A stretch of 64,000 nucleotides of DNA, taken from assembly GCA_022750115.1 (NCBI GenBank), contig JAKIWI010000008.1, forward strand, positions 1 through 64,000. The letters are read 5' to 3'. Position 1 is the stretch's first letter; each line of letters begins with the position of its first letter. Position numbers and translations under genes: made by a program. This DNA comes from Thermoplasmata archaeon. Its GTDB lineage: Archaea > Thermoplasmatota > Thermoplasmata > Lutacidiplasmatales > UBA184. This document shows, piece by piece, positions 1 to 64,000 of the stretch. A model generated the notes under the pieces. The model was given only the letters and a program-made list of their open reading frames with translations. It made no database searches and was not told the origin of the DNA.

Positions 1-884
1 CGTCGATTCGGGGGGACGGAGGCGACGACCGACCGGATCTCGAGCGAGAACGTCAGGAACCGGACGAGTTCCTTCGCGCCCGAGTGCGAGATCTGGCTCT
101 CGACGGATCGATATTCTGGAATCGCTCGTGTTGCGCGGTCGCCGACGGTTCGGAGCGTTTCATCCAAACCCCCGGGAGTGATCGCGGTCATCGCACGCGC
201 GTGGCGACGGTACCCGGTCAAGATCGTACCGTCGAACTGGAGCAGGGCATCGGCCTGCACGGCGGGAACGAAGAGGCCGAGTTCGGGGGAGGCCGTCGCC
301 CGGGTGAGTGTTTCCAACGACGGCAGGAGGAGGTCCCGGCGGACCGAGATCGAACTCGCGTTGAGCAGCCCTCCGTATCGTAGTATTCTTCGGGCTGCCC
401 GAACCGGGAGCGTGCTTGGGCGATAACGGTCGGCGAAGTGGGTCCCCGAGGGCCCGACCGATCCGAGTTCGGGCGGCGTCGGGGCGGCGGGGTCGCTCGC
501 GTGCCAAACCACGAAGTCGTTGTGGTAGAAGCCGAGGTTCGGATGCTGGTGGAACGCCTCGGCAACTCGCGCGAGCTTCGTCGGGGCCCAGACGTCGTCG
601 TCTTCGAGGACGGCGACGGCGCGTCCGCGGCACTCGGCGATCCCCAACGCGAGCTTTTCGCCGATGGTTCGCTTCTCGGTTGGAATCAACCGGATTCGGA
701 GGTCCGGTCGAGGCGAGTCAAGCGGGAATGACGCCCCGGTGTGGACGATGACCAGCTCCATCTCCTCGCTGGGGAGTGTCTGATTCAGGACCGATCGAAC
801 GGCGACCGGCAGGAAGTCGCGCCGGTCGTGGGCGAGGACAAGCGCCGAAATCGCGGGAAGTGGAGGAGCGTCAGCCGGACCCAT
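1..884 (-). CDS. Family 2 glycosyltransferase, C-terminus runs off the window start (absent from the supplied ORF track)
   Basis: Hand translation of the minus strand from CAT at 882-884: MGPADAPPLPAISALVLAHDRRDFLPVAVRSVLNQTLPSEEMELVIVHTG...GEKLALGIAECRGRAVAVLEDDDVWAPTKLARVAEAFHQHPNLGFYHND. GT-A start plus the EDDDVW motif; open to the window edge. Confidence 0.8.
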   Translation of the reverse strand, partial: MGPADAPPLPAISALVLAHDRRDFLPVAVRSVLNQTLPSEEMELVIVHTGASFPLDSPRPDLRIRLIPTEKRTIGEKLALGIAECRGRAVAVLEDDDVWAPTKLARVAEAFHQHPNLGFYHNDFVVWHASDPAAPTPPELGSVGPSGTHFADRYRPSTLPVRAARRILRYGGLLNASSISVRRDLLLPSLETLTRATASPELGLFVPAVQADALLQFDGTILTGYRRHARAMTAITPGGLDETLRTVGDRATRAIPEYRSVESQISHSGAKELVRFLTFSLEIRSVVASVPPNR

Positions 885-1032
885 TCGTTACCTTGCTGCG
901 GGGAATTGGCCGATTCCCTCTCTCTGCGATGAGTGGGGACATCGGGGATCGCGCCGGTCGTTGAAGAAGCCGATGCGCCGGGAAGCTCGGGGGACGAGGT
1001 TCCTCGTCGAGCTCGTACCGGGGCGCCAACTC

Positions 1033-1422
1033 CTAGCCAAGATGGGGTGTCGGGACCGGTTCCTTCCAGGTGAGCACTCTCACGGGTCCCGCATCCAGTC
1101 CGAATGCATCGACCGCCCGCATGACGGCCGCAACGTGGCGGTCGCACGTGAATTCCGCGAAGAGGTTCAGCGGCATGATCGGCCGTGCCTTGGCCAGCAC
1201 GGAGCAGGACGACGGGCCGGTGGGCGTGACCTCGATCTCCACAAACTCTCCCCAAGAGACTATGCCGGGTCGATGCCAGTACGCAAGTCGAGGAACTCGC
1301 GCGCTCGCCGACCGTCGAGGATGGAAGCCCAACCCCGGCAGTCGTCGGGCAAGGTCGGAGCGAACTTCGTCGGCCGGCCTCCGGCAGGCGCGCATCGATC
1401 GCGCGGTCCAAGTCGTCCACAC
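1033..1422 (-). CDS. Hypothetical protein
   Basis: 129-aa ORF, GTG start, non-repetitive composition, no recognised domain. Confidence 0.45.
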   Translation of the reverse strand: MWTTWTARSMRACRRPADEVRSDLARRLPGLGFHPRRSASARVPRLAYWHRPGIVSWGEFVEIEVTPTGPSSCSVLAKARPIMPLNLFAEFTCDRHVAAVMRAVDAFGLDAGPVRVLTWKEPVPTPHLG

Positions 1423-1548
1423 GTTCCGGTACTTCCGAATCGGAAGGTCGTACTAATCCCGGAGGTCGGGATCCCGGCCGCAGCGTTTCACGACCCCTCG
1501 CGGCCGGGCATCACCCTCCGGCCCACCTGACCTCGCTTCCGGACCATC

Positions 1549-2421
1549 ATGGCGGTATCCTCGCATCGACTCATTCCGGACGTCGCGTCCCTCGCCGAGG
1601 AGGGCGAGGTCGCGTCGTTCGTCCCGGAAGATCTGGCCTTCCCCCTCCGGACCGGCGGGTCGCTCTTCCCCGCCCGCTCCCGAGCCTCCGCGAGCGACGG
1701 CCGACTGTTTCCCGAGAGCCCGGCGATCTTCCCGTGGCTCGAGAGGGCGTTCGCTCCCGGCCGGGCGACGGTCCTGCTCGGTCCGGCGCGGCTCGTCGAC
1801 GGCTTCCTGCCGTTCCTCCTCGCCGCCGCCGTCGCGGAGGGCCGGGAGGTCTCGGTCCGCGACGGGGCGAACCGCCTCGCGCCGTACGCCATCGGAGCGA
1901 TGAGCCGGCTCCTCGGCGTGCGGCCGACCGACGCGCTCGCTCGCGTGCGGCTCGCCCGGGCGTTCACCGCCTACCAGCTCGTGACGCTCATGGAGTCGTG
2001 GGCCGAGTCGGTCGGGGTCCGCGACCCTCCGCCCTCGCTCCTCGTCGTCAACGACCCGACCCGGATGTTCTACGTCGACGACGTCCCGCCGGAGGAAGGC
2101 GAGGCGCTCCTCGCCCACGTCTCGGGCTGTCTCGGCCGCCTGGTCCGGAGCTCCCGGGTCCCGCTCCTGCTCACCGCGGTCGATTCGCCGGGCGATATCC
2201 CGGGCTGGGACCGCTCGGGACCCGAGGTCCGCGAACATCTGCGCCTCGTCCCGATGGGGCGCGGCGTCGCCCGCCTGGAAGCACTTCGCCAAGGCCGGTC
2301 GGTGGAGCTGATCTCGCTGCCCAGCCGGCAGCACCGCCTCGAGTCGTTCGACGAACCGGCCGTCGTTGGTGCGGAGGGGAGAGCATGGGACGGACCGTTC
2401 CCACCTATCGGGACGCTCTAG
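1549..2421 (+). CDS. RecA/RadA-superfamily-like protein with degenerate P-loop, first gene of PolB2 cassette
   Basis: RecA-like layout (TVLLGPARLVDGFLPFLLAAAVAEGREVSVRDG...LLVVNDPTRMFYVDD) but no GxxxxGK[ST]; overlaps the next gene by 37 nt. Confidence 0.6.
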   Translation: MAVSSHRLIPDVASLAEEGEVASFVPEDLAFPLRTGGSLFPARSRASASDGRLFPESPAIFPWLERAFAPGRATVLLGPARLVDGFLPFLLAAAVAEGREVSVRDGANRLAPYAIGAMSRLLGVRPTDALARVRLARAFTAYQLVTLMESWAESVGVRDPPPSLLVVNDPTRMFYVDDVPPEEGEALLAHVSGCLGRLVRSSRVPLLLTAVDSPGDIPGWDRSGPEVREHLRLVPMGRGVARLEALRQGRSVELISLPSRQHRLESFDEPAVVGAEGRAWDGPFPPIGTL

Positions 2422-2714
2422 AGGGCCACCTCGCCCAGTGGGAGCGGGAGTTCGGCCGCTCGCTCAACGACCCGGCGGACCGCGAGAGCTTCCGGAGGGT
2501 CCAGCAGCGGGCGCGGCGCTACGTCGCGCAGGGGACGATGATGGCGACCGGCGACCTCGTCGAGCGGGTGTTCCTCTCGATCCTCGTCTCCCTCGAGCGC
2601 GAGCTCTACGACCGGGCGAAGAACCCCCGCCTCCCCGTCCCCGAGAGCGAGGACCCGTTCGTCGTCGAGCTGCGCCGCTCCCGGCCGCAGCGGCGCCTCC
2701 CGGCGCTGGAGTAG
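2385..2714 (+). CDS. Small conserved protein between the RecA-like gene and PolB2
   Basis: ATG at 2385 in frame with the 1734..2714 ORF: MGRTVPTYRDALEGHLAQWEREFGRSLNDPADRESFRRVQQRARRYVAQGTMMATGDLVERVFLSILVSLERELYDRAKN...; overlaps upstream gene, 14 nt before polB2. Confidence 0.7.
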   Translation: MGRTVPTYRDALEGHLAQWEREFGRSLNDPADRESFRRVQQRARRYVAQGTMMATGDLVERVFLSILVSLERELYDRAKNPRLPVPESEDPFVVELRRSRPQRRLPALE

Positions 2715-2728
2715 AGGCGGGGAGCCGG

Positions 2729-5035
2729 ATGCCCCGAGGCTGGGTCCTCGATGCGAACTCCTCGCTCGACGGCGAATCCGTCGTCCTCTGGCTGAAGGGC
2801 GAGGACGGCACCGTCGAGCGGCGGGCGTTCCCGTTCTCTCCGCCGTTCTACGTCGGCGGGGAGCGCGACCGGCTCGAGGAGCTCGGCCGGGAACTGAGTG
2901 AGGAGCCCCGCGTCGCCTCCGTCGAGCTCCTCGCGCTCCGCACCGACGTCTTCGAGCCGCTCGGCGCCCGCCGGCCCGTGCTCGCGGTCGTCCCGAAGCA
3001 CCACGGGAACCGCAAGCGGCTCGCGACGCACGTCGACGCCCTCGGCGGGTTCGTCTCGTTCACCCTCTACGACGTCGACCTCACCGCGCCGCAGCTGTTC
3101 TACATCGAGCGCGGGCTCTACCCGTTCGCTCCGGTGGCATGGAGCGGCCACGAGGTCCACGCGACCGAGTCGCCGACGACGCTCGACTACGCCCCGCCGC
3201 CGCTGAAGATCGCCCGCCTAGCGGTCGAGGTCCGGGGGGCGCGGCCCGGCCGCCCGCGGAACCCCGACGACCCGATCGCGCGCATCCACCTCGGCGAGAC
3301 GATCGTCGAGGCTTCGGACGAGCGGACGATGCTCGAGGAGTTCCGCACCGAGCTCGGGCGGCAGGACCCGGACATCCTCCTCACCCGCGGGGGCGACGAC
3401 TTCGACGTCCCCCACCTCTACCGACGGGCGGTCGCGAACGGGTTTTACGAGACGACGTTCGTCCTCGGTCGCGAGCCCGTCCACTTCGGCCTCAACCGCA
3501 AGGGGACGACGTTCGAGAGCTACGGGCGGATCCTCCACCGCGCTCCGACGTACCCGCTCGCCGGGCGCTTCCACCTCGACCTCGGGGAGCGGTTCGTCGA
3601 GGACGTCGGCCTCCTCGGCTTCATCGAGATGGCCCGCCTGTCGCGCCTCGGCCTCCAGGTCGTCTCGCGCCAGTCGCCGGGCACCGCGTTCTCCGCGATG
3701 GAGCTCGCCGTCGCCCTCGAGGACGGCCTCCACATCCCGTGGAAGAAGAACTTCCCCGAGCAGGAGAAGACGGCGGCGCTCCTCGTCGCCGCCGACCGCG
3801 GCGGGTTCATCCTCACCCCAAAGGTCGGCCTCGTCACCGACGTCGAGGAGTTCGACTTCGTCTCGCTGTTCCCCTCGATCATGGTCCAGCACAACCTGTC
3901 GATCGAGACGCTGAACTGTTCGTGCTGCCCCGAGAGCCCTCACACCGCCCCGGGGCTCGGTTACCGGTCGTGCACACGGCGGAAGGGGATCGTCCCGAGG
4001 ACCCTCGAGCCGATCCTGGCGCGCCGCCTCCACTTCAAGCAGCGTCGGAAGACGACGACCGGGACGGAGAAGGCCCGCTACGAGGAGCTCTGCAAGGCGT
4101 GGAAGTGGGTGCTCGTCACCAGTTTCGGCTACCAAGGGTACCGGAACGCCCGGTTCGGCCGCATCGAGGTCCACGAGGCGATCAACGCCTACGCGCGGCA
4201 GACGCTCACCGATCTCCTCAACTTCTCGCAGTCGGAGGGATGGAGCGTCCTCCACGGGATCGTCGATTCCCTCTGGATGACGGCCCCTCCGGGGGCCGAC
4301 GCCGAGGAGTTCGCGCGCCGCGTCACCGACCGGACCGGCCTCACGCTCGGCTACGAGGGGAAGTACCGATGGATCGTCTTCCTGCCGAACCGCGCCCACG
4401 GCTTCGGGGTCCCGCAGCGCTACTACGGCTACTACACGCACGGGGAGTTCAAGGTCCGCGGCATCGAGGTGCGGCGCGGCGACGCCTGCCGGTTCGTCCA
4501 GGGGGTTCAGCACGAGGCGCTCGACGTCCTCGCGAAGGCCGAGGACGCCGACGCGTTCCGGCTGGCGGTGCTGCGGGCGCTCGACCTCGGCCGGGAGCGC
4601 TCGGAGCGGCTGCAGCGCGGGGAGGTGCCGGGGAGCGAGCTCGTCCTCGCCCACCGGGTAACGCAGGAGCTCGGCAACTACCGGGTGTTCTCCGACGGCG
4701 TTGCGGCGATGCACCAGCTCGAGCAGGAGGGGATCGGCAAGGGACCCGGGCAGGAGGTCGGCTACCTGATCGCCGACCGCGCCTCGCGCGACTGGCGCCG
4801 CAAGGTCGTCGCGGAGGAGCTCCTGCGCGGCGATGAGGGGTACGACGCGCGGGCGTACACGGAGCTGCTCGCGCGCAGCTTCGAGACGCTGTTCTTGCCG
4901 TTCGGGTTCACGTTCGAGCGGATCCTCGACCGCTGGGGGTACGGCGCGCCGGTCCGGGGGTACCGGGCGAGCGAGCACCGCTCGACGGAGCACCCGGCGC
5001 AGACGCGGCTGAGCGGCGTGGACGAGCCGGCGTAG
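2729..5035 (+). CDS. polB2: Family B DNA polymerase of the PolB2 type
   Basis: Start MPRGWVLDANSSLDGESVVLWLKGEDG; motif A DFVSLFPSIMVQHNLS; motif B region SFGYQGYRNARFG; motif C HGIVDSLW instead of YxDTDS; ExoII-like GDDFDVPHL. Confidence 0.85.
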   Translation: MPRGWVLDANSSLDGESVVLWLKGEDGTVERRAFPFSPPFYVGGERDRLEELGRELSEEPRVASVELLALRTDVFEPLGARRPVLAVVPKHHGNRKRLATHVDALGGFVSFTLYDVDLTAPQLFYIERGLYPFAPVAWSGHEVHATESPTTLDYAPPPLKIARLAVEVRGARPGRPRNPDDPIARIHLGETIVEASDERTMLEEFRTELGRQDPDILLTRGGDDFDVPHLYRRAVANGFYETTFVLGREPVHFGLNRKGTTFESYGRILHRAPTYPLAGRFHLDLGERFVEDVGLLGFIEMARLSRLGLQVVSRQSPGTAFSAMELAVALEDGLHIPWKKNFPEQEKTAALLVAADRGGFILTPKVGLVTDVEEFDFVSLFPSIMVQHNLSIETLNCSCCPESPHTAPGLGYRSCTRRKGIVPRTLEPILARRLHFKQRRKTTTGTEKARYEELCKAWKWVLVTSFGYQGYRNARFGRIEVHEAINAYARQTLTDLLNFSQSEGWSVLHGIVDSLWMTAPPGADAEEFARRVTDRTGLTLGYEGKYRWIVFLPNRAHGFGVPQRYYGYYTHGEFKVRGIEVRRGDACRFVQGVQHEALDVLAKAEDADAFRLAVLRALDLGRERSERLQRGEVPGSELVLAHRVTQELGNYRVFSDGVAAMHQLEQEGIGKGPGQEVGYLIADRASRDWRRKVVAEELLRGDEGYDARAYTELLARSFETLFLPFGFTFERILDRWGYGAPVRGYRASEHRSTEHPAQTRLSGVDEPA

Positions 5036-5068
5036 GCCGCGAGAGAGGAACGGGGGGGACTCCCCGGA

Positions 5069-5635
5069 CTACTCGGGAGGGAGGCGCGAAAGGAGATCCT
5101 CGACGATGGCGGAGAGACCGCGGGCGGCGTTGATGGGGACCCCGGCATCGACCCGTACGACCTTGGCGAACACCTCGCGCGCCGCCAGGGAGCCGTGGGG
5201 GGACGGGCGATTCAGGTCCCGTTCGATGCAGACGGAGAGCGGCGCGGCGAGCGTGAACACCGCGTGGGGGAACGGAAGACGGGATTCGAGGTCGGAGATC
5301 TGCCGCTTCCAGTAGAAGTTCCCGTCGAAGAGGACGGGCACGCCGAGCTCGAGCGATTCCTTCGCGAGCGTGGCGGCGGCAACGTTGGCCTTCAGGAACA
5401 GTCGCTCCGACCCACCGTCCCACTCCGGGTCGACGATCGCGTCGATCGAGACGACCTTCGCGCCGATCGAATCTGCGAGCGCGCGACAGACGGTGGTCTT
5501 ACCGACGCCGAGCGGCCCCCGGACGATCGCAAAGAACGTCGACGGCGGCGCGGAGGCAGGGGCTGCCGTCGGAGGCCCCGGCGACGGTCGGCTCCTCCGA
5601 TTCGAGGGCGGGCGAGAGGTCTTCGCTCCGGGCAC
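5069..5635 (-). CDS. P-loop kinase/ATPase of AAA_33 or shikimate-kinase-like type
   Basis: Walker A GPLGVGKTTVCRAL, kinase-like FDGNFYWKRQISDLESRL; 188 aa. Confidence 0.6.
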   Translation of the reverse strand: MPGAKTSRPPSNRRSRPSPGPPTAAPASAPPSTFFAIVRGPLGVGKTTVCRALADSIGAKVVSIDAIVDPEWDGGSERLFLKANVAAATLAKESLELGVPVLFDGNFYWKRQISDLESRLPFPHAVFTLAAPLSVCIERDLNRPSPHGSLAAREVFAKVVRVDAGVPINAARGLSAIVEDLLSRLPPE

Positions 5636-5796
5636 AGGACCGGATTCGTGCCTACCTATACGTCTGCGTCGGTCGAGTCGCCTCGGGCCGGGGTCGACGA
5701 GGTCGCGGCGACATCGTCCGGGCGCGAGAGCCGAACCGAAGCCCCGTGCGGTCGCAATCTATTTCCCGACGGACGCTGACCGTTTCTCTCGTGGTC

Positions 5797-6636
5797 ATGC
5801 GGTTCCAGGCTCGCGTGGACCGGATCCTGAAGGCGCGGAACTCGCTGCTCTGCGTCGGACTCGACCCGGACCCGGCGCTGTTCCCCACCCCGCTCAAGCG
5901 ATTCTCAACGCGGCGCCGCCTGACGTCCTTCCTCGGCGGTATCCTCGCCGCGACGCGACCCCACGCCGCAGCGTACAAGCTCCAGCTCGGAGCCTATCTC
6001 GCGTTCGGGCCGGACGGCATCTACGAGATGGAGCGAACGGTCCGGAAGATCGGGCCGGACCACCTCCGCATCCTCGACCTCAAGGCGAACGACATCCCGA
6101 ACACGATGCGACTCGTCCGGGACGGGGCGTTCAAGAAGTTCGGGTTCGACGCGATCACGGTCACCCCTTGGCTCGGCTGGGAGACGCTCGAGCCGTTCCA
6201 CGCCGACGCCGGAAAGGGCGTGTTCGTCGTCGCCCACTCGTCCAACGAGGGCGCGCCCGACTTCCAGGAGATCCCGACCCCCCGAGGTCCGCTCTGGCTG
6301 GCGGTCGTCGGTGAAGTGGCTCGCCTCTCCGCCCTCCACGGAAACGTGGGGGCCGTGGTGGGCGCGACGTACATCGACGCGATCCGCTCCGCGCGCTCGG
6401 CCCTTGGGCTCGGCGTGCCGATCCTGGTGCCCGGCGTCGGGGCCCAGGGCGGTCAACTTTCCGCGACGGTCCGCGAAGGCGTCGACGGCCACGGGCGAGG
6501 GCTGCTGGTGAGCTCATCGCGAGGGATCCTCTTTGCCTCCTCCGGAAAGGACTGGAAGAAGGCGGCGGGCGCCGAGGCGAAGCGCCTGAAGGACCAGATC
6601 AACCAGCTGCGCTCAGGTCTCGGTACACCTGCGTGA
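5797..6636 (+). CDS. pyrF: Orotidine 5'-phosphate decarboxylase
   Basis: MRFQARVDRILKARNSLLCVGLDPDPALFP...RILDLKANDIPNT...VTPWLGWETLEPF...ILVPGVGAQGG, characteristic OMPDC motifs. Confidence 0.9.
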   Translation: MRFQARVDRILKARNSLLCVGLDPDPALFPTPLKRFSTRRRLTSFLGGILAATRPHAAAYKLQLGAYLAFGPDGIYEMERTVRKIGPDHLRILDLKANDIPNTMRLVRDGAFKKFGFDAITVTPWLGWETLEPFHADAGKGVFVVAHSSNEGAPDFQEIPTPRGPLWLAVVGEVARLSALHGNVGAVVGATYIDAIRSARSALGLGVPILVPGVGAQGGQLSATVREGVDGHGRGLLVSSSRGILFASSGKDWKKAAGAEAKRLKDQINQLRSGLGTPA

Positions 6637-7732
6637 GCTGGTCGACGACGGTACCCAACCCGAACCGCTCTTCCGCGCGCTGACGCGCGGCCTTCGCCAT
6701 TTCGCGGCGCCGCGTGGGGTCATCGAGGAGAGCCCGTAGTTTCTCGACGAGGTCGTGCTGGATCATCGGCTCGACGAGCACACCCTGCACCCCGGGTTCG
6801 ATGACCTCACGGACCCCCGGCATGTCGGCGATCACGACGGGCAACCCGGCGGCGAGCGCCTCCGCGATGACGAGGCCGAACCCTTCCTGCCGGTTCTGGG
6901 ACGGGAAGACGAACAGGTCGGCGGCGCGGAGGTACTGCGGCAGGTCGGCGTCGGACACATCGGGACAGAAGCGGATCCGCTCATCGACCCCGAGGCGCCG
7001 CGCCAGAGAGTGGAGCTCGGGAAGTCGAGGTCCCCGACCGACGACGAGGAGTTTCACATCGGGGGGAAGGTCGGGGAGCGCGCGCACGATCAGGTCGACC
7101 CCCTTGTGCGGGACCAGCCGACCGGTGAACGCGAGGACGCGCGCGTCGGTGAGGCTCAGCCGTTCGCGGACCGCGGTGCCGTCGACATCGGGCCGGAACC
7201 TCTCGAGGTCGACCGCGGAGGGGATGACGGTCAGCGGCCGCCCGCGCAGCGCCCGAGAGGTGAGCCCGTAGCTCCGGGTGTGGACGATGATGCGTTGCGC
7301 GCGGTCCAGCGTCTGCGGAAGCAGCAGTTGCTCGTAGATCCGCGTCAGGAGGAGGCCCGCGGGTCCCGGAAGGTAGAGGTCGCAGTGGTACGTCAGGCAG
7401 GTCGGGATCGGGCGCCGGGCGAGCCGCCGCCCGGCGAAGTACGAGGTCAATGGCGGCGGATAGTGCAGGTGCACCACGTCGGCGTGGAGCTCGGCGATCT
7501 CCCGCCCCACGCCCGTGTCGAGGGGCGTCTGGAACAGGACGGCCTGGGTCCGGGCGCGGACAATGTGGAGGCCGTCGAGCTCCTCGCGGACCGGGAGCGA
7601 CTTGTCGTACCGGGAGGTGAGGACGGTCACGTCGTGACCGCGCCGCGCGAGCTCGCCGGAAATCGCGCGCACGTGCGACTCCACGCCGCCCGCGTGGGGG
7701 GCGAAGTAGGGAGAGACCTGGACGATCCGCAC
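6599..7732 (-). CDS. GT4-family glycosyltransferase
   Basis: GTG start giving VRIVQVSPYFAPHAGGVESHVRAISGELARRGHDVTVLTSR...VLAFTGRLVPHKGVDLIVRALPDL...EGFGLVIAEALAAGLPVV. Confidence 0.9.
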   Translation of the reverse strand: MRIVQVSPYFAPHAGGVESHVRAISGELARRGHDVTVLTSRYDKSLPVREELDGLHIVRARTQAVLFQTPLDTGVGREIAELHADVVHLHYPPPLTSYFAGRRLARRPIPTCLTYHCDLYLPGPAGLLLTRIYEQLLLPQTLDRAQRIIVHTRSYGLTSRALRGRPLTVIPSAVDLERFRPDVDGTAVRERLSLTDARVLAFTGRLVPHKGVDLIVRALPDLPPDVKLLVVGRGPRLPELHSLARRLGVDERIRFCPDVSDADLPQYLRAADLFVFPSQNRQEGFGLVIAEALAAGLPVVIADMPGVREVIEPGVQGVLVEPMIQHDLVEKLRALLDDPTRRREMAKAARQRAEERFGLGTVVDQLTQVYRDLSAAG

Positions 7733-7769
7733 CGGGACTACCTGCGCCCGGACCTCGGGCGCCGACGGG

Positions 7770-8705
7770 TCACGCGGTCGACTCCGACCGGCGGGCGGCG
7801 GGGGCCGATTCCCGGTGCTGGAGGAGCTCGTGGCTCGGCATCTGGGCGACGTCGAGCCCGCGCATCGGCTCGCCGAGCCCGGAGCTGACCCGGGCGAGCA
7901 GGGCGGGGTCCTCGGGGTGGGACGACGCCTCGACGATCGCGCGCGCCGTTTTGAGCGGATGCTCCGACTTGAAGATCCCGCTCCCGACGAACAAGCCGTC
8001 GACGCCGAGCCGACGACACAACGCGGCGTCCGCGGGCGTGGCGATGCCACCGGCGGCGAAGTTCACGACGGGGAGGCGGCCGAGACCTTTGACCTCCTTC
8101 ACGAGCGCCTCGGGCACGCGCTCGCGCTTGGCGATCTCGCTGATCTCCGACTTGGAGGCCTTCTTCAGGAAGGCGACCTCGTCGTTGATCTGGCGGATGT
8201 GCCGGACCGCCTCAACGACGTTCCCGGTGCCCGCCTCTCCCTTCGAGCGGATCATCGCACACCCCTCGTCGATGCGCCGGAGCGCCTCTCCGAGCGTGCG
8301 GGCCCCGCAGACGAACGGGACGGTGAAGTCGGCCTTCGCCACGTGATGGAAGGGATCGGCGGGGGTCAGCACCTCGGACTCGTCGATCATGTCGACCCCG
8401 AGGGCCTCGAGGATGCTCGCCTCGGCGAAGTGGCCGATTCGGCACTTGGCCATCACCGGGATCGTCACCCGCTCCATGATCTCACGGATCTTGACCGGGT
8501 CGGCCATCCGGGCGACCCCGCCCGCCGCGCGAATGTCGGCGGGGACCCGCTCGAGGGCCATGACCGCGACCGCGCCGGCTTCCTCGGCGACCGCAGCCTG
8601 GTCGGCGGTCGTGACGTCCATGATGACGCCGCCCTGCTGCATCCGCGCGAACCCGCGCTTGACCAACTCGGTGCCGAAGCGCAACCGCTCCATGCCGTCG
8701 CCCAT
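7770..8705 (-). CDS. pdxS: Pyridoxal 5'-phosphate synthase subunit PdxS
   Basis: [46 protein letters not shown]...[33 protein letters not shown]. Confidence 0.97.
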
Positions 8706-8835
8706 GGCGGCCGGTCGAGGAGCAGGAACGGTATAAGACGACGGGGCCCGAGCGAGGCCGACTCAAGGGCGCCGGGAACCCTCGGGACGCCAGTGCGCAC
8801 CAGAGTTATCCGGGAGCGCGGCTATCCGCGAGACC

Positions 8836-9411
8836 GTGCCAGGAACTGCGAAGGCCGCTCCCGCCGTCTTCCGGATCCTCATCCCCGCCAAGGACCTGGA
8901 GGCGTCCCGGCAGTTCTACGAGCGGCTGCTGGGAGCGCCCGGTCGGTTGGTCGCTGGAGGACGGGTCTACTTCGACTGCGGTCCGGTGATCTTGGGGATC
9001 CTGAACTACTCCAAGGTTCCGGCCAAGGACTGGTCGGCGCCGACCGAGGCCATCTACTTCTCGACCCGCGACCTCGCCGGGCTGCATGCGCGGGCCCGAG
9101 AGCTGGGCGCGCTCGACACGAGCCTCATCCACGGTGACGTGAAGAATCCCGCCGGCGAGATTGTCGTCCGTCCGTGGGGTGAACTATCGTTCTACGCCAA
9201 CGACCCGTCCGGCAATCCGCTCTGCTTCGTGGACGAAGCGACCCGGTTCACAGGAACGCCGGCGCAGGTTGCGGCCCTGGCCGCCGCCCCCGGGGCCCGG
9301 TCGACCGTCGCCCCGCCTGCTGCCGAGGGCGCCGTGGCCAACGCCTCGCCCACACCGACGCACCGACGACGGGGCATCGGTCGCAGAGCTTTGGATTCGA
9401 AGCAGGAGTGA
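8836..9411 (+). CDS. VOC (glyoxalase/bleomycin resistance) family protein
   Basis: FRILIPAKDLEASRQFYERLLGAPGRLVAGGRVYFDCGPVILGI...SFYANDPSGNPLCFVDE. Confidence 0.85.
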   Translation: MPGTAKAAPAVFRILIPAKDLEASRQFYERLLGAPGRLVAGGRVYFDCGPVILGILNYSKVPAKDWSAPTEAIYFSTRDLAGLHARARELGALDTSLIHGDVKNPAGEIVVRPWGELSFYANDPSGNPLCFVDEATRFTGTPAQVAALAAAPGARSTVAPPAAEGAVANASPTPTHRRRGIGRRALDSKQE

Positions 9412-9415
9412 ACCG

Positions 9416-9742
9416 ATGGTGGAAGAGACCGGCCTCGAGGGGGAAGGGGCGTTCGTCGCCGGCCCGCCGTGCCCGAGGTGTGGGGTCCCGATGGAACCGG
9501 GCTACCTCGCCACCGAAGTTCGAGCCGAATACACGTTGAGCCGCAGCTTCCTTTGGCGGGATACCGGCGATTCCGAGGACACGCCCGGGGCGAAGGTCGC
9601 CGACCTGTGGACGTCCACGCACGGAGCCGGACCGTGGATGAAGGGCTACCGGTGCCGCGATTGCGAGGTCGTGGAGGTTCGGTACGGGAAAGGCGCACTC
9701 GGTCCGGCGGGATGGCAGATCGGCCCGTCGAGCCGACCCTAG
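9416..9742 (+). CDS. Zinc-ribbon-like small protein
   Basis: MVEETGLEGEGAFVAGPPCPRCGVPMEPGYL...GYRCRDCEVVEVRYG; two CxxC pairs. Confidence 0.6.
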   Translation: MVEETGLEGEGAFVAGPPCPRCGVPMEPGYLATEVRAEYTLSRSFLWRDTGDSEDTPGAKVADLWTSTHGAGPWMKGYRCRDCEVVEVRYGKGALGPAGWQIGPSSRP

Positions 9743-9822
9743 ACCTCCCCTCCCCGGCCTTCGTCCGGGGGCCGACCAGCGACCCTCCGGAACGCTCATA
9801 CACGGCCGGGCCGTCGACCGGA

Positions 9823-9913
9823 GCGCTGGGGGAGCTATGGAACGGCTGAGAGGACGGGTCCCGCCCGTCGACCCCAAGAACCTGATCGGGACAATGCCCG
9901 CGCAGGGAAAGCG
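9823..9913 (+). promoter_or_regulatory. TPP (THI-box) riboswitch
   Basis: GGGGGAGCTATGGAACGGCTGAGAGGACGGGTCCCGCCCGTCGACCCCAAGAACCTGATCGGGACAATGCCCGCGCAGGGAAAGCG carries CUGAGA, ACCC, GAACCUGAUC and GCGCAGGGA in THI-box order; closing CGCT/AGCG; 41 nt upstream of a ThiB-like gene. Confidence 0.93.
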
Positions 9914-9953
9914 ATGGTGGCTTCCATAGCGACTCCGGCGGGAACCGGGGCTG

Positions 9954-11120
9954 ATGGAAACCGCTGAGACGACGGACGCCGCACCGCCAATCCGCCGACA
10001 CCGACCCGGGCAGACCGGGCGTGTCCTCGTCGCCGTGGCCCTCGCCGTCGTCGTCGCCGTCGCGGCCTACGGGATCTACGGCTACGCGACGGGTCACACC
10101 TCGGGCGAGCCGACGCTGGTCATCTACACCTACGCGAGCCTGTTCAACCAGACGAACGACTCGGCCGCCATCGACCAGCAGGTGTTCGGCGCGTTCGAGG
10201 CGGCCCACCACGTCCACATCGAGGTCGTCCATCCCGGCGGCACGCTCCTCGGGACCCTCCGCGATGAGTCCAACGCGCCGTTCGCCGACGTCGTCATCGG
10301 ACTCGACGAAGTCACGGCGCCCGAGGCGGCGGCCCGGGGCCTGTTGATTCCCTACACCTCACCGCAACTTTCGCACGTCCCGGCACCGCTGACCGCCGAG
10401 ATCGCGCCCGACCACTCGGTCACCCCGTACGAATGGGGCTACCTCGCGTTCGACTACAACAACACGTTCTGGAACGCGACCCGGGGCGCCGTCGCGAACG
10501 CCTCGTTCGAGCAGATCGCGAGCAACTCGACGTGGGCGTCGAACCTGCTCATCGAGGACCCGACCGTGGACATCACGGGCGAGGAGTTCCTTCTCTGGCA
10601 GATCGAGTACGCCCAGCACGTCCAACATACGAACTGGACCGGCTTCTGGCAATCCGTCGACAAGTACGTCCGCACGGCGCCGGACTGGGGGACCGCCTTC
10701 ACCGAGTTCTCGACGCCGCCGAACCCGCCCGGCATGCTGGTCAGCTACTCCACCGACCCCGCCTACGAGGCGTACTTCGGCGTGCCGAGCACGTTCGGCT
10801 CGACGGTGGCCCACTCGGGCGGCGTCTCGTACGGCTGGAAGTCGATCTACGGCGTGGGGATCGTGAGCGGCACCCGCCACCTCTCTCTCGACCAGCAGTT
10901 CGTCGACTGGTTTCTTTCGGGGACCGTCCAGTCCGAGATCCCGACCGGCGAGTGGGAATACCCAGCGAACGACACCATCGGATTGCCGAGCGTCTACGAC
11001 CGGGCAATCCCGCCCGGCTCGATCACGGCGTTGAACGACCAGGTGACCCCGGCGCAGATCGCGGCGAACCTCACCACCTGGCTCGACGAGTGGCAGACCG
11101 TGGACAACAACTTCGGATGA
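9954..11120 (+). CDS. thiB: Thiamine-type ABC transporter substrate-binding protein
   Basis: N-terminal TM/signal then PTLVIYTYASLFNQTN...VTPYEWGYLAFDYNNTF; follows a TPP riboswitch. Confidence 0.8.
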   Translation: METAETTDAAPPIRRHRPGQTGRVLVAVALAVVVAVAAYGIYGYATGHTSGEPTLVIYTYASLFNQTNDSAAIDQQVFGAFEAAHHVHIEVVHPGGTLLGTLRDESNAPFADVVIGLDEVTAPEAAARGLLIPYTSPQLSHVPAPLTAEIAPDHSVTPYEWGYLAFDYNNTFWNATRGAVANASFEQIASNSTWASNLLIEDPTVDITGEEFLLWQIEYAQHVQHTNWTGFWQSVDKYVRTAPDWGTAFTEFSTPPNPPGMLVSYSTDPAYEAYFGVPSTFGSTVAHSGGVSYGWKSIYGVGIVSGTRHLSLDQQFVDWFLSGTVQSEIPTGEWEYPANDTIGLPSVYDRAIPPGSITALNDQVTPAQIAANLTTWLDEWQTVDNNFG

Positions 11121-12742
11121 GCGCCCGCGCGACCGGGGCCGTCCCCCTCCTCGTCGTCGTGGCGTTCGTCGCAGCGTTCGCGCTCATCCCCGCCGCGGTG
11201 TTGATCGCCCACGGGGTCGCGACCGGCGGAGGGCTCGGCGGGATCGCCCGCGTCGCGACCGACCCGTTGAACGAGCGAGCGGTCGAGAACTCGCTCTCCC
11301 AGGGCGCGGCGAGCGCCGCCCTCGCCGGCCTGCTCGGGTTTCCCGCCGGCGCCCTGCTCGGCCGCTACTCGTTCCGGGGCCGCCGCGAGCTCCTTGCGGT
11401 CCTGATCGTCCCGTTCCTGCTCCCGTCCCTCGCGGTCGTCCTCGGGGTCGAGACCCTGTTCGGCGCGGACGGAGTCGTGTCCTCCGTCGTCCCGGCCGCG
11501 AGCTCGCTCGGCTCGGGGTTCTGGGGCATCGTCACCGCGAACGTCCTCTACGATGCCCCGGTCGTCGCCCTCCTCACGGCCGTTGGCGCCGAGTCGGCCT
11601 CCCCGGCCCTCGAGGAGACGGTCGCGGTGCTCGGCGGCGGGCCTTGGGCGGCCTTCTGGGCGTCGTGGGGACGGCCGGCGATTCTCGGCGCCGCCGCGGG
11701 AGCGGTCCTGACGTTCCTGTTCTCCGCGCTCTCCTTCGCCCCGCCGCTGCTCCTGTGCGGCGCGCGGTGCTACACCGTGGAAGCTCGGGTCTGGTCGCTC
11801 GACCAGATCTTCCTCGACCCGGGCTCCGCGGCCATCCTGGCGCTCGTTCTCGTCGGGCTGCTGGCGGTTCCGGCGGCGCTCTACCTGACGCTGCTCGCCC
11901 GACTGCGCGCCGCTCGTGGGTCCGTTGAGCGGCGCCCGCGACCGCTCCCCTGGCGATCCCCCGCGGTCTGGCCCCTGCTCGCGGCGACGACCGCCCTCGC
12001 CCTAGCGGTCTTCGCTCTCCTGGGGTCGGTCCTCTGGGCGGCCGCCCGACCGGAGTCGCCGGGCGGCGCTGCGTTCTCGGCGTTCGTGGGATTGTTCGGG
12101 GCCGGCGTCACGACGCGACTCGGAGTCTCGACGTGGTCGGCGACGGCCAACACCGTGCTGTTCGCGACCCTCTCGAGCGCCATGGCGCTCCTGTTCGCCA
12201 TCGCGGCCGGGTTCGGGATCGGTCGGAGGCCGGCGACGGCGCGCACCATGCGCGCGCTGGTATTCGCTCCGCTCGTGGTCTCCCCGGTCGTGCTGTCGTT
12301 CTCGCTCGCGCAGTTCTGGCGGCCGGTATTCGGCGGGGAGTCGACGATCGGGGTGCTGATCCTCCTCGCGCAGGCGACGCTCGCGCTCCCGTTCGCCCTT
12401 CCCGCCGTGGAGGTGGCGCTGCGACGCGTTCCACCCGCGCTCCGAGAGTCCGCGCAGACCCTCGGGGCGCGTCCGTGGTCCGCCTACCTCGATGTGGAGC
12501 TTCCGCTCGTCCGCGCCGGACTCGTGACCGCGGCGCTGTTCGCGTTCGCGCTCAGCTTCGGGGAGTTCACGGCGACGTATTTCCTCGCGACGCCGACGTT
12601 CAACACCCTCCCCGTCGAGCTGTACCGGCTCGAGGGGCTCCGCCTCACCTCCTACGCGGCGGCCGACGCCGGACTCCTCGTCCTCGTGAGCCTGGTGGCG
12701 TTCCTCGTCATCGTCCGCGGAGGTCGCCGTGTCGAGCTCTGA
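11117..12742 (+). CDS. thiP: ABC transporter permease, fused two-module ThiP-like
   Basis: ATGA overlap with thiB; many TM segments with two permease-like halves (AVEVALRRVPPALRESAQTLGARPWSAYLDVELPLVRAG). Confidence 0.85.
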   Translation: MSARATGAVPLLVVVAFVAAFALIPAAVLIAHGVATGGGLGGIARVATDPLNERAVENSLSQGAASAALAGLLGFPAGALLGRYSFRGRRELLAVLIVPFLLPSLAVVLGVETLFGADGVVSSVVPAASSLGSGFWGIVTANVLYDAPVVALLTAVGAESASPALEETVAVLGGGPWAAFWASWGRPAILGAAAGAVLTFLFSALSFAPPLLLCGARCYTVEARVWSLDQIFLDPGSAAILALVLVGLLAVPAALYLTLLARLRAARGSVERRPRPLPWRSPAVWPLLAATTALALAVFALLGSVLWAAARPESPGGAAFSAFVGLFGAGVTTRLGVSTWSATANTVLFATLSSAMALLFAIAAGFGIGRRPATARTMRALVFAPLVVSPVVLSFSLAQFWRPVFGGESTIGVLILLAQATLALPFALPAVEVALRRVPPALRESAQTLGARPWSAYLDVELPLVRAGLVTAALFAFALSFGEFTATYFLATPTFNTLPVELYRLEGLRLTSYAAADAGLLVLVSLVAFLVIVRGGRRVEL

Positions 12743-13691
12743 GTGTCTCCGGGTGCGCGGGCTTTCGGCGTCGTGGGGCACGACCCCGGTCCTCTCCGAC
12801 ATCGACCTCGACGTGAACGACGGGGAGTTCGTCGTGCTCCTGGGTCCGAATGGAAGCGGGAAGACGACGCTCCTTCGGACGATTGTCGGGTTGGAATCGC
12901 CGACGTCGGGGAGCGTCGCGCTGCGCGGGCGCTCGCTGGACGGGACGCCGACCTACCGGCGGGGAATCGGGATGCTGTTCCAGGAACCGGCCCTGTTCCC
13001 CCACCGATCCGTCTGGGAGAACGTCGCCTACGGGCTCGAGCTCGCTCGGCGGCCGCGCGAACAGATCGATCGCCGGGTGGACGCGATGCTCGACATGCTG
13101 CGGCTGGCGGCGCTGGCCGACCGTCGGCCCGACACTCTCTCCGGGGGCGAGCGCCAGCGCGTGGCGCTCGCACGGACGCTCGCGCCCGAGCCGCCCATCG
13201 TGCTCCTCGACGAGCCGTTCGCTTCGGTCGACGTTGAGATCCGGACCGCCCTCCGGAGTGAGTTCCGGCGTGCGCTCTCGACGACCGGAACGGCCGCCCT
13301 GCATGTGACTCACGACCGCGAGGAGGGGCTCGCGCTCGCGGATCGCGTGATCCTGCTCTCGGACGGACGGGTCGCCCAATCCGGAGCGCCCGAGGACGTC
13401 TATCGAAAGCCCGTGGACGCGCGGGTCGCACGATTCCTCGGATACAACGTAGTGTCGGAGCGCGGAACGTCGCTCGCGATCGCTCCGGAGGACGTCGAGC
13501 TCGGCCCTCCGGACTCGAGCCCGACGAGAGGGGTCGTCACCCTGAACGGATTCGCGGGCCGGGACCGGGTCGTCGAGGTCACGCTGCCCGATGGAGTCCG
13601 GGTCGAGTGCCGCACATCGCAGGAATCGGGTCTGGCCCCCGTGGGGGCCTCGGTGTCCCTACGATGGAGACGGTCGGTCGCGCTCGCCTAG
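12729..13691 (+). CDS. thiQ: ABC transporter ATP-binding protein
   Basis: Walker A LLGPNGSGKTTLL, signature LSGGERQRVALARTLA, Walker B IVLLDEPF; GTG start overlapping the permease. Confidence 0.88.
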   Translation: MSSSECLRVRGLSASWGTTPVLSDIDLDVNDGEFVVLLGPNGSGKTTLLRTIVGLESPTSGSVALRGRSLDGTPTYRRGIGMLFQEPALFPHRSVWENVAYGLELARRPREQIDRRVDAMLDMLRLAALADRRPDTLSGGERQRVALARTLAPEPPIVLLDEPFASVDVEIRTALRSEFRRALSTTGTAALHVTHDREEGLALADRVILLSDGRVAQSGAPEDVYRKPVDARVARFLGYNVVSERGTSLAIAPEDVELGPPDSSPTRGVVTLNGFAGRDRVVEVTLPDGVRVECRTSQESGLAPVGASVSLRWRRSVALA

Positions 13692-14473
13692 TCTTCGCGT
13701 CGGCGGCGCCGCGGCCGCTCGTCATCGCTCGAATCGGAGCGGTCGCGGCCGTAGGACGGTCGGCGCGGGGGACCCGAACCGAATCGCCCACCACCGCCGC
13801 CGCCGCCCCCGCGCTTCCACGGGGGAGGACCACGGCTTCGCGATCCCGAGAAGGAGCGCCGGTCGTCGCCACCGCCGCCGCCCTCGGTGCGCGGCCGCAG
13901 GCTGAACCGGTTCCCGCACGACTGGCAGGTACCGACCATCCCGCCGTCGTCGCCGTCGGAGAAGACGATCGGACCACCGCACTTCCGGCACGGCCGGGCG
14001 CGGCTCATCGGAGCGCCACCGCCGCCGCCACCGAAGTCGCGGTCACGGCGGGGGGGGAAGTCGCCGCGGCCACCCTCGTCGCGGTTGCGCGAGCGCGGAC
14101 GCGGTCGGTCGTCGGTTTCGAGTTGGATGGACGGGACGGGGGAAGCGACCGCCGCCTCGGCGCCAGCCCGAACCAGGTGGAAGACGGTCTCGCAGTCGTC
14201 GCAGGTGGCGGCGAGGGCGTTCTCGTCGTCGACGGAGAGCGTCAGGGTGCCGCCGCACTCCGCACAGTTCGCGGAGATCTCTTCCTCGTCCTCTCCCTCG
14301 GCGTCGGCCGCCTCGGTCGCCGGGGCGTGGACGACCGTGCTGGTCGTCAGGTCGGCGTTCGGCGGCAAGAGGAGGAACGCGCGGGAACATCCCGGGCACG
14401 TTCCGGACTCGACCTCGATGGCTCGAGGGGTGACTTCGACTTCGGTCCCGCAGGCGGGGCAGTGGGCGGACAT
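13688..14473 (-). CDS. Multi-zinc-ribbon protein with RGG/RSR-rich disordered segments
   Basis: CPACGTEVEV...CPGC, CAECGGTLTLS...CDDC, CRKCGGPIVFSDG...CQSC; Gly/Arg tracts RDRDFGGGGGGAP and WKRGGGGGGGGRFGSGPPRR. Confidence 0.75.
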   Translation of the reverse strand: MSAHCPACGTEVEVTPRAIEVESGTCPGCSRAFLLLPPNADLTTSTVVHAPATEAADAEGEDEEEISANCAECGGTLTLSVDDENALAATCDDCETVFHLVRAGAEAAVASPVPSIQLETDDRPRPRSRNRDEGGRGDFPPRRDRDFGGGGGGAPMSRARPCRKCGGPIVFSDGDDGGMVGTCQSCGNRFSLRPRTEGGGGGDDRRSFSGSRSRGPPPWKRGGGGGGGGRFGSGPPRRPSYGRDRSDSSDDERPRRRRRED

Positions 14474-14694
14474 TGGTGCAACTCGGAAAAGGCGTACCGG
14501 CCCTCCTTCATTACGTAACGCCCCCCGTGGGTTGGCCCGTCACGGCGCACCGATGGACGGGCGGGATTCGCGGGTTTCTCGTCGGAGAATCTCGAGGTCG
14601 AGCCTCGCGAAATGGGGGCTCGGAGTGCGAGCGGAGGGCTCCGAGGCCGCGCGGGCGCCGGGGAACAAAGCAAAGGATAATGGGACGGGGAAAA

Positions 14695-14937
14695 GTGGAT
14701 GCGCCGCTTGACCGATGTTCGCACGGCGCTCGGGGCACCGGGGGGAGGTTCCCCGCCGGCCAATCGTCCGGTCGGAACGGCACGAGGTCGCCACCGGGGT
14801 GAGCGGTGGCGCGGAGCACGGAACGGAGCGTGCCGGACGCGCGAGCGGTCGGAGAGTTCCTCCCGGCGAGAGGGAGCCGGGCCGGGTATTCCCCGCGGCG
14901 CCCGATTCCTTCGAATGGTTCTCAGAGGTGAGAATCG
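14695..14937. other. Intergenic region with dense hairpin potential (candidate ncRNA or structured leader)
   Basis: By eye: CGCCACCG-GGGTGAG-CGGTGGCG, GCACG-GAACGGAG-CGTGC, CCGGCC-AATCGTCC-GGTCGG, GGTTCTCA-GAGG-TGAGAATC. No recognised family. Confidence 0.35.
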
Positions 14938-14973
14938 TCCGGACGGGAGTGTATCGAGGGGGACCTGCAGACC

Positions 14974-15378
14974 GTGAATGGCGGCGAACCCCCCGCCGCT
15001 CCCCCGGGGGCCCCAGCGGCGCCAGCGAACCGGAAGGAGCGGATCCTCGATGCCCTCGGTGACCCGGCCGCTCGGGAGATCCTCCTGATGCTCAACGATT
15101 CCCCGATGTCGGCCCAGGAGATGCTGGCCGCGAACCGCATCCCGCAGAGCACGCTCTACCGGAAGCTCCACGAGCTGCAGGAGATCGGTCTCGTCGGCGT
15201 CCAGCGCACGGCGATCACGACCGAGGGAAAGCGCGTGGACCTCTACCGGAGCCTGCTGGAGCGGCTCGCCGTCGAGATGTACGGCCGCACGTTGAGAATC
15301 GACGTCAAGTACCGGGACCTCGCCACCGAACGATTGCAGACGATGTGGAAGGACTACCGGCGGGAGGCGGGCCGATGA
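14974..15378 (+). CDS. Winged-helix ArsR-like transcriptional regulator
   Basis: RKERILDALGDPAAREILLMLNDSPMSAQEMLAANRIPQSTLYRKLHELQEIGLV. Confidence 0.85.
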   Translation: MNGGEPPAAPPGAPAAPANRKERILDALGDPAAREILLMLNDSPMSAQEMLAANRIPQSTLYRKLHELQEIGLVGVQRTAITTEGKRVDLYRSLLERLAVEMYGRTLRIDVKYRDLATERLQTMWKDYRREAGR

Positions 15379-15674
15379 GCGGCGCCTACGCCTCCGACAC
15401 CGACCTGTGGATGATCACGATCTCCTGGCTGCTCGTCCTCGTGCTGGGACTCGCGGTCACGGTCTACGGCGTGCGGGCGTACCGAAAGTCCGGGAACCGC
15501 AGCATGCTCGCGCTCGCGACCGGCTTCGCGTTCCTCTCCATCGGGACGGCGGGGTCCTGGTTCGGCATCTACGACGACACCGGGAGCCTGTTCTACGCGC
15601 AGTTCGGATGCGTGGGGTTCCTCGCCGCCGGATTCGGGATGGTCCTCTACTCCCTGCACACGAAGTTCGGTTGA
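15375..15674 (+). CDS. Three-TM membrane protein, coupled to the upstream regulator
   Basis: ATGA overlap with the regulator; three hydrophobic segments. Confidence 0.75.
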   Translation: MSGAYASDTDLWMITISWLLVLVLGLAVTVYGVRAYRKSGNRSMLALATGFAFLSIGTAGSWFGIYDDTGSLFYAQFGCVGFLAAGFGMVLYSLHTKFG

Positions 15675-15818
15675 ACTCGATCGCTGGGCAAGGCGGGAGG
15701 GCTCCGCGCCCTGCGCGCGTGCTCGGGCCCGCACCCGCTTCGCGCAGGGTTCAAGAGCCGGGCGACGCGTGAACTGTCCCGGGACCCTGTCGATGGAACC
15801 ACCCAGAGAGATGCGACG

Positions 15819-17237
15819 ATGACACGGGCCCGGGCGCGGCGGCGATTTCCAACGGCCATCGAATCGATTCTCGTCGCGGTGATCGTCCTGCTCACGGCGG
15901 TCGTCGTGGTGACGATCGTTCCGAGGATCGTCGGCCCCAACACGTCTCCGATCGCGGGCACGCTCTCGGTCGGCGGCATCGTGGCGTACCCGCCCGCGTC
16001 GTTCTGGGCCCTCGGTACCCACGCGGTGAAGATCAACGATCACAACCTCTCCAGCGTGATCAACGAGACCCCGGTCGACATGTTCCGGTTCGGCGGTGGG
16101 GGCGACACGACGAACGTCACGACGGGCGTCTCCTACTCGGACGATGGGAGCGCCTCGCCACCGGGCCTGAGCGCCGACGCGGCGTTCACGACGTTCTGCC
16201 ATTGGCGGGCGTGTCACTCGATCATCACCGTGCCGGGCGAGATCGACGACCCCGGGGCGGCGGCCGTCACGGTGCGGTTCGTGGAGCAGACCCTCGGGCT
16301 TCGGCCGGACTACTGGTCGATCGGCAACGAGCCGAATACGTGGGTCCACTACGGGATCCCCTGGACCAGCTGGAAGTTGTCAGATGCCTCTACCCCGACG
16401 CCGCTCGAGTACGCGAAGACGGTTCAGCGCGACATCGCGGCGATGCGGAGCGTCGACCCCAACGCCCAGATCATTGGCATCCAATCGTCGGTCGGGGGGT
16501 CGTACGCGGCGTCGTGGATCACACCCCTCGTGCAGGTCAACGGGCCGAATCTGGCGGCCATCGCGTACCACTCCTATCCCGCGAATCAGGTGGCCGAGGA
16601 CGGTTCGCTGTCCGGCTTCCTCTCCAACGCCTTCCGGTTCGGATTCCCCCACGACTACCGACAAACCCAATCGGAGGTCCGGGCCGCCTGCCCGAGCTGC
16701 TCGATCCCGGTGTTCGTCGACGAGTTCAACGGGGCCGGGCTCGGCGTCGACAACGTCTTCGACCAGTCCTACGCGGACGTCCCGATCGTCGCCGCGGCCG
16801 TCGCCGGGGGTCTTCAGCTGAACGCGACGCAGTTCAGCTTCTTCGACCTCCAGGGCCTCGGGAGCCTCTCGAATTTCGGTCTCCTCGGTCCGGACGGGTC
16901 GCCGCGGCCGTCGTTCGTGCTGTATTCGACGTTCTTCCACAACCTCTCGACGGCGACCATCGAGAACACCTCGGTCGTCGGGGGACCCGGCGGCGTGGCG
17001 GCCGTGGTGGGGACGAATGCGACGACGACCTCGCTCCTCGTGGCGAACACCAACGGGACGGTCGGGCTCGAGCTCACCCTGAACGGAACCGTGTTCGCCG
17101 AGGGCGGCGCCGCCACCATCTACGCCTGGGACCCGACCGAGCTGGCTCCCGAGGTCACGACGGTGCCCGCCGGCGGACTTTCGACGACATGGCTCGTCCC
17201 CCCGGAGGGCGTACTGCTGATCGACCTGAGTTCCTAG
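15819..17237 (+). CDS. Exported clan GH-A-like glycoside hydrolase
   Basis: N-terminal hydrophobic segment; YWSIGNEPNTWVHYG (NEP acid/base) and IPVFVDEFNGAG (candidate nucleophile) with plausible spacing. Confidence 0.6.
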   Translation: MTRARARRRFPTAIESILVAVIVLLTAVVVVTIVPRIVGPNTSPIAGTLSVGGIVAYPPASFWALGTHAVKINDHNLSSVINETPVDMFRFGGGGDTTNVTTGVSYSDDGSASPPGLSADAAFTTFCHWRACHSIITVPGEIDDPGAAAVTVRFVEQTLGLRPDYWSIGNEPNTWVHYGIPWTSWKLSDASTPTPLEYAKTVQRDIAAMRSVDPNAQIIGIQSSVGGSYAASWITPLVQVNGPNLAAIAYHSYPANQVAEDGSLSGFLSNAFRFGFPHDYRQTQSEVRAACPSCSIPVFVDEFNGAGLGVDNVFDQSYADVPIVAAAVAGGLQLNATQFSFFDLQGLGSLSNFGLLGPDGSPRPSFVLYSTFFHNLSTATIENTSVVGGPGGVAAVVGTNATTTSLLVANTNGTVGLELTLNGTVFAEGGAATIYAWDPTELAPEVTTVPAGGLSTTWLVPPEGVLLIDLSS

Positions 17238-17319
17238 AGTCTCTCCTCGCCCTCCTCGCTCGGGAGATCGCGCCACGGCCGTTATCCCGACGACGAGCCT
17301 CCCGCGGCGGGGGGATGGC

Positions 17320-19086
17320 GTGGGAACCTCGGCGGCCGAGTGGCTCGTCCAAACGCTCGCCGACCTCGGGGTCGAGCGCGTCTACGGAGTCGCCGGCGAC
17401 TCATTGAACGGCATCACCGACGCGATCCGCCGAAGGGGGCAGCCCCGCTGGGTCCACGTCCGCCACGAAGAGGTCGCCGCGTTCGCCGCCGGGGCGGAGT
17501 CGCAGCTCCACGGCGGCCTCGGCGTCTGCGCGGGCAGTTGCGGTCCCGGCAACCTGCACCTCATCAACGGGCTCTACGACGCCCACCGTACGCGGACGCC
17601 GGTCCTCGCGATCGCCGCGCAGATCCCGAGCGCCGAGATCGGATCGGACTACTTTCAGGAGACCCACCCCGAGCGCCTGTTCCGCGAGTGCAGCCGCTTC
17701 GCGGAGTACGTCGGAGCGCCGGACCAACTTCCGCGGATCCTCGAGACCGCCGTGCGGACGGCGCTCGCCGAACGGGATGTGTCGGTCATCGTCCTTCCCG
17801 GCGACATCGCGCTCGGGACGCTCACGGACCCCCGGGCATCGGCTCCCCTAACGAGCGGAGGCGGGTTGGCCGTTCCGAGCGAAGCGGACCTCGCCCGACT
17901 CGTCGCGGTGCTGGACCCCGCCCGCCGGGTGACGATCCTCGCGGGGCGCGGGTGCGCGGGCGCCCACGACGACCTGGTCGCCTTCGCGGACCGGATCCAA
18001 GCACCGGTCGTCCATGCCCTCGGCGGGAAAGAGTGGGTCGAGTTCGACAACCCGTTCGACATCGGGATGACGGGACTCCTCGGATTTTCGGCCGGCTTCA
18101 AGGCGATGCGCGAGTGCGAGGTGCTCGTCATGCTCGGCACCGACTTCCCGTACCGTCAGTTCTACCCGGAGTCGGCGACCGTCGTCCAGCTCGACCGCCG
18201 CGGCGAGCAGATCGGGCGGCGCACGCGCGTCGACCTGGGACTTGTCGGAGACGTCGGCGCGACGCTGCGAGCCCTCCAGCCCCGGCTCGCCCGACATTCC
18301 GACTCCGACCATCTCCACGCTTCGCTCGCCGACTACGCGAGCTCGCGCGCCGGGATCGACGACCTCGCCGTCGGCCCGACGGGGGTCCGACCCCTGCACC
18401 CACAGTTCGTGGCGAAGGTGCTCGACGAGCTGGCGAGCGACGACGCAATCTTCAGTTGCGACGTCGGCACACCGACGATTTGGGCGGCCCGCTACCTCCG
18501 CATGAACGGACGACGGAGGCTGCTCGGCTCGTTCAACCACGGCTCGATGGCCAACGCGCTCCCCCAGGCGATCGGGGCGAAGGCGGCCTACCCGGCCCGG
18601 CAGGTCGTGAGTCTCTCGGGCGATGGCGGGCTCGCGATGCTCCTCGGCGACCTTCTGACGCTGGCGCAGGAGAAGCTCGCGGTGAAGGTCGTCGTGTTCA
18701 ACAACTCCGCGCTGGGGTTCGTCTACATGGAGCAGCTCTCCGACGGGCTCCTCCCGTTCGGGACCGCGCTCGTCAACCCGGATTTCGCCGCCCTCGCGGC
18801 CACCGCCGGGATCCTCGGCCAACGCGTCGAGCTCCCGGAGCAGGTCCGGCCGGCGCTCGAGAAAGCGTTCGCCCACGATGGGCCGGCCCTCATCGAAGTT
18901 ATCGTCAGCCGCCAGGAGCTTGTGGTCCCACCGTCGATCCATGCGGCGCAGGTGAAGGGGATCGGACTGTTCCTCCTGAAAGCGGTGCTCAGCGGGCGTG
19001 GGGACGAGGTGGTCGACCTCGCGAAGACGAACCTATTGCGAACCGGATTCCTGGGTCGGCACTTGGCGCCGGACCGTCCCAGCTGA
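17320..19086 (+). CDS. Thiamine-diphosphate enzyme, pyruvate oxidase/pyruvate:quinone dehydrogenase-like
   Basis: VYGVAGDSLNGITDAI, VRHEEVAAFAAGAES, and ThDP-binding GDGGLAMLLGDLLTLAQEKLAVKVVVFNN. Confidence 0.85.
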   Translation: MGTSAAEWLVQTLADLGVERVYGVAGDSLNGITDAIRRRGQPRWVHVRHEEVAAFAAGAESQLHGGLGVCAGSCGPGNLHLINGLYDAHRTRTPVLAIAAQIPSAEIGSDYFQETHPERLFRECSRFAEYVGAPDQLPRILETAVRTALAERDVSVIVLPGDIALGTLTDPRASAPLTSGGGLAVPSEADLARLVAVLDPARRVTILAGRGCAGAHDDLVAFADRIQAPVVHALGGKEWVEFDNPFDIGMTGLLGFSAGFKAMRECEVLVMLGTDFPYRQFYPESATVVQLDRRGEQIGRRTRVDLGLVGDVGATLRALQPRLARHSDSDHLHASLADYASSRAGIDDLAVGPTGVRPLHPQFVAKVLDELASDDAIFSCDVGTPTIWAARYLRMNGRRRLLGSFNHGSMANALPQAIGAKAAYPARQVVSLSGDGGLAMLLGDLLTLAQEKLAVKVVVFNNSALGFVYMEQLSDGLLPFGTALVNPDFAALAATAGILGQRVELPEQVRPALEKAFAHDGPALIEVIVSRQELVVPPSIHAAQVKGIGLFLLKAVLSGRGDEVVDLAKTNLLRTGFLGRHLAPDRPS

Positions 19087-19228
19087 CGCGAATCCCGCGG
19101 CCCTGCCGCCCCGCGGGATTCGACCCTCGATTTGGAGACCCGAGGGGGGCGTTTCGCCACCTCCCGGGCGGCATGAAGGACCTCCCGGCCTCCCCGGAGC
19201 TGTCGGATTCTCCGACAGTGGGACCACC

Positions 19229-19612
19229 ATGACCGAAATGAAGGCCGGAATGATCGTGCACGTCGAACTGACCTCGAGCAACCTCCCCGCGACCCGGAAG
19301 TTCCTCGAGGGAGTCTTTGGCTGGAAGTTCAAGAAGGCCGAGATGGAGATGGATGCGGGGATGGAGTACTGGACCTGGGAAGCCCCCGCCGGCCCCGCGG
19401 GCGGACTCACCAACCCTCAGGAGGGGATGTCGCCGTCCACGCTCAACTACGTCCTCGTCGAATCCGTCGAAGCGGCCGTCAAGAAGATCAAGGCGCACGG
19501 CGGGAAGATCATGATGGACAAGACGGAGATTCCGACCGTCGGATGGTTCGCAATCTACGAGATCCCGGGCGGGGTCCACCAGGCGATCTTCCAAGCGCTG
19601 AAGCCGATGTAA
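19229..19612 (+). CDS. VOC family protein
   Basis: MTEMKAGMIVHVELTSSNLPATRKFLEGVFGWKFKKAEMEMDAGMEYWTWEAPAGPAGGL. Confidence 0.9.
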   Translation: MTEMKAGMIVHVELTSSNLPATRKFLEGVFGWKFKKAEMEMDAGMEYWTWEAPAGPAGGLTNPQEGMSPSTLNYVLVESVEAAVKKIKAHGGKIMMDKTEIPTVGWFAIYEIPGGVHQAIFQALKPM

Positions 19613-19652
19613 GCCGGCCCGTCGGACCCCTCCAGGCGCTGACGGCCGAACG

Positions 19653-20084
19653 CTAACCATTTCGACGGCCCTTGGGCGGTCGCCGGACCGCCCCACCGTC
19701 GTTCGTGCCGCCCGACGACCTCTCCGAGCCCCTGCGAAACATCCGTTGCAAAAGGTCCCAATCGATTCGGTCCGCCGAGGGGAACCGGACACAGCCGACT
19801 CCGACTCGGGCGTTCTCGAGCTCGTTGGCGAACTCCGAAACCAGCTCACCGCCGAACTAGATCGAGACGTGGCGGACCCGGCTCGCGAAGGCCAACCCAT
19901 TGGCATTGTCGCGCCGGTCCCTCGGTATTCCGCACTCCATCCACTCGTCGAAACCAGGCAAGGTTCGACGGGCCAACTCCCGCAAGCGCGCCATCGCCGG
20001 GCGACGGTCCACCGGCACCTGGGCGCGGTAGGCGTCGACGGGCTTCGTGGAGCTCGGGACCACAGAGCGACCCATCCGCGGCAC
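19653..20084 (-). pseudogene. DUF1801-like gene interrupted by an in-frame TAG
   Basis: VDAYRAQVPVDRRPAMARLRELARRTLPGFDEWMECGIPR...FASRVRHVSI[TAG at 19857-19859]FGGELVSEFANELENARVGVGCVRFPSADRIDWDLLQRMFRRGS... continues in the same frame to TAG at 19653. Confidence 0.75.
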
Positions 20085-20123
20085 CTCGATCGAACGGGTT
20101 GGAACGTGGGGCCTCGGTCGAGG

Positions 20124-20363
20124 CTACCCTCGGGTCGATTCGATCTGTTCGACCCAGTCGCACTTGATGCCGTGGTGCTCGTGGTGGCGTCGTACCGCCG
20201 CCTCGTCCGGGGCGTTGAGCACGCAGAACACCTTGTTCTCGGCCTTGTTGAACAGGATGTCGTGGTGGGTGACCCCGAACTCGTCCTTGGGTGCGCTCTG
20301 GAGCTTGTGGAGGGTCTCGGCGGAGATCGTTCCCATCGGGTGGCTGTCGATGAACTTCGGCAT
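20124..20363 (-). CDS. DUF4242-like small protein
   Basis: MPKFIDSHPMGTISAETLHKLQSAPKDEFGVTHHDILFNKAENKVFCVLNAPDEAAVRRHHEHHGIKCDWVEQI. Confidence 0.8.
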   Translation of the reverse strand: MPKFIDSHPMGTISAETLHKLQSAPKDEFGVTHHDILFNKAENKVFCVLNAPDEAAVRRHHEHHGIKCDWVEQIESTRG

Positions 20364-20560
20364 GTCCTCCCCATCTCCTGACTCGACTTAAATCGTACGG
20401 AATCGGACGGGCCGGGCGGCCGACGGGCTCGGCACGAGGGCGTTGGAGCCACGACGGTCGACCCCGCTCCGACCGCCCCCGGGGGCAGCACCCCCGCGCC
20501 GACCGCACGGCGGCGCTCCCCCGGAGACGATTACTAGGGGCGGGACTCCTCCCGACGGCG

Positions 20561-20809
20561 ATGACCAGCTACGGGGACCAACGGCGAGCGGCCGCGGCTC
20601 ACAAAGACCTGAGCCGATTGCTGGGCGATCCCGCGGCGGTCGGCCTGGTCCTCATCGACGACGATGGTCGCGAACTGCCCATGGTCAAGGGTCAGGTGAT
20701 CCGCGTCGGCGTGGACACGGTGGTGTTCCGGCACGATGGGATGGACGAGGAGTTCTCGCTGGCGACGATCTCGAAACGCCTTCACGGCGACTCGGCCGTC
20801 ACCTACTGA
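20561..20809 (+). CDS. Hypothetical small protein
   Basis: MTSYGDQRRAAAAHKDLSRLLGDPAAVGLVLIDDDGRELPMVKGQVIRVGVDTVVFRHDGMDEEFSLATISKRL; globular-looking composition. Confidence 0.65.
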   Translation: MTSYGDQRRAAAAHKDLSRLLGDPAAVGLVLIDDDGRELPMVKGQVIRVGVDTVVFRHDGMDEEFSLATISKRLHGDSAVTY

Positions 20810-20861
20810 GTTCCGCTCGACCGACGCCCCGAGGGGAGCGCGGCGAGCGAACGGCTCGACG

Positions 20862-21334
20862 TCACCGAGTCGATCGAGCCCGTCGTGAGGCCCGCAGGCC
20901 CCCGCGGGCAAGGACTCGATCCTTCTTCCACGGCCGTCCGAACTCCTCTGGCGTGGGGATCCCGCCACGGGAGGGGGGACATCGAGAAAGGTGGATTCGG
21001 AGCTTCGGCGAGTTCCGACGCGGTTCCACCCGCTTGACCACCTCGCGATTCCAGTCCGATGCCCAAACGATCCGGACCCGCTGGCGCAGGGAATCCCTCA
21101 GCGGGCCGTCGGGCAGTATCCAGCCCACCCGTCCCCGATCGGTCTGCGCCTGGGTGACGATTCCGGCCCTCCCGAGCCGTCGAAGCTCGGTGATCGCCTC
21201 GATGACCTGACCGCCGGTCATCTCCGCGATTCGGTTCGGGTCAAGGGTTGCCTAGCGTTCGCGAGGGCTCCGAAGGTCGAGGCCCTCGACTTGCTCCCGA
21301 ACTGGGCGATGACCCCGGGGTCCACGCTCGCCAT
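20862..21334 (-). pseudogene. Winged-helix regulator-like gene with a probable 1-nt frameshift
   Basis: Frame 1 MASVDPGVIAQFGSKSRASTFGALANARQPLT breaks near 21230-21240; frame 2 continues NRIAEMTGGQVIEAITELRRLGRAGIVTQAQTDRGRVGWILPDGPLRDSLRQRVRIVW. Confidence 0.6.
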
Positions 21335-21475
21335 CGTCGGACCGGAACGTGGGCGGGAGGGCAGGACCGTATCCAACTGAGATTCCAATCCGGCAACCCG
21401 CGAATCGGTGGTGGGAGGATCCGACCGATAGGGACCGCACCTCCGCGAAGTGGGTCATCATATCCCGCGCGGGGA

Positions 21476-22198
21476 TTGCGCTCGAGGGGGAGGTTCTCGA
21501 TCGCTCGCGTCCGGGTCCTCGAGTCGACCCGTGTGACCCCGACGGTTCACGACGTCAAGTTCGAGAAGCCCCCCGGGTTCGCGTTCGCGCCCGTCCAGTT
21601 CTGCGGGCTCGAGTTTGGCACCGCGGAGGGCTCGCTCGAGTATCCGATGTCGCTCGCGTGCTCGCCGACCCGGCCGTACCTCGAGTTCGGCGCACGGGTT
21701 TCGGAATCGCCGTGGAAGCAGGCGTTCGCGAAGCTGCGCCCGGGCGACGAAGCCGAGGTCGATGGTGCCTATGGGCACTTCCTCCTGAACGAGACCTCCC
21801 CGGCCGTCCTCGTCGCGGGCGGGATCGGCATCACGCCCCTCAAGGGCATGGCGGAGTTCGCGACCGACCGTCGCCTTCCGATCGACGTGCGCCTCATCTA
21901 CTCGAACCGGAACGAGGAGGAGATCGCGTACCGAGCCGAGCTGGAGGAGTTGGCCCGCCAGAACTCTCGATTCCAAGTCGTCCATACCCTGACCCGGGCC
22001 GGGGAGGATTCGCCTTGGGCGGGTCGCCGCGGGCGAATCGACGCCGAACTCCTCCGGGGGGTGTCGAGCCGGCTCGACCACCCGGTCTTCTACCTGTGCG
22101 GCACGTCGGGGCTCGTTCAGGAGTCGTATCGAACTCTCGAGAGCCTCGGCGTCCCTGCCGATCGGGTCGTGCACGAGGTCTTTCGCGGTTACGGATAG
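21476..22198 (+). CDS. Ferredoxin/flavodoxin reductase-like FAD/NAD oxidoreductase
   Basis: ARVRVLESTRVTPTVHDVKFEKPPGFAFAPVQFCGLEF...AVLVAGGIGITPLKGM...VFYLCGTSGLVQ; start uncertain (TTG at 21476). Confidence 0.8.
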   Translation: MRSRGRFSIARVRVLESTRVTPTVHDVKFEKPPGFAFAPVQFCGLEFGTAEGSLEYPMSLACSPTRPYLEFGARVSESPWKQAFAKLRPGDEAEVDGAYGHFLLNETSPAVLVAGGIGITPLKGMAEFATDRRLPIDVRLIYSNRNEEEIAYRAELEELARQNSRFQVVHTLTRAGEDSPWAGRRGRIDAELLRGVSSRLDHPVFYLCGTSGLVQESYRTLESLGVPADRVVHEVFRGYG

Positions 22199-22356
22199 GG
22201 AGGCATCCCGCCCCCTCGACCGCCCACTGGAGCCGCGTTGCATTCGGGGTGGTCGGACCAGACCGAAGCCGAACCGCGAGATCCCGCAGAGTCACGTAGG
22301 CTCCGCAGTCCGCCTAGCCTATCGGCCCCAAAGCAATCCCGACTTGGGGGGATTTC

Positions 22357-22668
22357 GTGGCTCGCAGGTTGGTCGTGATTCTGGCAATCCTCGCCGTCGT
22401 ACTCGCGGTCACCGGTTACCTTCTGACGCTCGAGGGGAACGCGCTGGCGCAGAATGTCGACGCGCGATACCAGGCGTGGTCGAAGGGCTGCCCCGCGCCA
22501 AGCTACGGCCCCTGTCCCAACGGGACCTTTCCGGGCGCGGGCCAAGGAGACCAGATCGAACAGTACATGGAACTCGGGGCGATCGCGCTCGTCGGCGCCT
22601 GGGTACTCGGGCTCGCCGCGATCGCCGTTTTGGTCGTCGGCCGCCGGAAGCGCCCACGACAGGTTTAG
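22357..22668 (+). CDS. Small two-TM membrane protein with extracytoplasmic CPAPSYGPC loop
   Basis: Two TM segments flanking KGCPAPSYGPCPNGTF. Confidence 0.65.
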   Translation: MARRLVVILAILAVVLAVTGYLLTLEGNALAQNVDARYQAWSKGCPAPSYGPCPNGTFPGAGQGDQIEQYMELGAIALVGAWVLGLAAIAVLVVGRRKRPRQV

Positions 22669-22812
22669 GGGCCCTCCCCTGGGCGGCTCGAACCACAGCG
22701 GCTCGGGCGCCTCGGGTGAGACGCCCGTCCCTCGGGCCGGTGACCCTTCGAGCACCCGCCGCCGAGCTTCGGGAAAGCCCTTAGGGAAACCCGGCTTCCC
22801 CAACAGAAAGTG

Positions 22813-23130
22813 ATGCGGTCAGCACGCCATCTTGCGTTGGTCATCACCGCATGGGTCGCGCTCTCCCTGCTCGTGACGGGGGTCGTGCTCGTTCGGGAGT
22901 ATCCTGCTCACGCGTCGGACAACTGCCACTGCGCGCCCGGGCGCGCTTGCAGTTGCCCCGCCGCGCTCGACGTCTCGCTCACGTGGGAGCAACAATTCGG
23001 CCTTGTCCTCCTGCTCGGAGGTTTGGCGCTTCTCCTCTGCGGATTGGGTGTGACGCTCGCGCTGGTGGCCGTCAAAGCGACGCGGCGGCGGGTCGAATCT
23101 GGGTCACCTCGCCGCGAGGGCCCAGATTAG
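22813..23130 (+). CDS. Small two-TM membrane protein with Cys-rich loop
   Basis: Two TM segments flanking DNCHCAPGRACSCPAA. Confidence 0.6.
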   Translation: MRSARHLALVITAWVALSLLVTGVVLVREYPAHASDNCHCAPGRACSCPAALDVSLTWEQQFGLVLLLGGLALLLCGLGVTLALVAVKATRRRVESGSPRREGPD

Positions 23131-23365
23131 AACTCCCCCCTTCGGGGATACGCTGGCTTGGGTTGGCACTTCGGATTCGATCGGCCGATTGCCGGAAGAC
23201 TTCGGAAAACGAGTGCCTCATCGCTTTTCCGGGCGGAGAGGCCGTTGGTGGGACTCCGCAAGGTCGTCCACCGGTCTCAGCTGGGTTTGATGCGGCGACC
23301 CGGGCGTCATCGTGTCCACGGGGCTGCACGTCGGGGGGGGGGAGGCCCCGTGATTGAACGATCGG

Positions 23366-23977
23366 CTACTTGCTCTTGGAGGCGGTCGTCTCGCGCACGG
23401 CCTCGTAGTGCAGGACCAACTCACCGTACTTCATGGTGGTCGCGGAGAGCAACTTCAGGTTGGTTTGGGTCTTCATCGGGTCCCAGTACCGGGGCCCGCG
23501 ACCGAAGACCACGGGCATGACGAGGAACCAGTAGTCGTCCGCGAGATTGAGACGGAGGACCTCGTGGATGAGCCGGGGTCCCCCCTCGATGATGATGTTC
23601 CCGCCCTTCTCGCCCTTGAGCTTCGCGACGATCTTCGCGAGGTCGCCCTTCAGGACCCGCGAGTTGGCCCAATCGAGGTTCTTGAGTCGATGCGAGAGGC
23701 AGACCTTGTCCACCCTCTCCAGGAAGCGAGAGTAGTCGAACATGAACTCGGGAGAGCCCGCCTTCCGTGCCTTGAGGGAGTGGACGCGACGATGGCCGGT
23801 GAAGGAGCGGCGGCCCATCACGACCGTCGTGACGTCCGAGAACCGGTCGGTCCACATCTTCTGGAAGAACTCGTCCGGTTCGCCCGGTTTCCCCGAGGGG
23901 AGATCGGACCCCGGGTACGTGGGGAACTCGCCGCGTCCGTCGAGGGTCATGTACACATTGGCCGTGATTTTTCGCAT
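23366..23977 (-). CDS. RibD C-terminal/dihydrofolate-reductase-like protein
   Basis: MRKITANVYMTLDGRGEFP...DVTTVVMGRRSFTGH...NIIIEGGPRLIHEVLRLNLADDYWFLVMPVVFGRGPRYW. Confidence 0.88.
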   Translation of the reverse strand: MRKITANVYMTLDGRGEFPTYPGSDLPSGKPGEPDEFFQKMWTDRFSDVTTVVMGRRSFTGHRRVHSLKARKAGSPEFMFDYSRFLERVDKVCLSHRLKNLDWANSRVLKGDLAKIVAKLKGEKGGNIIIEGGPRLIHEVLRLNLADDYWFLVMPVVFGRGPRYWDPMKTQTNLKLLSATTMKYGELVLHYEAVRETTASKSK

Positions 23978-24026
23978 GTTCGTTTCCTCGGGTTCTCGCT
24001 CGAAATCGGGACGCGTCGTTCCAGCC

Positions 24027-24476
24027 TCACCCGTCCCATCGGGACCGCAGGTCATGGCCGGTCTCGAGGACCGACTTGAGATTCATTCCGTAGTACGTCC
24101 AGCCCCACTCGGTGATCCCGTAGAGGTCTGTCCACTTCTTTTCCCGGGGGAAACCCCGGTGGACGAGCCGGAACACCGCACCTCCCTTGTTGGGGCGGAC
24201 GGAAATCGTGAGGACGGTCCCCTCGAGCGGCACGCCGTTCCACGCCCAGGTCAAGGCGATCGACCGACCCTTCTCGAACCGCCGGACGATGCCCTGGTGA
24301 CGCCAGCCTCCGTCGAACTCCAACTCGTACATCGCCCCCGCCTGGGCGGGCAGCTCCGCCCGCACGACCATCCACGAGGCCAGCCCCGAGGGCGTGGAGA
24401 TGGCCTCGAAGACCTTCGGTGGGGAGGCGCGGACGAAGAAGTGCCGGTCGACGGTGACGGTCTTGCTCGAGGACAT
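24027..24476 (-). CDS. SRPBCC/AHSA1-like protein
   Basis: TVDRHFFVRASPPKVFEAISTPSGLASWMV...WRHQGIVRRFEKGRSIALTWAW. Confidence 0.85.
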   Translation of the reverse strand: MSSSKTVTVDRHFFVRASPPKVFEAISTPSGLASWMVVRAELPAQAGAMYELEFDGGWRHQGIVRRFEKGRSIALTWAWNGVPLEGTVLTISVRPNKGGAVFRLVHRGFPREKKWTDLYGITEWGWTYYGMNLKSVLETGHDLRSRWDG

Positions 24477-24507
24477 CCGAACCCGTGGAGTTCTCGAATT
24501 CCTGCCC

Positions 24508-24519
24508 AGATATATATCT
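24508..24519. promoter_or_regulatory. Palindromic TATA element between divergent SRPBCC and ArsR genes
   Basis: AGATATATATCT perfect palindrome, about 26 nt upstream of a GTG start at 24539 and 32-43 nt upstream of the minus-strand start at 24476. Confidence 0.6.
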
Positions 24520-24538
24520 TGAGAGGCATGTCATTCGC

Positions 24539-24868
24539 GTGCCCGACGTTTTCCAGCTCCTCTCGGAGCCGTCCCGGAGGCACCTGCTCGAGGCGCTGCG
24601 GGACGGGGAGCGGTCGGTGAATGACCTGGTCGACACGACCCGGATGTCCCAGCCCGCGGTCTCAAAGCACCTACGGTTGCTCAAGGATTCGGGGATGGTG
24701 GCGCTGCGGAGGGACGGTCGGCAGCATCTGTACTCGATTCGGGGGGCACCGTTCCGAGAAGCGTCGGAATGGTTGGGTTTCTACGAGCGATTCTGGCGCG
24801 ACGGTCTTGCCCGTATGGACGAGCTCCTCCGATCGAAGGCCCCCCCAAAGAAGCGGGTGAAATCATGA
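24539..24868 (+). CDS. ArsR-family transcriptional regulator
   Basis: VPDVFQLLSEPSRRHLLEALRDGERSVNDLVDTTRMSQPAVSKHLRLLKDSGMVALRRDGRQHLYSI; ATG at 24485 also possible. Confidence 0.9.
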   Translation: MPDVFQLLSEPSRRHLLEALRDGERSVNDLVDTTRMSQPAVSKHLRLLKDSGMVALRRDGRQHLYSIRGAPFREASEWLGFYERFWRDGLARMDELLRSKAPPKKRVKS

Positions 24869-25344
24869 GCGAGCCGAGCGCACCGCAGGACACCGTACGC
24901 GTCGAGCGAACCATGCACGCCCCGCCCGAGCGGGTGTTCCGCGCGTTCCTCGATCCCGACCTGATCCGACAGTGGGTGACCCCGGGAGACCTCGTGGTCG
25001 ACGGGGTCACCGTGGACCCCAAGGTCGGGGGGCGGATCGTGGTTGACCACTCGCGAAACGGGATCCCCACGGGAAGGTTTGAGGGCGAGTTCGTGAAAAT
25101 CGTGCCGAGCCGAGAGCTGGTCTATCGGTGGGCGTTCGTCGGGACCGAACCGGAAAAGGGAGAATTCTTCGACACGCTCGTGACGGTCACGCTCGCCCCG
25201 GTCGCCGGAGGGATGACCCGCGTGACCGTCGTCCACAACAAGCTCGAGGACCTCAGGCACGGGGCTCCGGAAATCCACGCCCGGGTCACGTGGGGATGGA
25301 ACACCGTGTTGGAGAAAATGGAGAAAGCCCTTCAGGGTCCCTAG
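24865..25344 (+). CDS. SRPBCC/AHSA1 family protein
   Basis: VRVERTMHAPPERVFRAFLDPDLIRQWVTPG...VTLAPVAGGMTRVTVVHNKLED; start overlaps the arsR stop. Confidence 0.9.
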   Translation: MSEPSAPQDTVRVERTMHAPPERVFRAFLDPDLIRQWVTPGDLVVDGVTVDPKVGGRIVVDHSRNGIPTGRFEGEFVKIVPSRELVYRWAFVGTEPEKGEFFDTLVTVTLAPVAGGMTRVTVVHNKLEDLRHGAPEIHARVTWGWNTVLEKMEKALQGP

Positions 25345-25545
25345 TCAGCCTTCGGCACGAAACCGCCGGGGGGGGGCCGCGACCCCTCGAAGCCCTGCTC
25401 CAACCGAACGCGGGGGTTCGACGATCCGGCAGAGGCGGTGTTGCTCCGTGCGAGGGGCGCACAGTTTGCTCGGCCGGGTTGAAAATCCCTCTCGGTCCCT
25501 GGCCTTCCGACCTGGGGAAGGGCGGTAGTCGGCTACCGGATCGAA

Positions 25546-25597
25546 GCCCGTGCTGGGATTCGCCTATTTATTTTGGCACGTCGGATTCGTCGACTCG
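25546..25597 (+). repeat. Direct repeat copy 1 (att-like): tRNA-Arg 3'-end 17-mer plus downstream block
   Basis: GCCCGTGCTGGGATTCG (17/17 to 36250-36266) then AT-rich spacer then GGCACGTCGGATTCGTCG. Confidence 0.75.
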
Positions 25598-25662
25598 ACA
25601 ACCGACACGGACGAAATTCGGATCGCCCGCGTGCTTATCAGGAATCGGCTCATGAGCTAATC

Positions 25663-25896
25663 ATGAGTACCGCGGATCCGATGTCCAGCATTCCCGCCCA
25701 CCGATCCACGATCCAACTGCTCCAGCAGCTCAAGCCGGCCAACAAGAATTGGGACGACTTCCTGCTCTCGGCGTTCGAGGACTGGCTACCCCCAGAAACC
25801 GTGACGGAACTCGAGCGGCGAGAGCGGGCGGAGTCGAGTCGGACCTTCCGGGAAGTCGAGCGCGCGCACCCGAAGATTCGGCGCCTCCGAGCTTGA
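25663..25896 (+). CDS. Putative type II antitoxin
   Basis: 77 aa, MSTADPMSSIPAHRSTIQLLQQLKPANKNWDDFLLSAFEDWLPPETVTELERRERAES...; directly upstream of a RelE-like ORF. Confidence 0.6.
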   Translation: MSTADPMSSIPAHRSTIQLLQQLKPANKNWDDFLLSAFEDWLPPETVTELERRERAESSRTFREVERAHPKIRRLRA

Positions 25897-25899
25897 GCT

Positions 25900-26220
25900 G
25901 TGCCATCGAATCCGCTGGACCCCTGGAAGGACCAGTTCACGTTCGTCCGCTCGGCCGAGCGGGAGTTTCTACTGATGCCCACCCCGGTCCAACAGGCCTT
26001 CGTACACGTGTTCCCTGAGTTCGGTCGGCACCCCTGGAGCGCCTCTGCGACGCTGGACGTGCTCCCCCTCCGGGAGATGCCGGGTCGTTGGAGGTTGAAG
26101 GTGGCGGGCGGACACCGCGGGATCTACCGCTCTCACCAAGGGCGTCCCGACTTCGAGATGTTTCAGTCGAGAACCGAGGTCTACAATCAACTCCGCCGCC
26201 TCCTCTCCTCCCGGCCCTGA
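25900..26220 (+). CDS. RelE/ParE-like toxin
   Basis: FVRSAEREFLLMPTPVQQAF...LDVLPLREMPGRWRLKVAGGHRGIYRSHQGRPDFEMFQSRTEVYNQLRRLL; 3 nt from the antitoxin stop. Confidence 0.7.
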   Translation: MPSNPLDPWKDQFTFVRSAEREFLLMPTPVQQAFVHVFPEFGRHPWSASATLDVLPLREMPGRWRLKVAGGHRGIYRSHQGRPDFEMFQSRTEVYNQLRRLLSSRP

Positions 26221-26296
26221 ATCATGGGCGCGAGTCCGGTCCATGGTCGGGAGCGAGCAGGCCCAGGGTGCGGCGCAATCGGCTTCGGGGCAAACG

Positions 26297-26345
26297 CCCG
26301 CGCTGGGATTCGACTAAATAATTAGGCAGGTCGGATTCGTCGCAC
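26297..26345 (+). repeat. Direct repeat copy 2 (att-like)
   Basis: GCCCGCGCTGGGATTCG (16/17 to the tRNA 3' end) then AT-rich spacer then GGCAGGTCGGATTCGTCG. Confidence 0.75.
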
Positions 26346-26561
26346 CGACGGTGGGCGGGGGCCGGAAACCGGCTAAGCTGTGTCGCTCAGCAAGCGCCGG
26401 CCCCAATCTGGAAAGACAAGTCAGCCCATCCGACGCCTGCGCTCCGGCGATGGTCTGCGCTCTGACGGGCGGCCCCCACCTTTGGCAACGGACACCTCCC
26501 AAGCCCGCTAATACCAGCCTCTACCTCGCCCCAGAGGCGGTTTGTCGAGTCGATAGGTTCT

Positions 26562-26948
26562 ATGGACGGCCAATCGGGAGCCCCCGTGAACTTGCCGGAG
26601 GGGGCGCTTGAGTTTCAGAGTCGGGTGAAGCGCGGGGTCACTTGGCGACTCGGGTTCCTGTTGGTGGACGCGGCGTTACTACTCTGGTTCGGAGCGTCAA
26701 TCAACGCCATGCGACTCTTCACGATCTGGAAGGCTCCCACGTACGTTCCCGGAAGCGTGATCCAGTACTGGTGGGGCTTGGGGGCCGTGATGGGAGCGAC
26801 CCTGGTCCTGGTCGCCGAGTTCGGTGTCTTCAGCTGGCGCGTTCGGGAGACCGCGCTGAGGCGCTTCCCGGGCACATTCCCGCTCGGCCGCGCACGAGTT
26901 CCCGAGGGACCGCCGCCCCCGCCCGCATTCAGCTCCTCGGGCCGTTGA
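26562..26948 (+). CDS. Two-TM membrane protein
   Basis: WRLGFLLVDAALLLWFGASI and VIQYWWGLGAVMGATLVLVAEF segments. Confidence 0.6.
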   Translation: MDGQSGAPVNLPEGALEFQSRVKRGVTWRLGFLLVDAALLLWFGASINAMRLFTIWKAPTYVPGSVIQYWWGLGAVMGATLVLVAEFGVFSWRVRETALRRFPGTFPLGRARVPEGPPPPPAFSSSGR

Positions 26949-26958
26949 GAACGGTCCC

Positions 26959-27261
26959 CTAATTGGGACCCTTCCCCAACAATTCCCCGGATTCGGATGT
27001 GCGGAGTCTACCTTGGTGTCGGCCGATCCGAAGACCAAGGTAGGAACTGAATCCCGCGAGGATCAGGAGCCCCGCAGACCAAGCGGCCAAGACATCGAAG
27101 TACTGAGAGGCCGGTAAGGTTGTGCAGCCGTTTTTTGAGCAGACGTGCAGGGCATGGGGCGACTGAAAGAAGAGCGGAACTACCTCGATGATCAAGATGG
27201 CGATGAGGAAGATCGCCATTGCCATGAACGCGTAGACTGGCCACGGCCGTGAGGAGGTCAT
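26959..27261 (-). CDS. Two-TM membrane protein with CSKNGC loop
   Basis: MTSSRPWPVYAFMAMAIFLIAILIIEVVPLFF...HVCSKNGCTTL...AWSAGLLILAGFSSYLGL. Confidence 0.65.
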   Translation of the reverse strand: MTSSRPWPVYAFMAMAIFLIAILIIEVVPLFFQSPHALHVCSKNGCTTLPASQYFDVLAAWSAGLLILAGFSSYLGLRIGRHQGRLRTSESGELLGKGPN

Positions 27262-27379
27262 TGTCGGAACGTGGGTCTCGGGCACCGCCGCATCAACAGC
27301 CCGATAGAAGGACTCTCCTCCGCTGCCCAAAACCCTCCCGTTTGGCAGGAAGTCGGAGCCGTCGACAGTTCCGGAAAGT

Positions 27380-28297
27380 GTGAAAGCCCCCCAACCGGGG
27401 AGTCCAGCCTTGGGGCCGGCATGGTCGTTATCCGCGCTCAGAACCTTCTGCCACCGTCTGGATGGATTCGTGCGGCTGCCATTGACGACCTCACGATCCC
27501 CCCGCCTATTGCTTGGGCTTGTAGTGGTTGGGCTGGTTGTCATCGCTGGCCTTCCGGGCCCCGCCGCGGCCCGCTTACCGCAGTACGGACCGGTTGTGTT
27601 CTCGCAGAAGGCTCCATTCTCGAACGTCACAACCCAGTGGGGGAGCGGGGTGTACTGGGGGACCAATCCCCAGACCTACCCTCCTGGCTGTGCCCCGACG
27701 TTCCGTCAGCCCCACCGAGGGGCATTCAACGCATCGACGGGTGCGGTCCAACTGGAGCTGAAGGCGTCCGTAACGAGCTGTGGATCGCCCGGCTTCTACG
27801 GAATGTTGCACACACGATTCACCATCGGAAACTTCACCTACACTGTCCCGGCGAACGCCTCCCCGAACCTGACTTACACCTTGTGGTACCACTGGAATGG
27901 CACTGGCGTGCTCCGATACAACATCAGCAATGTCTCCCCGCCGAACGGAATCATCGCGATTGTAGCGGGTGTGGATGCGGGAATCTGTGGACCGTCGCGG
28001 ACCGGCCCGATCGCTTGTGAATGGAGTGCAACGGTCGGGGCGTTAGCGAACGGCACCAGGTCTGGATTGGTCCAGTTCAATTTCACCCGCCCCGGCCAAT
28101 TCAATGGCATTTCCTCGACACATGGATGGCACTTCGCTCCCGGGCAGGTCGTTACGCTCCAGACCGTGCTCGCCTCGTGGATATACATCGACGCAGGAAG
28201 CTCGGTTCCCGTCGGGGCGCGAGCGTCTGGGACTCTCGACCTCTACTCGGGATCCCTTGGGTTCACGCTCATTTCGGTCAAGATCACCGAAAAGTGA
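27380..28297 (+). CDS. Exported, sequon-rich protein
   Basis: Hydrophobic LLLGLVVVGLVVIAGLPGPAAA, then an Asn/Thr/Ser-rich ectodomain with N-x-S/T sequons. Confidence 0.65.
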   Translation: MKAPQPGSPALGPAWSLSALRTFCHRLDGFVRLPLTTSRSPRLLLGLVVVGLVVIAGLPGPAAARLPQYGPVVFSQKAPFSNVTTQWGSGVYWGTNPQTYPPGCAPTFRQPHRGAFNASTGAVQLELKASVTSCGSPGFYGMLHTRFTIGNFTYTVPANASPNLTYTLWYHWNGTGVLRYNISNVSPPNGIIAIVAGVDAGICGPSRTGPIACEWSATVGALANGTRSGLVQFNFTRPGQFNGISSTHGWHFAPGQVVTLQTVLASWIYIDAGSSVPVGARASGTLDLYSGSLGFTLISVKITEK

Positions 28298-28546
28298 CGT
28301 TCGGTCTGGAGCCGCAGGGGCCGCCCTCTGCGATCCCGTTTGGGAAGCAGTCAGGGGGGACCGAGATTCAGCGGGAATGTCGGGGTGCCCCCCCCGCACT
28401 CTGCAAGACTGCGAAGCGCCCCGAGCGGACGACCCCGGCCGGGTTCGCGTCCGAGAGGGCACTCCCAGGTGGTCCCTATCGGAGATTCTGGCACGCTTTG
28501 GGCGAATTCGTGGCAGCGCAGGACATCCGAGGAGTCTCGGACACGC

Positions 28547-28850
28547 CCCCTTCCGAGTCTGGCAGAAGGGGAAGGCCCCCCTCCGGATTGGGTCGTACCG
28601 GTCCGGGTCGGGAGTGTTACGGGATGGGTGTCCCCGTCGGTCGATTTGGGGACGAATTGCGGGACTACTGAGCCTCGCCGGACTCCGGACGGTGACCGGC
28701 GGTCTCGGATAGGACGCCTCCGAGGGGTCGGGATCGGTCGACTCCAGTGATTTCGTGACGCATGGAGTCGACGGACCGGAGTCCCCCGAACTTCCCTGGA
28801 AGGATACGGAAAGTCTACCGAGTCCGCGGAAGGTCCGCCGATTTCCACGG
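28547..28850 (+). repeat. ~300-bp repeat, copy A
   Basis: Near-collinear with the reverse complement of about 34940-35240 (e.g. CTTCCGAGTCTGGCAGAAGGGGAAGGCCCCCC; GTGTTACGGGATGGGTGTCCC; CGGTCGATTTG; GAATTGCGGGACT). Confidence 0.8.
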
Positions 28851-28888
28851 TGCCCACGAACCCCCGCTGCCCGCCCCGCGGAATGATA

Positions 28889-29178
28889 TGTTGGAGCGCC
28901 AGTCGGAAGCCATGAAGGCCGTGGCAGCGAACCCGGGCTCGTTCGACAGGGTCCTTCAGGCAGAGGCGGCACGGGAACGCAGATCCTGGAACCGTATCGT
29001 CTTGCCTTTCCTCGGCGCCGGGGGGTACATGCTGGCGCAAGGAGTCTATCTGGCGCTCCCGAACAGCGCTTGGTCGGCCTCAACCGGCCTGGAGTTGGCG
29101 GCCCTGAGTTGATCGGTCGCGGCGCTGTTCCTGATCTTGGTCGCTCGTAACTGGACGTTTGGGCGGCCCGTCGAGTGA
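28889..29178 (+). pseudogene. Two-TM protein with in-frame TGA at the start of the second TM segment
   Basis: MLERQSEAMKAVAANPGSFDRVLQAEAARERRSWNRIVLPFLGAGGYMLAQGVYLALPNSAWSASTGLELAALS[TGA]SVAALFLILVARNWTFGRPVE*. Confidence 0.5.
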
Positions 29179-29333
29179 GATCGAGCCCCGGTCGGGTTCA
29201 GCCGCCGGCGTGGGAGGTTCAACATTCCAATTCGGTCAGTCTTGGGTTGACGACCGCCGAGGGCGCGGCGCAACCGTTCGGAGCGCCGTTCGCGGTCGCC
29301 TGAATCAGAGTTTGCACGCTGCTGGAATCCGAT

Positions 29334-29564
29334 CTACCTAAGCCAGAGCCGCCGCGCCGCCGACGCGGCGATGCATCCGAGTCCGGTCAGAAGCACCCCG
29401 ACGTCCGCCCACCACGAGAGGCCGACGGTCGAGCTGCGAGTCAGATAGTAGATCGCGAGGGCGATTAGAAAGACGCCACCCGCCAGCACTGAACCCCGAT
29501 AGAAGCGGAGCCACGCCCGCATCAACCTCGGCTGCTCTGGCTCGGCCGGAGTATCGCCTGTCAT
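29334..29564 (-). CDS. Small two-TM membrane protein
   Basis: FYRGSVLAGGVFLIALAIYYL...WWADVGVLLTGLGCIAASAARRLW. Confidence 0.6.
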   Translation of the reverse strand: MTGDTPAEPEQPRLMRAWLRFYRGSVLAGGVFLIALAIYYLTRSSTVGLSWWADVGVLLTGLGCIAASAARRLWLR

Positions 29565-29683
29565 CGCCTCACCCCGTCGATATCGGACGTGGCAGTGTCG
29601 GTTCCCGATTTAGGGGCCTCGAACCACTTTGGCGGGCGCTGGCGGAACCATTCCGGGGGTAGTTCCGGAACGGTTTGGCTCCA

Positions 29684-29822
29684 GTTGTACCGCGGTTCGG
29701 GTTCCGACCTGCGACGGCGGCGGTACTACAGTTCCCGGCGCGGTTCGGCAACGGTAGGATCGAACCGCGCTCGAGGTTGGGCTTGGGGCCTTTCGAGAGC
29801 TCGGCAGTTACACGGAATGAGG
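29684..29822 (+). repeat. ~130-bp repeat family, copy 1
   Basis: CCAGTTGTACCGCGGTTCGGGTTCCGACC...GCGCGGTTCGGCAACGGTAGGATCGAACCGCGCTCGAGGTTGGGCTTGGGGCCTTTCGAGAGCTCGGCAGTTACACGG; aligns with the copies at 34600 (inverted) and 61545. Confidence 0.7.
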
Positions 29823-29830
29823 ACCCCGGC

Positions 29831-30418
29831 TCAACGCAGGCGCCAGTCCTCGAAGCGTTGGACGATTGCCGCACCGACTGGCTGGTCAACGCCAGCTGCT
29901 CGAGTTCGGGCGGGAGGTCCGGCGGTTTGGCGGGTCTCTCGCGAGTTGGGGAGCCCGACTCCTCTCCAGGCCATCCACGATGATCGAACGTACTCTACCA
30001 GGTAGTCCTGCAGGTACCACACGTCTCCAGATTCCGAAGTGATGCGAGCGGGGGTGGAGCCCCCCCGGCCCACGAATCTCGAATCCTCTACTCCCGTCAC
30101 GTCTGAGAAAAGCATGGTCCGGCTCGTGGTGCGTCTGGGAGCAAGCCCAAGAGGCTCGAACGTCCCGACCATTCGATCCTGTCCGAGGGAGATGGTTACC
30201 GGGGTTCGACGGGAGGCCACGAGCACCTGGCTCCACCCCAGCGCCGTGATCAGCGCAAACAACAGCAGGAGCCCGAAATTGAGGATCCCAATCCCCCCGC
30301 GAGCCGAAACCGGAATCGAGACGACCGCCCAGACGATGAGGCCCGCAAGAATGAGCGTGAACACGACCGCGGGTGGGGGGAGTGAACTGTCGACCGAGCG
30401 GTTGTCGAGGTTGGGCAT
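29831..30418 (-). CDS. Two-TM membrane protein with PH-like C-terminal domain
   Basis: VVFTLILAGLIVWAVVSIPV and FGLLLLFALITALGWSQVLVASR, then TVTISLGQDRMVGTFEPLG-type segment. Confidence 0.55.
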   Translation of the reverse strand: MPNLDNRSVDSSLPPPAVVFTLILAGLIVWAVVSIPVSARGGIGILNFGLLLLFALITALGWSQVLVASRRTPVTISLGQDRMVGTFEPLGLAPRRTTSRTMLFSDVTGVEDSRFVGRGGSTPARITSESGDVWYLQDYLVEYVRSSWMAWRGVGLPNSRETRQTAGPPARTRAAGVDQPVGAAIVQRFEDWRLR

Positions 30419-30690
30419 TCAGTGCGGGTTGACCGACATCGGACTCTTCAAGGCTGTGAACCGAGTCCGCTTCCTGTTCCATGCCAGTCAGCGTTGAGAA
30501 ACCCCGCTGTTGAGAAGGGTCGACCTGCCGGGACTTGGCCCGCCTTTCGCAAGGGACCCATTGCCGGACCTTTGCCGGCTTGCGCGAAGGACCTCGCGCG
30601 GAGTCTGGCAATTGCCGAGGCCGCACGGCTCCACCCGCTTCAGGGGTATTCCAAGAGAACTCCGTCCCCCGCGATGCCCGGCAGTCCCTT

Positions 30691-31214
30691 CTAGGCGCCC
30701 TCAAGCGTCCGCACGCGGCGGAACCCCGCCTTCTGGAACGCATGGATCGACCGATCGTTCTCAGCAGACGGCACGGCCACTATTCGGACCGCCTGGCGCT
30801 CTCCGCAGAGGTAGTCGCGAGTGAGCGCGATGACCCGAGTCCCGAGCCCTTTTCCCCTTAACGTCAGGTCGCCGATGAACAGGTCAAATTCGTAGCTCCG
30901 CTCGTCGCGGGGGTAACCCACCAGTTCGGCGTCCGAGGTCCGCAAGCGGTGGTATTGTACGAAGACTACCGGTCGGACGTCCAGGTCCACGACGCAGCCT
31001 GGTACTCGAGGAACCGACCGGTCGCACGGTCCCGTGGCCGCTTCCGTCCGCGTGAGAGGAACTCCTTCCGCACCTTCTCCTCAGCGACCTTCCCCCGATA
31101 AACGGCGTAGGAATCCATGACCTTCGGATCGGACCTCCATCGCGCGAGGAGGGGGACGTCCTCCACCTCCAGGACGCGTAGTCTGGGGCCCGGGGCCGAG
31201 GCCAACACCTTCAC
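30691..31214 (-). pseudogene. GNAT acetyltransferase split by a probable 1-nt deletion
   Basis: Frame 1: VKVLASAPGPRLRVLEVEDVPLLARWRSDPKVMDSYAVYRG...ATGRFLEYQA; frame 2: VVDLDVRPVVFVQYHRLRTSDAELVGYPRDERSYEFDLFIGDLTLRGKGLGTRVIALTRDYL. Join near 31000. Confidence 0.75.
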
Positions 31215-31395
31215 GACCGGTGCGATGCGCCGCGGCCCATGTGCCCTTCGACTACGGGACTCGTTCAGATTGTCCTCACTTGAATCTTGGGGAGGTATAG
31301 GGGGATGGAGCCGGGTTCCGACGTAGGAATCAGCCGCCCGACCTTGGAGCATTCTCGCCCTCGGAGTCCGAGCCTTTTCAAGCCCTCGATCGTCG

Positions 31396-32019
31396 TCAGT
31401 CCAACAGGACTCCCGCGCTTCCGGGCGAACCAAGCACGGTCGCGGAAACCAAGAATCCGTTTGGGGCGACGCCACCAGGGAACGTCATGTTCAGGAGTGC
31501 CCCTGGCTCAACGATCGTCGTGGAGACGCCGGGTTGCCCGGCAGGCAGGGCCCCTGCCACGATACCCCCGTCGGGGTTGGTAATCTTCGCACTGAATCCG
31601 GTCCATATGTATCCACCCGGAAAGGTCGACAGGAACGCGGGATACGCACCCGGGATGAATTCGACCTCAAGATGCCCAACCATTGACCCGTTGGTCAAGA
31701 CTATCGGCTCGCCCGGCGGTGAGGTGACAGTGAACGAGAGGTGGGGTGCTGAGAGGCCCGAGGGCGACGAGAAGTCGAGCAATATGAGGACCCATACCCC
31801 CGAGAGTCCCCCCCCGGCCCACGTGCCTTCTCGCACCTGAGCCAGTGTGGCTCTGAACGGGGGTGGGGCTGGGGTGACACCGGCGAGGACAGCCCATGCG
31901 ACAAGGGCCGCAGCAGCTGCAATCCCGACGAGAGTCGAGGAGAGTTCCCGTCGGCGCAGGAATGCCTTCACTCGCTCCGAGATTCCCGGCGATGACTCAG
32001 GCATATCCTGGAAGTCCAA
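31396..32019 (-). CDS. Single-TM exported protein
   Basis: TLVGIAAAAALVAWAVLAGVTPAPP then an ectodomain with NGS/NMT sequons. Confidence 0.6.
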   Translation of the reverse strand: MDFQDMPESSPGISERVKAFLRRRELSSTLVGIAAAAALVAWAVLAGVTPAPPPFRATLAQVREGTWAGGGLSGVWVLILLDFSSPSGLSAPHLSFTVTSPPGEPIVLTNGSMVGHLEVEFIPGAYPAFLSTFPGGYIWTGFSAKITNPDGGIVAGALPAGQPGVSTTIVEPGALLNMTFPGGVAPNGFLVSATVLGSPGSAGVLLD

Positions 32020-32092
32020 ACGCCTATCGGGGTACGGTTGGAGTCGACGCCGGCCAACATTCCGAACCGGTCCGTTTCGAAGTGCAGAATGA

Positions 32093-32533
32093 TTAGAGGT
32101 ACGCAGGCCGGAGCAACGCTACGCGCTTGGCTTGAACGGGCGTCAAGGAGAACCGCGACGGGACTCCGAAGCGGGACGAAAAGACCTCGAGTCGGCTGCC
32201 TCGGAGAAACGCCCTGTTCCAAGGAAAAAACTCCGAGCGAGCCCCGTAGTCAATAGTGGCTCCTTCGGGGGATAACCCGAGGCTCGAGGCGGGCACCGGT
32301 ACGAGGATTATCCACAAGAGTCCCGACCCTAGGGCGGCGGCGAGCGCAGCGGACTGAACGATGAAGCTCAGCCGGGGCGAAAGCTGATCAACACCGGCCC
32401 ACCCCAGGCCCTGCAGGAGGGCAAAGTCGGCCGCCACCATCGAACTGCAGAACACAAGGAGGAATCCGATAAGCCATGGCCCGCGCGGTTCGCCCGGAAC
32501 CCATTCCACGGGGACAAGAGCGCGTCCGGCCAT
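32093..32533 (-). CDS. Two-TM membrane protein
   Basis: WLIGFLLVFCSSMVAADFALLQGL and SAALAAALGSGLLWIILVPV. Confidence 0.55.
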   Translation of the reverse strand: MAGRALVPVEWVPGEPRGPWLIGFLLVFCSSMVAADFALLQGLGWAGVDQLSPRLSFIVQSAALAAALGSGLLWIILVPVPASSLGLSPEGATIDYGARSEFFPWNRAFLRGSRLEVFSSRFGVPSRFSLTPVQAKRVALLRPAYL

Positions 32534-32654
32534 GACGGGGGAAGGTCGTCTGGGTTTTCAGGTCTGTGCCCGAGCGGGGGAGCCTGAACCCAGTCAGCAA
32601 GATGTCGGTTTCTCGAGGTGCGGTGGGCGGTAGTCATCTCGCCTTGATTGGCGC

Positions 32655-33134
32655 TCACGGCGCCCCTTTCGGCTTGACAGTGAGGCGCCAGCGGATTTCG
32701 CGTGGGAGGGGTCCATCGAGTTCAATCCACGCGACTGGCAATCCGAGCTTCCCCGTCCGCACTACGAGGCGAACCCGCTCTTCACTTCCTGCCAAGGCTG
32801 TGCCCCGCACGTTCGACATCGGGATCTTCAACCGCACAAACCGCGGAGTTCGGATGCGAACGTAGTCGTCGCCGACCGAGAGGGTTCCGCGAAGCACGAG
32901 CAGCCCCGAGAGCGCGACCGGACCGACAACAGTTGCGACGAGGAGCAGGGCAGAAACCATCACTCCGCCATACCATGGGAAGCCGCAGAACGGCTCCCCA
33001 CGTTGACAGGGTGAGGAAACAACCGCGCCGGCGTAGATCGAGCCGAAAATCAAACAACCGGCGTAGCCGTACAGGGCACCGAGGTTGAGGGATCGAAAAC
33101 GGACCGTGGCCTCCAGGATGGCGCCCTCCGGCAT
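32655..33134 (-). CDS. Two-TM membrane protein with Cys loop
   Basis: YAGCLIFGSIYAGAVVSSPCQRGEPFCGFPWYGGVMVSALLLVATVVGPVALSGLLVL. Confidence 0.6.
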   Translation of the reverse strand: MPEGAILEATVRFRSLNLGALYGYAGCLIFGSIYAGAVVSSPCQRGEPFCGFPWYGGVMVSALLLVATVVGPVALSGLLVLRGTLSVGDDYVRIRTPRFVRLKIPMSNVRGTALAGSEERVRLVVRTGKLGLPVAWIELDGPLPREIRWRLTVKPKGAP

Positions 33135-33227
33135 GCGTTCGAGGAATTGGATGATGTCGTTAAGGCCTCGCTTTCCAGGGACGTAAGAACTAACTCGTGC
33201 GCGAGCACTCGCTACCGGTGAGGTACG

Positions 33228-33899
33228 ATGACGGCTGAGCTTCCTGGGCCTCCCTTCCCGGCGCCACCGCCACCTCCTGGCTGGCCGCTGGCGGTCACGT
33301 CCCTACCGCCGGACCTACCCCGCCCTCCCCCGCACTCAGCCAGGACGGTTTGGGCGCTCGGGGCGGTGCTGGTAATTGTAGGTCTGCTCTTCTTTGGGAG
33401 CTTCGTCTACTTCGATCATCCTATTCCTGGGAGCAACTGCAATGACTGGTACGTGTACTGCCCGCGCGGGCTGCCCGACTTTTCGCCGGTGGGCGTGGAG
33501 AAAGTGTCTGCCGGGTCGATTGGTTGCCGCCCGACCTCGGGAGAAGTTTGCTTTGCCTCAACCTTTCAGTCGGCGCTTCACGGCCTAACTCTCGCCCATC
33601 TCCGGTTTGTGCTGGCGAATGCGAGCGAGACCTCAGATACGAACGGGCCGCTCGGTCCCCCATTGCCCCTACCGGCGAGCGCCCGGGTTACGGCGCTGGC
33701 TTCACCAGGTTCTGCCGCGGGGCTTTGGAACGTATCCGGGAGTCAGTGGGTCAGCGGCGGAGACTGGCCGGTTCCGACTGGGCCTGAGGTGTCCGTCATC
33801 CTCGATACCGGCCTCGCCGCAAACACCACCCTGACCGATGCGATGTTCTATGTCGTCTTGACGAGCCCCTACGAGGGGGCCCTTGGATTTCCGATTTAG
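33228..33899 (+). CDS. Single-TM exported protein with Pro-rich N-terminus
   Basis: GPPFPAPPPPPGW then TVWALGAVLVIVGLLFFGSFVYF and a Cys-containing ectodomain. Confidence 0.65.
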   Translation: MTAELPGPPFPAPPPPPGWPLAVTSLPPDLPRPPPHSARTVWALGAVLVIVGLLFFGSFVYFDHPIPGSNCNDWYVYCPRGLPDFSPVGVEKVSAGSIGCRPTSGEVCFASTFQSALHGLTLAHLRFVLANASETSDTNGPLGPPLPLPASARVTALASPGSAAGLWNVSGSQWVSGGDWPVPTGPEVSVILDTGLAANTTLTDAMFYVVLTSPYEGALGFPI

Positions 33900-34023
33900 T
33901 GCCCAGCCCGATGATACCCGCTCAGGAGGAGGCTCACTCGGGCAGTTGTTCGCAACGTGTCCATTGTCAACGCCGGGTCCGTGCCACCGGAGGTCGGACC
34001 GTTTTCCAAGATAGAGACTTCCA

Positions 34024-34542
34024 ATGCAGGCTCCCGCATGGGCAGCCGCGGCCGAGATGCGGCTATCTCTCCCAAGGCCCTGGCCTGGGCGAGCCATGCG
34101 GGGGCGAACCTACGCGATCACGGGCGTGGCAGTTGCGGCGGTCGTCTGCACGCTCCTCGTCTTACTCTGGCTGCCGGTTCCCGGAACTTCAGTGCGCCGC
34201 TCGTGCTACTCGTTTCAGCTGCTCAACTCAGCTCCGGCCGTGCTTTCGAGTGGCAATGGCACCCGGCCGTCTCAAAGGTTCTCATTCACCTGGGCGACCC
34301 TGCCTGCACATCCGGTCTTGGTGACGCTCACCCGGGGCGCCACGGAAACTCAGCTTTACACGAGCTATTCTTCCGCAGGCTCGAGCTCGTACGACTCGAG
34401 CGTCGGCTGGATCGTTTTCACTTTCAATACATCGTCACCCCCTCCAAACCTCACCGTCTTCCTGAACGAGTCATGGCTCGCGTCGACCCCGCACTCGATC
34501 CTGGGGAGCTCGGCAGTTCCGCTCTGCCATTACGGATCCTGA
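34024..34542 (+). CDS. Single-TM exported protein
   Basis: YAITGVAVAAVVCTLLVLLWLPVPGTSVRRSCYSF...NTSSPPPNLTVFLNESW. Confidence 0.6.
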   Translation: MQAPAWAAAAEMRLSLPRPWPGRAMRGRTYAITGVAVAAVVCTLLVLLWLPVPGTSVRRSCYSFQLLNSAPAVLSSGNGTRPSQRFSFTWATLPAHPVLVTLTRGATETQLYTSYSSAGSSSYDSSVGWIVFTFNTSSPPPNLTVFLNESWLASTPHSILGSSAVPLCHYGS

Positions 34543-34599
34543 ACTGTCGCGTTGCTCCCAGGGTGCGGACGCGATAGGCCGTCGGGGACCGGGCGCAAA

Positions 34600-34740
34600 T
34601 CGTAGAGATCTCCAAAGGTCCCAAGCCTAACCGCGTCCCGCGGCTCGGCCAACCGTTGCCGAACCGTGCCGGGGGGGGGTTGCGCCCACGTCGGGGAAGG
34701 TCCAAACTCTAACCGCGCTTGCATCCGCGCGTAACCGGCA
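34600..34740 (-). repeat. ~130-bp repeat family, copy 2 (inverted relative to copies 1 and 3)
   Basis: Reverse complement reads GCGCGGTTAGAGTTTGGACCTTCCCCGACGTGGGCGCAACC...GGCACGGTTCGGCAACGGTTGGCCGAGCCGCGGGACGCGGTTAGGCTTGGGACCTTTGGAGATCT. Confidence 0.75.
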
Positions 34741-34939
34741 CGGAACCGGGTCGGGGGCGGTTGTACCGCCGCCTTCGCAGGTCGTCCGCCGTAATGGGAG
34801 TCCCTGGGTCAGTTGAACCTTCCAGACCGGGCGCCGAACCCAACTCCGGGCCCGCTCCAGCGGTGTCCTCCCCGGTTGGATTAGCTCCCCCAGTTCGGGT
34901 AAGAGTACACTCTCCCAGAGTGTTCGGACAGGATGGTAT

Positions 34940-35240
34940 AGATCAGAACTTCCACGGACGGGGCGGACTTTCCGGATCACTCCGTGGAAGCTCGGGGGAC
35001 TCCAGTCCGTCGAGTCCATCCGTCAAGGAATCACGCGAATCGACCGGCCCCAACCCCGCCGAGGCGTCCTATCTGGGACCGCCGGTGCGCACACGGAGTC
35101 CGCCGGGGCTCAAAAGTCCCGCAATTCGCCCACAAATCGACCGATAGGGACACCCATCCCGTAACACCCCCGACCCGGACTGCTGGGACCCAGTCCGAAG
35201 GGGGGCCTTCCCCTTCTGCCAGACTCGGAAGGGGTCCGGC
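34940..35240 (-). repeat. ~300-bp repeat, copy B (inverted relative to copy A)
   Basis: See copy A; both copies also keep the reading-frame peptide CYGMGVPxGRF..ELRD[YF]*. Confidence 0.8.
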
Positions 35241-35302
35241 TCGGATTCACTCCGATTATCTTGAATTCATCAAATACTCCCGCTCCGAGTTCAGGGTGGG
35301 TC

Positions 35303-35632
35303 ATGTCGCTCCGATGGCGCCGCGCGGTGGCGGCAGTCTCGGTCGTCACCGTGGCCTGCGGCATCGTTCTGATCCTTCACCGAGTCACTCTGTTCCACGA
35401 CGTTCAGAACCAATCCGCTACGTGGAGGACACCTTGCCCTGCCGGGTACGGCCCGTGCCATGTTACCCCGCCCTGGGCTGGAGAGTACGAGCGTTCGCTT
35501 GCCGAGATTCGCATCGGAGTGTTGGTGCTCTCCGCCGGACTCTCGGCCCTGGTCGTGGCGATTGCTTCGACGGTGCGAGACCGATGGCGAGCGTCGAGAA
35601 TCCCGTCGTCGATCCAGGGCCAGCCCGATTGA
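35303..35632 (+). CDS. Small two-TM membrane protein with CPAGYGPC loop
   Basis: AVSVVTVACGIVLIL...RTPCPAGYGPCHVTPP...IGVLVLSAGLSALVVAIAS; layout matches 22357..22668. Confidence 0.65.
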   Translation: MSLRWRRAVAAVSVVTVACGIVLILHRVTLFHDVQNQSATWRTPCPAGYGPCHVTPPWAGEYERSLAEIRIGVLVLSAGLSALVVAIASTVRDRWRASRIPSSIQGQPD

Positions 35633-35675
35633 AACGGGGACACCTTTCCATGTCGCCGCCGACATGGTTGGAGGC

Positions 35676-36179
35676 TCACCGGGGGAGATTCGGCGGGCCC
35701 GGCACTTCGCGCGCCCAATCTTCAGGACTGATCCTCCGTACCTTGCGGGTGAGGTTCCCCGAAAAGCTGAGGATGAACCGATTGAAATCCTCCCCGTACG
35801 GCCCACCCAGGCGCTGCCGAAGCCCGACCCGCTTCACATCCGAGTACTCCCAAAGGACGAGCAGCTCCCGACCTGTCACCTTCAGTCTCACGACCACTGG
35901 AATGAATGTCCGTGAATTTGCAGTGCGGACCGTGGTAATCCCGCCGCGCGTCTGGGAAGATTCAATCGCGTGACCAATATCACGAATGACTTTCTCCGCG
36001 GTTTGTACCGGGTCCCGGGGTTGCCCGAGGTCAACAGGAGGTAGCTCCAGGGCGCGGGCCACTTGCTTGCTCACTGCGGCTGCCTCAAGCTCAAACCTGC
36101 TGAGCCTGGGCGAAGTGCGAGCTTCCCAAAAGGGGAGCTTTTCCAAAGCTTCGCTGATTCGAATCCCACCCGAGTCCAC
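35676..36179 (-). CDS. Hypothetical protein
   Basis: 167 aa, soluble composition, no recognised domain. Confidence 0.5.
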   Translation of the reverse strand: MDSGGIRISEALEKLPFWEARTSPRLSRFELEAAAVSKQVARALELPPVDLGQPRDPVQTAEKVIRDIGHAIESSQTRGGITTVRTANSRTFIPVVVRLKVTGRELLVLWEYSDVKRVGLRQRLGGPYGEDFNRFILSFSGNLTRKVRRISPEDWAREVPGPPNLPR

Positions 36180-36248
36180 ACCAACCTCCCATGTTTCACG
36201 GAAGAGGTTCCCGCCCTGCGGAAGGGCGGGGTTCGGCGTCCGGTTTCA

Positions 36249-36353
36249 CGCCCGTGCTGGGATTCGAACCCAGGTCTGAGGCTCCGCAGGCCTCTAGGAT
36301 AATCCAGTGTAGCGCGGAGGAAGGATCCTTCCGCGAAGCTACCCCACACGGGC
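36249..36353 (-). tRNA. tRNA-Arg(GCG) with probable ~29-nt D-loop intron
   Basis: Acceptor GCCCGTG/CACGGGC; anticodon arm GAGGC-CTGCGGA-GCCTC (anticodon GCG); T-arm CTGGG-TTCGAAT-CCCAG; extra GTAGC-TTC-GCGGA...TCCGC-GCTAC hairpin in the D-loop; 105 nt total. Confidence 0.85.
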
Positions 36354-36497
36354 ACCCGCCGGTTGTTTTCTCCTTGGCGGCGGCCGAGCGACCCTCCCTA
36401 TAAAACCCAGTTCACGCCGCGACTTCGACGCGCGGAGGCCTTTATACAGGTCGGAACTCCCTCCGACGGAGCGGTGGTTCTTCGCCGAGCTCCGTCC

Positions 36498-37814
36498 ATG
36501 TCGGAGAGCGAGCCGGTCGACCCGTGGGAGCGGCTGCGCTCGCTCCCGATGGGGACGACGGTGGCGGTCATCCGATCCGACGGGAGCACATGGACGGGCG
36601 CGGTCGTTCCGCCGCATGAGTTCTCCGGCGCGAGGGTGATTCAGCTCAAACTCGCCAGCGGCTACAACGTCGGATTGCGGATCGATCCGACGGACCGCGT
36701 GACCGTCACGGAACCCACCAAGGCGAACGGGAACGGCCTCCACAACTGGGGGAGTCCACCCGCCACCACCCCCACCGGCCCGTGGGTGGCGCTCCTTACG
36801 ACCGGTGGGACGATCGCGTCTCGGGTGGACTATCGGACCGGCGGCGTCCGCCCGGTTCAGGGCGAACGGGAGATTCTCAGCTTCTACCCCGACCTCGCTC
36901 AGGACGGCCCCGTTCGCGTGGTCCCCGTGTTCGACCGGTTGAGCGAGGAGATCGGCCCGGAGGATTGGGACGAGATGGCCCGCCGAACCGCTGCGGTCTT
37001 CGCCCAGGGAGCGAGCGGCGTTGTCATCGCCCACGGAACCGACACGATGGCGTACACGTCGGCCGCGCTCTCCTTCCTCCTCGAAGACCTGCCCGGTCCC
37101 GTGGTGCTCGTGGGGGCGCAGCGCTCCCCGGACCGACCGTCCTCCGACGGGTTTACGAATCTCACGGCCGCCGTTCGACTCGCCCGCCATCCGGAGCTCG
37201 GGGAGGTCGTGGTCGTCATGCACGACGGTCTCTCCGACGACCGCTTCGCGGTTCACCGGGGCACGCGCGTCCGCAAGATGCACTCAAGCCGGCGGGACGC
37301 GTTCCGGTCCCGCAACGGTCCGCCGCTCGGCTACGTGGAAGGCCCCACCGTGCGCCTCGACCGACCCTTCCGCCCGAAGTCGAAGGGTCCCGCGAAGTTC
37401 ACCGGTCCCCTCGGGACTGGCGCGACTATTCTCTGGTTTCATCCTGGGCTCTCGCCCGAGCGGGCGGCCTCGTTCGCCACCGGGGCGCGCGGGATCGTCA
37501 TCGCCGGCACCGGTCTCGGTCACGTTTCGCTTGCCCATCTCCCGTGGATCCGAGACTCCATCGCGAAGGGGACGGTCATCGCGATGACGACGCAATGCCT
37601 CGAGGGGGAGGCCGACCCGTTCGTCTACGCGACCGGCCGCGAGCTGGCCCGCGCGGGCGTCATCTACCTCGGCGACGCCCTCCCCGAGACGGCGTACACG
37701 AAGCTCCTCTGGGCGCTCGGCCAATCGAACGACCCGCAACGCGTCGGCGAGCTTCTCGCGACCCCCCGGGCCGGCGACCTCGAGGCGCGGCGCGAGGCCG
37801 AGGACCACCCATGA
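36498..37814 (+). CDS. gatD: Glutamyl-tRNA(Gln) amidotransferase subunit D
   Basis: WVALLTTGGTIASRVDYRTGGVRP, GVVIAHGTDTMAYTSAALSF, GIVIAGTGLGHV; paired with gatE. Confidence 0.93.
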   Translation: MSESEPVDPWERLRSLPMGTTVAVIRSDGSTWTGAVVPPHEFSGARVIQLKLASGYNVGLRIDPTDRVTVTEPTKANGNGLHNWGSPPATTPTGPWVALLTTGGTIASRVDYRTGGVRPVQGEREILSFYPDLAQDGPVRVVPVFDRLSEEIGPEDWDEMARRTAAVFAQGASGVVIAHGTDTMAYTSAALSFLLEDLPGPVVLVGAQRSPDRPSSDGFTNLTAAVRLARHPELGEVVVVMHDGLSDDRFAVHRGTRVRKMHSSRRDAFRSRNGPPLGYVEGPTVRLDRPFRPKSKGPAKFTGPLGTGATILWFHPGLSPERAASFATGARGIVIAGTGLGHVSLAHLPWIRDSIAKGTVIAMTTQCLEGEADPFVYATGRELARAGVIYLGDALPETAYTKLLWALGQSNDPQRVGELLATPRAGDLEARREAEDHP

Positions 37815-39673
37815 GGGCCGGGCTCGAGGTCCACCAGCAACTCGCCACGGGCAAGCTGTTCTGCGCCTGTCCGTCGGAGCTCTCCGAGACCGTCACGCGG
37901 ACCGTCGAGCGCCGTCTCCGCGCCACCGGCGGCGAGAACCACGCGATCGACCCTGCGGCCGCCTTTCAGGCGTCCCGCAATCTCACCTACCTCTACGAGG
38001 CGACCCCGACGAGTTGCCTCGTCGAGCTCGATGAGGAGCCGCCCCATCCCCTCAACGGCGAGGCGCTCGACGTCGCGCTCACGATGGCGCTCCTGCTCGG
38101 CGCTCGCCCGCTCGACGAGGTCGAGGTGATGCGGAAGATCGTCGTCGACGGCTCCAACACGTCCGGCTTTCAGCGGACGGCGCTCGTGGCGGTGGACGGG
38201 CGGCTCGAGGTCGGCGGCCGTTCCTACTCGATCCCGACGATCTGCCTCGAGGAGGACGCGTGCCGGCGGGGCGCCGAGTCGAAGCTGGGCGTCCACTTCC
38301 GCCTGGACCGCCTGGGGATCCCGCTCGTCGAGATCGCGACCGGCCCGGAGATCCAGAGCGGCGAAGAGGCGCGGACGGTCGCCGAGGAGATCGGGCTCCT
38401 CCTGCGGGCGACGCGGCGGGTCCGACGTGGGATTGGGTCCATCCGCGAGGATGTCAACGTCTCGGCCGAGGGCGGGGCCCGCGTCGAGCTGAAAGGGGTC
38501 CAGGAGCTACGACTCGTCCCGCAGTACGTCGACGGCGAGGTGGCGCGCCAACGCGCCCTCCTCGAGGTTCGCGACGAACTGAGCCGGCGGCACGCCAGCG
38601 TGCCGAACGACGCGCCGACCGACGTCACCGAGGAGCTCCGCGGTCTGGGGAGCGGTCCGCTCGGCGACACGGTTCGCCGGGGAGGCGCCGTGCTCGGCAT
38701 CGCCCTTCTCGGGTTCTCGGGGCTCCTCGCACCGCCGGGCGGAACCCGCGAACGGCTGGGCCGCGAGCTCGCCGACCACGCCCGCACGACCGGAGTCCGC
38801 GGCCTGTTCCACTCCGACGAGATCCCCTCGCAGGGGATCGAAGGGGGGATCAACCTCGCACTCCGAAATCGACTTCGCGCGACGGGTCCGCAGGATGCAT
38901 TCGTCCTCGTGGCGGCTCCCACGCCCGAGGAGGCGAACCGGGCGCTCGCCGCGATCCGGGCACGCGCGGCCCAGGCGCTCGAAGGCATTCCCGCCGAAAC
39001 GCGCGACCCGCTCCCCGACGGCCGGACGCGGTTTTCGCGCCCGCTCCCCGGTCGCGACCGGATGTATCCGGAGACCGACGTCCCCCCCATCGCGGTCAGC
39101 GCGGAGCGACTTCGGACGCTGCGCGCCCACCTGCCGGAGCGTCCCTCCGAGACCCGCGCGCGCCTGCTCGCGAAGTACTCCCTCTCCGAGGACGTCGCGC
39201 GCGCCCTCCAGAAGGCGGCGGATGTGGACCGGTTCGAGGAACTGGTGGCCCGCGGCCACACGAGCGCCCTGGTGGCGCAACTGCTCGCCAGGGAGATCCC
39301 CGCGACGGGGGACGACGAGCCGTTCGATTTCCCGACCGAGCTGCTGGACGAGCTACTCACCGCAGTCGAGCACGGGACCTTCGCAAAGGAAGGGATCGGC
39401 CCGGTCGTCGCCGCGCTCGCGGCTGGCGCCCCGACAGTCGCCGACGCCATCGCGAAGAGCGGCCTCTCCGGCATGGACCGCACCCAGCTCGAATCGATCG
39501 CATCGGCGATCGTCGCGAAGAACGAGGCGCTGATCGCCTCCCGCGGCGAAGGTGCCTTTTCCCCTCTGATGGGGGATCTCATGCGGGAAGTGCGCGGCCG
39601 GCGTGACGGACAAGAGGTCGCCGAGGTCCTCCGCGTCGCCCTGGCCCGGCGGTCCGCGCCGGGAACCACGTGA
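37811..39673 (+). CDS. gatE: Glutamyl-tRNA(Gln) amidotransferase subunit E
   Basis: MRAGLEVHQQLATGKLFCACPSEL...GSIREDVNVSAEGGARVELKGVQEL...RMYPETDVPPI; ATGA overlap with gatD. Confidence 0.95.
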   Translation: MRAGLEVHQQLATGKLFCACPSELSETVTRTVERRLRATGGENHAIDPAAAFQASRNLTYLYEATPTSCLVELDEEPPHPLNGEALDVALTMALLLGARPLDEVEVMRKIVVDGSNTSGFQRTALVAVDGRLEVGGRSYSIPTICLEEDACRRGAESKLGVHFRLDRLGIPLVEIATGPEIQSGEEARTVAEEIGLLLRATRRVRRGIGSIREDVNVSAEGGARVELKGVQELRLVPQYVDGEVARQRALLEVRDELSRRHASVPNDAPTDVTEELRGLGSGPLGDTVRRGGAVLGIALLGFSGLLAPPGGTRERLGRELADHARTTGVRGLFHSDEIPSQGIEGGINLALRNRLRATGPQDAFVLVAAPTPEEANRALAAIRARAAQALEGIPAETRDPLPDGRTRFSRPLPGRDRMYPETDVPPIAVSAERLRTLRAHLPERPSETRARLLAKYSLSEDVARALQKAADVDRFEELVARGHTSALVAQLLAREIPATGDDEPFDFPTELLDELLTAVEHGTFAKEGIGPVVAALAAGAPTVADAIAKSGLSGMDRTQLESIASAIVAKNEALIASRGEGAFSPLMGDLMREVRGRRDGQEVAEVLRVALARRSAPGTT

Positions 39674-40395
39674 CCGGGGCGAAGGGGCGACGCCCCAAGC
39701 TTCGCGCTCTCGTCACGGACATCGACGGCACGCTGACCGATGCGTCGCGCCGCCTGAACCTCGATGCCGTCGGCCTCCTTCGAGTCCTCCAGGACTCGGG
39801 CGTCGTTGTCGTCCTCGCGACGGGGAACGTTCTTCCCGTGGCGCTCGCGATCCACCGCTCCGTTGGGCTCACCGGACCGATCGTCGCCGAGAACGGCGGA
39901 TTGATCTACCGTCGGGTCGACGGCCACGACGAGGTGGAGACGCTCGCGCGGCGCTCCGTCGCACTGGCGGCGTACCGCAAGCTCCTCGCGAAGGGGATTC
40001 CGGTGCAGCGGCTGTTCACCGACCGATGGCGCGAGACCGAAGTGGCGCTCGAACCGTCGGGCGACCTCGCGAAGATCCGCCGCGTCCTCCGCGGGACCTC
40101 GGCGGCCGTCGAGTCGACCGGCTACGCGATCCACCTGATGGAGCGAGGAGCGGGAAAGCGGTCGGCGCTCGACCGCGCCATCGAGCCGCTGGGCCTCTCA
40201 CTCCGCGACTGCGTCGTCGCCGGCGATGGCGACAACGACGTCGGGATGCTGCGCGCGGCGGGGTTCGGGATTTCGTTCCCGAACGGGAGTCCGAGGGCCC
40301 GCGCCGCCGCCGATTACGTCAGCCGGGAGCCGTACGCTCCGGGGTTCGTCGAAGCGCTTATGCGGAGCGGCATCGTCGCCCGCTCTGTCCGATAG
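39670..40395 (+). CDS. Archaeal phosphoglycolate-phosphatase-type HAD hydrolase
   Basis: LRALVTDIDGTLTDASRRLNLDAV...VVLATGNVLPVA...VAGDGDNDVGMLRAAG. Confidence 0.85.
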   Translation: MTGAKGRRPKLRALVTDIDGTLTDASRRLNLDAVGLLRVLQDSGVVVVLATGNVLPVALAIHRSVGLTGPIVAENGGLIYRRVDGHDEVETLARRSVALAAYRKLLAKGIPVQRLFTDRWRETEVALEPSGDLAKIRRVLRGTSAAVESTGYAIHLMERGAGKRSALDRAIEPLGLSLRDCVVAGDGDNDVGMLRAAGFGISFPNGSPRARAAADYVSREPYAPGFVEALMRSGIVARSVR

Positions 40396-40409
40396 GGAGC
40401 TCGGCACAG

Positions 40410-40613
40410 ATGCTCGTCGGGACCTGCCAGAAGTGCGGCGCGCCGGCGACCCTTCGCTGTGCGTTCTGCGGTCGAACGTTCTGTCGCAACTGCCTCGACT
40501 CCGACGAGCGGCTGTGTTCCGACTGTCTCACGATGCAGAAGGCCGCCAAGGGACCCGCGGGTGCGCGTCTTCCGCCGTCGCGGCGGATGGCACCGTCGGA
40601 CGTTCGTCGGTAA
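40410..40613 (+). CDS. Small treble-clef/B-box-like zinc finger protein
   Basis: CQKCGAPATLRCAFCGRTFCRNCLDSDERLCSDC. Confidence 0.7.
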   Translation: MLVGTCQKCGAPATLRCAFCGRTFCRNCLDSDERLCSDCLTMQKAAKGPAGARLPPSRRMAPSDVRR

Positions 40614-40618
40614 CCGCG

Positions 40619-41017
40619 CTAGTAGGGAAAACCGGGAATCCGGATCGGCCCGGGAGCCGATTCCCGGGCCATCCAGAGGAGCGCGATGCCGAAGAAGCCC
40701 GTGAGCACGCCCATGATCAGGAACGCCCAGGCGTACGGCCCGTACGACGGGTAAATTCTCCAGAGCCCGACGACCCGCCCGCCGGCGTGGGCGGACGCGT
40801 GCAGCAGGACGTTCAGGAATACACCGAGACCCCAACCGAGGAACAGGAACAGCCCGCCCGCGATCTGGAACCCGGCGCGCTCGTCGCCGCCTTCGTCCTC
40901 CGGCTCGACGGCCGGGGTCTCTTGGAGGTCCGTCACGGCGCCTACGCGAAGCCGGGGACCGACTTCGCGTCGCGGGGCGACGGGCGCATCGGGGACTTGC
41001 GGAGCTCCTTCGGGCAC
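40619..41017 (-). CDS. Two-TM membrane protein
   Basis: IAGGLFLFLGWGLGVFLNVLLH and YAWAFLIMGVLTGFFGIALLWMA. Confidence 0.6.
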   Translation of the reverse strand: MPEGAPQVPDAPVAPRREVGPRLRVGAVTDLQETPAVEPEDEGGDERAGFQIAGGLFLFLGWGLGVFLNVLLHASAHAGGRVVGLWRIYPSYGPYAWAFLIMGVLTGFFGIALLWMARESAPGPIRIPGFPY

Positions 41018-41238
41018 TCCACGAGCCGCACCATCGGGGCGGACTGGACGATGTACGCCGGGAGTCCCGTGTTCGGGTCGTTGCCCGCGCGCAGGATGTT
41101 CATGATCTCGAGCTTGACCTCGATGATGGAGCCGTCCTTCAGCTTCAGGCGGATCCGTCCGTCGCCCTCGAGCGGGGAGTAGTCGACGATCTCGGCGTTC
41201 GAGAGATCCGGCTGCTGGCCGGGGACGCCGCCCATCAT
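40942..41238 (-). CDS. Conserved small protein downstream of rpl11
   Basis: DLSNAEIVDYSPLEGDGRIRLKLKDGSIIEVKLEIMNILRAGNDPNTGLPAYIVQSAPMVRLV. Confidence 0.7.
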   Translation of the reverse strand: MMGGVPGQQPDLSNAEIVDYSPLEGDGRIRLKLKDGSIIEVKLEIMNILRAGNDPNTGLPAYIVQSAPMVRLVECPKELRKSPMRPSPRDAKSVPGFA

Positions 41239-41702
41239 GTGGCGCTCCGCTTGGCGATGCGCTCCTTGAGCAACGCCCGGGGGTCCTGGCCGTCGACGGT
41301 GAGGCCCATCGAGACGCAGGTGCCGATCACCTGGTTGACCTTCTCCTCGGGGCCCTTGCCGAACAGGTCCTCGCCCTTCGCTTCCGCGATGCGTCGGATG
41401 GCCTCGAGCTTGACGTCCCCGACGGACTCGGTCCCCGACTTGCCGGAGCCCTTCTCCTTCCCCGCTTCCTTGAGGAGGAGCGCGGCAACGGGCGGGCGAC
41501 CGACGACCAGAGTGAAGGCACGAGTCGCGGGGTCGACCTTGATGATGACCGGGACCTTCATCCCGGCGAATCCCTTTGTCTGTTCGTTGATCTGCTGAAC
41601 GACCTGGACGACGTTCACGCCGAGCGGCCCGAGGGCCGGTCCGAGCGGGTTCCCCGGCGTCGCCTTTCCGCCTTCGACGAGGACGCTTACTTCATCCGCC
41701 AC
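41235..41702 (-). CDS. rpl11: Ribosomal protein L11
   Basis: VSVLVEGGKATPGNPLGPALGPLGVNVVQVVQQINEQTKGFAGMKVPV. Confidence 0.97.
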   Translation of the reverse strand: MADEVSVLVEGGKATPGNPLGPALGPLGVNVVQVVQQINEQTKGFAGMKVPVIIKVDPATRAFTLVVGRPPVAALLLKEAGKEKGSGKSGTESVGDVKLEAIRRIAEAKGEDLFGKGPEEKVNQVIGTCVSMGLTVDGQDPRALLKERIAKRSAT

Positions 41703-42699
41703 TCTTCCCGCCTCCCTTCTCCAACATGCGTACGTGGTCGCCGCGGACGGTGACCGGGATCGGAACGACCGCCTCGATCAGCTCCACGGTGATCTCTTCC
41801 TTGGCCTGGTCGATCTTCTTCACGCGGGCCTTCTCGCCCTTGAACGGTCCGGCGATGAGCTCGACGATCGCGCCCTCGACGAATCCTTCGACGGTGATGC
41901 GCGGCAAGAGCAGCGGCTCGACTTCCTTCAGCGTCGTCTCGCCGGCGACGAGGCCGCGGGCCTTTCGGATCCCGTGGAGCATCTCGCGGACGCCCTCGAA
42001 GCTCATCCCCTCGGCGAAGACGTAGCCGCGGAGTCCCGACGGGACCAGGAGAGCGAACACGACGTCGGGCTTCTCCTCGGCGCGCGCGAGGAGGGTGTCG
42101 GCGACCTCCGTCTCGTAACCCCGGGCGCTCTTGATCGCAAGGACCGCCTGACGAGCGGCGCATCCGAGCGTGAGGGTCACGGGCTTGGTGTCGTCGTCCC
42201 ATAGGGCGGAGAGTCGGATCTCGACGCGGTCGCCGTACCGGACGCCGACGGGCGCCGTGATCTGAAACGCCAGCGGGACCGCGGCGGTCGGCGCCATCGG
42301 GACGTTGGTCTTCTCGTGGCGCTTCACGAGCTCCGAGAAGCTCCGCTTGCCCGGCGGGAGCCATTGGACGGGCCACTCGGCACCCTCGCCCGGGTAGGTC
42401 GAAGTGTAGACGACCTCGACGCTCAGGTGGACGGTGCCCGATTCGGTGTGAGCGCTGCTCATCACCGCGGAGAGGGTCGTGATGGTGCCGGCCGTCACCT
42501 CGCGGACGGTGTCGTCGGCCGCCTTCAGGGTCAGGAGTCCGGGGATCTCCTTCTTGACGACGGGCGCCGCCGTCGGCGTGCCCACGACCACCGCGGAGGG
42601 GGTCGACACGGCCGGCGCGGGAGACTTCGGCGCCGACGGGTGGGCGGACTCCTCGCCCGTCAGAAGACCGATGCCCTCGTCGTTGGGGTTGCCGCTCAT
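41692..42699 (-). CDS. spt5: Transcription elongation factor Spt5 with long N-terminal extension
   Basis: C-terminal NGN-KOW: ALLVPSGLRGYVFAEGMSFEGVREMLHGIRKARGLV...GAIVELIAGPFKGEKARVKKI; about 180 extra N-terminal residues. Confidence 0.88.
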   Translation of the reverse strand: MSGNPNDEGIGLLTGEESAHPSAPKSPAPAVSTPSAVVVGTPTAAPVVKKEIPGLLTLKAADDTVREVTAGTITTLSAVMSSAHTESGTVHLSVEVVYTSTYPGEGAEWPVQWLPPGKRSFSELVKRHEKTNVPMAPTAAVPLAFQITAPVGVRYGDRVEIRLSALWDDDTKPVTLTLGCAARQAVLAIKSARGYETEVADTLLARAEEKPDVVFALLVPSGLRGYVFAEGMSFEGVREMLHGIRKARGLVAGETTLKEVEPLLLPRITVEGFVEGAIVELIAGPFKGEKARVKKIDQAKEEITVELIEAVVPIPVTVRGDHVRMLEKGGGKSGG

Positions 42700-42707
42700 C
42701 GGTCGCC

Positions 42708-42959
42708 CTACAGGCCCAGTTGGGAGAGGTAGTTCGCCCACAACCATGGGCCGATCTGCGTGAAGAAAATGTAGATCGTGAACCCGATCGAGCCGATCAG
42801 GACCGCTCCGATCCACGTGACCTCGAGGACGCGGACGTACTCGTCCACCGCGGGCTTGCGCGCCATGCGGAGCACGCGGCCGAACTTCCCGTGGCCCACG
42901 CCGCGCAGCCGGCCGTCAAAGCCGTCCTGCACCCGGCGGGCGCGGTCGAGGAACGCCAT
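42708..42959 (-). CDS. secE: Preprotein translocase subunit SecE/Sss1
   Basis: Amphipathic N-terminus then ARKPAVDEYVRVLEVTWIGAVLIGSIGFTIYIFF; between ftsZ and spt5. Confidence 0.85.
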   Translation of the reverse strand: MAFLDRARRVQDGFDGRLRGVGHGKFGRVLRMARKPAVDEYVRVLEVTWIGAVLIGSIGFTIYIFFTQIGPWLWANYLSQLGL

Positions 42960-42966
42960 GTTTCAC

Positions 42967-44091
42967 CTAGCGGACGACATCGAGCTCGGGCCCGGACTTC
43001 CGGGCGGGCGCTCCGCCGGCCGAGGGGCCCGCGAAAATCTGGGGGGATTTAACTCCGGTGACCACCAGCATGACCCGGATCGTGCTCTGCATTGTCGGGT
43101 CGACGGCGGCACCCCAGATAATCCGCGCTGTCGGGGAGATCGCCTTCTGGACGACCTCGGCCGCCTTCTGGGCCTCGGAGACGGTCATGTCCGGGCCGCC
43201 GGTGACGTTGATGAGGGCCCCGGTCGCCCCGCCGATGTCGACGTGGAGGAGCGGGGAGTTGATCGCCTCGAGGACGGCGTCCTCGGCACGGTTCTCGCTT
43301 TCCGATTCGCCGATGCCGATGAGGGCGACGCCGCCGCCCTTCATGATCGTGCGGAGGTCGTTGAAATCGAGGTTGACGAGCCCTGGCCGCGTGATGATCT
43401 CGGTGATGCCGCGGATCGCCCGGGCCAGCACCGAGTCCGCGACCTTGAACGCCGTTTGGATCGGGAGCCGCGGGACGAGCTCGAGGAGACGGTCGTTGGG
43501 AATCGTGATCACGGTGTCGATCGTCGAGCGGAGCCGCTCGAGTCCCCACATCGCGTTCTCGGCGCGGACGAGCCCTTCGGAGGCGAATGGCAGGGTGCAG
43601 ACCGCGATCGTCAGCGGGTTCCCGCCGTTCGCGTCCTTGGCCGCCTGAGCGACGACCGGCGCCGAACCGGTCCCCGTGCCGCCGCCGAGCCCGAGCGTGA
43701 TGAACACCATGTCCGAGTCCGCGAGCGCCTTCTTGAGATCGTCTTCGGCCTCGCGCGCCGCCTGCTCGCCCACCTGGGGCAGAGCCCCTGCCCCGAGCCC
43801 GCGCGTGAGGCGCCGGCCGAGGAGGATCTTCTTCGGAGCGTGGATGGCGAGTAGGTGCTGCGCGTCGGTGTTGCACGCGATCATGTCGGCGCCCGAGAGT
43901 CCCTCCTCGGCGAGCCGGTTGATCGTGTTGCAGCCGCCGCCGCCGCAGCCGACGACCTTGATGTTGGTCTTCAGCGAGGCGAGGACCGCCTCGAGCTCGG
44001 CGTCGTCGTTCGAGGGAGGGGGCCGACTTTCGGAGGTCCGCTTGGTCTCGCTCGGTAGGTGCGCAAGGATCTCCTGCGCAAGCGGTCGCAT
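42967..44091 (-). CDS. ftsZ: Cell division protein FtsZ
   Basis: [17 protein letters not shown], tubulin signature [24 protein letters not shown]. Confidence 0.97.
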
Positions 44092-44168
44092 CTGAAGCGT
44101 CCTCGGCGGAGCGAGCGGTGGTCCCATTAAAAGCATTGGTGGTGGGTTGGCGGCCGTAAGGGTGACCA

Positions 44169-44912
44169 ATGCAGTACGCGCGATGGGCCCCGCAGTACGC
44201 CCGCATCGCGGAGGCGTTCGGGTTCGACCTCGCGCGGGAAGCGGCCGCCGCCGACCGCTTGCGATCGCTCCTCCCCCCTCCCGCCCTGGAGCGACCGCTC
44301 GAACGGTGCGCCGAGCGGATCATCGGCCGAGAAGCGGTCGTCGTCGGCCTTGCCCCCGAGGCCGGGGCCCCCCCGCTCCACCTCCTCGCTCCGACCCAAC
44401 TACCGCGGGTCGTCCTCGCCGCCGACGGGGCGACGGCCCGATGTCTCGCGGGCGGGATCGTGCCGGACCTGGTCGTGACGGACCTGGACGGACCGGTCGC
44501 CTCCGAGGTGAACGCGAACGTTCGAGGGGCTCTCACCGTCGTCCACGCCCACGCCGACAACGTCGAGGCCATGGAGCGGTGGGTCCCCGAGTTCTCCGGG
44601 GCGCTCGCGGGGTCGTGGGCGGGTCCGCCGACCCCCGCCCTCCTGGACGCGGGCGGGTTCACGGACGGGGAACGCGCCGCCTTCCTCGCGGCCCACGTCG
44701 GGGCGACTCGGGTGCTGCTGTGGGGATTCGACTTCGACCGCCCAGACGGAGAGTCGGTCGAGGAGCGCGAGACGAAGCGTCGAAAGCTCGCCTTCGCACG
44801 ACAGGACCTGCTGCTGCTGGTCTCGGGAGGCGGTCCGCCGATCGACGAGTGGCGGCGGGACGGCAGCCTACGTCCGTTTCAGGCGGAGACGGCCGAAAGG
44901 TCGACCCAGTAG
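44169..44912 (+). CDS. mptE: MptE-like 6-hydroxymethylpterin diphosphokinase (DUF115-like)
   Basis: [28 protein letters not shown]...VHAHADN...[26 protein letters not shown]. Confidence 0.8.
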
Positions 44913-46666
44913 GCCGACGTCCCGCCGTTCTCGTAGACGACGACGAACGGCGGTCCTTCCAACCAGGAGGCGGCGGTCGCGTTCAGCGGCACGGCCGGCT
45001 CGCTCGGGTCGAGAGCGATCCCCGTGGTGCGCATCGTCCCGTCGACGATGACGAGCGAGATCGGGTCGACGAACGGGTCGTGCGGGGCGGGAGAGGACCG
45101 TAACTCGCCGAGGGCGACGCTGAGATTCTTCCCGTCGAAGAGCCCGGGCGTCGATTGCCATGTCGCCGGATTCCCGTCGAAGCCGAACACCATCGAACTG
45201 AGTCGGTGATCGCTCGCGATCGCCGCGGTGTTCGGAACGGCCATCCCCGTCCACATCCAGACCGCGACGTCGCCGTTCGTCAGGCCTTCTTGGAATCCGC
45301 CCAACACCGCCGGCGGTGGGTAGGCGATCGCGGCGTTCGCCCCGAGGAAGATGACGACCGCAAGACCGGCCGCAATCGCCGCCGGACGGCCACGTCGGTC
45401 GCCCACCAATCCGACGAGCCGGCCGAGGCTGATCGCTGCGAGGAGTCCCAGCGGGAGGACGAGGTACTCGGCGTGGCGGGCGGGGGAGATCGTCGAGAAT
45501 CCGGCCGCGAGGGCGACGAGCGCGGAGAGTCCGACGGCGAGCGTCCACAGGAGGGAAAGCGGCCCCAGTCGCGAGAATCCGAGGAGCCGCCGGGAACTGG
45601 TTGTGAAGACGATGGCGATCAGCAGCGGCGAAAAGAACAACAACGCGAGCGGATTCGTCACCTGCGAAGTTCCGGGCAGGGGCCGGAAGATCAGGATCGC
45701 CAGTCCGCCGTAGATCCCGATCAGGAGGATCGCCGCGTCCCGGATCACCGAACGGTCGCTCGGGAATTTCACGTGGAACGTCGGTCGGGGGACGTGACGG
45801 CGTCGGAACGCCACCAAGAGTCCGAGGAAGGCGATCCCTCCGAACGTCCCCGCCACGACGAGGGCGGGCGACAGCGTGTGATGCGGAATGGCGGTGGCGA
45901 CGATCTTCTGGAACGCGTTGCCGTTGTAGTACCAGAAGGCGAACGCCGTCCCGAGGAATCCCGCCAGGAACACGAACTCTCGAACCGGGAAGCGCAGGGA
46001 CCATCGGCGCGGCCAGACGAACTCCGTAAGGACGACGAGGCCGAGCGCGCTGACGACGAAGAAATAGCTGGAGAGGTGGTGCGTGATGACGAGCCCGGCC
46101 GCCGAGACCGTCAGTGGCACGTACCACCGAGCGTCCCGCCGGCTTTCGACGAACATCCACAGCATCCCAACGACCAGGAAGTCGCCGAGCGCGAGCGGAG
46201 CCGGGTGGGCGACCGAGAACATCCTCGGCATGAAGACGCTCGACAACGCGGCGCCGAGGATCGCGATCCGGTCGTTCGGGACCAGCCGCCGGAACAGCAG
46301 GAACAGCGGAAGGATTGCCAGGGCGCCGAGGACCGGGGCGACGACCTGCAGGGCCGTCAGGACGTCGGTGCCCGTGGCCCCGGCCGCCGCCGCCGAGACC
46401 TCGAAGAGACCGGGGAACTGCGGGTAGGCGACCCCCCACCCGGCGTAGCTCATCGTACTCGGCAGGTGGCCGCTCGAGAGCAGCGTCGCCGTGAGCGTGT
46501 AGTATTCTCCGGTGTCACTCCCGAAGATCGGGAACGCGAGCAGCGGTTCGAGCGCGACGAAGACGACGAGCAGGATTGCCGAGCCGAGCCATGCGAGGTC
46601 GGCGCGCTCCATCCAAACCCGAGGGCCGGCGGACCGGCGCCTTCGCTTCGCCGAGCCCCGGACCAC
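44879..46666 (-). CDS. Multi-pass GT-C-like membrane protein
   Basis: Many TM segments; early loop PIFGSDTGEYYTLTATLLSSGHLPSTMSYAGWGVAYPQFPGL; possible internal start MERADLAW. Confidence 0.65.
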   Translation of the reverse strand: MVRGSAKRRRRSAGPRVWMERADLAWLGSAILLVVFVALEPLLAFPIFGSDTGEYYTLTATLLSSGHLPSTMSYAGWGVAYPQFPGLFEVSAAAAGATGTDVLTALQVVAPVLGALAILPLFLLFRRLVPNDRIAILGAALSSVFMPRMFSVAHPAPLALGDFLVVGMLWMFVESRRDARWYVPLTVSAAGLVITHHLSSYFFVVSALGLVVLTEFVWPRRWSLRFPVREFVFLAGFLGTAFAFWYYNGNAFQKIVATAIPHHTLSPALVVAGTFGGIAFLGLLVAFRRRHVPRPTFHVKFPSDRSVIRDAAILLIGIYGGLAILIFRPLPGTSQVTNPLALLFFSPLLIAIVFTTSSRRLLGFSRLGPLSLLWTLAVGLSALVALAAGFSTISPARHAEYLVLPLGLLAAISLGRLVGLVGDRRGRPAAIAAGLAVVIFLGANAAIAYPPPAVLGGFQEGLTNGDVAVWMWTGMAVPNTAAIASDHRLSSMVFGFDGNPATWQSTPGLFDGKNLSVALGELRSSPAPHDPFVDPISLVIVDGTMRTTGIALDPSEPAVPLNATAASWLEGPPFVVVYENGGTSAYWVDLSAVSA

Positions 46667-46742
46667 GGATTATGGTCGCGTTCCACGTCGAGCCGCCCGG
46701 CCGACGGACGTTCTTTGCCATACCCATAAATAGGGGGGGCTG

Positions 46743-47183
46743 ATGGGGCCGAATTCGAGGCCTCGACCGGTGGCGTCCAAGCGGAAACCGATGCGCAGCT
46801 CCGCCGCCCGGCCGAAGCCGAAGAGTCCGCCTCGCCCAGCCCCCGCGAAACACGCGAAAGCCCCCGCCAAGCCCCCGAAGAAGCCGGCTCCGAAAGCGAC
46901 TCCCAAGGCTCCCGCCAAGCCCGCGGCCAAAGCGCCCGCAAAGCCCCCCGTTAAGCCGTCGGGAAAGAAGCCCGCACCCGCCCCGGTGGAGCCGCCGACG
47001 GCGATTCCATTGCGCGGGGATGGCCGACGCCACCTCCTTTCGCTCTCGTTCCTCCGGGACGGTGACGAGTTCCTCGCGCGGCTCGAGACCGACGCCGGCC
47101 AGATCACCGAGTTGAAGAACCGGTCCCTCGACCAGCTCCTGACGCTCGTCGCGGGCGAGCTCGAAGACCTTCTCGAAAAGTAG
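46743..47183 (+). CDS. Small protein with H1-like Lys/Pro/Ala-rich N-terminal tail
   Basis: PKPKSPPRPAPAKHAKAPAKPPKKPAPKATPKAPAKPAAKAPAKPPVKPSGKKPAP then a ~60-aa globular end; CATAAATA upstream. Confidence 0.7.
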   Translation: MGPNSRPRPVASKRKPMRSSAARPKPKSPPRPAPAKHAKAPAKPPKKPAPKATPKAPAKPAAKAPAKPPVKPSGKKPAPAPVEPPTAIPLRGDGRRHLLSLSFLRDGDEFLARLETDAGQITELKNRSLDQLLTLVAGELEDLLEK

Positions 47184-47190
47184 CGCCGGC

Positions 47191-47754
47191 TCAGCCGGTC
47201 GTCTCGAACCGGTCGAAGAACCCGCGGCCGACCAGGTACTGGGCGCTGTGCCCCGCGTTGTCCGAGAGTTCGACGAGCTCGGTCGCCTCGAACCCGAGCA
47301 GACCTCCCGGGTATCGGTGGACGATCCGCGTGGAGAGCGTCGGAGGGGCCGGCCATCGGCGGCGCCGACCGAGCCGGTCGGTGATGACGACGCCCTCCGT
47401 CGAGAAGGTCGCCCCCTTGGGAGCGCGGAGAATCGTGACGAAGGCGCCGACGGCGCCGAGGAACAGCGTGACGATCAAGAGCCAGGCGTAGACGGTCGAA
47501 TTGTGGGCGACTCCCGGCGCCGGGGAGGTCGCCGCGAGCGCCGCGAACAGGATGAAGATGAAGACCAGCGCGGTACCGAACATCACGTAGAGTCGGTACG
47601 CCCGGCCACTCCCGGCGTGGTTGGGCTCGAAGTCGCCGTGGGCACCGATGTCGGCGTCCCAGAACCTTCGACCGGCTTCGTCGGGATCGGTCGCCTTGCG
47701 GGGGAGGCCCTCGGCGGGCTTACGGGCGATCCGGACCGGGCGGGGGCTGGCCAT
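47191..47754 (-). CDS. Two-TM membrane protein
   Basis: [22 protein letters not shown] and [21 protein letters not shown]. Confidence 0.65.
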
Positions 47755-47819
47755 CCAGTCGAGTTCTAGGGCAGCGGTGGCCCGATAAACTTGACGACGG
47801 AGTCCGCCTTCGGGGCCCC

Positions 47820-48230
47820 GTGACGAGTGCGACCGAGTACCTGTGGTTCGAGACGAAGACCGAGCGAGCGTTCGTGCGGATCACGGACCGGGTCCGCGAG
47901 GTCGTGCGGAAGAGCGGCGTCCGCGAGGGGATGGTGCTCGTCTCCGCGATGCACATCACGGCGGCCGTCTACGTGAACGACAACGAGTCCGGTCTGATCT
48001 CGGACATCGAGGCGTGGGCCGACCGACTCGCCCCGCCCGGCGACTACGCGCACCACCGTACGGGCGAGTCGAACGGTGACGCCCACCTGAAGAATCTCCT
48101 GCTCGGTCACCAGGTCATTCTTCCGATCACGAAGGGCGACCTCGACCTCGGCCCCTGGGAGCAGGTGTTCTACGCGGAATTCGACGGGCGGCGACGGAAG
48201 CGCGTCGTGGTCAAGGTCCTCGGCGAGTGA
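47820..48230 (+). CDS. YjbQ/UPF0047 family protein
   Basis: [36 protein letters not shown]...[41 protein letters not shown]. Confidence 0.92.
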
Positions 48231-48251
48231 ATCCGAGCCGGCGGGGGCGGT

Positions 48252-50834
48252 CTACCGGGCGAGGCGGCGTCGGTAGACGACGACGGCCACGAGCGCCATC
48301 AGCACGATCGCTCCGGCCGCGAGAAGACCGAGTTCGGTGGCGGTAAGACCCCCTCCCGAGTTCGATGTTGCGGCGGAGGGAGGGCACGAAAGCGTTGGCA
48401 GCTGTACCGATAGCGGTGCCGTGATCGTGGTCCCGTTCGCGTCGACCACGGTCACGATCGGCCCGAACGTCCCCGAGACCGCAGCGTAGGTGTGGTTCGA
48501 CACCGGCCCATGCTGCACGGGCGCGCCGTCTCCGAAGGTCCAGGTCTCGGTATCGGCGCCGACCCCGCCGGAGGCGTTGGCGGTCAGCCGGACTTGCGTG
48601 CTCCGGGGGTGGCACTGTTGCACGCCCACGATCGCGAACGGATGCGCTGCCAGCGGCGGCGGCGGTGGGGTCGGTGCGACCGAGGTGGTGGCGACGACGA
48701 CGGAGGTCGTGACGACGACGCCGAACCCGTCGCTCACGGTCGCGTTCGCGGTGAAGTTCCCCGCGAGCAGGTAGGTGTGATTCACGATCGGCCCGGACGC
48801 GGCCGCCGACGCGTCCCCGAACGACCATTGGACGTTGTACGGGGCGAGCCCCCCGAAGGGGATGGCCGTGAGTTGCGTCGTGAACGGGGCCGGTCCGTAT
48901 CCCGGGGAGGCCATCGCCCCAACCGTGAGGAGAGGGAGGACGTGGATCGAGACGTTGGCGACCGCGTACGCTCCGCCGGATTCGGAGAGATTGAGGACGA
49001 CGGCGAACCATCCCCCGACGGCGAAGGTGTGGAGAATGGCCGCACCCGAGCCGCCGGAATGGTCGCCGAAGTCCCAGGTCCAATTGTAGGGAGCTCCGCT
49101 TCCGTTCACCTGGCTCCCGTTGAAGCGGACCGAGAGCGGCGCCTCGCCGAAGACGGTCGAACTGTGGATGAACGCCCGAAGGACCGGAGGTGGTCTCGTG
49201 GTCAGGACCGTGACATTCAGGTGTCGGACGACTCCGGCGGAGTCGGTGACCGTAAGTCGGCCGCTGTGATTGCCCGGGACCTGGAACGTGTGGAGGACGG
49301 TCGCCGCGGAGGAGGTTCCTCCGTCGTCGAACGACCACGCGAACGTGTACGGGAGCATTCCGCCCGTGGCGTTCCCTCGGAAGAGACCCGTCGCCGGCGC
49401 GGTGGTCGCGTTCGGGATCGAGCCGTTTGCCGCGATGGCGAAGGGGAGGCCGTAGGCGTAGAGGTGACCGCCGCCGGAGTCCCCGACCGGCACGAAGAGC
49501 CGGCCGTTCGCGACGACGGATTCCCCGTCGATGGTGGCCCCCGGGGGCGTGGCGTTCCACAGGGGCTTGCCGCTCGCGGCGTCGAGGGCGTACTCGGTCG
49601 CCCCCGCGCCGACGTAGACCAGCCCGTTCGCGGTCGTGAGCGAGGGGTAGATGATGCCCCCCGCGAGGTTCGTTTGCCACTTCACCGAACCGTTCGAGGG
49701 GAACACGGCGTACACGACCCCATACAGCCCGGCCAAGTAGAGGGTCGTTCCGTCGAACGCCCCTCCGGAGAAACCGCCGCCGGTATTGAGGGACCAGGCC
49801 GGGGACCAGTTGGTCGCGGTGACGTTCGAGCGATTGAACGCGTAGGCGACCCCGTTCTTGTTCGTGGCCACGACCAACGGCGGTCCGGTGGAGGGCGTGA
49901 CGAGCGTCGCCGTGGACCCAAAGTCGGAGTCGGATCCGACCACGTTCGGGACCTGCCAGTACCCCCGGACGCTGAGGTCGGTCGCGTTGAGGGCGACCAT
50001 CGATTCCGAGTACTTCTGGGCCGTACCCGGGTCGTTGCCGGTCGTCACCCACAGCGTGTTGGTCAACGGGTCGGCCGTCGCCGTCGTCCAGATCGAGGTG
50101 CCGACATGACCGGGCGCCACGGCGTGCCACGTATGGTTCGCCGTGTGGTTGCCCGTGAGGTTGACCTGGAGGAGCGACCCTGGGATCAACGGGCTGTCGA
50201 AGCAACTCGCGGTCCCGATGTAGAGCGAGTGGCCGAAGACGAGCGCGCTCGCCCAGTCGTAGTAGCCGTTCACTCCCGCCCCGGCGAGGAACGACCAGTC
50301 GACCGAGCCGTTCGAGGCGTTCAGCGCGACCCAGGTTCCGTTCGGAGCGCCCAGGTACAGACTACCGTTGGAGTACGCGGGCGTGGAGTCGATCCCTCCG
50401 ACCGAGCAACTGGTCGTCGTGTTGAGGTAGCTCGCCCACCGTTGGGTGCCGTTCGACGCCTCCACCGCGTACTCGTACGCCGCCCACGAACCGACGTACA
50501 CGGTCCCGTTCACGACGATCGGGGCGCTGCTGAGGCTCCCGTTCGAGGCGAAGCTCCAGACTTGGGTGAGGTTCGATACGTTGCTCGGAGCGATCGTGCG
50601 CTCCCACGGATTCGACCCGGTATGGGTCGGTCCGCCCATGTATTGGGCCCAGTTGACGGGGCCCGCGGCCACCGATGGGCGGGCAGGTGGAGGGCGGAGC
50701 GCCGTCGAGTGCCCCGGAAGCGCTGTCGGGTGGGGGAGTCCAGCGCGGACGCCGCCAGTCCCGGGAACGAGGGTCGCGAGAAGGACGACGGCGACCAGCG
50801 CCGCCGTGAGCGCGTGCGATGTTGGGCCCCGCAC
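48252..50834 (-). CDS. Exported PQQ-like beta-propeller plus PKD-domain protein with C-terminal TM anchor
   Basis: Repeated WxxxxN..GSLYLGAPNGTWVALNASNGSVDWSF blades, then PKD motifs YTFAWSFDDGGTSSAATVLHTFQ, YNWTWDFGDHSGG, YNVQWSFGDASA, then GLLAAGAIVLMALVAVVVYRRRLAR. Confidence 0.88.
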   Translation of the reverse strand: MRGPTSHALTAALVAVVLLATLVPGTGGVRAGLPHPTALPGHSTALRPPPARPSVAAGPVNWAQYMGGPTHTGSNPWERTIAPSNVSNLTQVWSFASNGSLSSAPIVVNGTVYVGSWAAYEYAVEASNGTQRWASYLNTTTSCSVGGIDSTPAYSNGSLYLGAPNGTWVALNASNGSVDWSFLAGAGVNGYYDWASALVFGHSLYIGTASCFDSPLIPGSLLQVNLTGNHTANHTWHAVAPGHVGTSIWTTATADPLTNTLWVTTGNDPGTAQKYSESMVALNATDLSVRGYWQVPNVVGSDSDFGSTATLVTPSTGPPLVVATNKNGVAYAFNRSNVTATNWSPAWSLNTGGGFSGGAFDGTTLYLAGLYGVVYAVFPSNGSVKWQTNLAGGIIYPSLTTANGLVYVGAGATEYALDAASGKPLWNATPPGATIDGESVVANGRLFVPVGDSGGGHLYAYGLPFAIAANGSIPNATTAPATGLFRGNATGGMLPYTFAWSFDDGGTSSAATVLHTFQVPGNHSGRLTVTDSAGVVRHLNVTVLTTRPPPVLRAFIHSSTVFGEAPLSVRFNGSQVNGSGAPYNWTWDFGDHSGGSGAAILHTFAVGGWFAVVLNLSESGGAYAVANVSIHVLPLLTVGAMASPGYGPAPFTTQLTAIPFGGLAPYNVQWSFGDASAAASGPIVNHTYLLAGNFTANATVSDGFGVVVTTSVVVATTSVAPTPPPPPLAAHPFAIVGVQQCHPRSTQVRLTANASGGVGADTETWTFGDGAPVQHGPVSNHTYAAVSGTFGPIVTVVDANGTTITAPLSVQLPTLSCPPSAATSNSGGGLTATELGLLAAGAIVLMALVAVVVYRRRLAR

Positions 50835-50894
50835 GGGAGGGGGACACGGAGCCGTGGGATGAAGCAGCCGGGCGCCCCGGTGTCTCGGCCCTGC

Positions 50895-52004
50895 CTACGC
50901 TTCGAGGCTCGGGTCGACGGTGCCGGGGGCGGCGACCGCGGACGGCTTCGGGTGCGGCTTCGAGAGGTCCACGAGCGGGACCTTTCGGGCGATTTCCCGG
51001 GCCATGGCGGAACAGCTCGAGGGAGCGACGGGTCGGTCGGTGTACCCTGGCAGGGCGAGGTCGTAGGTGACGACCTTCTTCTCGGCGACCGTCTCCCAGA
51101 CGGCGCGCCAGACCCGTTCGGCCGCCTCCTCGTTTCCCAGGTGTCGGAGCAGGAGCTCGATGCAGAGGATCTCGGCGACGGGGTTCGCCTTGTCCTGGCC
51201 GGCGTACTTGGGCGCCGAGCCGTGGACCGGCTCGAACAGGGCGATCGAATCGCCGAAGATGGCGCCCGGAGCGATTCCGAGCCCGCCCGCCAGCCCCGCG
51301 CACAGGTCGGAGAGGATGTCCCCGAACAGGTTGGTCGTGACGATGACGTCGTACTCCGACGGCTTCTTCACGAGCTGCATCGCCATGTTGTCGACGAGCC
51401 GCTCGTCGCTCGGGATGTCGGGATAGCGGGCCGCCATCTCGCGGAACGCCGTCTGGAACAGCGCGCCGGTCGTCTTCATGATGTTCGCCTTGTGGACTGC
51501 CGTCACCTTGCGGCGCTTCTGGGCGCGGGCGAGCTCGAACGCGAATCGGACGATCCGGTCCGACGCCTTGCGGGTGATGACGTTCACCGTCTCGGCGGCC
51601 GAGTGGTCGCGGTCGACCCAGTGCTCCACGCCCGAGTAGAGCCCCTCCGTCGCCTCCCGGACGACGATGAGGTCCGTCTCGGGGAACCGGGTCCCCTCGC
51701 CCGCGATCGCGCGGGCCGGTCGAACCGAGGCGTACAGGTCGAGCTGTTGGCGCAGCGCGACGTTCACCGAGCGAAAGCCGGATCCGATCGGAGTGGTGAT
51801 CGGCCCCTTGAGGGCGATCTTGTTGCGCTTGATTGAGTCGAGAACAGCGTCGGGGAGCGGAGTGCCGCTCGCACGGATCGCGCGCTCGCCGGCATCGACG
51901 ACCTCCCACTCGAGGTCGACACCCGTCGCGGCGGCGACGAGCTTGGCCGCGTCCGTGACCTCGGGACCGATCCCGTCGCCGGGGATGAGCGTGACCTTCA
52001 CCAT
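50895..52004 (-). CDS. Isocitrate/isopropylmalate dehydrogenase family
   Basis: [18 protein letters not shown]...[16 protein letters not shown]...[17 protein letters not shown]...[24 protein letters not shown]. Confidence 0.93.
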
Positions 52005-52062
52005 GGTCGTAGGGGTCCCTCGGCGCCGTCCACCCGAGGGCCGCTTTAACGGGTGCGGAGGT

Positions 52063-52992
52063 TCACGCGGCGGCCTTCGGGAGCTTCGCGAGGACGCGCC
52101 GCATTACGGCGTCCCGGACGGGCTCCTCCACGACCTCGTTCGACCACACGACGATCACGCCGTCCCAGGTGGTCGGTCCGACGTCGCTGACCTCGATGTG
52201 CGGTTCCGGGCAGCCAGGGATCGGCGGGTGGGCCTTCGTGTACTCTCCGAGCGCCTCCTCGAGGCGGGCGATCGGCACCTTTTGGTCGAACGTCATCCGG
52301 ATCCGGTAGCTCCGCGGGCTCGGGTGGCTGAGGTTGACGATCAGCGCGCCGAGGAGCACCTGATTCGGGATCTTCGCTGGCCGGCCGTTGTCGAGCCTGA
52401 GGTCGGTGTAGATCAGCCCGATGTTCCGCACCACTCCCGTGTAGGTCGGGTAGAGGAGCTCGTGCGGGTAGGTCGGCGCGAGCGCCCCGTAGTTCTGGGT
52501 GATGACGCCCACCCGGTCGCCCTCCCGGAACGGGGTGGCGACCGCCATGAGGACGCCCGCGAGCACGTTGGCGAGCACCGTCTGGGCCGCGAGTCCGATG
52601 ACGATCCCCGCGAACGCGCTCGAGACCAGCAGGCTCGAGGCCGAGACCCCGAACAGGTTCAACAGCGCGGCCGTCGCGCCCATCGCGATCAGGATGTTGA
52701 CGATCAGCCGGACCGCGCCGATGTGACCGAAGTTCCCGATGTGCTCGAGGTAGCTCCGGATCGCGGTCCCGAACAGGACGGCGACGACGTAGGCGAGGAA
52801 CAGCACCGCGCCCGCGTCGAGCGCCTTCCAGTAGAGCGGGTTGATCTGGCCGAAGACGTAGGAAACGAGGACCAGGAGCGTGTAGAGGGCGAGGCCCACG
52901 ACGAAGACGGCCGCCAGCCGGAAGCCGAGCCTCAGGTTGGGCGCGGACCGGTCGGGCGCCGCCATCGGCGGTCCGGAGTTCTCATCGGCCAT
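52063..52992 (-). CDS. mscS: Small-conductance mechanosensitive channel (MscS family)
   Basis: [41 protein letters not shown]...[27 protein letters not shown]. Confidence 0.92.
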
Positions 52993-53023
52993 AGGGTTTG
53001 CCGACGGCGAACGGTGACGGCAT

Positions 53024-53051
53024 AAGATTTCTTATAGTTCTAAGAAATCTT
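53024..53051. promoter_or_regulatory. Perfect 11-bp inverted repeat with TATA-like sequence in the divergent mscS/orc1-like promoter region
   Basis: AAGATTTCTTA-TAGTTC-TAAGAAATCTT, ending 7 bp before the GTG at 53058. Confidence 0.75.
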
Positions 53052-53057
53052 GGAATC

Positions 53058-54227
53058 GTGTACGCCACACCGTTCCCCGCAGTCCTGACCCCCGATTGGC
53101 TCCCGCCCGTTCTCCCCGACCGGACGCAGGAGCTCGCCCAGCTCGCTCGAATGCTCGGCGACCCGTATCCCGCCAGCCCGCCCCCCTGGGTGGCCTCCGT
53201 CGTGGGCCCGAGCGGAGCGGGCACGAGTGCCACGGCCCGCCTCGCCGCCCGGCGGCTTCTCGAGGCGATCCGGAGGGAAGCGGGTGGTACGGCGCCCGCC
53301 ATGATCCGAGTCCGGGTCGCCGCGGCTCCCGGGACCGTCGGCGTCGCCGCTGGACTCCTCCAAGGTCTGGACAGCGGATTCGAGCCGCGAGGGTTTCCGG
53401 CGGCCGAGATCCTCGCCGGATTCCTCCGTCGGCTCTGCCGGGACAACCGCCCTGCGATCGTCGTTCTCGACGACATCGGCCCCGATGCCCCCGACCTCGT
53501 GCCCGTTCTCAGGGCGCTGACGGCGCCCGCGCGATTCCTTCCGGAGGGCGTGGAGCAGGCTCCGCCGATCTGGACGATCCTTGCTGGCCGGGCCGACGTC
53601 ACGGCAGCGTGGTCGCGCCTGAATAGGGCGGGGCTTCCCCGTGGGAACCGGGTAGAGCTCTCCCCCCCCACGCCCTCGGCGATCCGTTCGGCCATCCAGG
53701 ACCGGGCATCCCGCGCACTCGGGCGAGCCCCACCGGCGGACCTCGTTGAGAAGGTCGTCGCCCGAGCGCTTCGGGAAGACCGAGGCCTCGGTCGAGCCCT
53801 CGAGCTCCTCCGGCGCGAACTGCTCGGGACTCCTTCGCCCGGAACCATCCCCGCGGGCCCCGCCGGCGGACTCAGCCGAATTCGGGTGGAGCCACGGGTC
53901 TTCGCCGCCCTCGAACGGGCGACCCGCGGCCAGAGCGCGACGCTCGCCGAGATCCGAGCCTGGGAGGTCCGCCTCGCGGCCCGGGAAGGCGCCCGGCCGC
54001 TTCCCGCGACCACGCTGTGGCGGCGGATGGTGCGGCTCCAAGCGGCGGGAGTCATTCGGAGGGACGTGCGACCCGGAGGCCCCGGAGGCACCCGCTCGAC
54101 CGTGGAGCTCGTCGGTCCGGTGCCGTTCTACGCGCTCACGGACTCGGACCGAACTCGTCCAGGCGCTTCGGACCCGGCCGACGGGCCGGAGCGACGGCCG
54201 CTCGCGGATCGCTGGGTGCCGGCGTAG
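53058..54227 (+). CDS. Orc1/Cdc6-like AAA+ protein with altered Walker A
   Basis: PDRTQELAQLARML...VVGPSGAGTSATARLAARR...AIVVLDDIG...LVEKVVARALREDRGLGRALELLRRE...C-terminal winged-helix-like region. Confidence 0.7.
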   Translation: MYATPFPAVLTPDWLPPVLPDRTQELAQLARMLGDPYPASPPPWVASVVGPSGAGTSATARLAARRLLEAIRREAGGTAPAMIRVRVAAAPGTVGVAAGLLQGLDSGFEPRGFPAAEILAGFLRRLCRDNRPAIVVLDDIGPDAPDLVPVLRALTAPARFLPEGVEQAPPIWTILAGRADVTAAWSRLNRAGLPRGNRVELSPPTPSAIRSAIQDRASRALGRAPPADLVEKVVARALREDRGLGRALELLRRELLGTPSPGTIPAGPAGGLSRIRVEPRVFAALERATRGQSATLAEIRAWEVRLAAREGARPLPATTLWRRMVRLQAAGVIRRDVRPGGPGGTRSTVELVGPVPFYALTDSDRTRPGASDPADGPERRPLADRWVPA

Positions 54228-56406
54228 GGGGATCCGGTCCGCGCGCCCCGGCGCGACGGCCGCCGACTTCGGCGAGGACGGCCTTCGCGAGCGGTCGGGA
54301 CTTGAGGATCGACTCGAGGCGTTCGACGCTCGCGCCCTTCAGCGCTTCGCGGTCGGAAAACCCCGCACGGAAGAGCGCGCGACCCCGCATGCGCCCGATC
54401 CCGCGGAGCCGCACCAGGTCGAGTAACTCCTCGTTCACCCCGTAACGGACGCGGAGCGAGAGCTCGTCGATCGATCGGGCGGCGCGTCGCTGGAATCGGA
54501 CGGCGAGCCGGCTCGCCCCGAACAGAAGCCAGTCGGCGTCCTCGACCTTGGCCCGGACATCCCCTGCCCCGATCCCGTACTTCTCCGTGAGCTCGACGAG
54601 CGGCGTCTCCGAGACCCAGGCTTCGAGCACGCTCGCGGTCTTCAGGGTCGCGAGGAACAGGTCGAGGTCGAGTCGCAGCGGGTCCTCCTCGGGCTTGATC
54701 AGGAGTTCCGGCTCGAAATCCGTGAACTTGGCGAGCATGTCCGCCTCCTCGCCCCGGCGAAGGAACATCGGCGGAAGGTCGGGCGTGGCCGCCACCGCGG
54801 CCAGCAGCGAGAACGCCGACGGGTTCACGGGGGCGCGTTCGAGCGCCTGGCGGAGGACCACCGCGCTCATCGGGTCGAGGTAGAGCTCGCTCGTGAGGAG
54901 TCCGAAGGCCGTTGCGCGCAGCTCGGCGACCGGTTCGAGGAACTCGTGGTGCTCGAGGAACCTCCGGACGTTCTCGACGACGACGGAGAGTTCCCGGAGC
55001 TCGACCGTGTGTCCGAAAAAAGTGGCCGCGAAGAACTGCTCGAGCTCCGCCTCGTTCGAGACCTGCCCGCTCGCGACGAGGGCGAGCAGATGCATCCGGA
55101 GCGCGGGCTCCGCGGCGAGCCGGGATTGGACGCGCTCCGGGGGCGCCGAGAGGTAGTCGTCGAGGAACCGCTCGGCCTCCTCGGGGGTTCGGGCGAGAAG
55201 CAGAGCTTCGCCGGCGACATCGAAGCGTGGGCGGCCGGCACGGCCGCACATCTGCTGGATCTCCATCGCCGAGATCGGAGCCTGCATGCCGAGGCGGTCG
55301 TCGTAGCGGGTGGTGTCGCGGACGATGACCCGGCGGGCGGGGAGATTGATGCCGGCGGCCAGCGTCGGGGTCGCGACCAGCGCCTTCAGCACGCGGTCCT
55401 TGAACGCGCGCTCGACCACGCGTCGCTCCGGGTTCGTGAGCGAGGCGTTGTGGAACGCCACGCCGTCGGGGAGGAGGCTCGAAAGCCTCCGTGCCCCCTC
55501 GGTTTCCTCCTCCGAGACGGCGGAGAGGTCGTCCGCGGCAGCTCGAGCCGCGGTTTTCTCGGCCGGGCTCAACGTGGAGCGGACGGTAGAGGCGAGCGCC
55601 TGGGCGGTCTGGTCACTCGCACGGCGGGTGTTGACGAAGACGAGGGCCTGTCCGCCCCCTCGGATGACGTCGCGAACGAGTCGCGGCAGAGCCTCGGCCG
55701 TCCCGGGGACCTCTCGGACGGAGAGGTCGGTGAACATGATCCGACCGTCGTGGTACACTCCGCTCTTCAGCGGAACCGGGCGGAAGTCGCTCGCGATGTG
55801 GGCCGCCTTGAGCCAGTCCGCGATCTCCTGAGAATTCCCGACGGTCGCCGAGAGGGCCACGACCTGGAGGTTGGGACGCATCCGGCGGAGCCGGGTCAGC
55901 GAGACCTCGAGCGTCGGTCCCCGGTCGGGGTCGCGCATCAGATGGACCTCGTCTGCGACGACGGCGCCGAGGCGCTCGAGCCAGGGAGCGCGCTTTCTCA
56001 GGAGGCTGTCGGCCTTCTCGCTCGTCGCGACCAGGATGTCGAGGCCGTCCAACGTTGCGTTGGAGAGGTCGAAGTCCCCGATGGAAAGCCCGACCTTGAA
56101 CCCGAGCGGAGCGAACTCCTGGAGCTCGTCGAACTTCTCCTGAGCGAGCGCCCGCAACGGGACCAGGTAGAGGCCCGTGCCGCCCGCCCGGACGGCTCGC
56201 AAGAGCGCGAGGTAGGCGACGAGCGACTTCCCGCTCGCGGTAGGGCAGGCGAGGACGACGCTCTCGCCCCGGAGCACGGGCCCGAGCGCCTCGGCCTGGG
56301 GCGGATACAGCGACGCGATGCCGTCGGCCTCCAAGACAGCCCGGACGTCGTCCGGGATCGGTACGGAGGTGAGCGGACGCCGCTCGTCCGAGGAAGTTGC
56401 GGGCAT
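54136..56406 (-). CDS. hel308: Hel308-type Ski2-like DNA helicase
   Basis: SLYPPQAEAL, CPTASGKSLVAYLALLRA, VADEVHLM, VALSATVGN, TPTLAAGINLPARRVI, QMCGRAGRPRFD. Confidence 0.95.
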   Translation of the reverse strand: MPATSSDERRPLTSVPIPDDVRAVLEADGIASLYPPQAEALGPVLRGESVVLACPTASGKSLVAYLALLRAVRAGGTGLYLVPLRALAQEKFDELQEFAPLGFKVGLSIGDFDLSNATLDGLDILVATSEKADSLLRKRAPWLERLGAVVADEVHLMRDPDRGPTLEVSLTRLRRMRPNLQVVALSATVGNSQEIADWLKAAHIASDFRPVPLKSGVYHDGRIMFTDLSVREVPGTAEALPRLVRDVIRGGGQALVFVNTRRASDQTAQALASTVRSTLSPAEKTAARAAADDLSAVSEEETEGARRLSSLLPDGVAFHNASLTNPERRVVERAFKDRVLKALVATPTLAAGINLPARRVIVRDTTRYDDRLGMQAPISAMEIQQMCGRAGRPRFDVAGEALLLARTPEEAERFLDDYLSAPPERVQSRLAAEPALRMHLLALVASGQVSNEAELEQFFAATFFGHTVELRELSVVVENVRRFLEHHEFLEPVAELRATAFGLLTSELYLDPMSAVVLRQALERAPVNPSAFSLLAAVAATPDLPPMFLRRGEEADMLAKFTDFEPELLIKPEEDPLRLDLDLFLATLKTASVLEAWVSETPLVELTEKYGIGAGDVRAKVEDADWLLFGASRLAVRFQRRAARSIDELSLRVRYGVNEELLDLVRLRGIGRMRGRALFRAGFSDREALKGASVERLESILKSRPLAKAVLAEVGGRRAGARGPDPPTPAPSDPRAAVAPARRPGPKRLDEFGPSP

Positions 56407-56458
56407 GGGGCCGACCGAACCCCGTCGACCTGAAAGCCCTTGACCGAGCCCGGGGCAG

Positions 56459-57589
56459 TCAGCGACCGACGAGCGCGCGCCCGAGGATCAGTTCCTGGAT
56501 CTCGGTCGTGCCTTCCACGATCGGGAAGACGCGCGCATCCCGGAGGATGCGCTCTGCCGGCGCGCCAGCGCGTGCGCCGGCCGGTCCCCAGACGTCGACG
56601 GCGTGGCTCGCGATCGACACCGCGGCCTCGCTGGCAAAGAGCTTCGCGGCCGACGCCACGTCCTCGTAGGGTCCGCCCGAGTCCTTCGCCGCGGCGGCCT
56701 CGGCGACCAGGGCGCTGGCCGCGCGGTACGTCGTGAACGCCCGCGCGACATCCCCCCGTCGAGCATCGGTCGGGGACGCTGCCGCACCCGCTTGCATCGT
56801 CTCCAGTGCCGCTCGAGCTACGCCGAGCGCGCAGGAAGCGATCCCGACGCGCCCCGCGGTGAGCGCTGAGAGGGCGATTCGAAGTCCTTGGCCCTCCGCC
56901 CCCAAGAGATTGTTCGACGGGACCTTTGCGTCCTGGAACACGAGTTCATTCGTCTCGCTCCCCCGAAGCCCGAGTTTGTCGAGCTTCTGGGCGCTCGATG
57001 CACCCGGGGTGCCCTTCTGAATCAAGAAAGCGGAGATTCCGTGGCTCCCGAGGTTCGTGTCGTGGGTCGCGAACCCCAGAACGAGGTCCGCCCGCGCGCC
57101 GTTGGTGATGAACATCTTCGCCCCGTTGAGGACGAACGAGTCGCCGTCGCGGCGGTACCGGGCGCCGATGTGCGCGGCATCGGAGCCCGCCGACGACTCA
57201 GTCAGAGCGAACGCGCCGAGCCAGCGGCCGGCGGCGAGCGGACGCAACAGCCGCTCCTTCTGCTCCGACGTCCCGTGGGCCAGGATCGGATGGGCGCAGA
57301 CCGAAAGGTGCACCGAGAGAAGGACGGCGACCGCGGGGCTCGCCGCCGCGAGCTCCTCAAGAACCCCGGAGATCGCCGCGGTGCTACCGTCCCGACCGTC
57401 CCACTCGGGGGGAATGCCGAGCCCGAAAAAACCCGACGACTTGAGGCGGTCGACGAGGGATTCGGGCAATCGATCGTCGCGGTCGATTGCGGCTGCCGCC
57501 GGCCGAATTACCTCATCTGCGAGTGAGCGCGCCCTCTGACGCCAGCCGAGGGCCTCCGCATCGGGTTCGCGGACCACGCGCCGCTGCAC
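56459..57589 (-). CDS. Acyl-CoA dehydrogenase
   Basis: LGAFALTESSAGSDAAHIGARYRRDGDSFVLNGAKMFITNGARADLVLGFA...GLRGSETNELVFQDAKVP...ILRDARVFPIVEGTTEIQELILGR. Confidence 0.93.
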   Translation of the reverse strand: MQRRVVREPDAEALGWRQRARSLADEVIRPAAAAIDRDDRLPESLVDRLKSSGFFGLGIPPEWDGRDGSTAAISGVLEELAAASPAVAVLLSVHLSVCAHPILAHGTSEQKERLLRPLAAGRWLGAFALTESSAGSDAAHIGARYRRDGDSFVLNGAKMFITNGARADLVLGFATHDTNLGSHGISAFLIQKGTPGASSAQKLDKLGLRGSETNELVFQDAKVPSNNLLGAEGQGLRIALSALTAGRVGIASCALGVARAALETMQAGAAASPTDARRGDVARAFTTYRAASALVAEAAAAKDSGGPYEDVASAAKLFASEAAVSIASHAVDVWGPAGARAGAPAERILRDARVFPIVEGTTEIQELILGRALVGR

Positions 57590-57646
57590 GTTCGATGACT
57601 CTAAAGACCTGACACCTGCTCGTCGGATGAGAGGAGATTGGCTTCG

Positions 57647-59548
57647 ATGGTCGAGGAACTCCTCGCGGCGAAGGACCGGTTCACCTCGCTCGACACGCTC
57701 GCCGTGGCACGCGAACTCCGGGCCCTCGGAAGGGCGCACGTCGACAAGGCGTTCGACATCGGCCCGGGGCGGTTCGGGATCAGCTTCCGGGCCCCTGGGC
57801 TCGGAAAGCGCATCCTCGTTCTTCGCCCCGGTCAGTACGTCGCCCTGCTCGGGAGCCTCACGGAGAGGGATGAGGAGCTCACGCCGATTAGCCGCGAGCT
57901 TCGGCGCGTTCTCGGCGGTGCCGCCCTCTCGGACGTCTCCGACCCGGGGGGGGAGCGGTACCTCGAGGCCGCCCTGACTCGCGGCGACGCCGAGGGACCC
58001 CTGCTCCTCGGAGTGGAGCTGTTCGCTCCCGGCAATCTGCTCGTCGCAAAGGAGGGGAAGCTCGTGGTTGTCTCGCATCCCAAGACCTGGTCGAAGCGAA
58101 CCGTTCGGGTCGGCGCCCCGTTCACCCGGCCTCCCGGGCGGACCAATCCGTGGGAGCTGGATGCCGCCGGGATCGAGTCGCTGCTTCGGGCGTCGCGGAC
58201 CGATCGCGCGAGCACGCTCGCAGCCCGGCTCGGCCTAGGGGGAACACTGGCCGAGGAGATCCTGGCCCGGGTCGGGTCGCCGGGGGAGACACCCGCCTCC
58301 TCCGGGGTCGAGGAGTTCGCCCCGCTCGTCCATCGGGCGCTCGCGGACCTCCGGGGAGAGGTCGGAGAGCAACCGAAAGGGTACCAGTACTCGGTCGACG
58401 GGGTCGCCGTCGACGTAGTCCCGTTCGAATCCCGAAGGCTGACAGGCCGTCCGTCGGTCGCGGTGGAGGTCTTTGAGTCGTTTTCGGAGGCTGCTCACCG
58501 GTACTTCGATTCCCGCACGGAGCAACCCGCGCCCGCCGACGACGCGGTGAACCAGAAGCTCGAGGAGTGGCGCCGACAGCGGCTACAACAGGAGCGAGCC
58601 GTCGACGAACTACGGACTCAGGCGGCCTCGTTGACCCGTCGTGCGGACCTCCTGCTCGCCCACTTCCCGGAGGTCGAGCGCCAGCTGGCCTCGGCCTCAC
58701 CCTCGACGGATGAGCCGACGCTCGTCACCGTCGAGGATCAGGCGATTCCGGTCCCACGGGGCACATCGATTCGGACCGCGGCGCAGTCCCTCTACACAGA
58801 AGCGAAGCGCGTTCAAGCGAAACTGGCCGGAGCGACGGCCGCGTTGGGGGAGTCGGAACAGCGCCTTGCCCGGTCGGCCGAGGCGCTCCTTCTGGAAGCG
58901 CCGAAACGCGCCGCCCGCGCGGCGTCGCCCCGTCGGACGCCGAAATGGTACGAGCGCTACCGTTGGTTCCGGACGTCTGAGGGCTTGCTCGTGATCGGAG
59001 GCAGGGACGCGGCGACGAACGACCTGATCGTGAAACGCTACCTCCGTCCGGGCGACAAGTACGTTCATGCCGACATCCACGGGGCACCGAGCGTCATCGT
59101 GAAACACGCGGCGCCTGGGGAGCCCGCGGGAGGCGAGGCATCGGTCGAGGAGGCGTGTCAGTGGGGCGTGGCGTTTTCCAAGGCTTGGCGCGCCGGCTTG
59201 CCGAGCGCTTCGGCGTTCGCGGTCGAGGCCGACCAAGTCTCCAAGTCCGCCGGCACGGGCGAGTTCGTCCCTCGAGGAGCTTGGGTCATTCACGGCAGCA
59301 AGACGATTCTCAAGGACCTCCCCCTCGAGCTCGGGCTGGGCACGGTCACGGACGGCGGAGAAACGGTCTGGCTGGCGGCGCCACCGCGCGCGCTGGTTCG
59401 GGGAGGACAGCTCCTTTTTCTGATGACACCGGGGCCCGAGCGAGATCGCGCAACTCGTGAAATCGAGCTTTCGCGCGAATCGGGGGTCCCCCGCGACCGA
59501 CTTCAGTCACTGTTGCCCGCGGGCGGTCTTGTGTTCCGCCGCGCGTAG
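57647..59548 (+). CDS. NFACT/Rqc2-NEMF family protein
   Basis: N-terminal NFACT-N (LDTLAVARELRALGRAHVDKAFDIGPGRFGISF), coiled coil, NFACT-R TPKWYERYRWFRTSEGLLVIGGRDAATNDLIVKRYLRPGDKYVHADIHGAPSVIVK. Confidence 0.93.
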   Translation: MVEELLAAKDRFTSLDTLAVARELRALGRAHVDKAFDIGPGRFGISFRAPGLGKRILVLRPGQYVALLGSLTERDEELTPISRELRRVLGGAALSDVSDPGGERYLEAALTRGDAEGPLLLGVELFAPGNLLVAKEGKLVVVSHPKTWSKRTVRVGAPFTRPPGRTNPWELDAAGIESLLRASRTDRASTLAARLGLGGTLAEEILARVGSPGETPASSGVEEFAPLVHRALADLRGEVGEQPKGYQYSVDGVAVDVVPFESRRLTGRPSVAVEVFESFSEAAHRYFDSRTEQPAPADDAVNQKLEEWRRQRLQQERAVDELRTQAASLTRRADLLLAHFPEVERQLASASPSTDEPTLVTVEDQAIPVPRGTSIRTAAQSLYTEAKRVQAKLAGATAALGESEQRLARSAEALLLEAPKRAARAASPRRTPKWYERYRWFRTSEGLLVIGGRDAATNDLIVKRYLRPGDKYVHADIHGAPSVIVKHAAPGEPAGGEASVEEACQWGVAFSKAWRAGLPSASAFAVEADQVSKSAGTGEFVPRGAWVIHGSKTILKDLPLELGLGTVTDGGETVWLAAPPRALVRGGQLLFLMTPGPERDRATREIELSRESGVPRDRLQSLLPAGGLVFRRA

Positions 59549-60189
59549 ACGCGCTGAACCTGGCTGGCCGGGAAGCTGTCCTCGGGGTGGCGCCAAGTCC
59601 GGCCGTTCGCTCGCATTCCGGAGATGTGCCATTTTCGTCCGTCCACCGTGATCAGGGCTCCGACGACAATCCTTGTCTCCGGGGAGATTGTGATGCGGGC
59701 CGAGCTTGTGCGGCGTCCGTCGACTAGCGAGAACTTCACGACGGCACCCTCGTCGGGGGTGAGCCAGACCGTTCGGACCTCACGGGCCATCGCCGTTCGG
59801 ACCGAACGCCCATCCAGGCGGTCGAGCTTGTGGATCAATGCTGGCGCGGCCCGCTCGGGCATCCGCTCACCCACAGTGAGCTGCTCGTCCGCCGGCAGCG
59901 ATCGAACCTTCCGCTGAGATGTCGCTCCATCCGAGACGATCTCGGCGAGCACATGCTGCCGGCGAGTCGGCGTTTGGAAACGGTGGGTGGTGTGGCACGT
60001 CCTACAGCGCGCGAGGCCCGAAACACCCTTCCCGGTGCCGGGGTCCATTCGGACAATGCGATGCGGAGTTTCCGCCCCGCACACGTCACACAGCAGTGTT
60101 GCGGCGTGAACGCTTGCTCCGGTTGGAGCAGCTGCCGGGGAATCACGAACTCTCTCCGTCACGTTGGCGCCTTCACTTTCCCCCACCAT
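59503..60189 (-). CDS. HVO_0476-like zinc-finger protein
   Basis: CDVCGAETPHRIVRMDPGTGKGVSGLARCRTCHTTH...VWLTPDEGAVVKFSLVDGRRTSSARITISPE. Confidence 0.75.
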   Translation of the reverse strand: MVGESEGANVTERVRDSPAAAPTGASVHAATLLCDVCGAETPHRIVRMDPGTGKGVSGLARCRTCHTTHRFQTPTRRQHVLAEIVSDGATSQRKVRSLPADEQLTVGERMPERAAPALIHKLDRLDGRSVRTAMAREVRTVWLTPDEGAVVKFSLVDGRRTSSARITISPETRIVVGALITVDGRKWHISGMRANGRTWRHPEDSFPASQVQRVYARRNTRPPAGNSD

Positions 60190-60382
60190 ACCGCCATCTA
60201 AGTGTAATCAGCTCCACCTCCCCGACAACAAGTGGCAGAGCCGGGGCTTTGGCGCGGGAGCAAGCCGGCGGGCGTTTTCGAACTTGGCCACTGAAATGTG
60301 TCGACCACGGGGCGAAGGCCCGGCACCGTTGAAAACGCTCCCCTTTGCAAGACCGAGAGGTACCCCAGACGGGTCTCCCGCT

Positions 60383-61525
60383 TCAGACACGGGTCCAGAC
60401 GCCGCTGGAGAACGACCATGATTGATCGTGGGTGACCCTGCTGCCAGAGTTCAGTTCAACAATCACGACAGCGCTTGCAACCGGATTATAGGATTCAGCG
60501 ACCGGGCCCGTGGGCGGCGGTGCGCTTGGAGGGAAAACTCGCGTCCAATTTCCGCCCGAGAACTCCCAGGTATCATTCCGCCAAGAGCCGCCATGGAGCC
60601 CTCCGAAGAGGACAACGTATCCGGCTTTGAAGTCGAACACCAGCGCCCCGGGGATGCCCGCGGGGGGAGAGTGCGCGTTCGTGATGTTTCTCCAAGTCCC
60701 GTGCGAGAACGCCCATGTGTCATTCAAGGGCAATGTCGCGCGCCCGTGGCCGCCAAAGAGCACCACATAGCCGTCTTTCGCGTCGTATGTCATGGCTGCA
60801 TACTTGCGGGCCGTCGGAGAATGTGTGAGATTGCCGATCGCAATCCTGCTCCAGTTACCCCCGGAGAACTGCCAGGTGTCGTTCCTTAGCCACCCCGCCC
60901 TGGTTTCGCCCCCGAAGAAAATTACTTTCCCGCTTCCGGAGTCGAATGCCATGGCGGGACCGATTTGCCGCTCCGGCGCGATCGGGGTAATCAGCCGAGT
61001 CCAGTTTCCTGCCACAAACGACCAGCTGTCGTTCAAGCCGCCGTTGACAGACGGGCTGTTACCCCGCCCGCCGAAGAGGAGGACGTAGCCGTCTCTATCA
61101 TCGTACGCCATCGCACCGTAGCCTCGAGCAGGAGGCGAGGTAACCGGGTGCAGCTGAATCCAATGTCCGGCCTGCCGAATCCACGTCTCGTTCGAATAGA
61201 ACGATCCGTTGCCAGTGCCGACGTTCGCTCCCCCGAAGAGCACCAAGTAGCCGTCCCTTGCATCGTACGCCATGCTCGCCGCGTCCACGGGGGGGAGGAC
61301 TGTGACCGAAAGGGGCAGGTTCGCTGCCGCTGAGGGGTGCGATGGTGCTGCAAATGTGGGCACCGTCGTGAGAAGCAGAAAGACAGCTCCGAAAGCGAGA
61401 CTGGAATGGACGAGGCTATTCCGCATGAGCCGAGGAGCCGGGCGAAGCGCTGACTTTGAGGCATTAAGCCAGGAGGTGCCTGTTCCACACCGGGCTGCCG
61501 AATCAGACTCAGCGGAACGGCCCAA
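60383..61525 (-). CDS. Exported Kelch-repeat beta-propeller protein
   Basis: Repeats of [MA]YDxxDGYVVLFGG...NDTW.FxxGNW; N-terminal signal-like LVHSSLAFGAVFLLLTTVPTFAAP. Confidence 0.85.
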   Translation of the reverse strand: MGRSAESDSAARCGTGTSWLNASKSALRPAPRLMRNSLVHSSLAFGAVFLLLTTVPTFAAPSHPSAAANLPLSVTVLPPVDAASMAYDARDGYLVLFGGANVGTGNGSFYSNETWIRQAGHWIQLHPVTSPPARGYGAMAYDDRDGYVLLFGGRGNSPSVNGGLNDSWSFVAGNWTRLITPIAPERQIGPAMAFDSGSGKVIFFGGETRAGWLRNDTWQFSGGNWSRIAIGNLTHSPTARKYAAMTYDAKDGYVVLFGGHGRATLPLNDTWAFSHGTWRNITNAHSPPAGIPGALVFDFKAGYVVLFGGLHGGSWRNDTWEFSGGNWTRVFPPSAPPPTGPVAESYNPVASAVVIVELNSGSRVTHDQSWSFSSGVWTRV

Positions 61526-61544
61526 AGGGAATGGTTAGACCCCA

Positions 61545-61685
61545 GTTCAATCGCGGTTAGAGTTCCGACCTCCCGAGGCGTGGGTACAACCGCCTCCAGC
61601 GCGGTTTGGCTACGGTCAAGCGAACCGCGGCTCGCGGTTAGACTTGGGACTTTTGGAGAACTGTTCGGTTAGGCTAATCGGGACT
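61545..61685 (+). repeat. ~130-bp repeat family, copy 3
   Basis: CCAGTTCAATCGCGGTTAGAGTTCCGACC...GCGTGGGTACAACCGCC...GCGCGGTTTGGCTACGGTCAAGCGAACCGCGGCTCGCGGTTAGACTTGGGACTTTTGGAGAACTG. Confidence 0.75.
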
Positions 61686-61721
61686 CTGCCCCGGCTCGGG
61701 AAGTTGACGCCGGCCGCGTTC

Positions 61722-62195
61722 TCAGGCCCACCACCACGGCGTTGGGTGCAGGATGAGGGGGGAGGCGAGCACGACGAACGGGCTCGCCGTGGCGGTCGCA
61801 TTCTCCCACACAAGACGGTAGGTTCCAGACCCCGCCGAGTAGTTGAAAGACTGGCTCCTCACGTTGGATTGACCCGCCCAGAGTGGCGTCCCTGAGCATC
61901 GAACGTCGTACGGGCCGGGCGCGTTGTTGCCGACGTTACAACTTGATGCCCGGAAGAGGTATGAGGTGAAGGGATAGGTGCCCGAACCGCCGTTCTCCCA
62001 ACTCCCGCTCAGATGCCCCGGGCGGTCGAGATAGAACTGAACCGAGAAGTTCCGGGCGCCCAAATCTCCGTTCGTGATGAGCTCAGTTGGGATGATCGTA
62101 AGCGCTTCGGTCTCGCTAATCTCCAGCTCGACAACGATGAGTATCGCCGCGACTGCGACGGAGATTGCGACGGCGACGATCGCCCAGCGTCTCAC
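61722..62195 (-). CDS. Single-TM exported protein
   Basis: RRWAIVAVAISVAVAAILIVVELEI then an ectodomain with a Cys pair and NGSxT/NAT-like sequons; ends PTPWWWA. Confidence 0.65.
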   Translation of the reverse strand: MRRWAIVAVAISVAVAAILIVVELEISETEALTIIPTELITNGDLGARNFSVQFYLDRPGHLSGSWENGGSGTYPFTSYLFRASSCNVGNNAPGPYDVRCSGTPLWAGQSNVRSQSFNYSAGSGTYRLVWENATATASPFVVLASPLILHPTPWWWA

Positions 62196-62329
62196 GATGC
62201 GCTCCGGTGCACCCCCGAGATAGGTCCCTGGTTCTTCAGCGTTGGCAATCCCCGCCTTTCAGAAGGGTCCGCCGCCCGAGAGCGGAGCGCCTGCGGTGGC
62301 AAGGGACCCGTTTGGGCAAGCGAATCAGT

Positions 62330-62520
62330 CTAAGCGTCCTCGACGGTGAAGGAGATCGTGAGTTCGGGCATTTCGGCGTTCTTCCAAGGGCCCTTCTTGC
62401 ATGGAGGTGGGACATGCCAGGCGAGGGGTGAGCCACCGCCTGGTAGGGCAATCTCGAGAGACCAGAAGGAGTCCTGAACACACGTCGGATAGGGGGCGAG
62501 GAATATTCCCGGGGTATATC
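62330..62520 (-). pseudogene. Truncated 3' remnant of a gene (no start codon)
   Basis: Minus-strand frame LRVGYTPGIFLAPYPTCVQDSFWSLEIALPGGGSPLAWHVPPPCKKGPWKNAEMPELTISFTVEDA*, opened by a stop and without ATG/GTG. Confidence 0.4.
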
Positions 62521-62531
62521 CTACTCTGAGT

Positions 62532-64000
62532 TATGTCCCCTCAGGGGCGTACGAGGCTTGTGGGATACCTGAAGCTGGGGCCTGCGGTCTATGCGCTCGG
62601 GGTCCTCACGCTCCTCCTGCTGAGCTCGGGCGGGACCATCGGTGGGCACCCGCTGGCAGCCGCGGGGCGCCCGAACCACGAACCAGGCGCCCCCGTCGCG
62701 TGGCCCGAGATGCCGGGGGTCGCGTCGGGAATGCGCCATGCCGCGGTGACGAGCCTCTACGTCGTGGTCATCACGGAAACGGGACTCCCTTCAGGAACGA
62801 ACTGGACCGTCAACTTGACCTCACTCTCAACGCAGGTGTCAATCTACCACTGGTCCTTGACACCCAACGTCACGTTCTCGGTACCGAACGGGTCCTATCG
62901 ATTCACCCTCCGGCCCGTCATAGGACTCTCTCCCTCTCCGCCGAGCGGAAACCTTACAGTCAGCGGAGCTGGGGTCACCCAGACAGTGTCCTTCGTGGCG
63001 CCTCCCGCGCGCTACGAAGTCACCTTTGTCGCGTCCGGCATCCCGGTTAACTGGGGCTGGGTAGTGATTTTCAACGGCTCCCAAAGTGAAACCTCGAGCC
63101 CGGAGTCGCTCTCCTTCCAGGTTGTCAATGGGACCTACAGCTACGGAATCGGGCAGACCGGCTCCTACACCCCGACGCCGGCGTTCGGCAACCTGACGGT
63201 GAGCGGTCAGAACCTCGTCATCGCGGTCTCGTTCCGGGCGCCGACGACTTATCTCGTGTCTTTCAACGAGACCGGGCTCGCCCCGGGGACCTCCTGGCAG
63301 GTGTGGCTCGGTGGCGCGACGGCAGGGTCGAGCACGCCCTCTGTAGTGTTCAACATGACCAACGGATCGTACGCGTTCGTCCTTACCGCCGGAGCGCAGC
63401 CGACGGGGTACGTATCGGCGAACTCCCCGGGAAACCTGACCGTGAGCGGGTCTGCCATCTTGCTCAACGTCACGTTCGTTCCGGCGCCCTACCTATTGAC
63501 CTTCTCCGAGACCGACCTTCCAAGCAACACGGTATTCAGTGCCTGGGTGACTGGCCTGGGAGGACTTGGGCAGGCCGGGGTCGGCTCGTTTGGGATTAGC
63601 GTCGTCAACGGCACATACGCGTACTGGGTCCCGCCAGTCTGGGGATACCAGCCAACCGTCCCGACGGGCAACGTCACGATCGGTGGGGCAAGCGTCACTG
63701 TGAACGTCACGTTCCTACCGCAGCCGTACACCCTGACGTTCACCGAAACTGGGCTCGCTCTGGCGACGAACTGGACGGTCGTGGTAGCCAACGAAGAGGG
63801 TTCGACCTCGAACGCCAGCACTCTCTCGGTGCCGATTGGGAACGGGACATTCCCCTTCGAGGTTTTCTCCGTCCCCGGCTACACGACGGGCCCCGCGAAC
63901 GGGAGTGTCACCGTCACCGGTGCGAACCAGAGCGTCTCCATCACGTTCAGCTCAACCGCGAACGCGACGCGGTACGCGGTGAAATTCACGGAGGTGGGTC
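62532..64000 (+). CDS. Large exported surface protein with tandem FTETGLPxGTNW-type repeats, truncated by the window end
   Basis: ATG at 62532, signal-like LKLGPAVYALGVLTLLLLSSGG; repeated [FVS]xETGL..GTxW...NGSY.F.....NLTVSG....V.F. units; runs off the window, so absent from the ORF track. Confidence 0.85.

Follow-up and report, generated by a model that had tools for sequence, protein, structure and literature searches.

Integrase-less islands that accrete at RNA genes are already known in bacteria. The ssrA islands of Dehalococcoides stand in tandem, delimited by directly repeated copies of a small RNA gene's 3' end; an integration module is found in some of them, and 15 have none and were proposed to be cis-mobilizable. 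Their target is the tmRNA gene, their recombinases are of the serine type and their cargo is dehalogenase genes (PMC3146451). CIMEs, which arise from decay of ICEs and IMEs in bacteria, have kept attL and attR, have lost the integration genes, and share their site with related elements arranged in tandem (PMC5704250). A CALIN is an integron cassette array without an integrase, in a system of attC sites and integron integrase (PMC11389934). In Thaumarchaeota, integrated elements lie at tRNA 3' ends with att repeats of 17 bp (median), and those with tyrosine recombinases form arrays; the cryptic elements among them (2.6–98 kb) are defined by carrying an integrase (PMC6563490).

Here we describe a locus at positions 25546–36249 of a Thermoplasmata archaeon contig, which from its sequence is quite probably an accreted tandem of two att-bounded, integrase-less (CIME/CALIN-like) units at the 3' end of tRNA-Arg(GCG), recombined by an integrase acting in trans. 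As in an Islander-type tRNA-anchored island, an intact tRNA stands at one end and a displaced 3' fragment at the other, relatives show presence and absence of the interval, and the composition is foreign; the integrase gene expected inside such an island is absent. The tandem arrangement resembles that of the Dehalococcoides islands, from which the locus differs in being archaeal, in using tRNA-Arg and a tyrosine integrase, in its mostly toxin-antitoxin cargo and in its unit size, down to 0.75 kb. As in CIMEs, no integration or transfer genes were seen and the units stand in tandem at one site; cores and right arms are present, and mobilisation is putative. The resemblance to CALINs is that small cassettes form an array for which an integrase would have to be supplied in trans (PMC11389934), whereas the core is here derived from a tRNA, the arms are inverted and the integrase targets tRNAs. 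Inspection of the 17-mer copies revealed no attC ends of the GTTRRRY type, and the genome has no IntI integrase, its only PF00589 match being XerA-like. The units here also differ from the thaumarchaeal cryptic elements, which by definition carry an integrase.

The window, by which we mean the whole stretch analysed (64,000 nt; positions 1–64,000 of contig JAKIWI010000008.1, assembly GCA_022750115.1), comes from an uncultured archaeon with a 2.1-Mb genome, the assembly being 90% complete. It was compared with 77 congeneric genomes (78 including this one), all of them MAGs. The features are as follows.

23366–25344, no strand assigned: chromosomal left flank (DHFR/RibD-like, SRPBCC, ArsR and SRPBCC genes); G068, G022 and G087 have related sets to the left of the array
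25507–25545, plus: distal-end copy of the tRNA 3' flank, by sequence likeness to the flank at 36205–36249
25546–25562, plus: distal att-like core, left end of the island (17/17, no mismatch)
25563–25594, plus: type-1 right arm of the toxin-antitoxin cassette, from the arm model and arm-type comparison
25663–25896, plus: antitoxin-like ORF, 77 aa; homologs at tRNA-Arg in G022, G069, G047 and G072
25900–26220, plus: RelE-like toxin ORF, 106 aa; stop ~80 nt from the core at 26296, as in G022, G079 and G087
26296–26312, plus: internal att-like core at the junction of the two units (16/17, one mismatch)
26313–26344, plus: type-1 right arm of the 9.95-kb unit (nhmmer, 53.7 bits, the training set of the model being this copy and six like it)
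26313–36249 (from 26296 with the core), no strand assigned: 9.95-kb unit with small membrane/exported ORFs, broken genes and repeats, and no integrase
28472–28835, minus: copy of a 289-nt repeat, with its inverted partner at 34946–35248
30691–31475, minus: GNAT acetyltransferase gene broken into two frames (ORF list and Pfam-type scan)
34946–35248, plus: second copy of the 289-nt repeat (83%), from sequence comparison
35676–36179, minus: ORF of 167 aa adjoining the tRNA; a homolog (50%) adjoins tRNA-Ala(CGC) in G072
36205–36249, plus: tRNA 3' flank with a terminator-like hairpin, common to G010 and G054; 80% like 25507–25545
36250–36266, plus: att-like core at the tRNA, 17 nt, from T-loop to acceptor end (no mismatch)
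36250–36353, minus: tRNA-Arg(GCG) gene, the integration target, 3' end facing left (acceptor pairing GCCCGTG/CACGGGC and fold)

ARAGORN called the tRNA at 36248–36320 on the minus strand, and the acceptor pairing sets the full gene, with an extra hairpin, at 36250–36353, in agreement with the preliminary description; gatD and gatE start directly after it, as was said there of core genes. No Rfam families were found in 20–37 kb. The GC content is 0.61–0.65 at 25–36 kb and ~0.70 across most of the window, so that the proposed check for a GC deviation gave a positive result.

The 17-mer GCCCGTGCTGGGATTCG, the 3' end of this tRNA, has three copies in the window, all on the plus strand. Its recurrence in the orientation of the tRNA, 17/17 at 25546, where it forms the displaced 3' fragment at the island's distal end, and 16/17 at a second site, had been reported before and is borne out, with the second copy shifted by one base from 26297–26313 to 26296–26312. 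Allowing up to 3 mismatches, we observed 5 matches in the window against 0.60 expected, and no shuffle gave 5. With up to 2 mismatches, the whole assembly holds a single additional match, C1:18535, which is likely due to chance, being within a coding gene and without the right arm. Pairing this site with the neighbouring PF00589 gene as an integrase and its att site was rejected, as the XerA-like gene is genus-wide and the site is within a coding gene. The 17-mer is thus not spread over many unrelated loci, nothing else convincing being present in the genome. Alternatively, the 17-mers could serve in regulation, as promoter or operator of the toxin-antitoxin pair, their likeness to a tRNA end being fortuitous, given that the arms are AT-rich and one of them lies upstream of the antitoxin gene. 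This is highly improbable in view of the excess of matches (5 against 0.6); moreover, copies of the core also flank units without a toxin-antitoxin pair, and the arm-bearing copies near the tRNA keep its orientation.

The similarity exceeds the 17-mer: 25507–25562 and 36211–36266 are 80% identical over 56 nt, and 25529–25599 and 26279–26349 are 76% identical over 71 nt. The att-like direct repeats described earlier are present, and the module extends beyond 17 nt, into the arm and these 76–80% stretches. Cores occur at all ends and right arms are present, left arms are not recognisable in this genome, and the att sites are putative. On the tRNA side of the 9.95-kb unit, where no left arm could be recognised, the flank is similar to 25507–25545 as well as to the ancestral tRNA flank; this counts against the island model, which then needs an attP carrying the flank, or a later exchange.

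That the tRNA 3' flank was duplicated together with the 17-mer would also be expected if a homologous or illegitimate duplication of the tRNA's 3' end with its terminator had given rise to the repeats, the interval then being ordinary fast-evolving intergenic DNA without site-specific recombination. A terminator-flanked copy occurs in G054 too, and as this tRNA fragment has the same flank without a right arm, it counts against the island model. However, we consider such a duplication improbable, since it explains neither why the right arms are conserved across species and match the inverted arms next to integrase genes, nor why an integrase family lies 52–57 nt from the same tRNA.

In agreement with the preliminary description, we found no tyrosine integrase in the interval; the sole PF00589 match in the assembly is the genus-wide XerA-like protein, on another contig. 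The search for an integrase at related loci, suggested at the same time, yielded a family whose gene starts 52–57 nt from tRNA-Arg(GCG) in 7 congeneric genomes. It was found in 32 of the 78 genomes, also 3' of many other tRNAs, and is absent from the present assembly; as this is 90% complete, the part that is lacking could hold an integrase gene. The family has the residues of a tyrosine recombinase (invariant R159, K203, Y288-R291 (YxxR), H318 and Y326 in alignment A1) and matches a PHROG integrase (E 7.8e-10), and has no match in Pfam. Searches of viral contigs found no relatives of the integrase and no exact 19-nt att match.

Both repeats carry a conserved right arm, which is also seen at tRNA-Arg-derived repeats in other species. 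The right arms fall in three types, both repeats here being type 1, and each distal arm type is the inverted repeat of the arm beside tRNA-Arg in integrase carriers of the matching type (z up to 9). G077 and G086 are candidate integrase carriers with type-1 arms. The same anatomy was observed at tRNA-Glu in G054, namely an integrase, a distal copy of the tRNA 3' end 15.8 kb away, and inverted arms.

Comparison across the genus indicated that the tRNA-Arg flank is a hotspot of low-GC units; the GC content of 20 att-bounded units is 0.60–0.665 against 0.685–0.75 to their right. Many have RelBE-, AbiE- or nucleotidyltransferase-type pairs, the nucleotidyltransferase pairs in G041, G054 and G010 being termed toxin-antitoxin-like by gene pairing and a weak AbiEii match (E 0.023). 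In the relative whose GatD is most similar (74% identical), the whole of 22.2–36.2 kb is missing and the FNR-like gene lies 1.4 kb from the tRNA. G068, G022 and G087 share the genes just left of 25546, and the DNA between those genes and the tRNA differs. By the empty-site comparison that had been proposed, relatives lack the interval or hold different DNA, but no exact empty site of the same species was found among the 77 genomes. G010 was rejected as an empty site; its nucleotidyltransferase/winged-helix pair lies 0.6 kb from the tRNA, so it shows the absence of this island only. The variation among relatives, the genus-wide recombinase-type arms and the integrase at the same tRNA in 7 genomes uphold the earlier proposal of a tRNA-anchored island. 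The absent interval, the shared arms and the integrase family also suggest decay or mobilisation in trans, as had been supposed. What was taken as one element is, however, an island of two stacked units.

The first is a RelBE-type toxin-antitoxin cassette of 750 bp (25546–26295). The arrangement would match that of RelBE type II systems, a small putative antitoxin gene immediately preceding a RelE-like gene of putative toxicity. The profile of the toxin family matches RelE of E. coli (E about 1e-5). Taken by itself, the toxin at this locus matches nothing in Pfam, NCBIfam or PADLOC, and its single-sequence fold is of low confidence (pLDDT 46) and too poor for use. Related cassettes lie directly at tRNA-Arg in three other genomes with the toxin ~80 nt from the repeat (81–85 nt from the core in G022, G079 and G087). 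Over 688 kb to the left of 64 tRNA-Arg loci, every RelE match except the one described here is within 3.3 kb of the tRNA, and among those outside model training 4 are near the tRNA against 0.21 expected (P about 7e-5). The RelBE cassettes adjoining tRNA-Arg in G000, G022, G079 and G087 may have been inherited vertically and not acquired separately. The putative function of the pair is most likely addiction, which would keep the cassette in the chromosome, and perhaps also defence.

The second, 9.95-kb unit (26296–36249) is, judged from its sequence, decayed and younger than the cassette. Aside from short weak matches, only this genome and a near-identical contig of G061 have it, and no transfer genes were present among the Pfam-scanned ORFs. 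The contents of the whole interval (toxin-antitoxin pair, small membrane/exported proteins, broken genes and repeats) are as first described.

The broken genes and repeats that fill this unit, the lack of an integrase in the assembly, and the relative of the 289-nt repeat inside the integrase-bearing element of G054 would also fit decay in cis. Each unit would then have been autonomous and lost its own integrase by deletion after integration; nothing would have been mobilised in trans, and the cassettes would be scars, kept as loss of a toxin-antitoxin pair is costly. The conserved toxin spacing could stem from common descent. We rate this explanation at not far below an even chance. Against it, many integrase-less units at tRNA-Arg are 0.75–1.5 kb long, with a tidy toxin-antitoxin operon between the arms. 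Their toxins are of several unrelated types and their arms of two, and this favours the view that small units entered repeatedly.

Under mobilisation in trans, an integrase of the tRNA-Arg-adjoining family, from a resident or incoming element, would bind the core and inverted arm sites and recombine attP with the tRNA, whereby the tRNA would be rebuilt and the displaced 3' fragment left at the far end. The RelBE-type cassette would have entered first, and the 9.95-kb unit later at the tRNA, pushing the cassette away.

In the literature searched, we did not find small toxin-antitoxin cassettes stacked genus-wide at one archaeal tRNA, with three arm types paired with integrase lineages found at that tRNA. 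We tentatively propose, as a possibility with the chances rather against it, that single toxin-antitoxin operons are themselves mobile units, framed by tRNA-Arg-derived cores and arms and devoid of an integrase; the integrases of other resident elements would capture and stack them at a single tRNA, much like integron cassettes but with a tRNA gene as the platform. This could provide a concrete route for toxin-antitoxin genes to spread without coding for mobility. The units also offer a natural set of core and arm specificities for an archaeal integrase family that targets tRNAs and escapes detection by Pfam, and the combination of tRNA core and arm gives a simple rule to find such units in other archaeal genomes.

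Three copies of a 17-mer, the 3′ end of tRNA-Arg(GCG), lie in identical orientation in the window at 25546, 26296 and 36250. The preliminary description had proposed a tRNA-anchored island here; its copies at 25546 and 36250 stood, while the second distal copy lies one base left of where it was placed. As had also been described, the tRNA gene is on the minus strand with its 3′ end directed at the distal copies. At ≤3 mismatches we found five matches in the window against 0.60 expected, and the 17-mer does not occur at many unrelated loci, the sole further match at ≤2 mismatches in the 2.12-Mb assembly lying within a coding gene (contig C1:18535). The likeness runs past the tRNA: 25507–25562 and 36211–36266 agree at 80% over 56 nt, and the two distal copies are alike over 71 nt (76%). 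In the tRNA gene itself (36250–36353) we also observed a 5′-half hairpin, sequence-variable across the congeners examined and probably an intron in the D-arm; the 5′ end as placed by ARAGORN seems to be wrong.

The 17-mer is found again near tRNA-Arg in other species, where one of three conserved arms mostly follows it.

Arm types following the 17-mer core (G numbers denote congeneric genomes)
Type 1: CCY-AT-rich-RGGC-N5-GGATTCG; both window copies, G054, G072, G047, G069, G016, G086, G090
Type 2: TTAGGC..GG..AACGAATAC; G041, G005, G065, G019
Type 3: G049, G022, G068

G078 has a fourth form, TACCCNTATGGTTCCA...CCGATTCG, after each of two 17-mer copies on contig C6, which lie at 3.5 and 8.5 kb from the tRNA.

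In G019, a 478-aa ORF starts 52 nt from the tRNA-Arg 3′ end, and homologs lie 52–57 nt from the tRNA in G042, G090, G022, G049, G077 and G086. The tyrosine-recombinase residues are invariant in this family; five of six members matched a PHROG integrase family and two weakly matched XerA, while Pfam did not recognise it. In named records, relatives were located 3′ of tRNA-Arg, -Lys, -Ala, -Ser, -Glu, -Val and -Thr genes, and in Thermoplasmata MAGs the family sits 3′ of many different tRNA genes. The search of 78 genomes placed it in 32 and found no member in the window assembly, consistent with the earlier failure to see a tyrosine integrase.

Where a tRNA gene has the integrase gene, the element-side flank of the core is an inverted repeat of the arms, type matching type. 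Scored against shuffled arms (z up to 9), type 1 matched the tRNA-side flanks of G077, G086 and G075, type 2 those of G019 and G042, and type 3 those of G022 and G049; that of G090 had no good match to any of the three. From sequence comparison, we regard the repeats, the arms, their genus-wide recurrence and the arm–integrase pairing as established. A tRNA-Glu element in G054, with an integrase, a distal tRNA 3′ copy 15.8 kb away and inverted arms AGGGTAATACC/GGTATTACCCT, is an independent instance of the tRNA-Arg anatomy in which the enzyme is present.

The gatD gene adjoining tRNA-Arg(GCG) is conserved across the genus. In G010, whose GatD is the most similar (74%), the FNR-like gene found at 21.5–22.2 kb in the window is only 1.4 kb away from the tRNA, and no part of 22.2–36.2 kb was found. 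DHFR-like and SRPBCC genes lie left of 25546. G068, G022 and G087 also have them on the left side of the array, and from there to the tRNA their DNA differs from the window's; therefore the left boundary of this variable insert is near 25546. The proposed comparison with relatives thus supported the island, as did GC, which falls to 0.61–0.65 across the interval. Beyond the FNR-like gene, 20862–21221 holds a winged-helix ORF remnant, whose homolog belongs to a nucleotidyltransferase pair adjoining tRNA-Arg in G010.

The interval comprises two tandem units. The 9.95-kb unit (26296–36249) encodes small membrane/exported proteins and a broken GNAT, besides repeats. Its left end bears a type-1 arm; no clear left arm is seen on the tRNA side, where the flank resembles the ancestral tRNA flank. 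It probably entered after the 750-bp cassette (25546–26295), since it parts the cassette from the tRNA, which the cassette's relatives touch. One of its repeats has a relative within the G054 element, and the ORF adjoining tRNA-Arg has a homolog adjoining tRNA-Ala in G072; both fit an element origin. Searched against the 78 genomes, its DNA matched only a near-identical G061 contig end, besides short weak matches. That contig (C189) is 99.975% identical over 4 kb to 34479–38478, though G061 represents another species; the 8% contamination of that genome points to a stray contig. The 543 bp at 32069–32610, which include a small membrane-protein ORF, recur at 88% in the same genome (C5:317202–317744). 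A second low-GC stretch on the window's contig (window 60–64 kb and C24:64–68 kb) holds the non-coding repeat families of 28–35 kb (copies at 61548, 65773, 66591 and 66676), found at that similarity nowhere else in the assembly.

The 750-bp unit contains an antitoxin-like and a RelE-like ORF and nothing more. Among the first 40 relatives searched, the nearest toxin homolog (62% identical) adjoins tRNA-Arg in G022; in G079 and a G087 remnant the toxin is equally far from the core, at ∼80 nt. The pairs at tRNA-Arg differ in other species: RelBE pairs occur in G069, G059, G047, G072 and G055, an AbiEi/AbiEii pair in G065, and nucleotidyltransferase/winged-helix pairs in G041, G054 and G010. Because the RelE model was built partly from tRNA-Arg cassettes, only the four held-out matches near tRNA-Arg, of ∼154 genus-wide, are a fair test; 0.21 were expected. 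All 20 att-bounded units measured have a GC of 0.60–0.665, with a richer right flank (0.685–0.75) where available. Judged likewise from the genomes, both the absence of the integrase from the assembly and the toxin–antitoxin enrichment are established.

The closest precedents are the Dehalococcoides ssrA islands (PMC3146451) together with accretion of cis-mobilizable elements (PMC5704250); integrase-less integron cassette arrays (CALIN; PMC11389934) are a functional analogue. Arrays and short tRNA att sites are likewise known from thaumarchaeal elements (PMC6563490), though these carry integrases. The main text of the description of the order Lutacidiplasmatales (PMC9287336) mentions no integrases, toxins or mobile elements. 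The units would be recombined by an integrase acting in trans, and the toxin–antitoxin pair may serve an addiction function.
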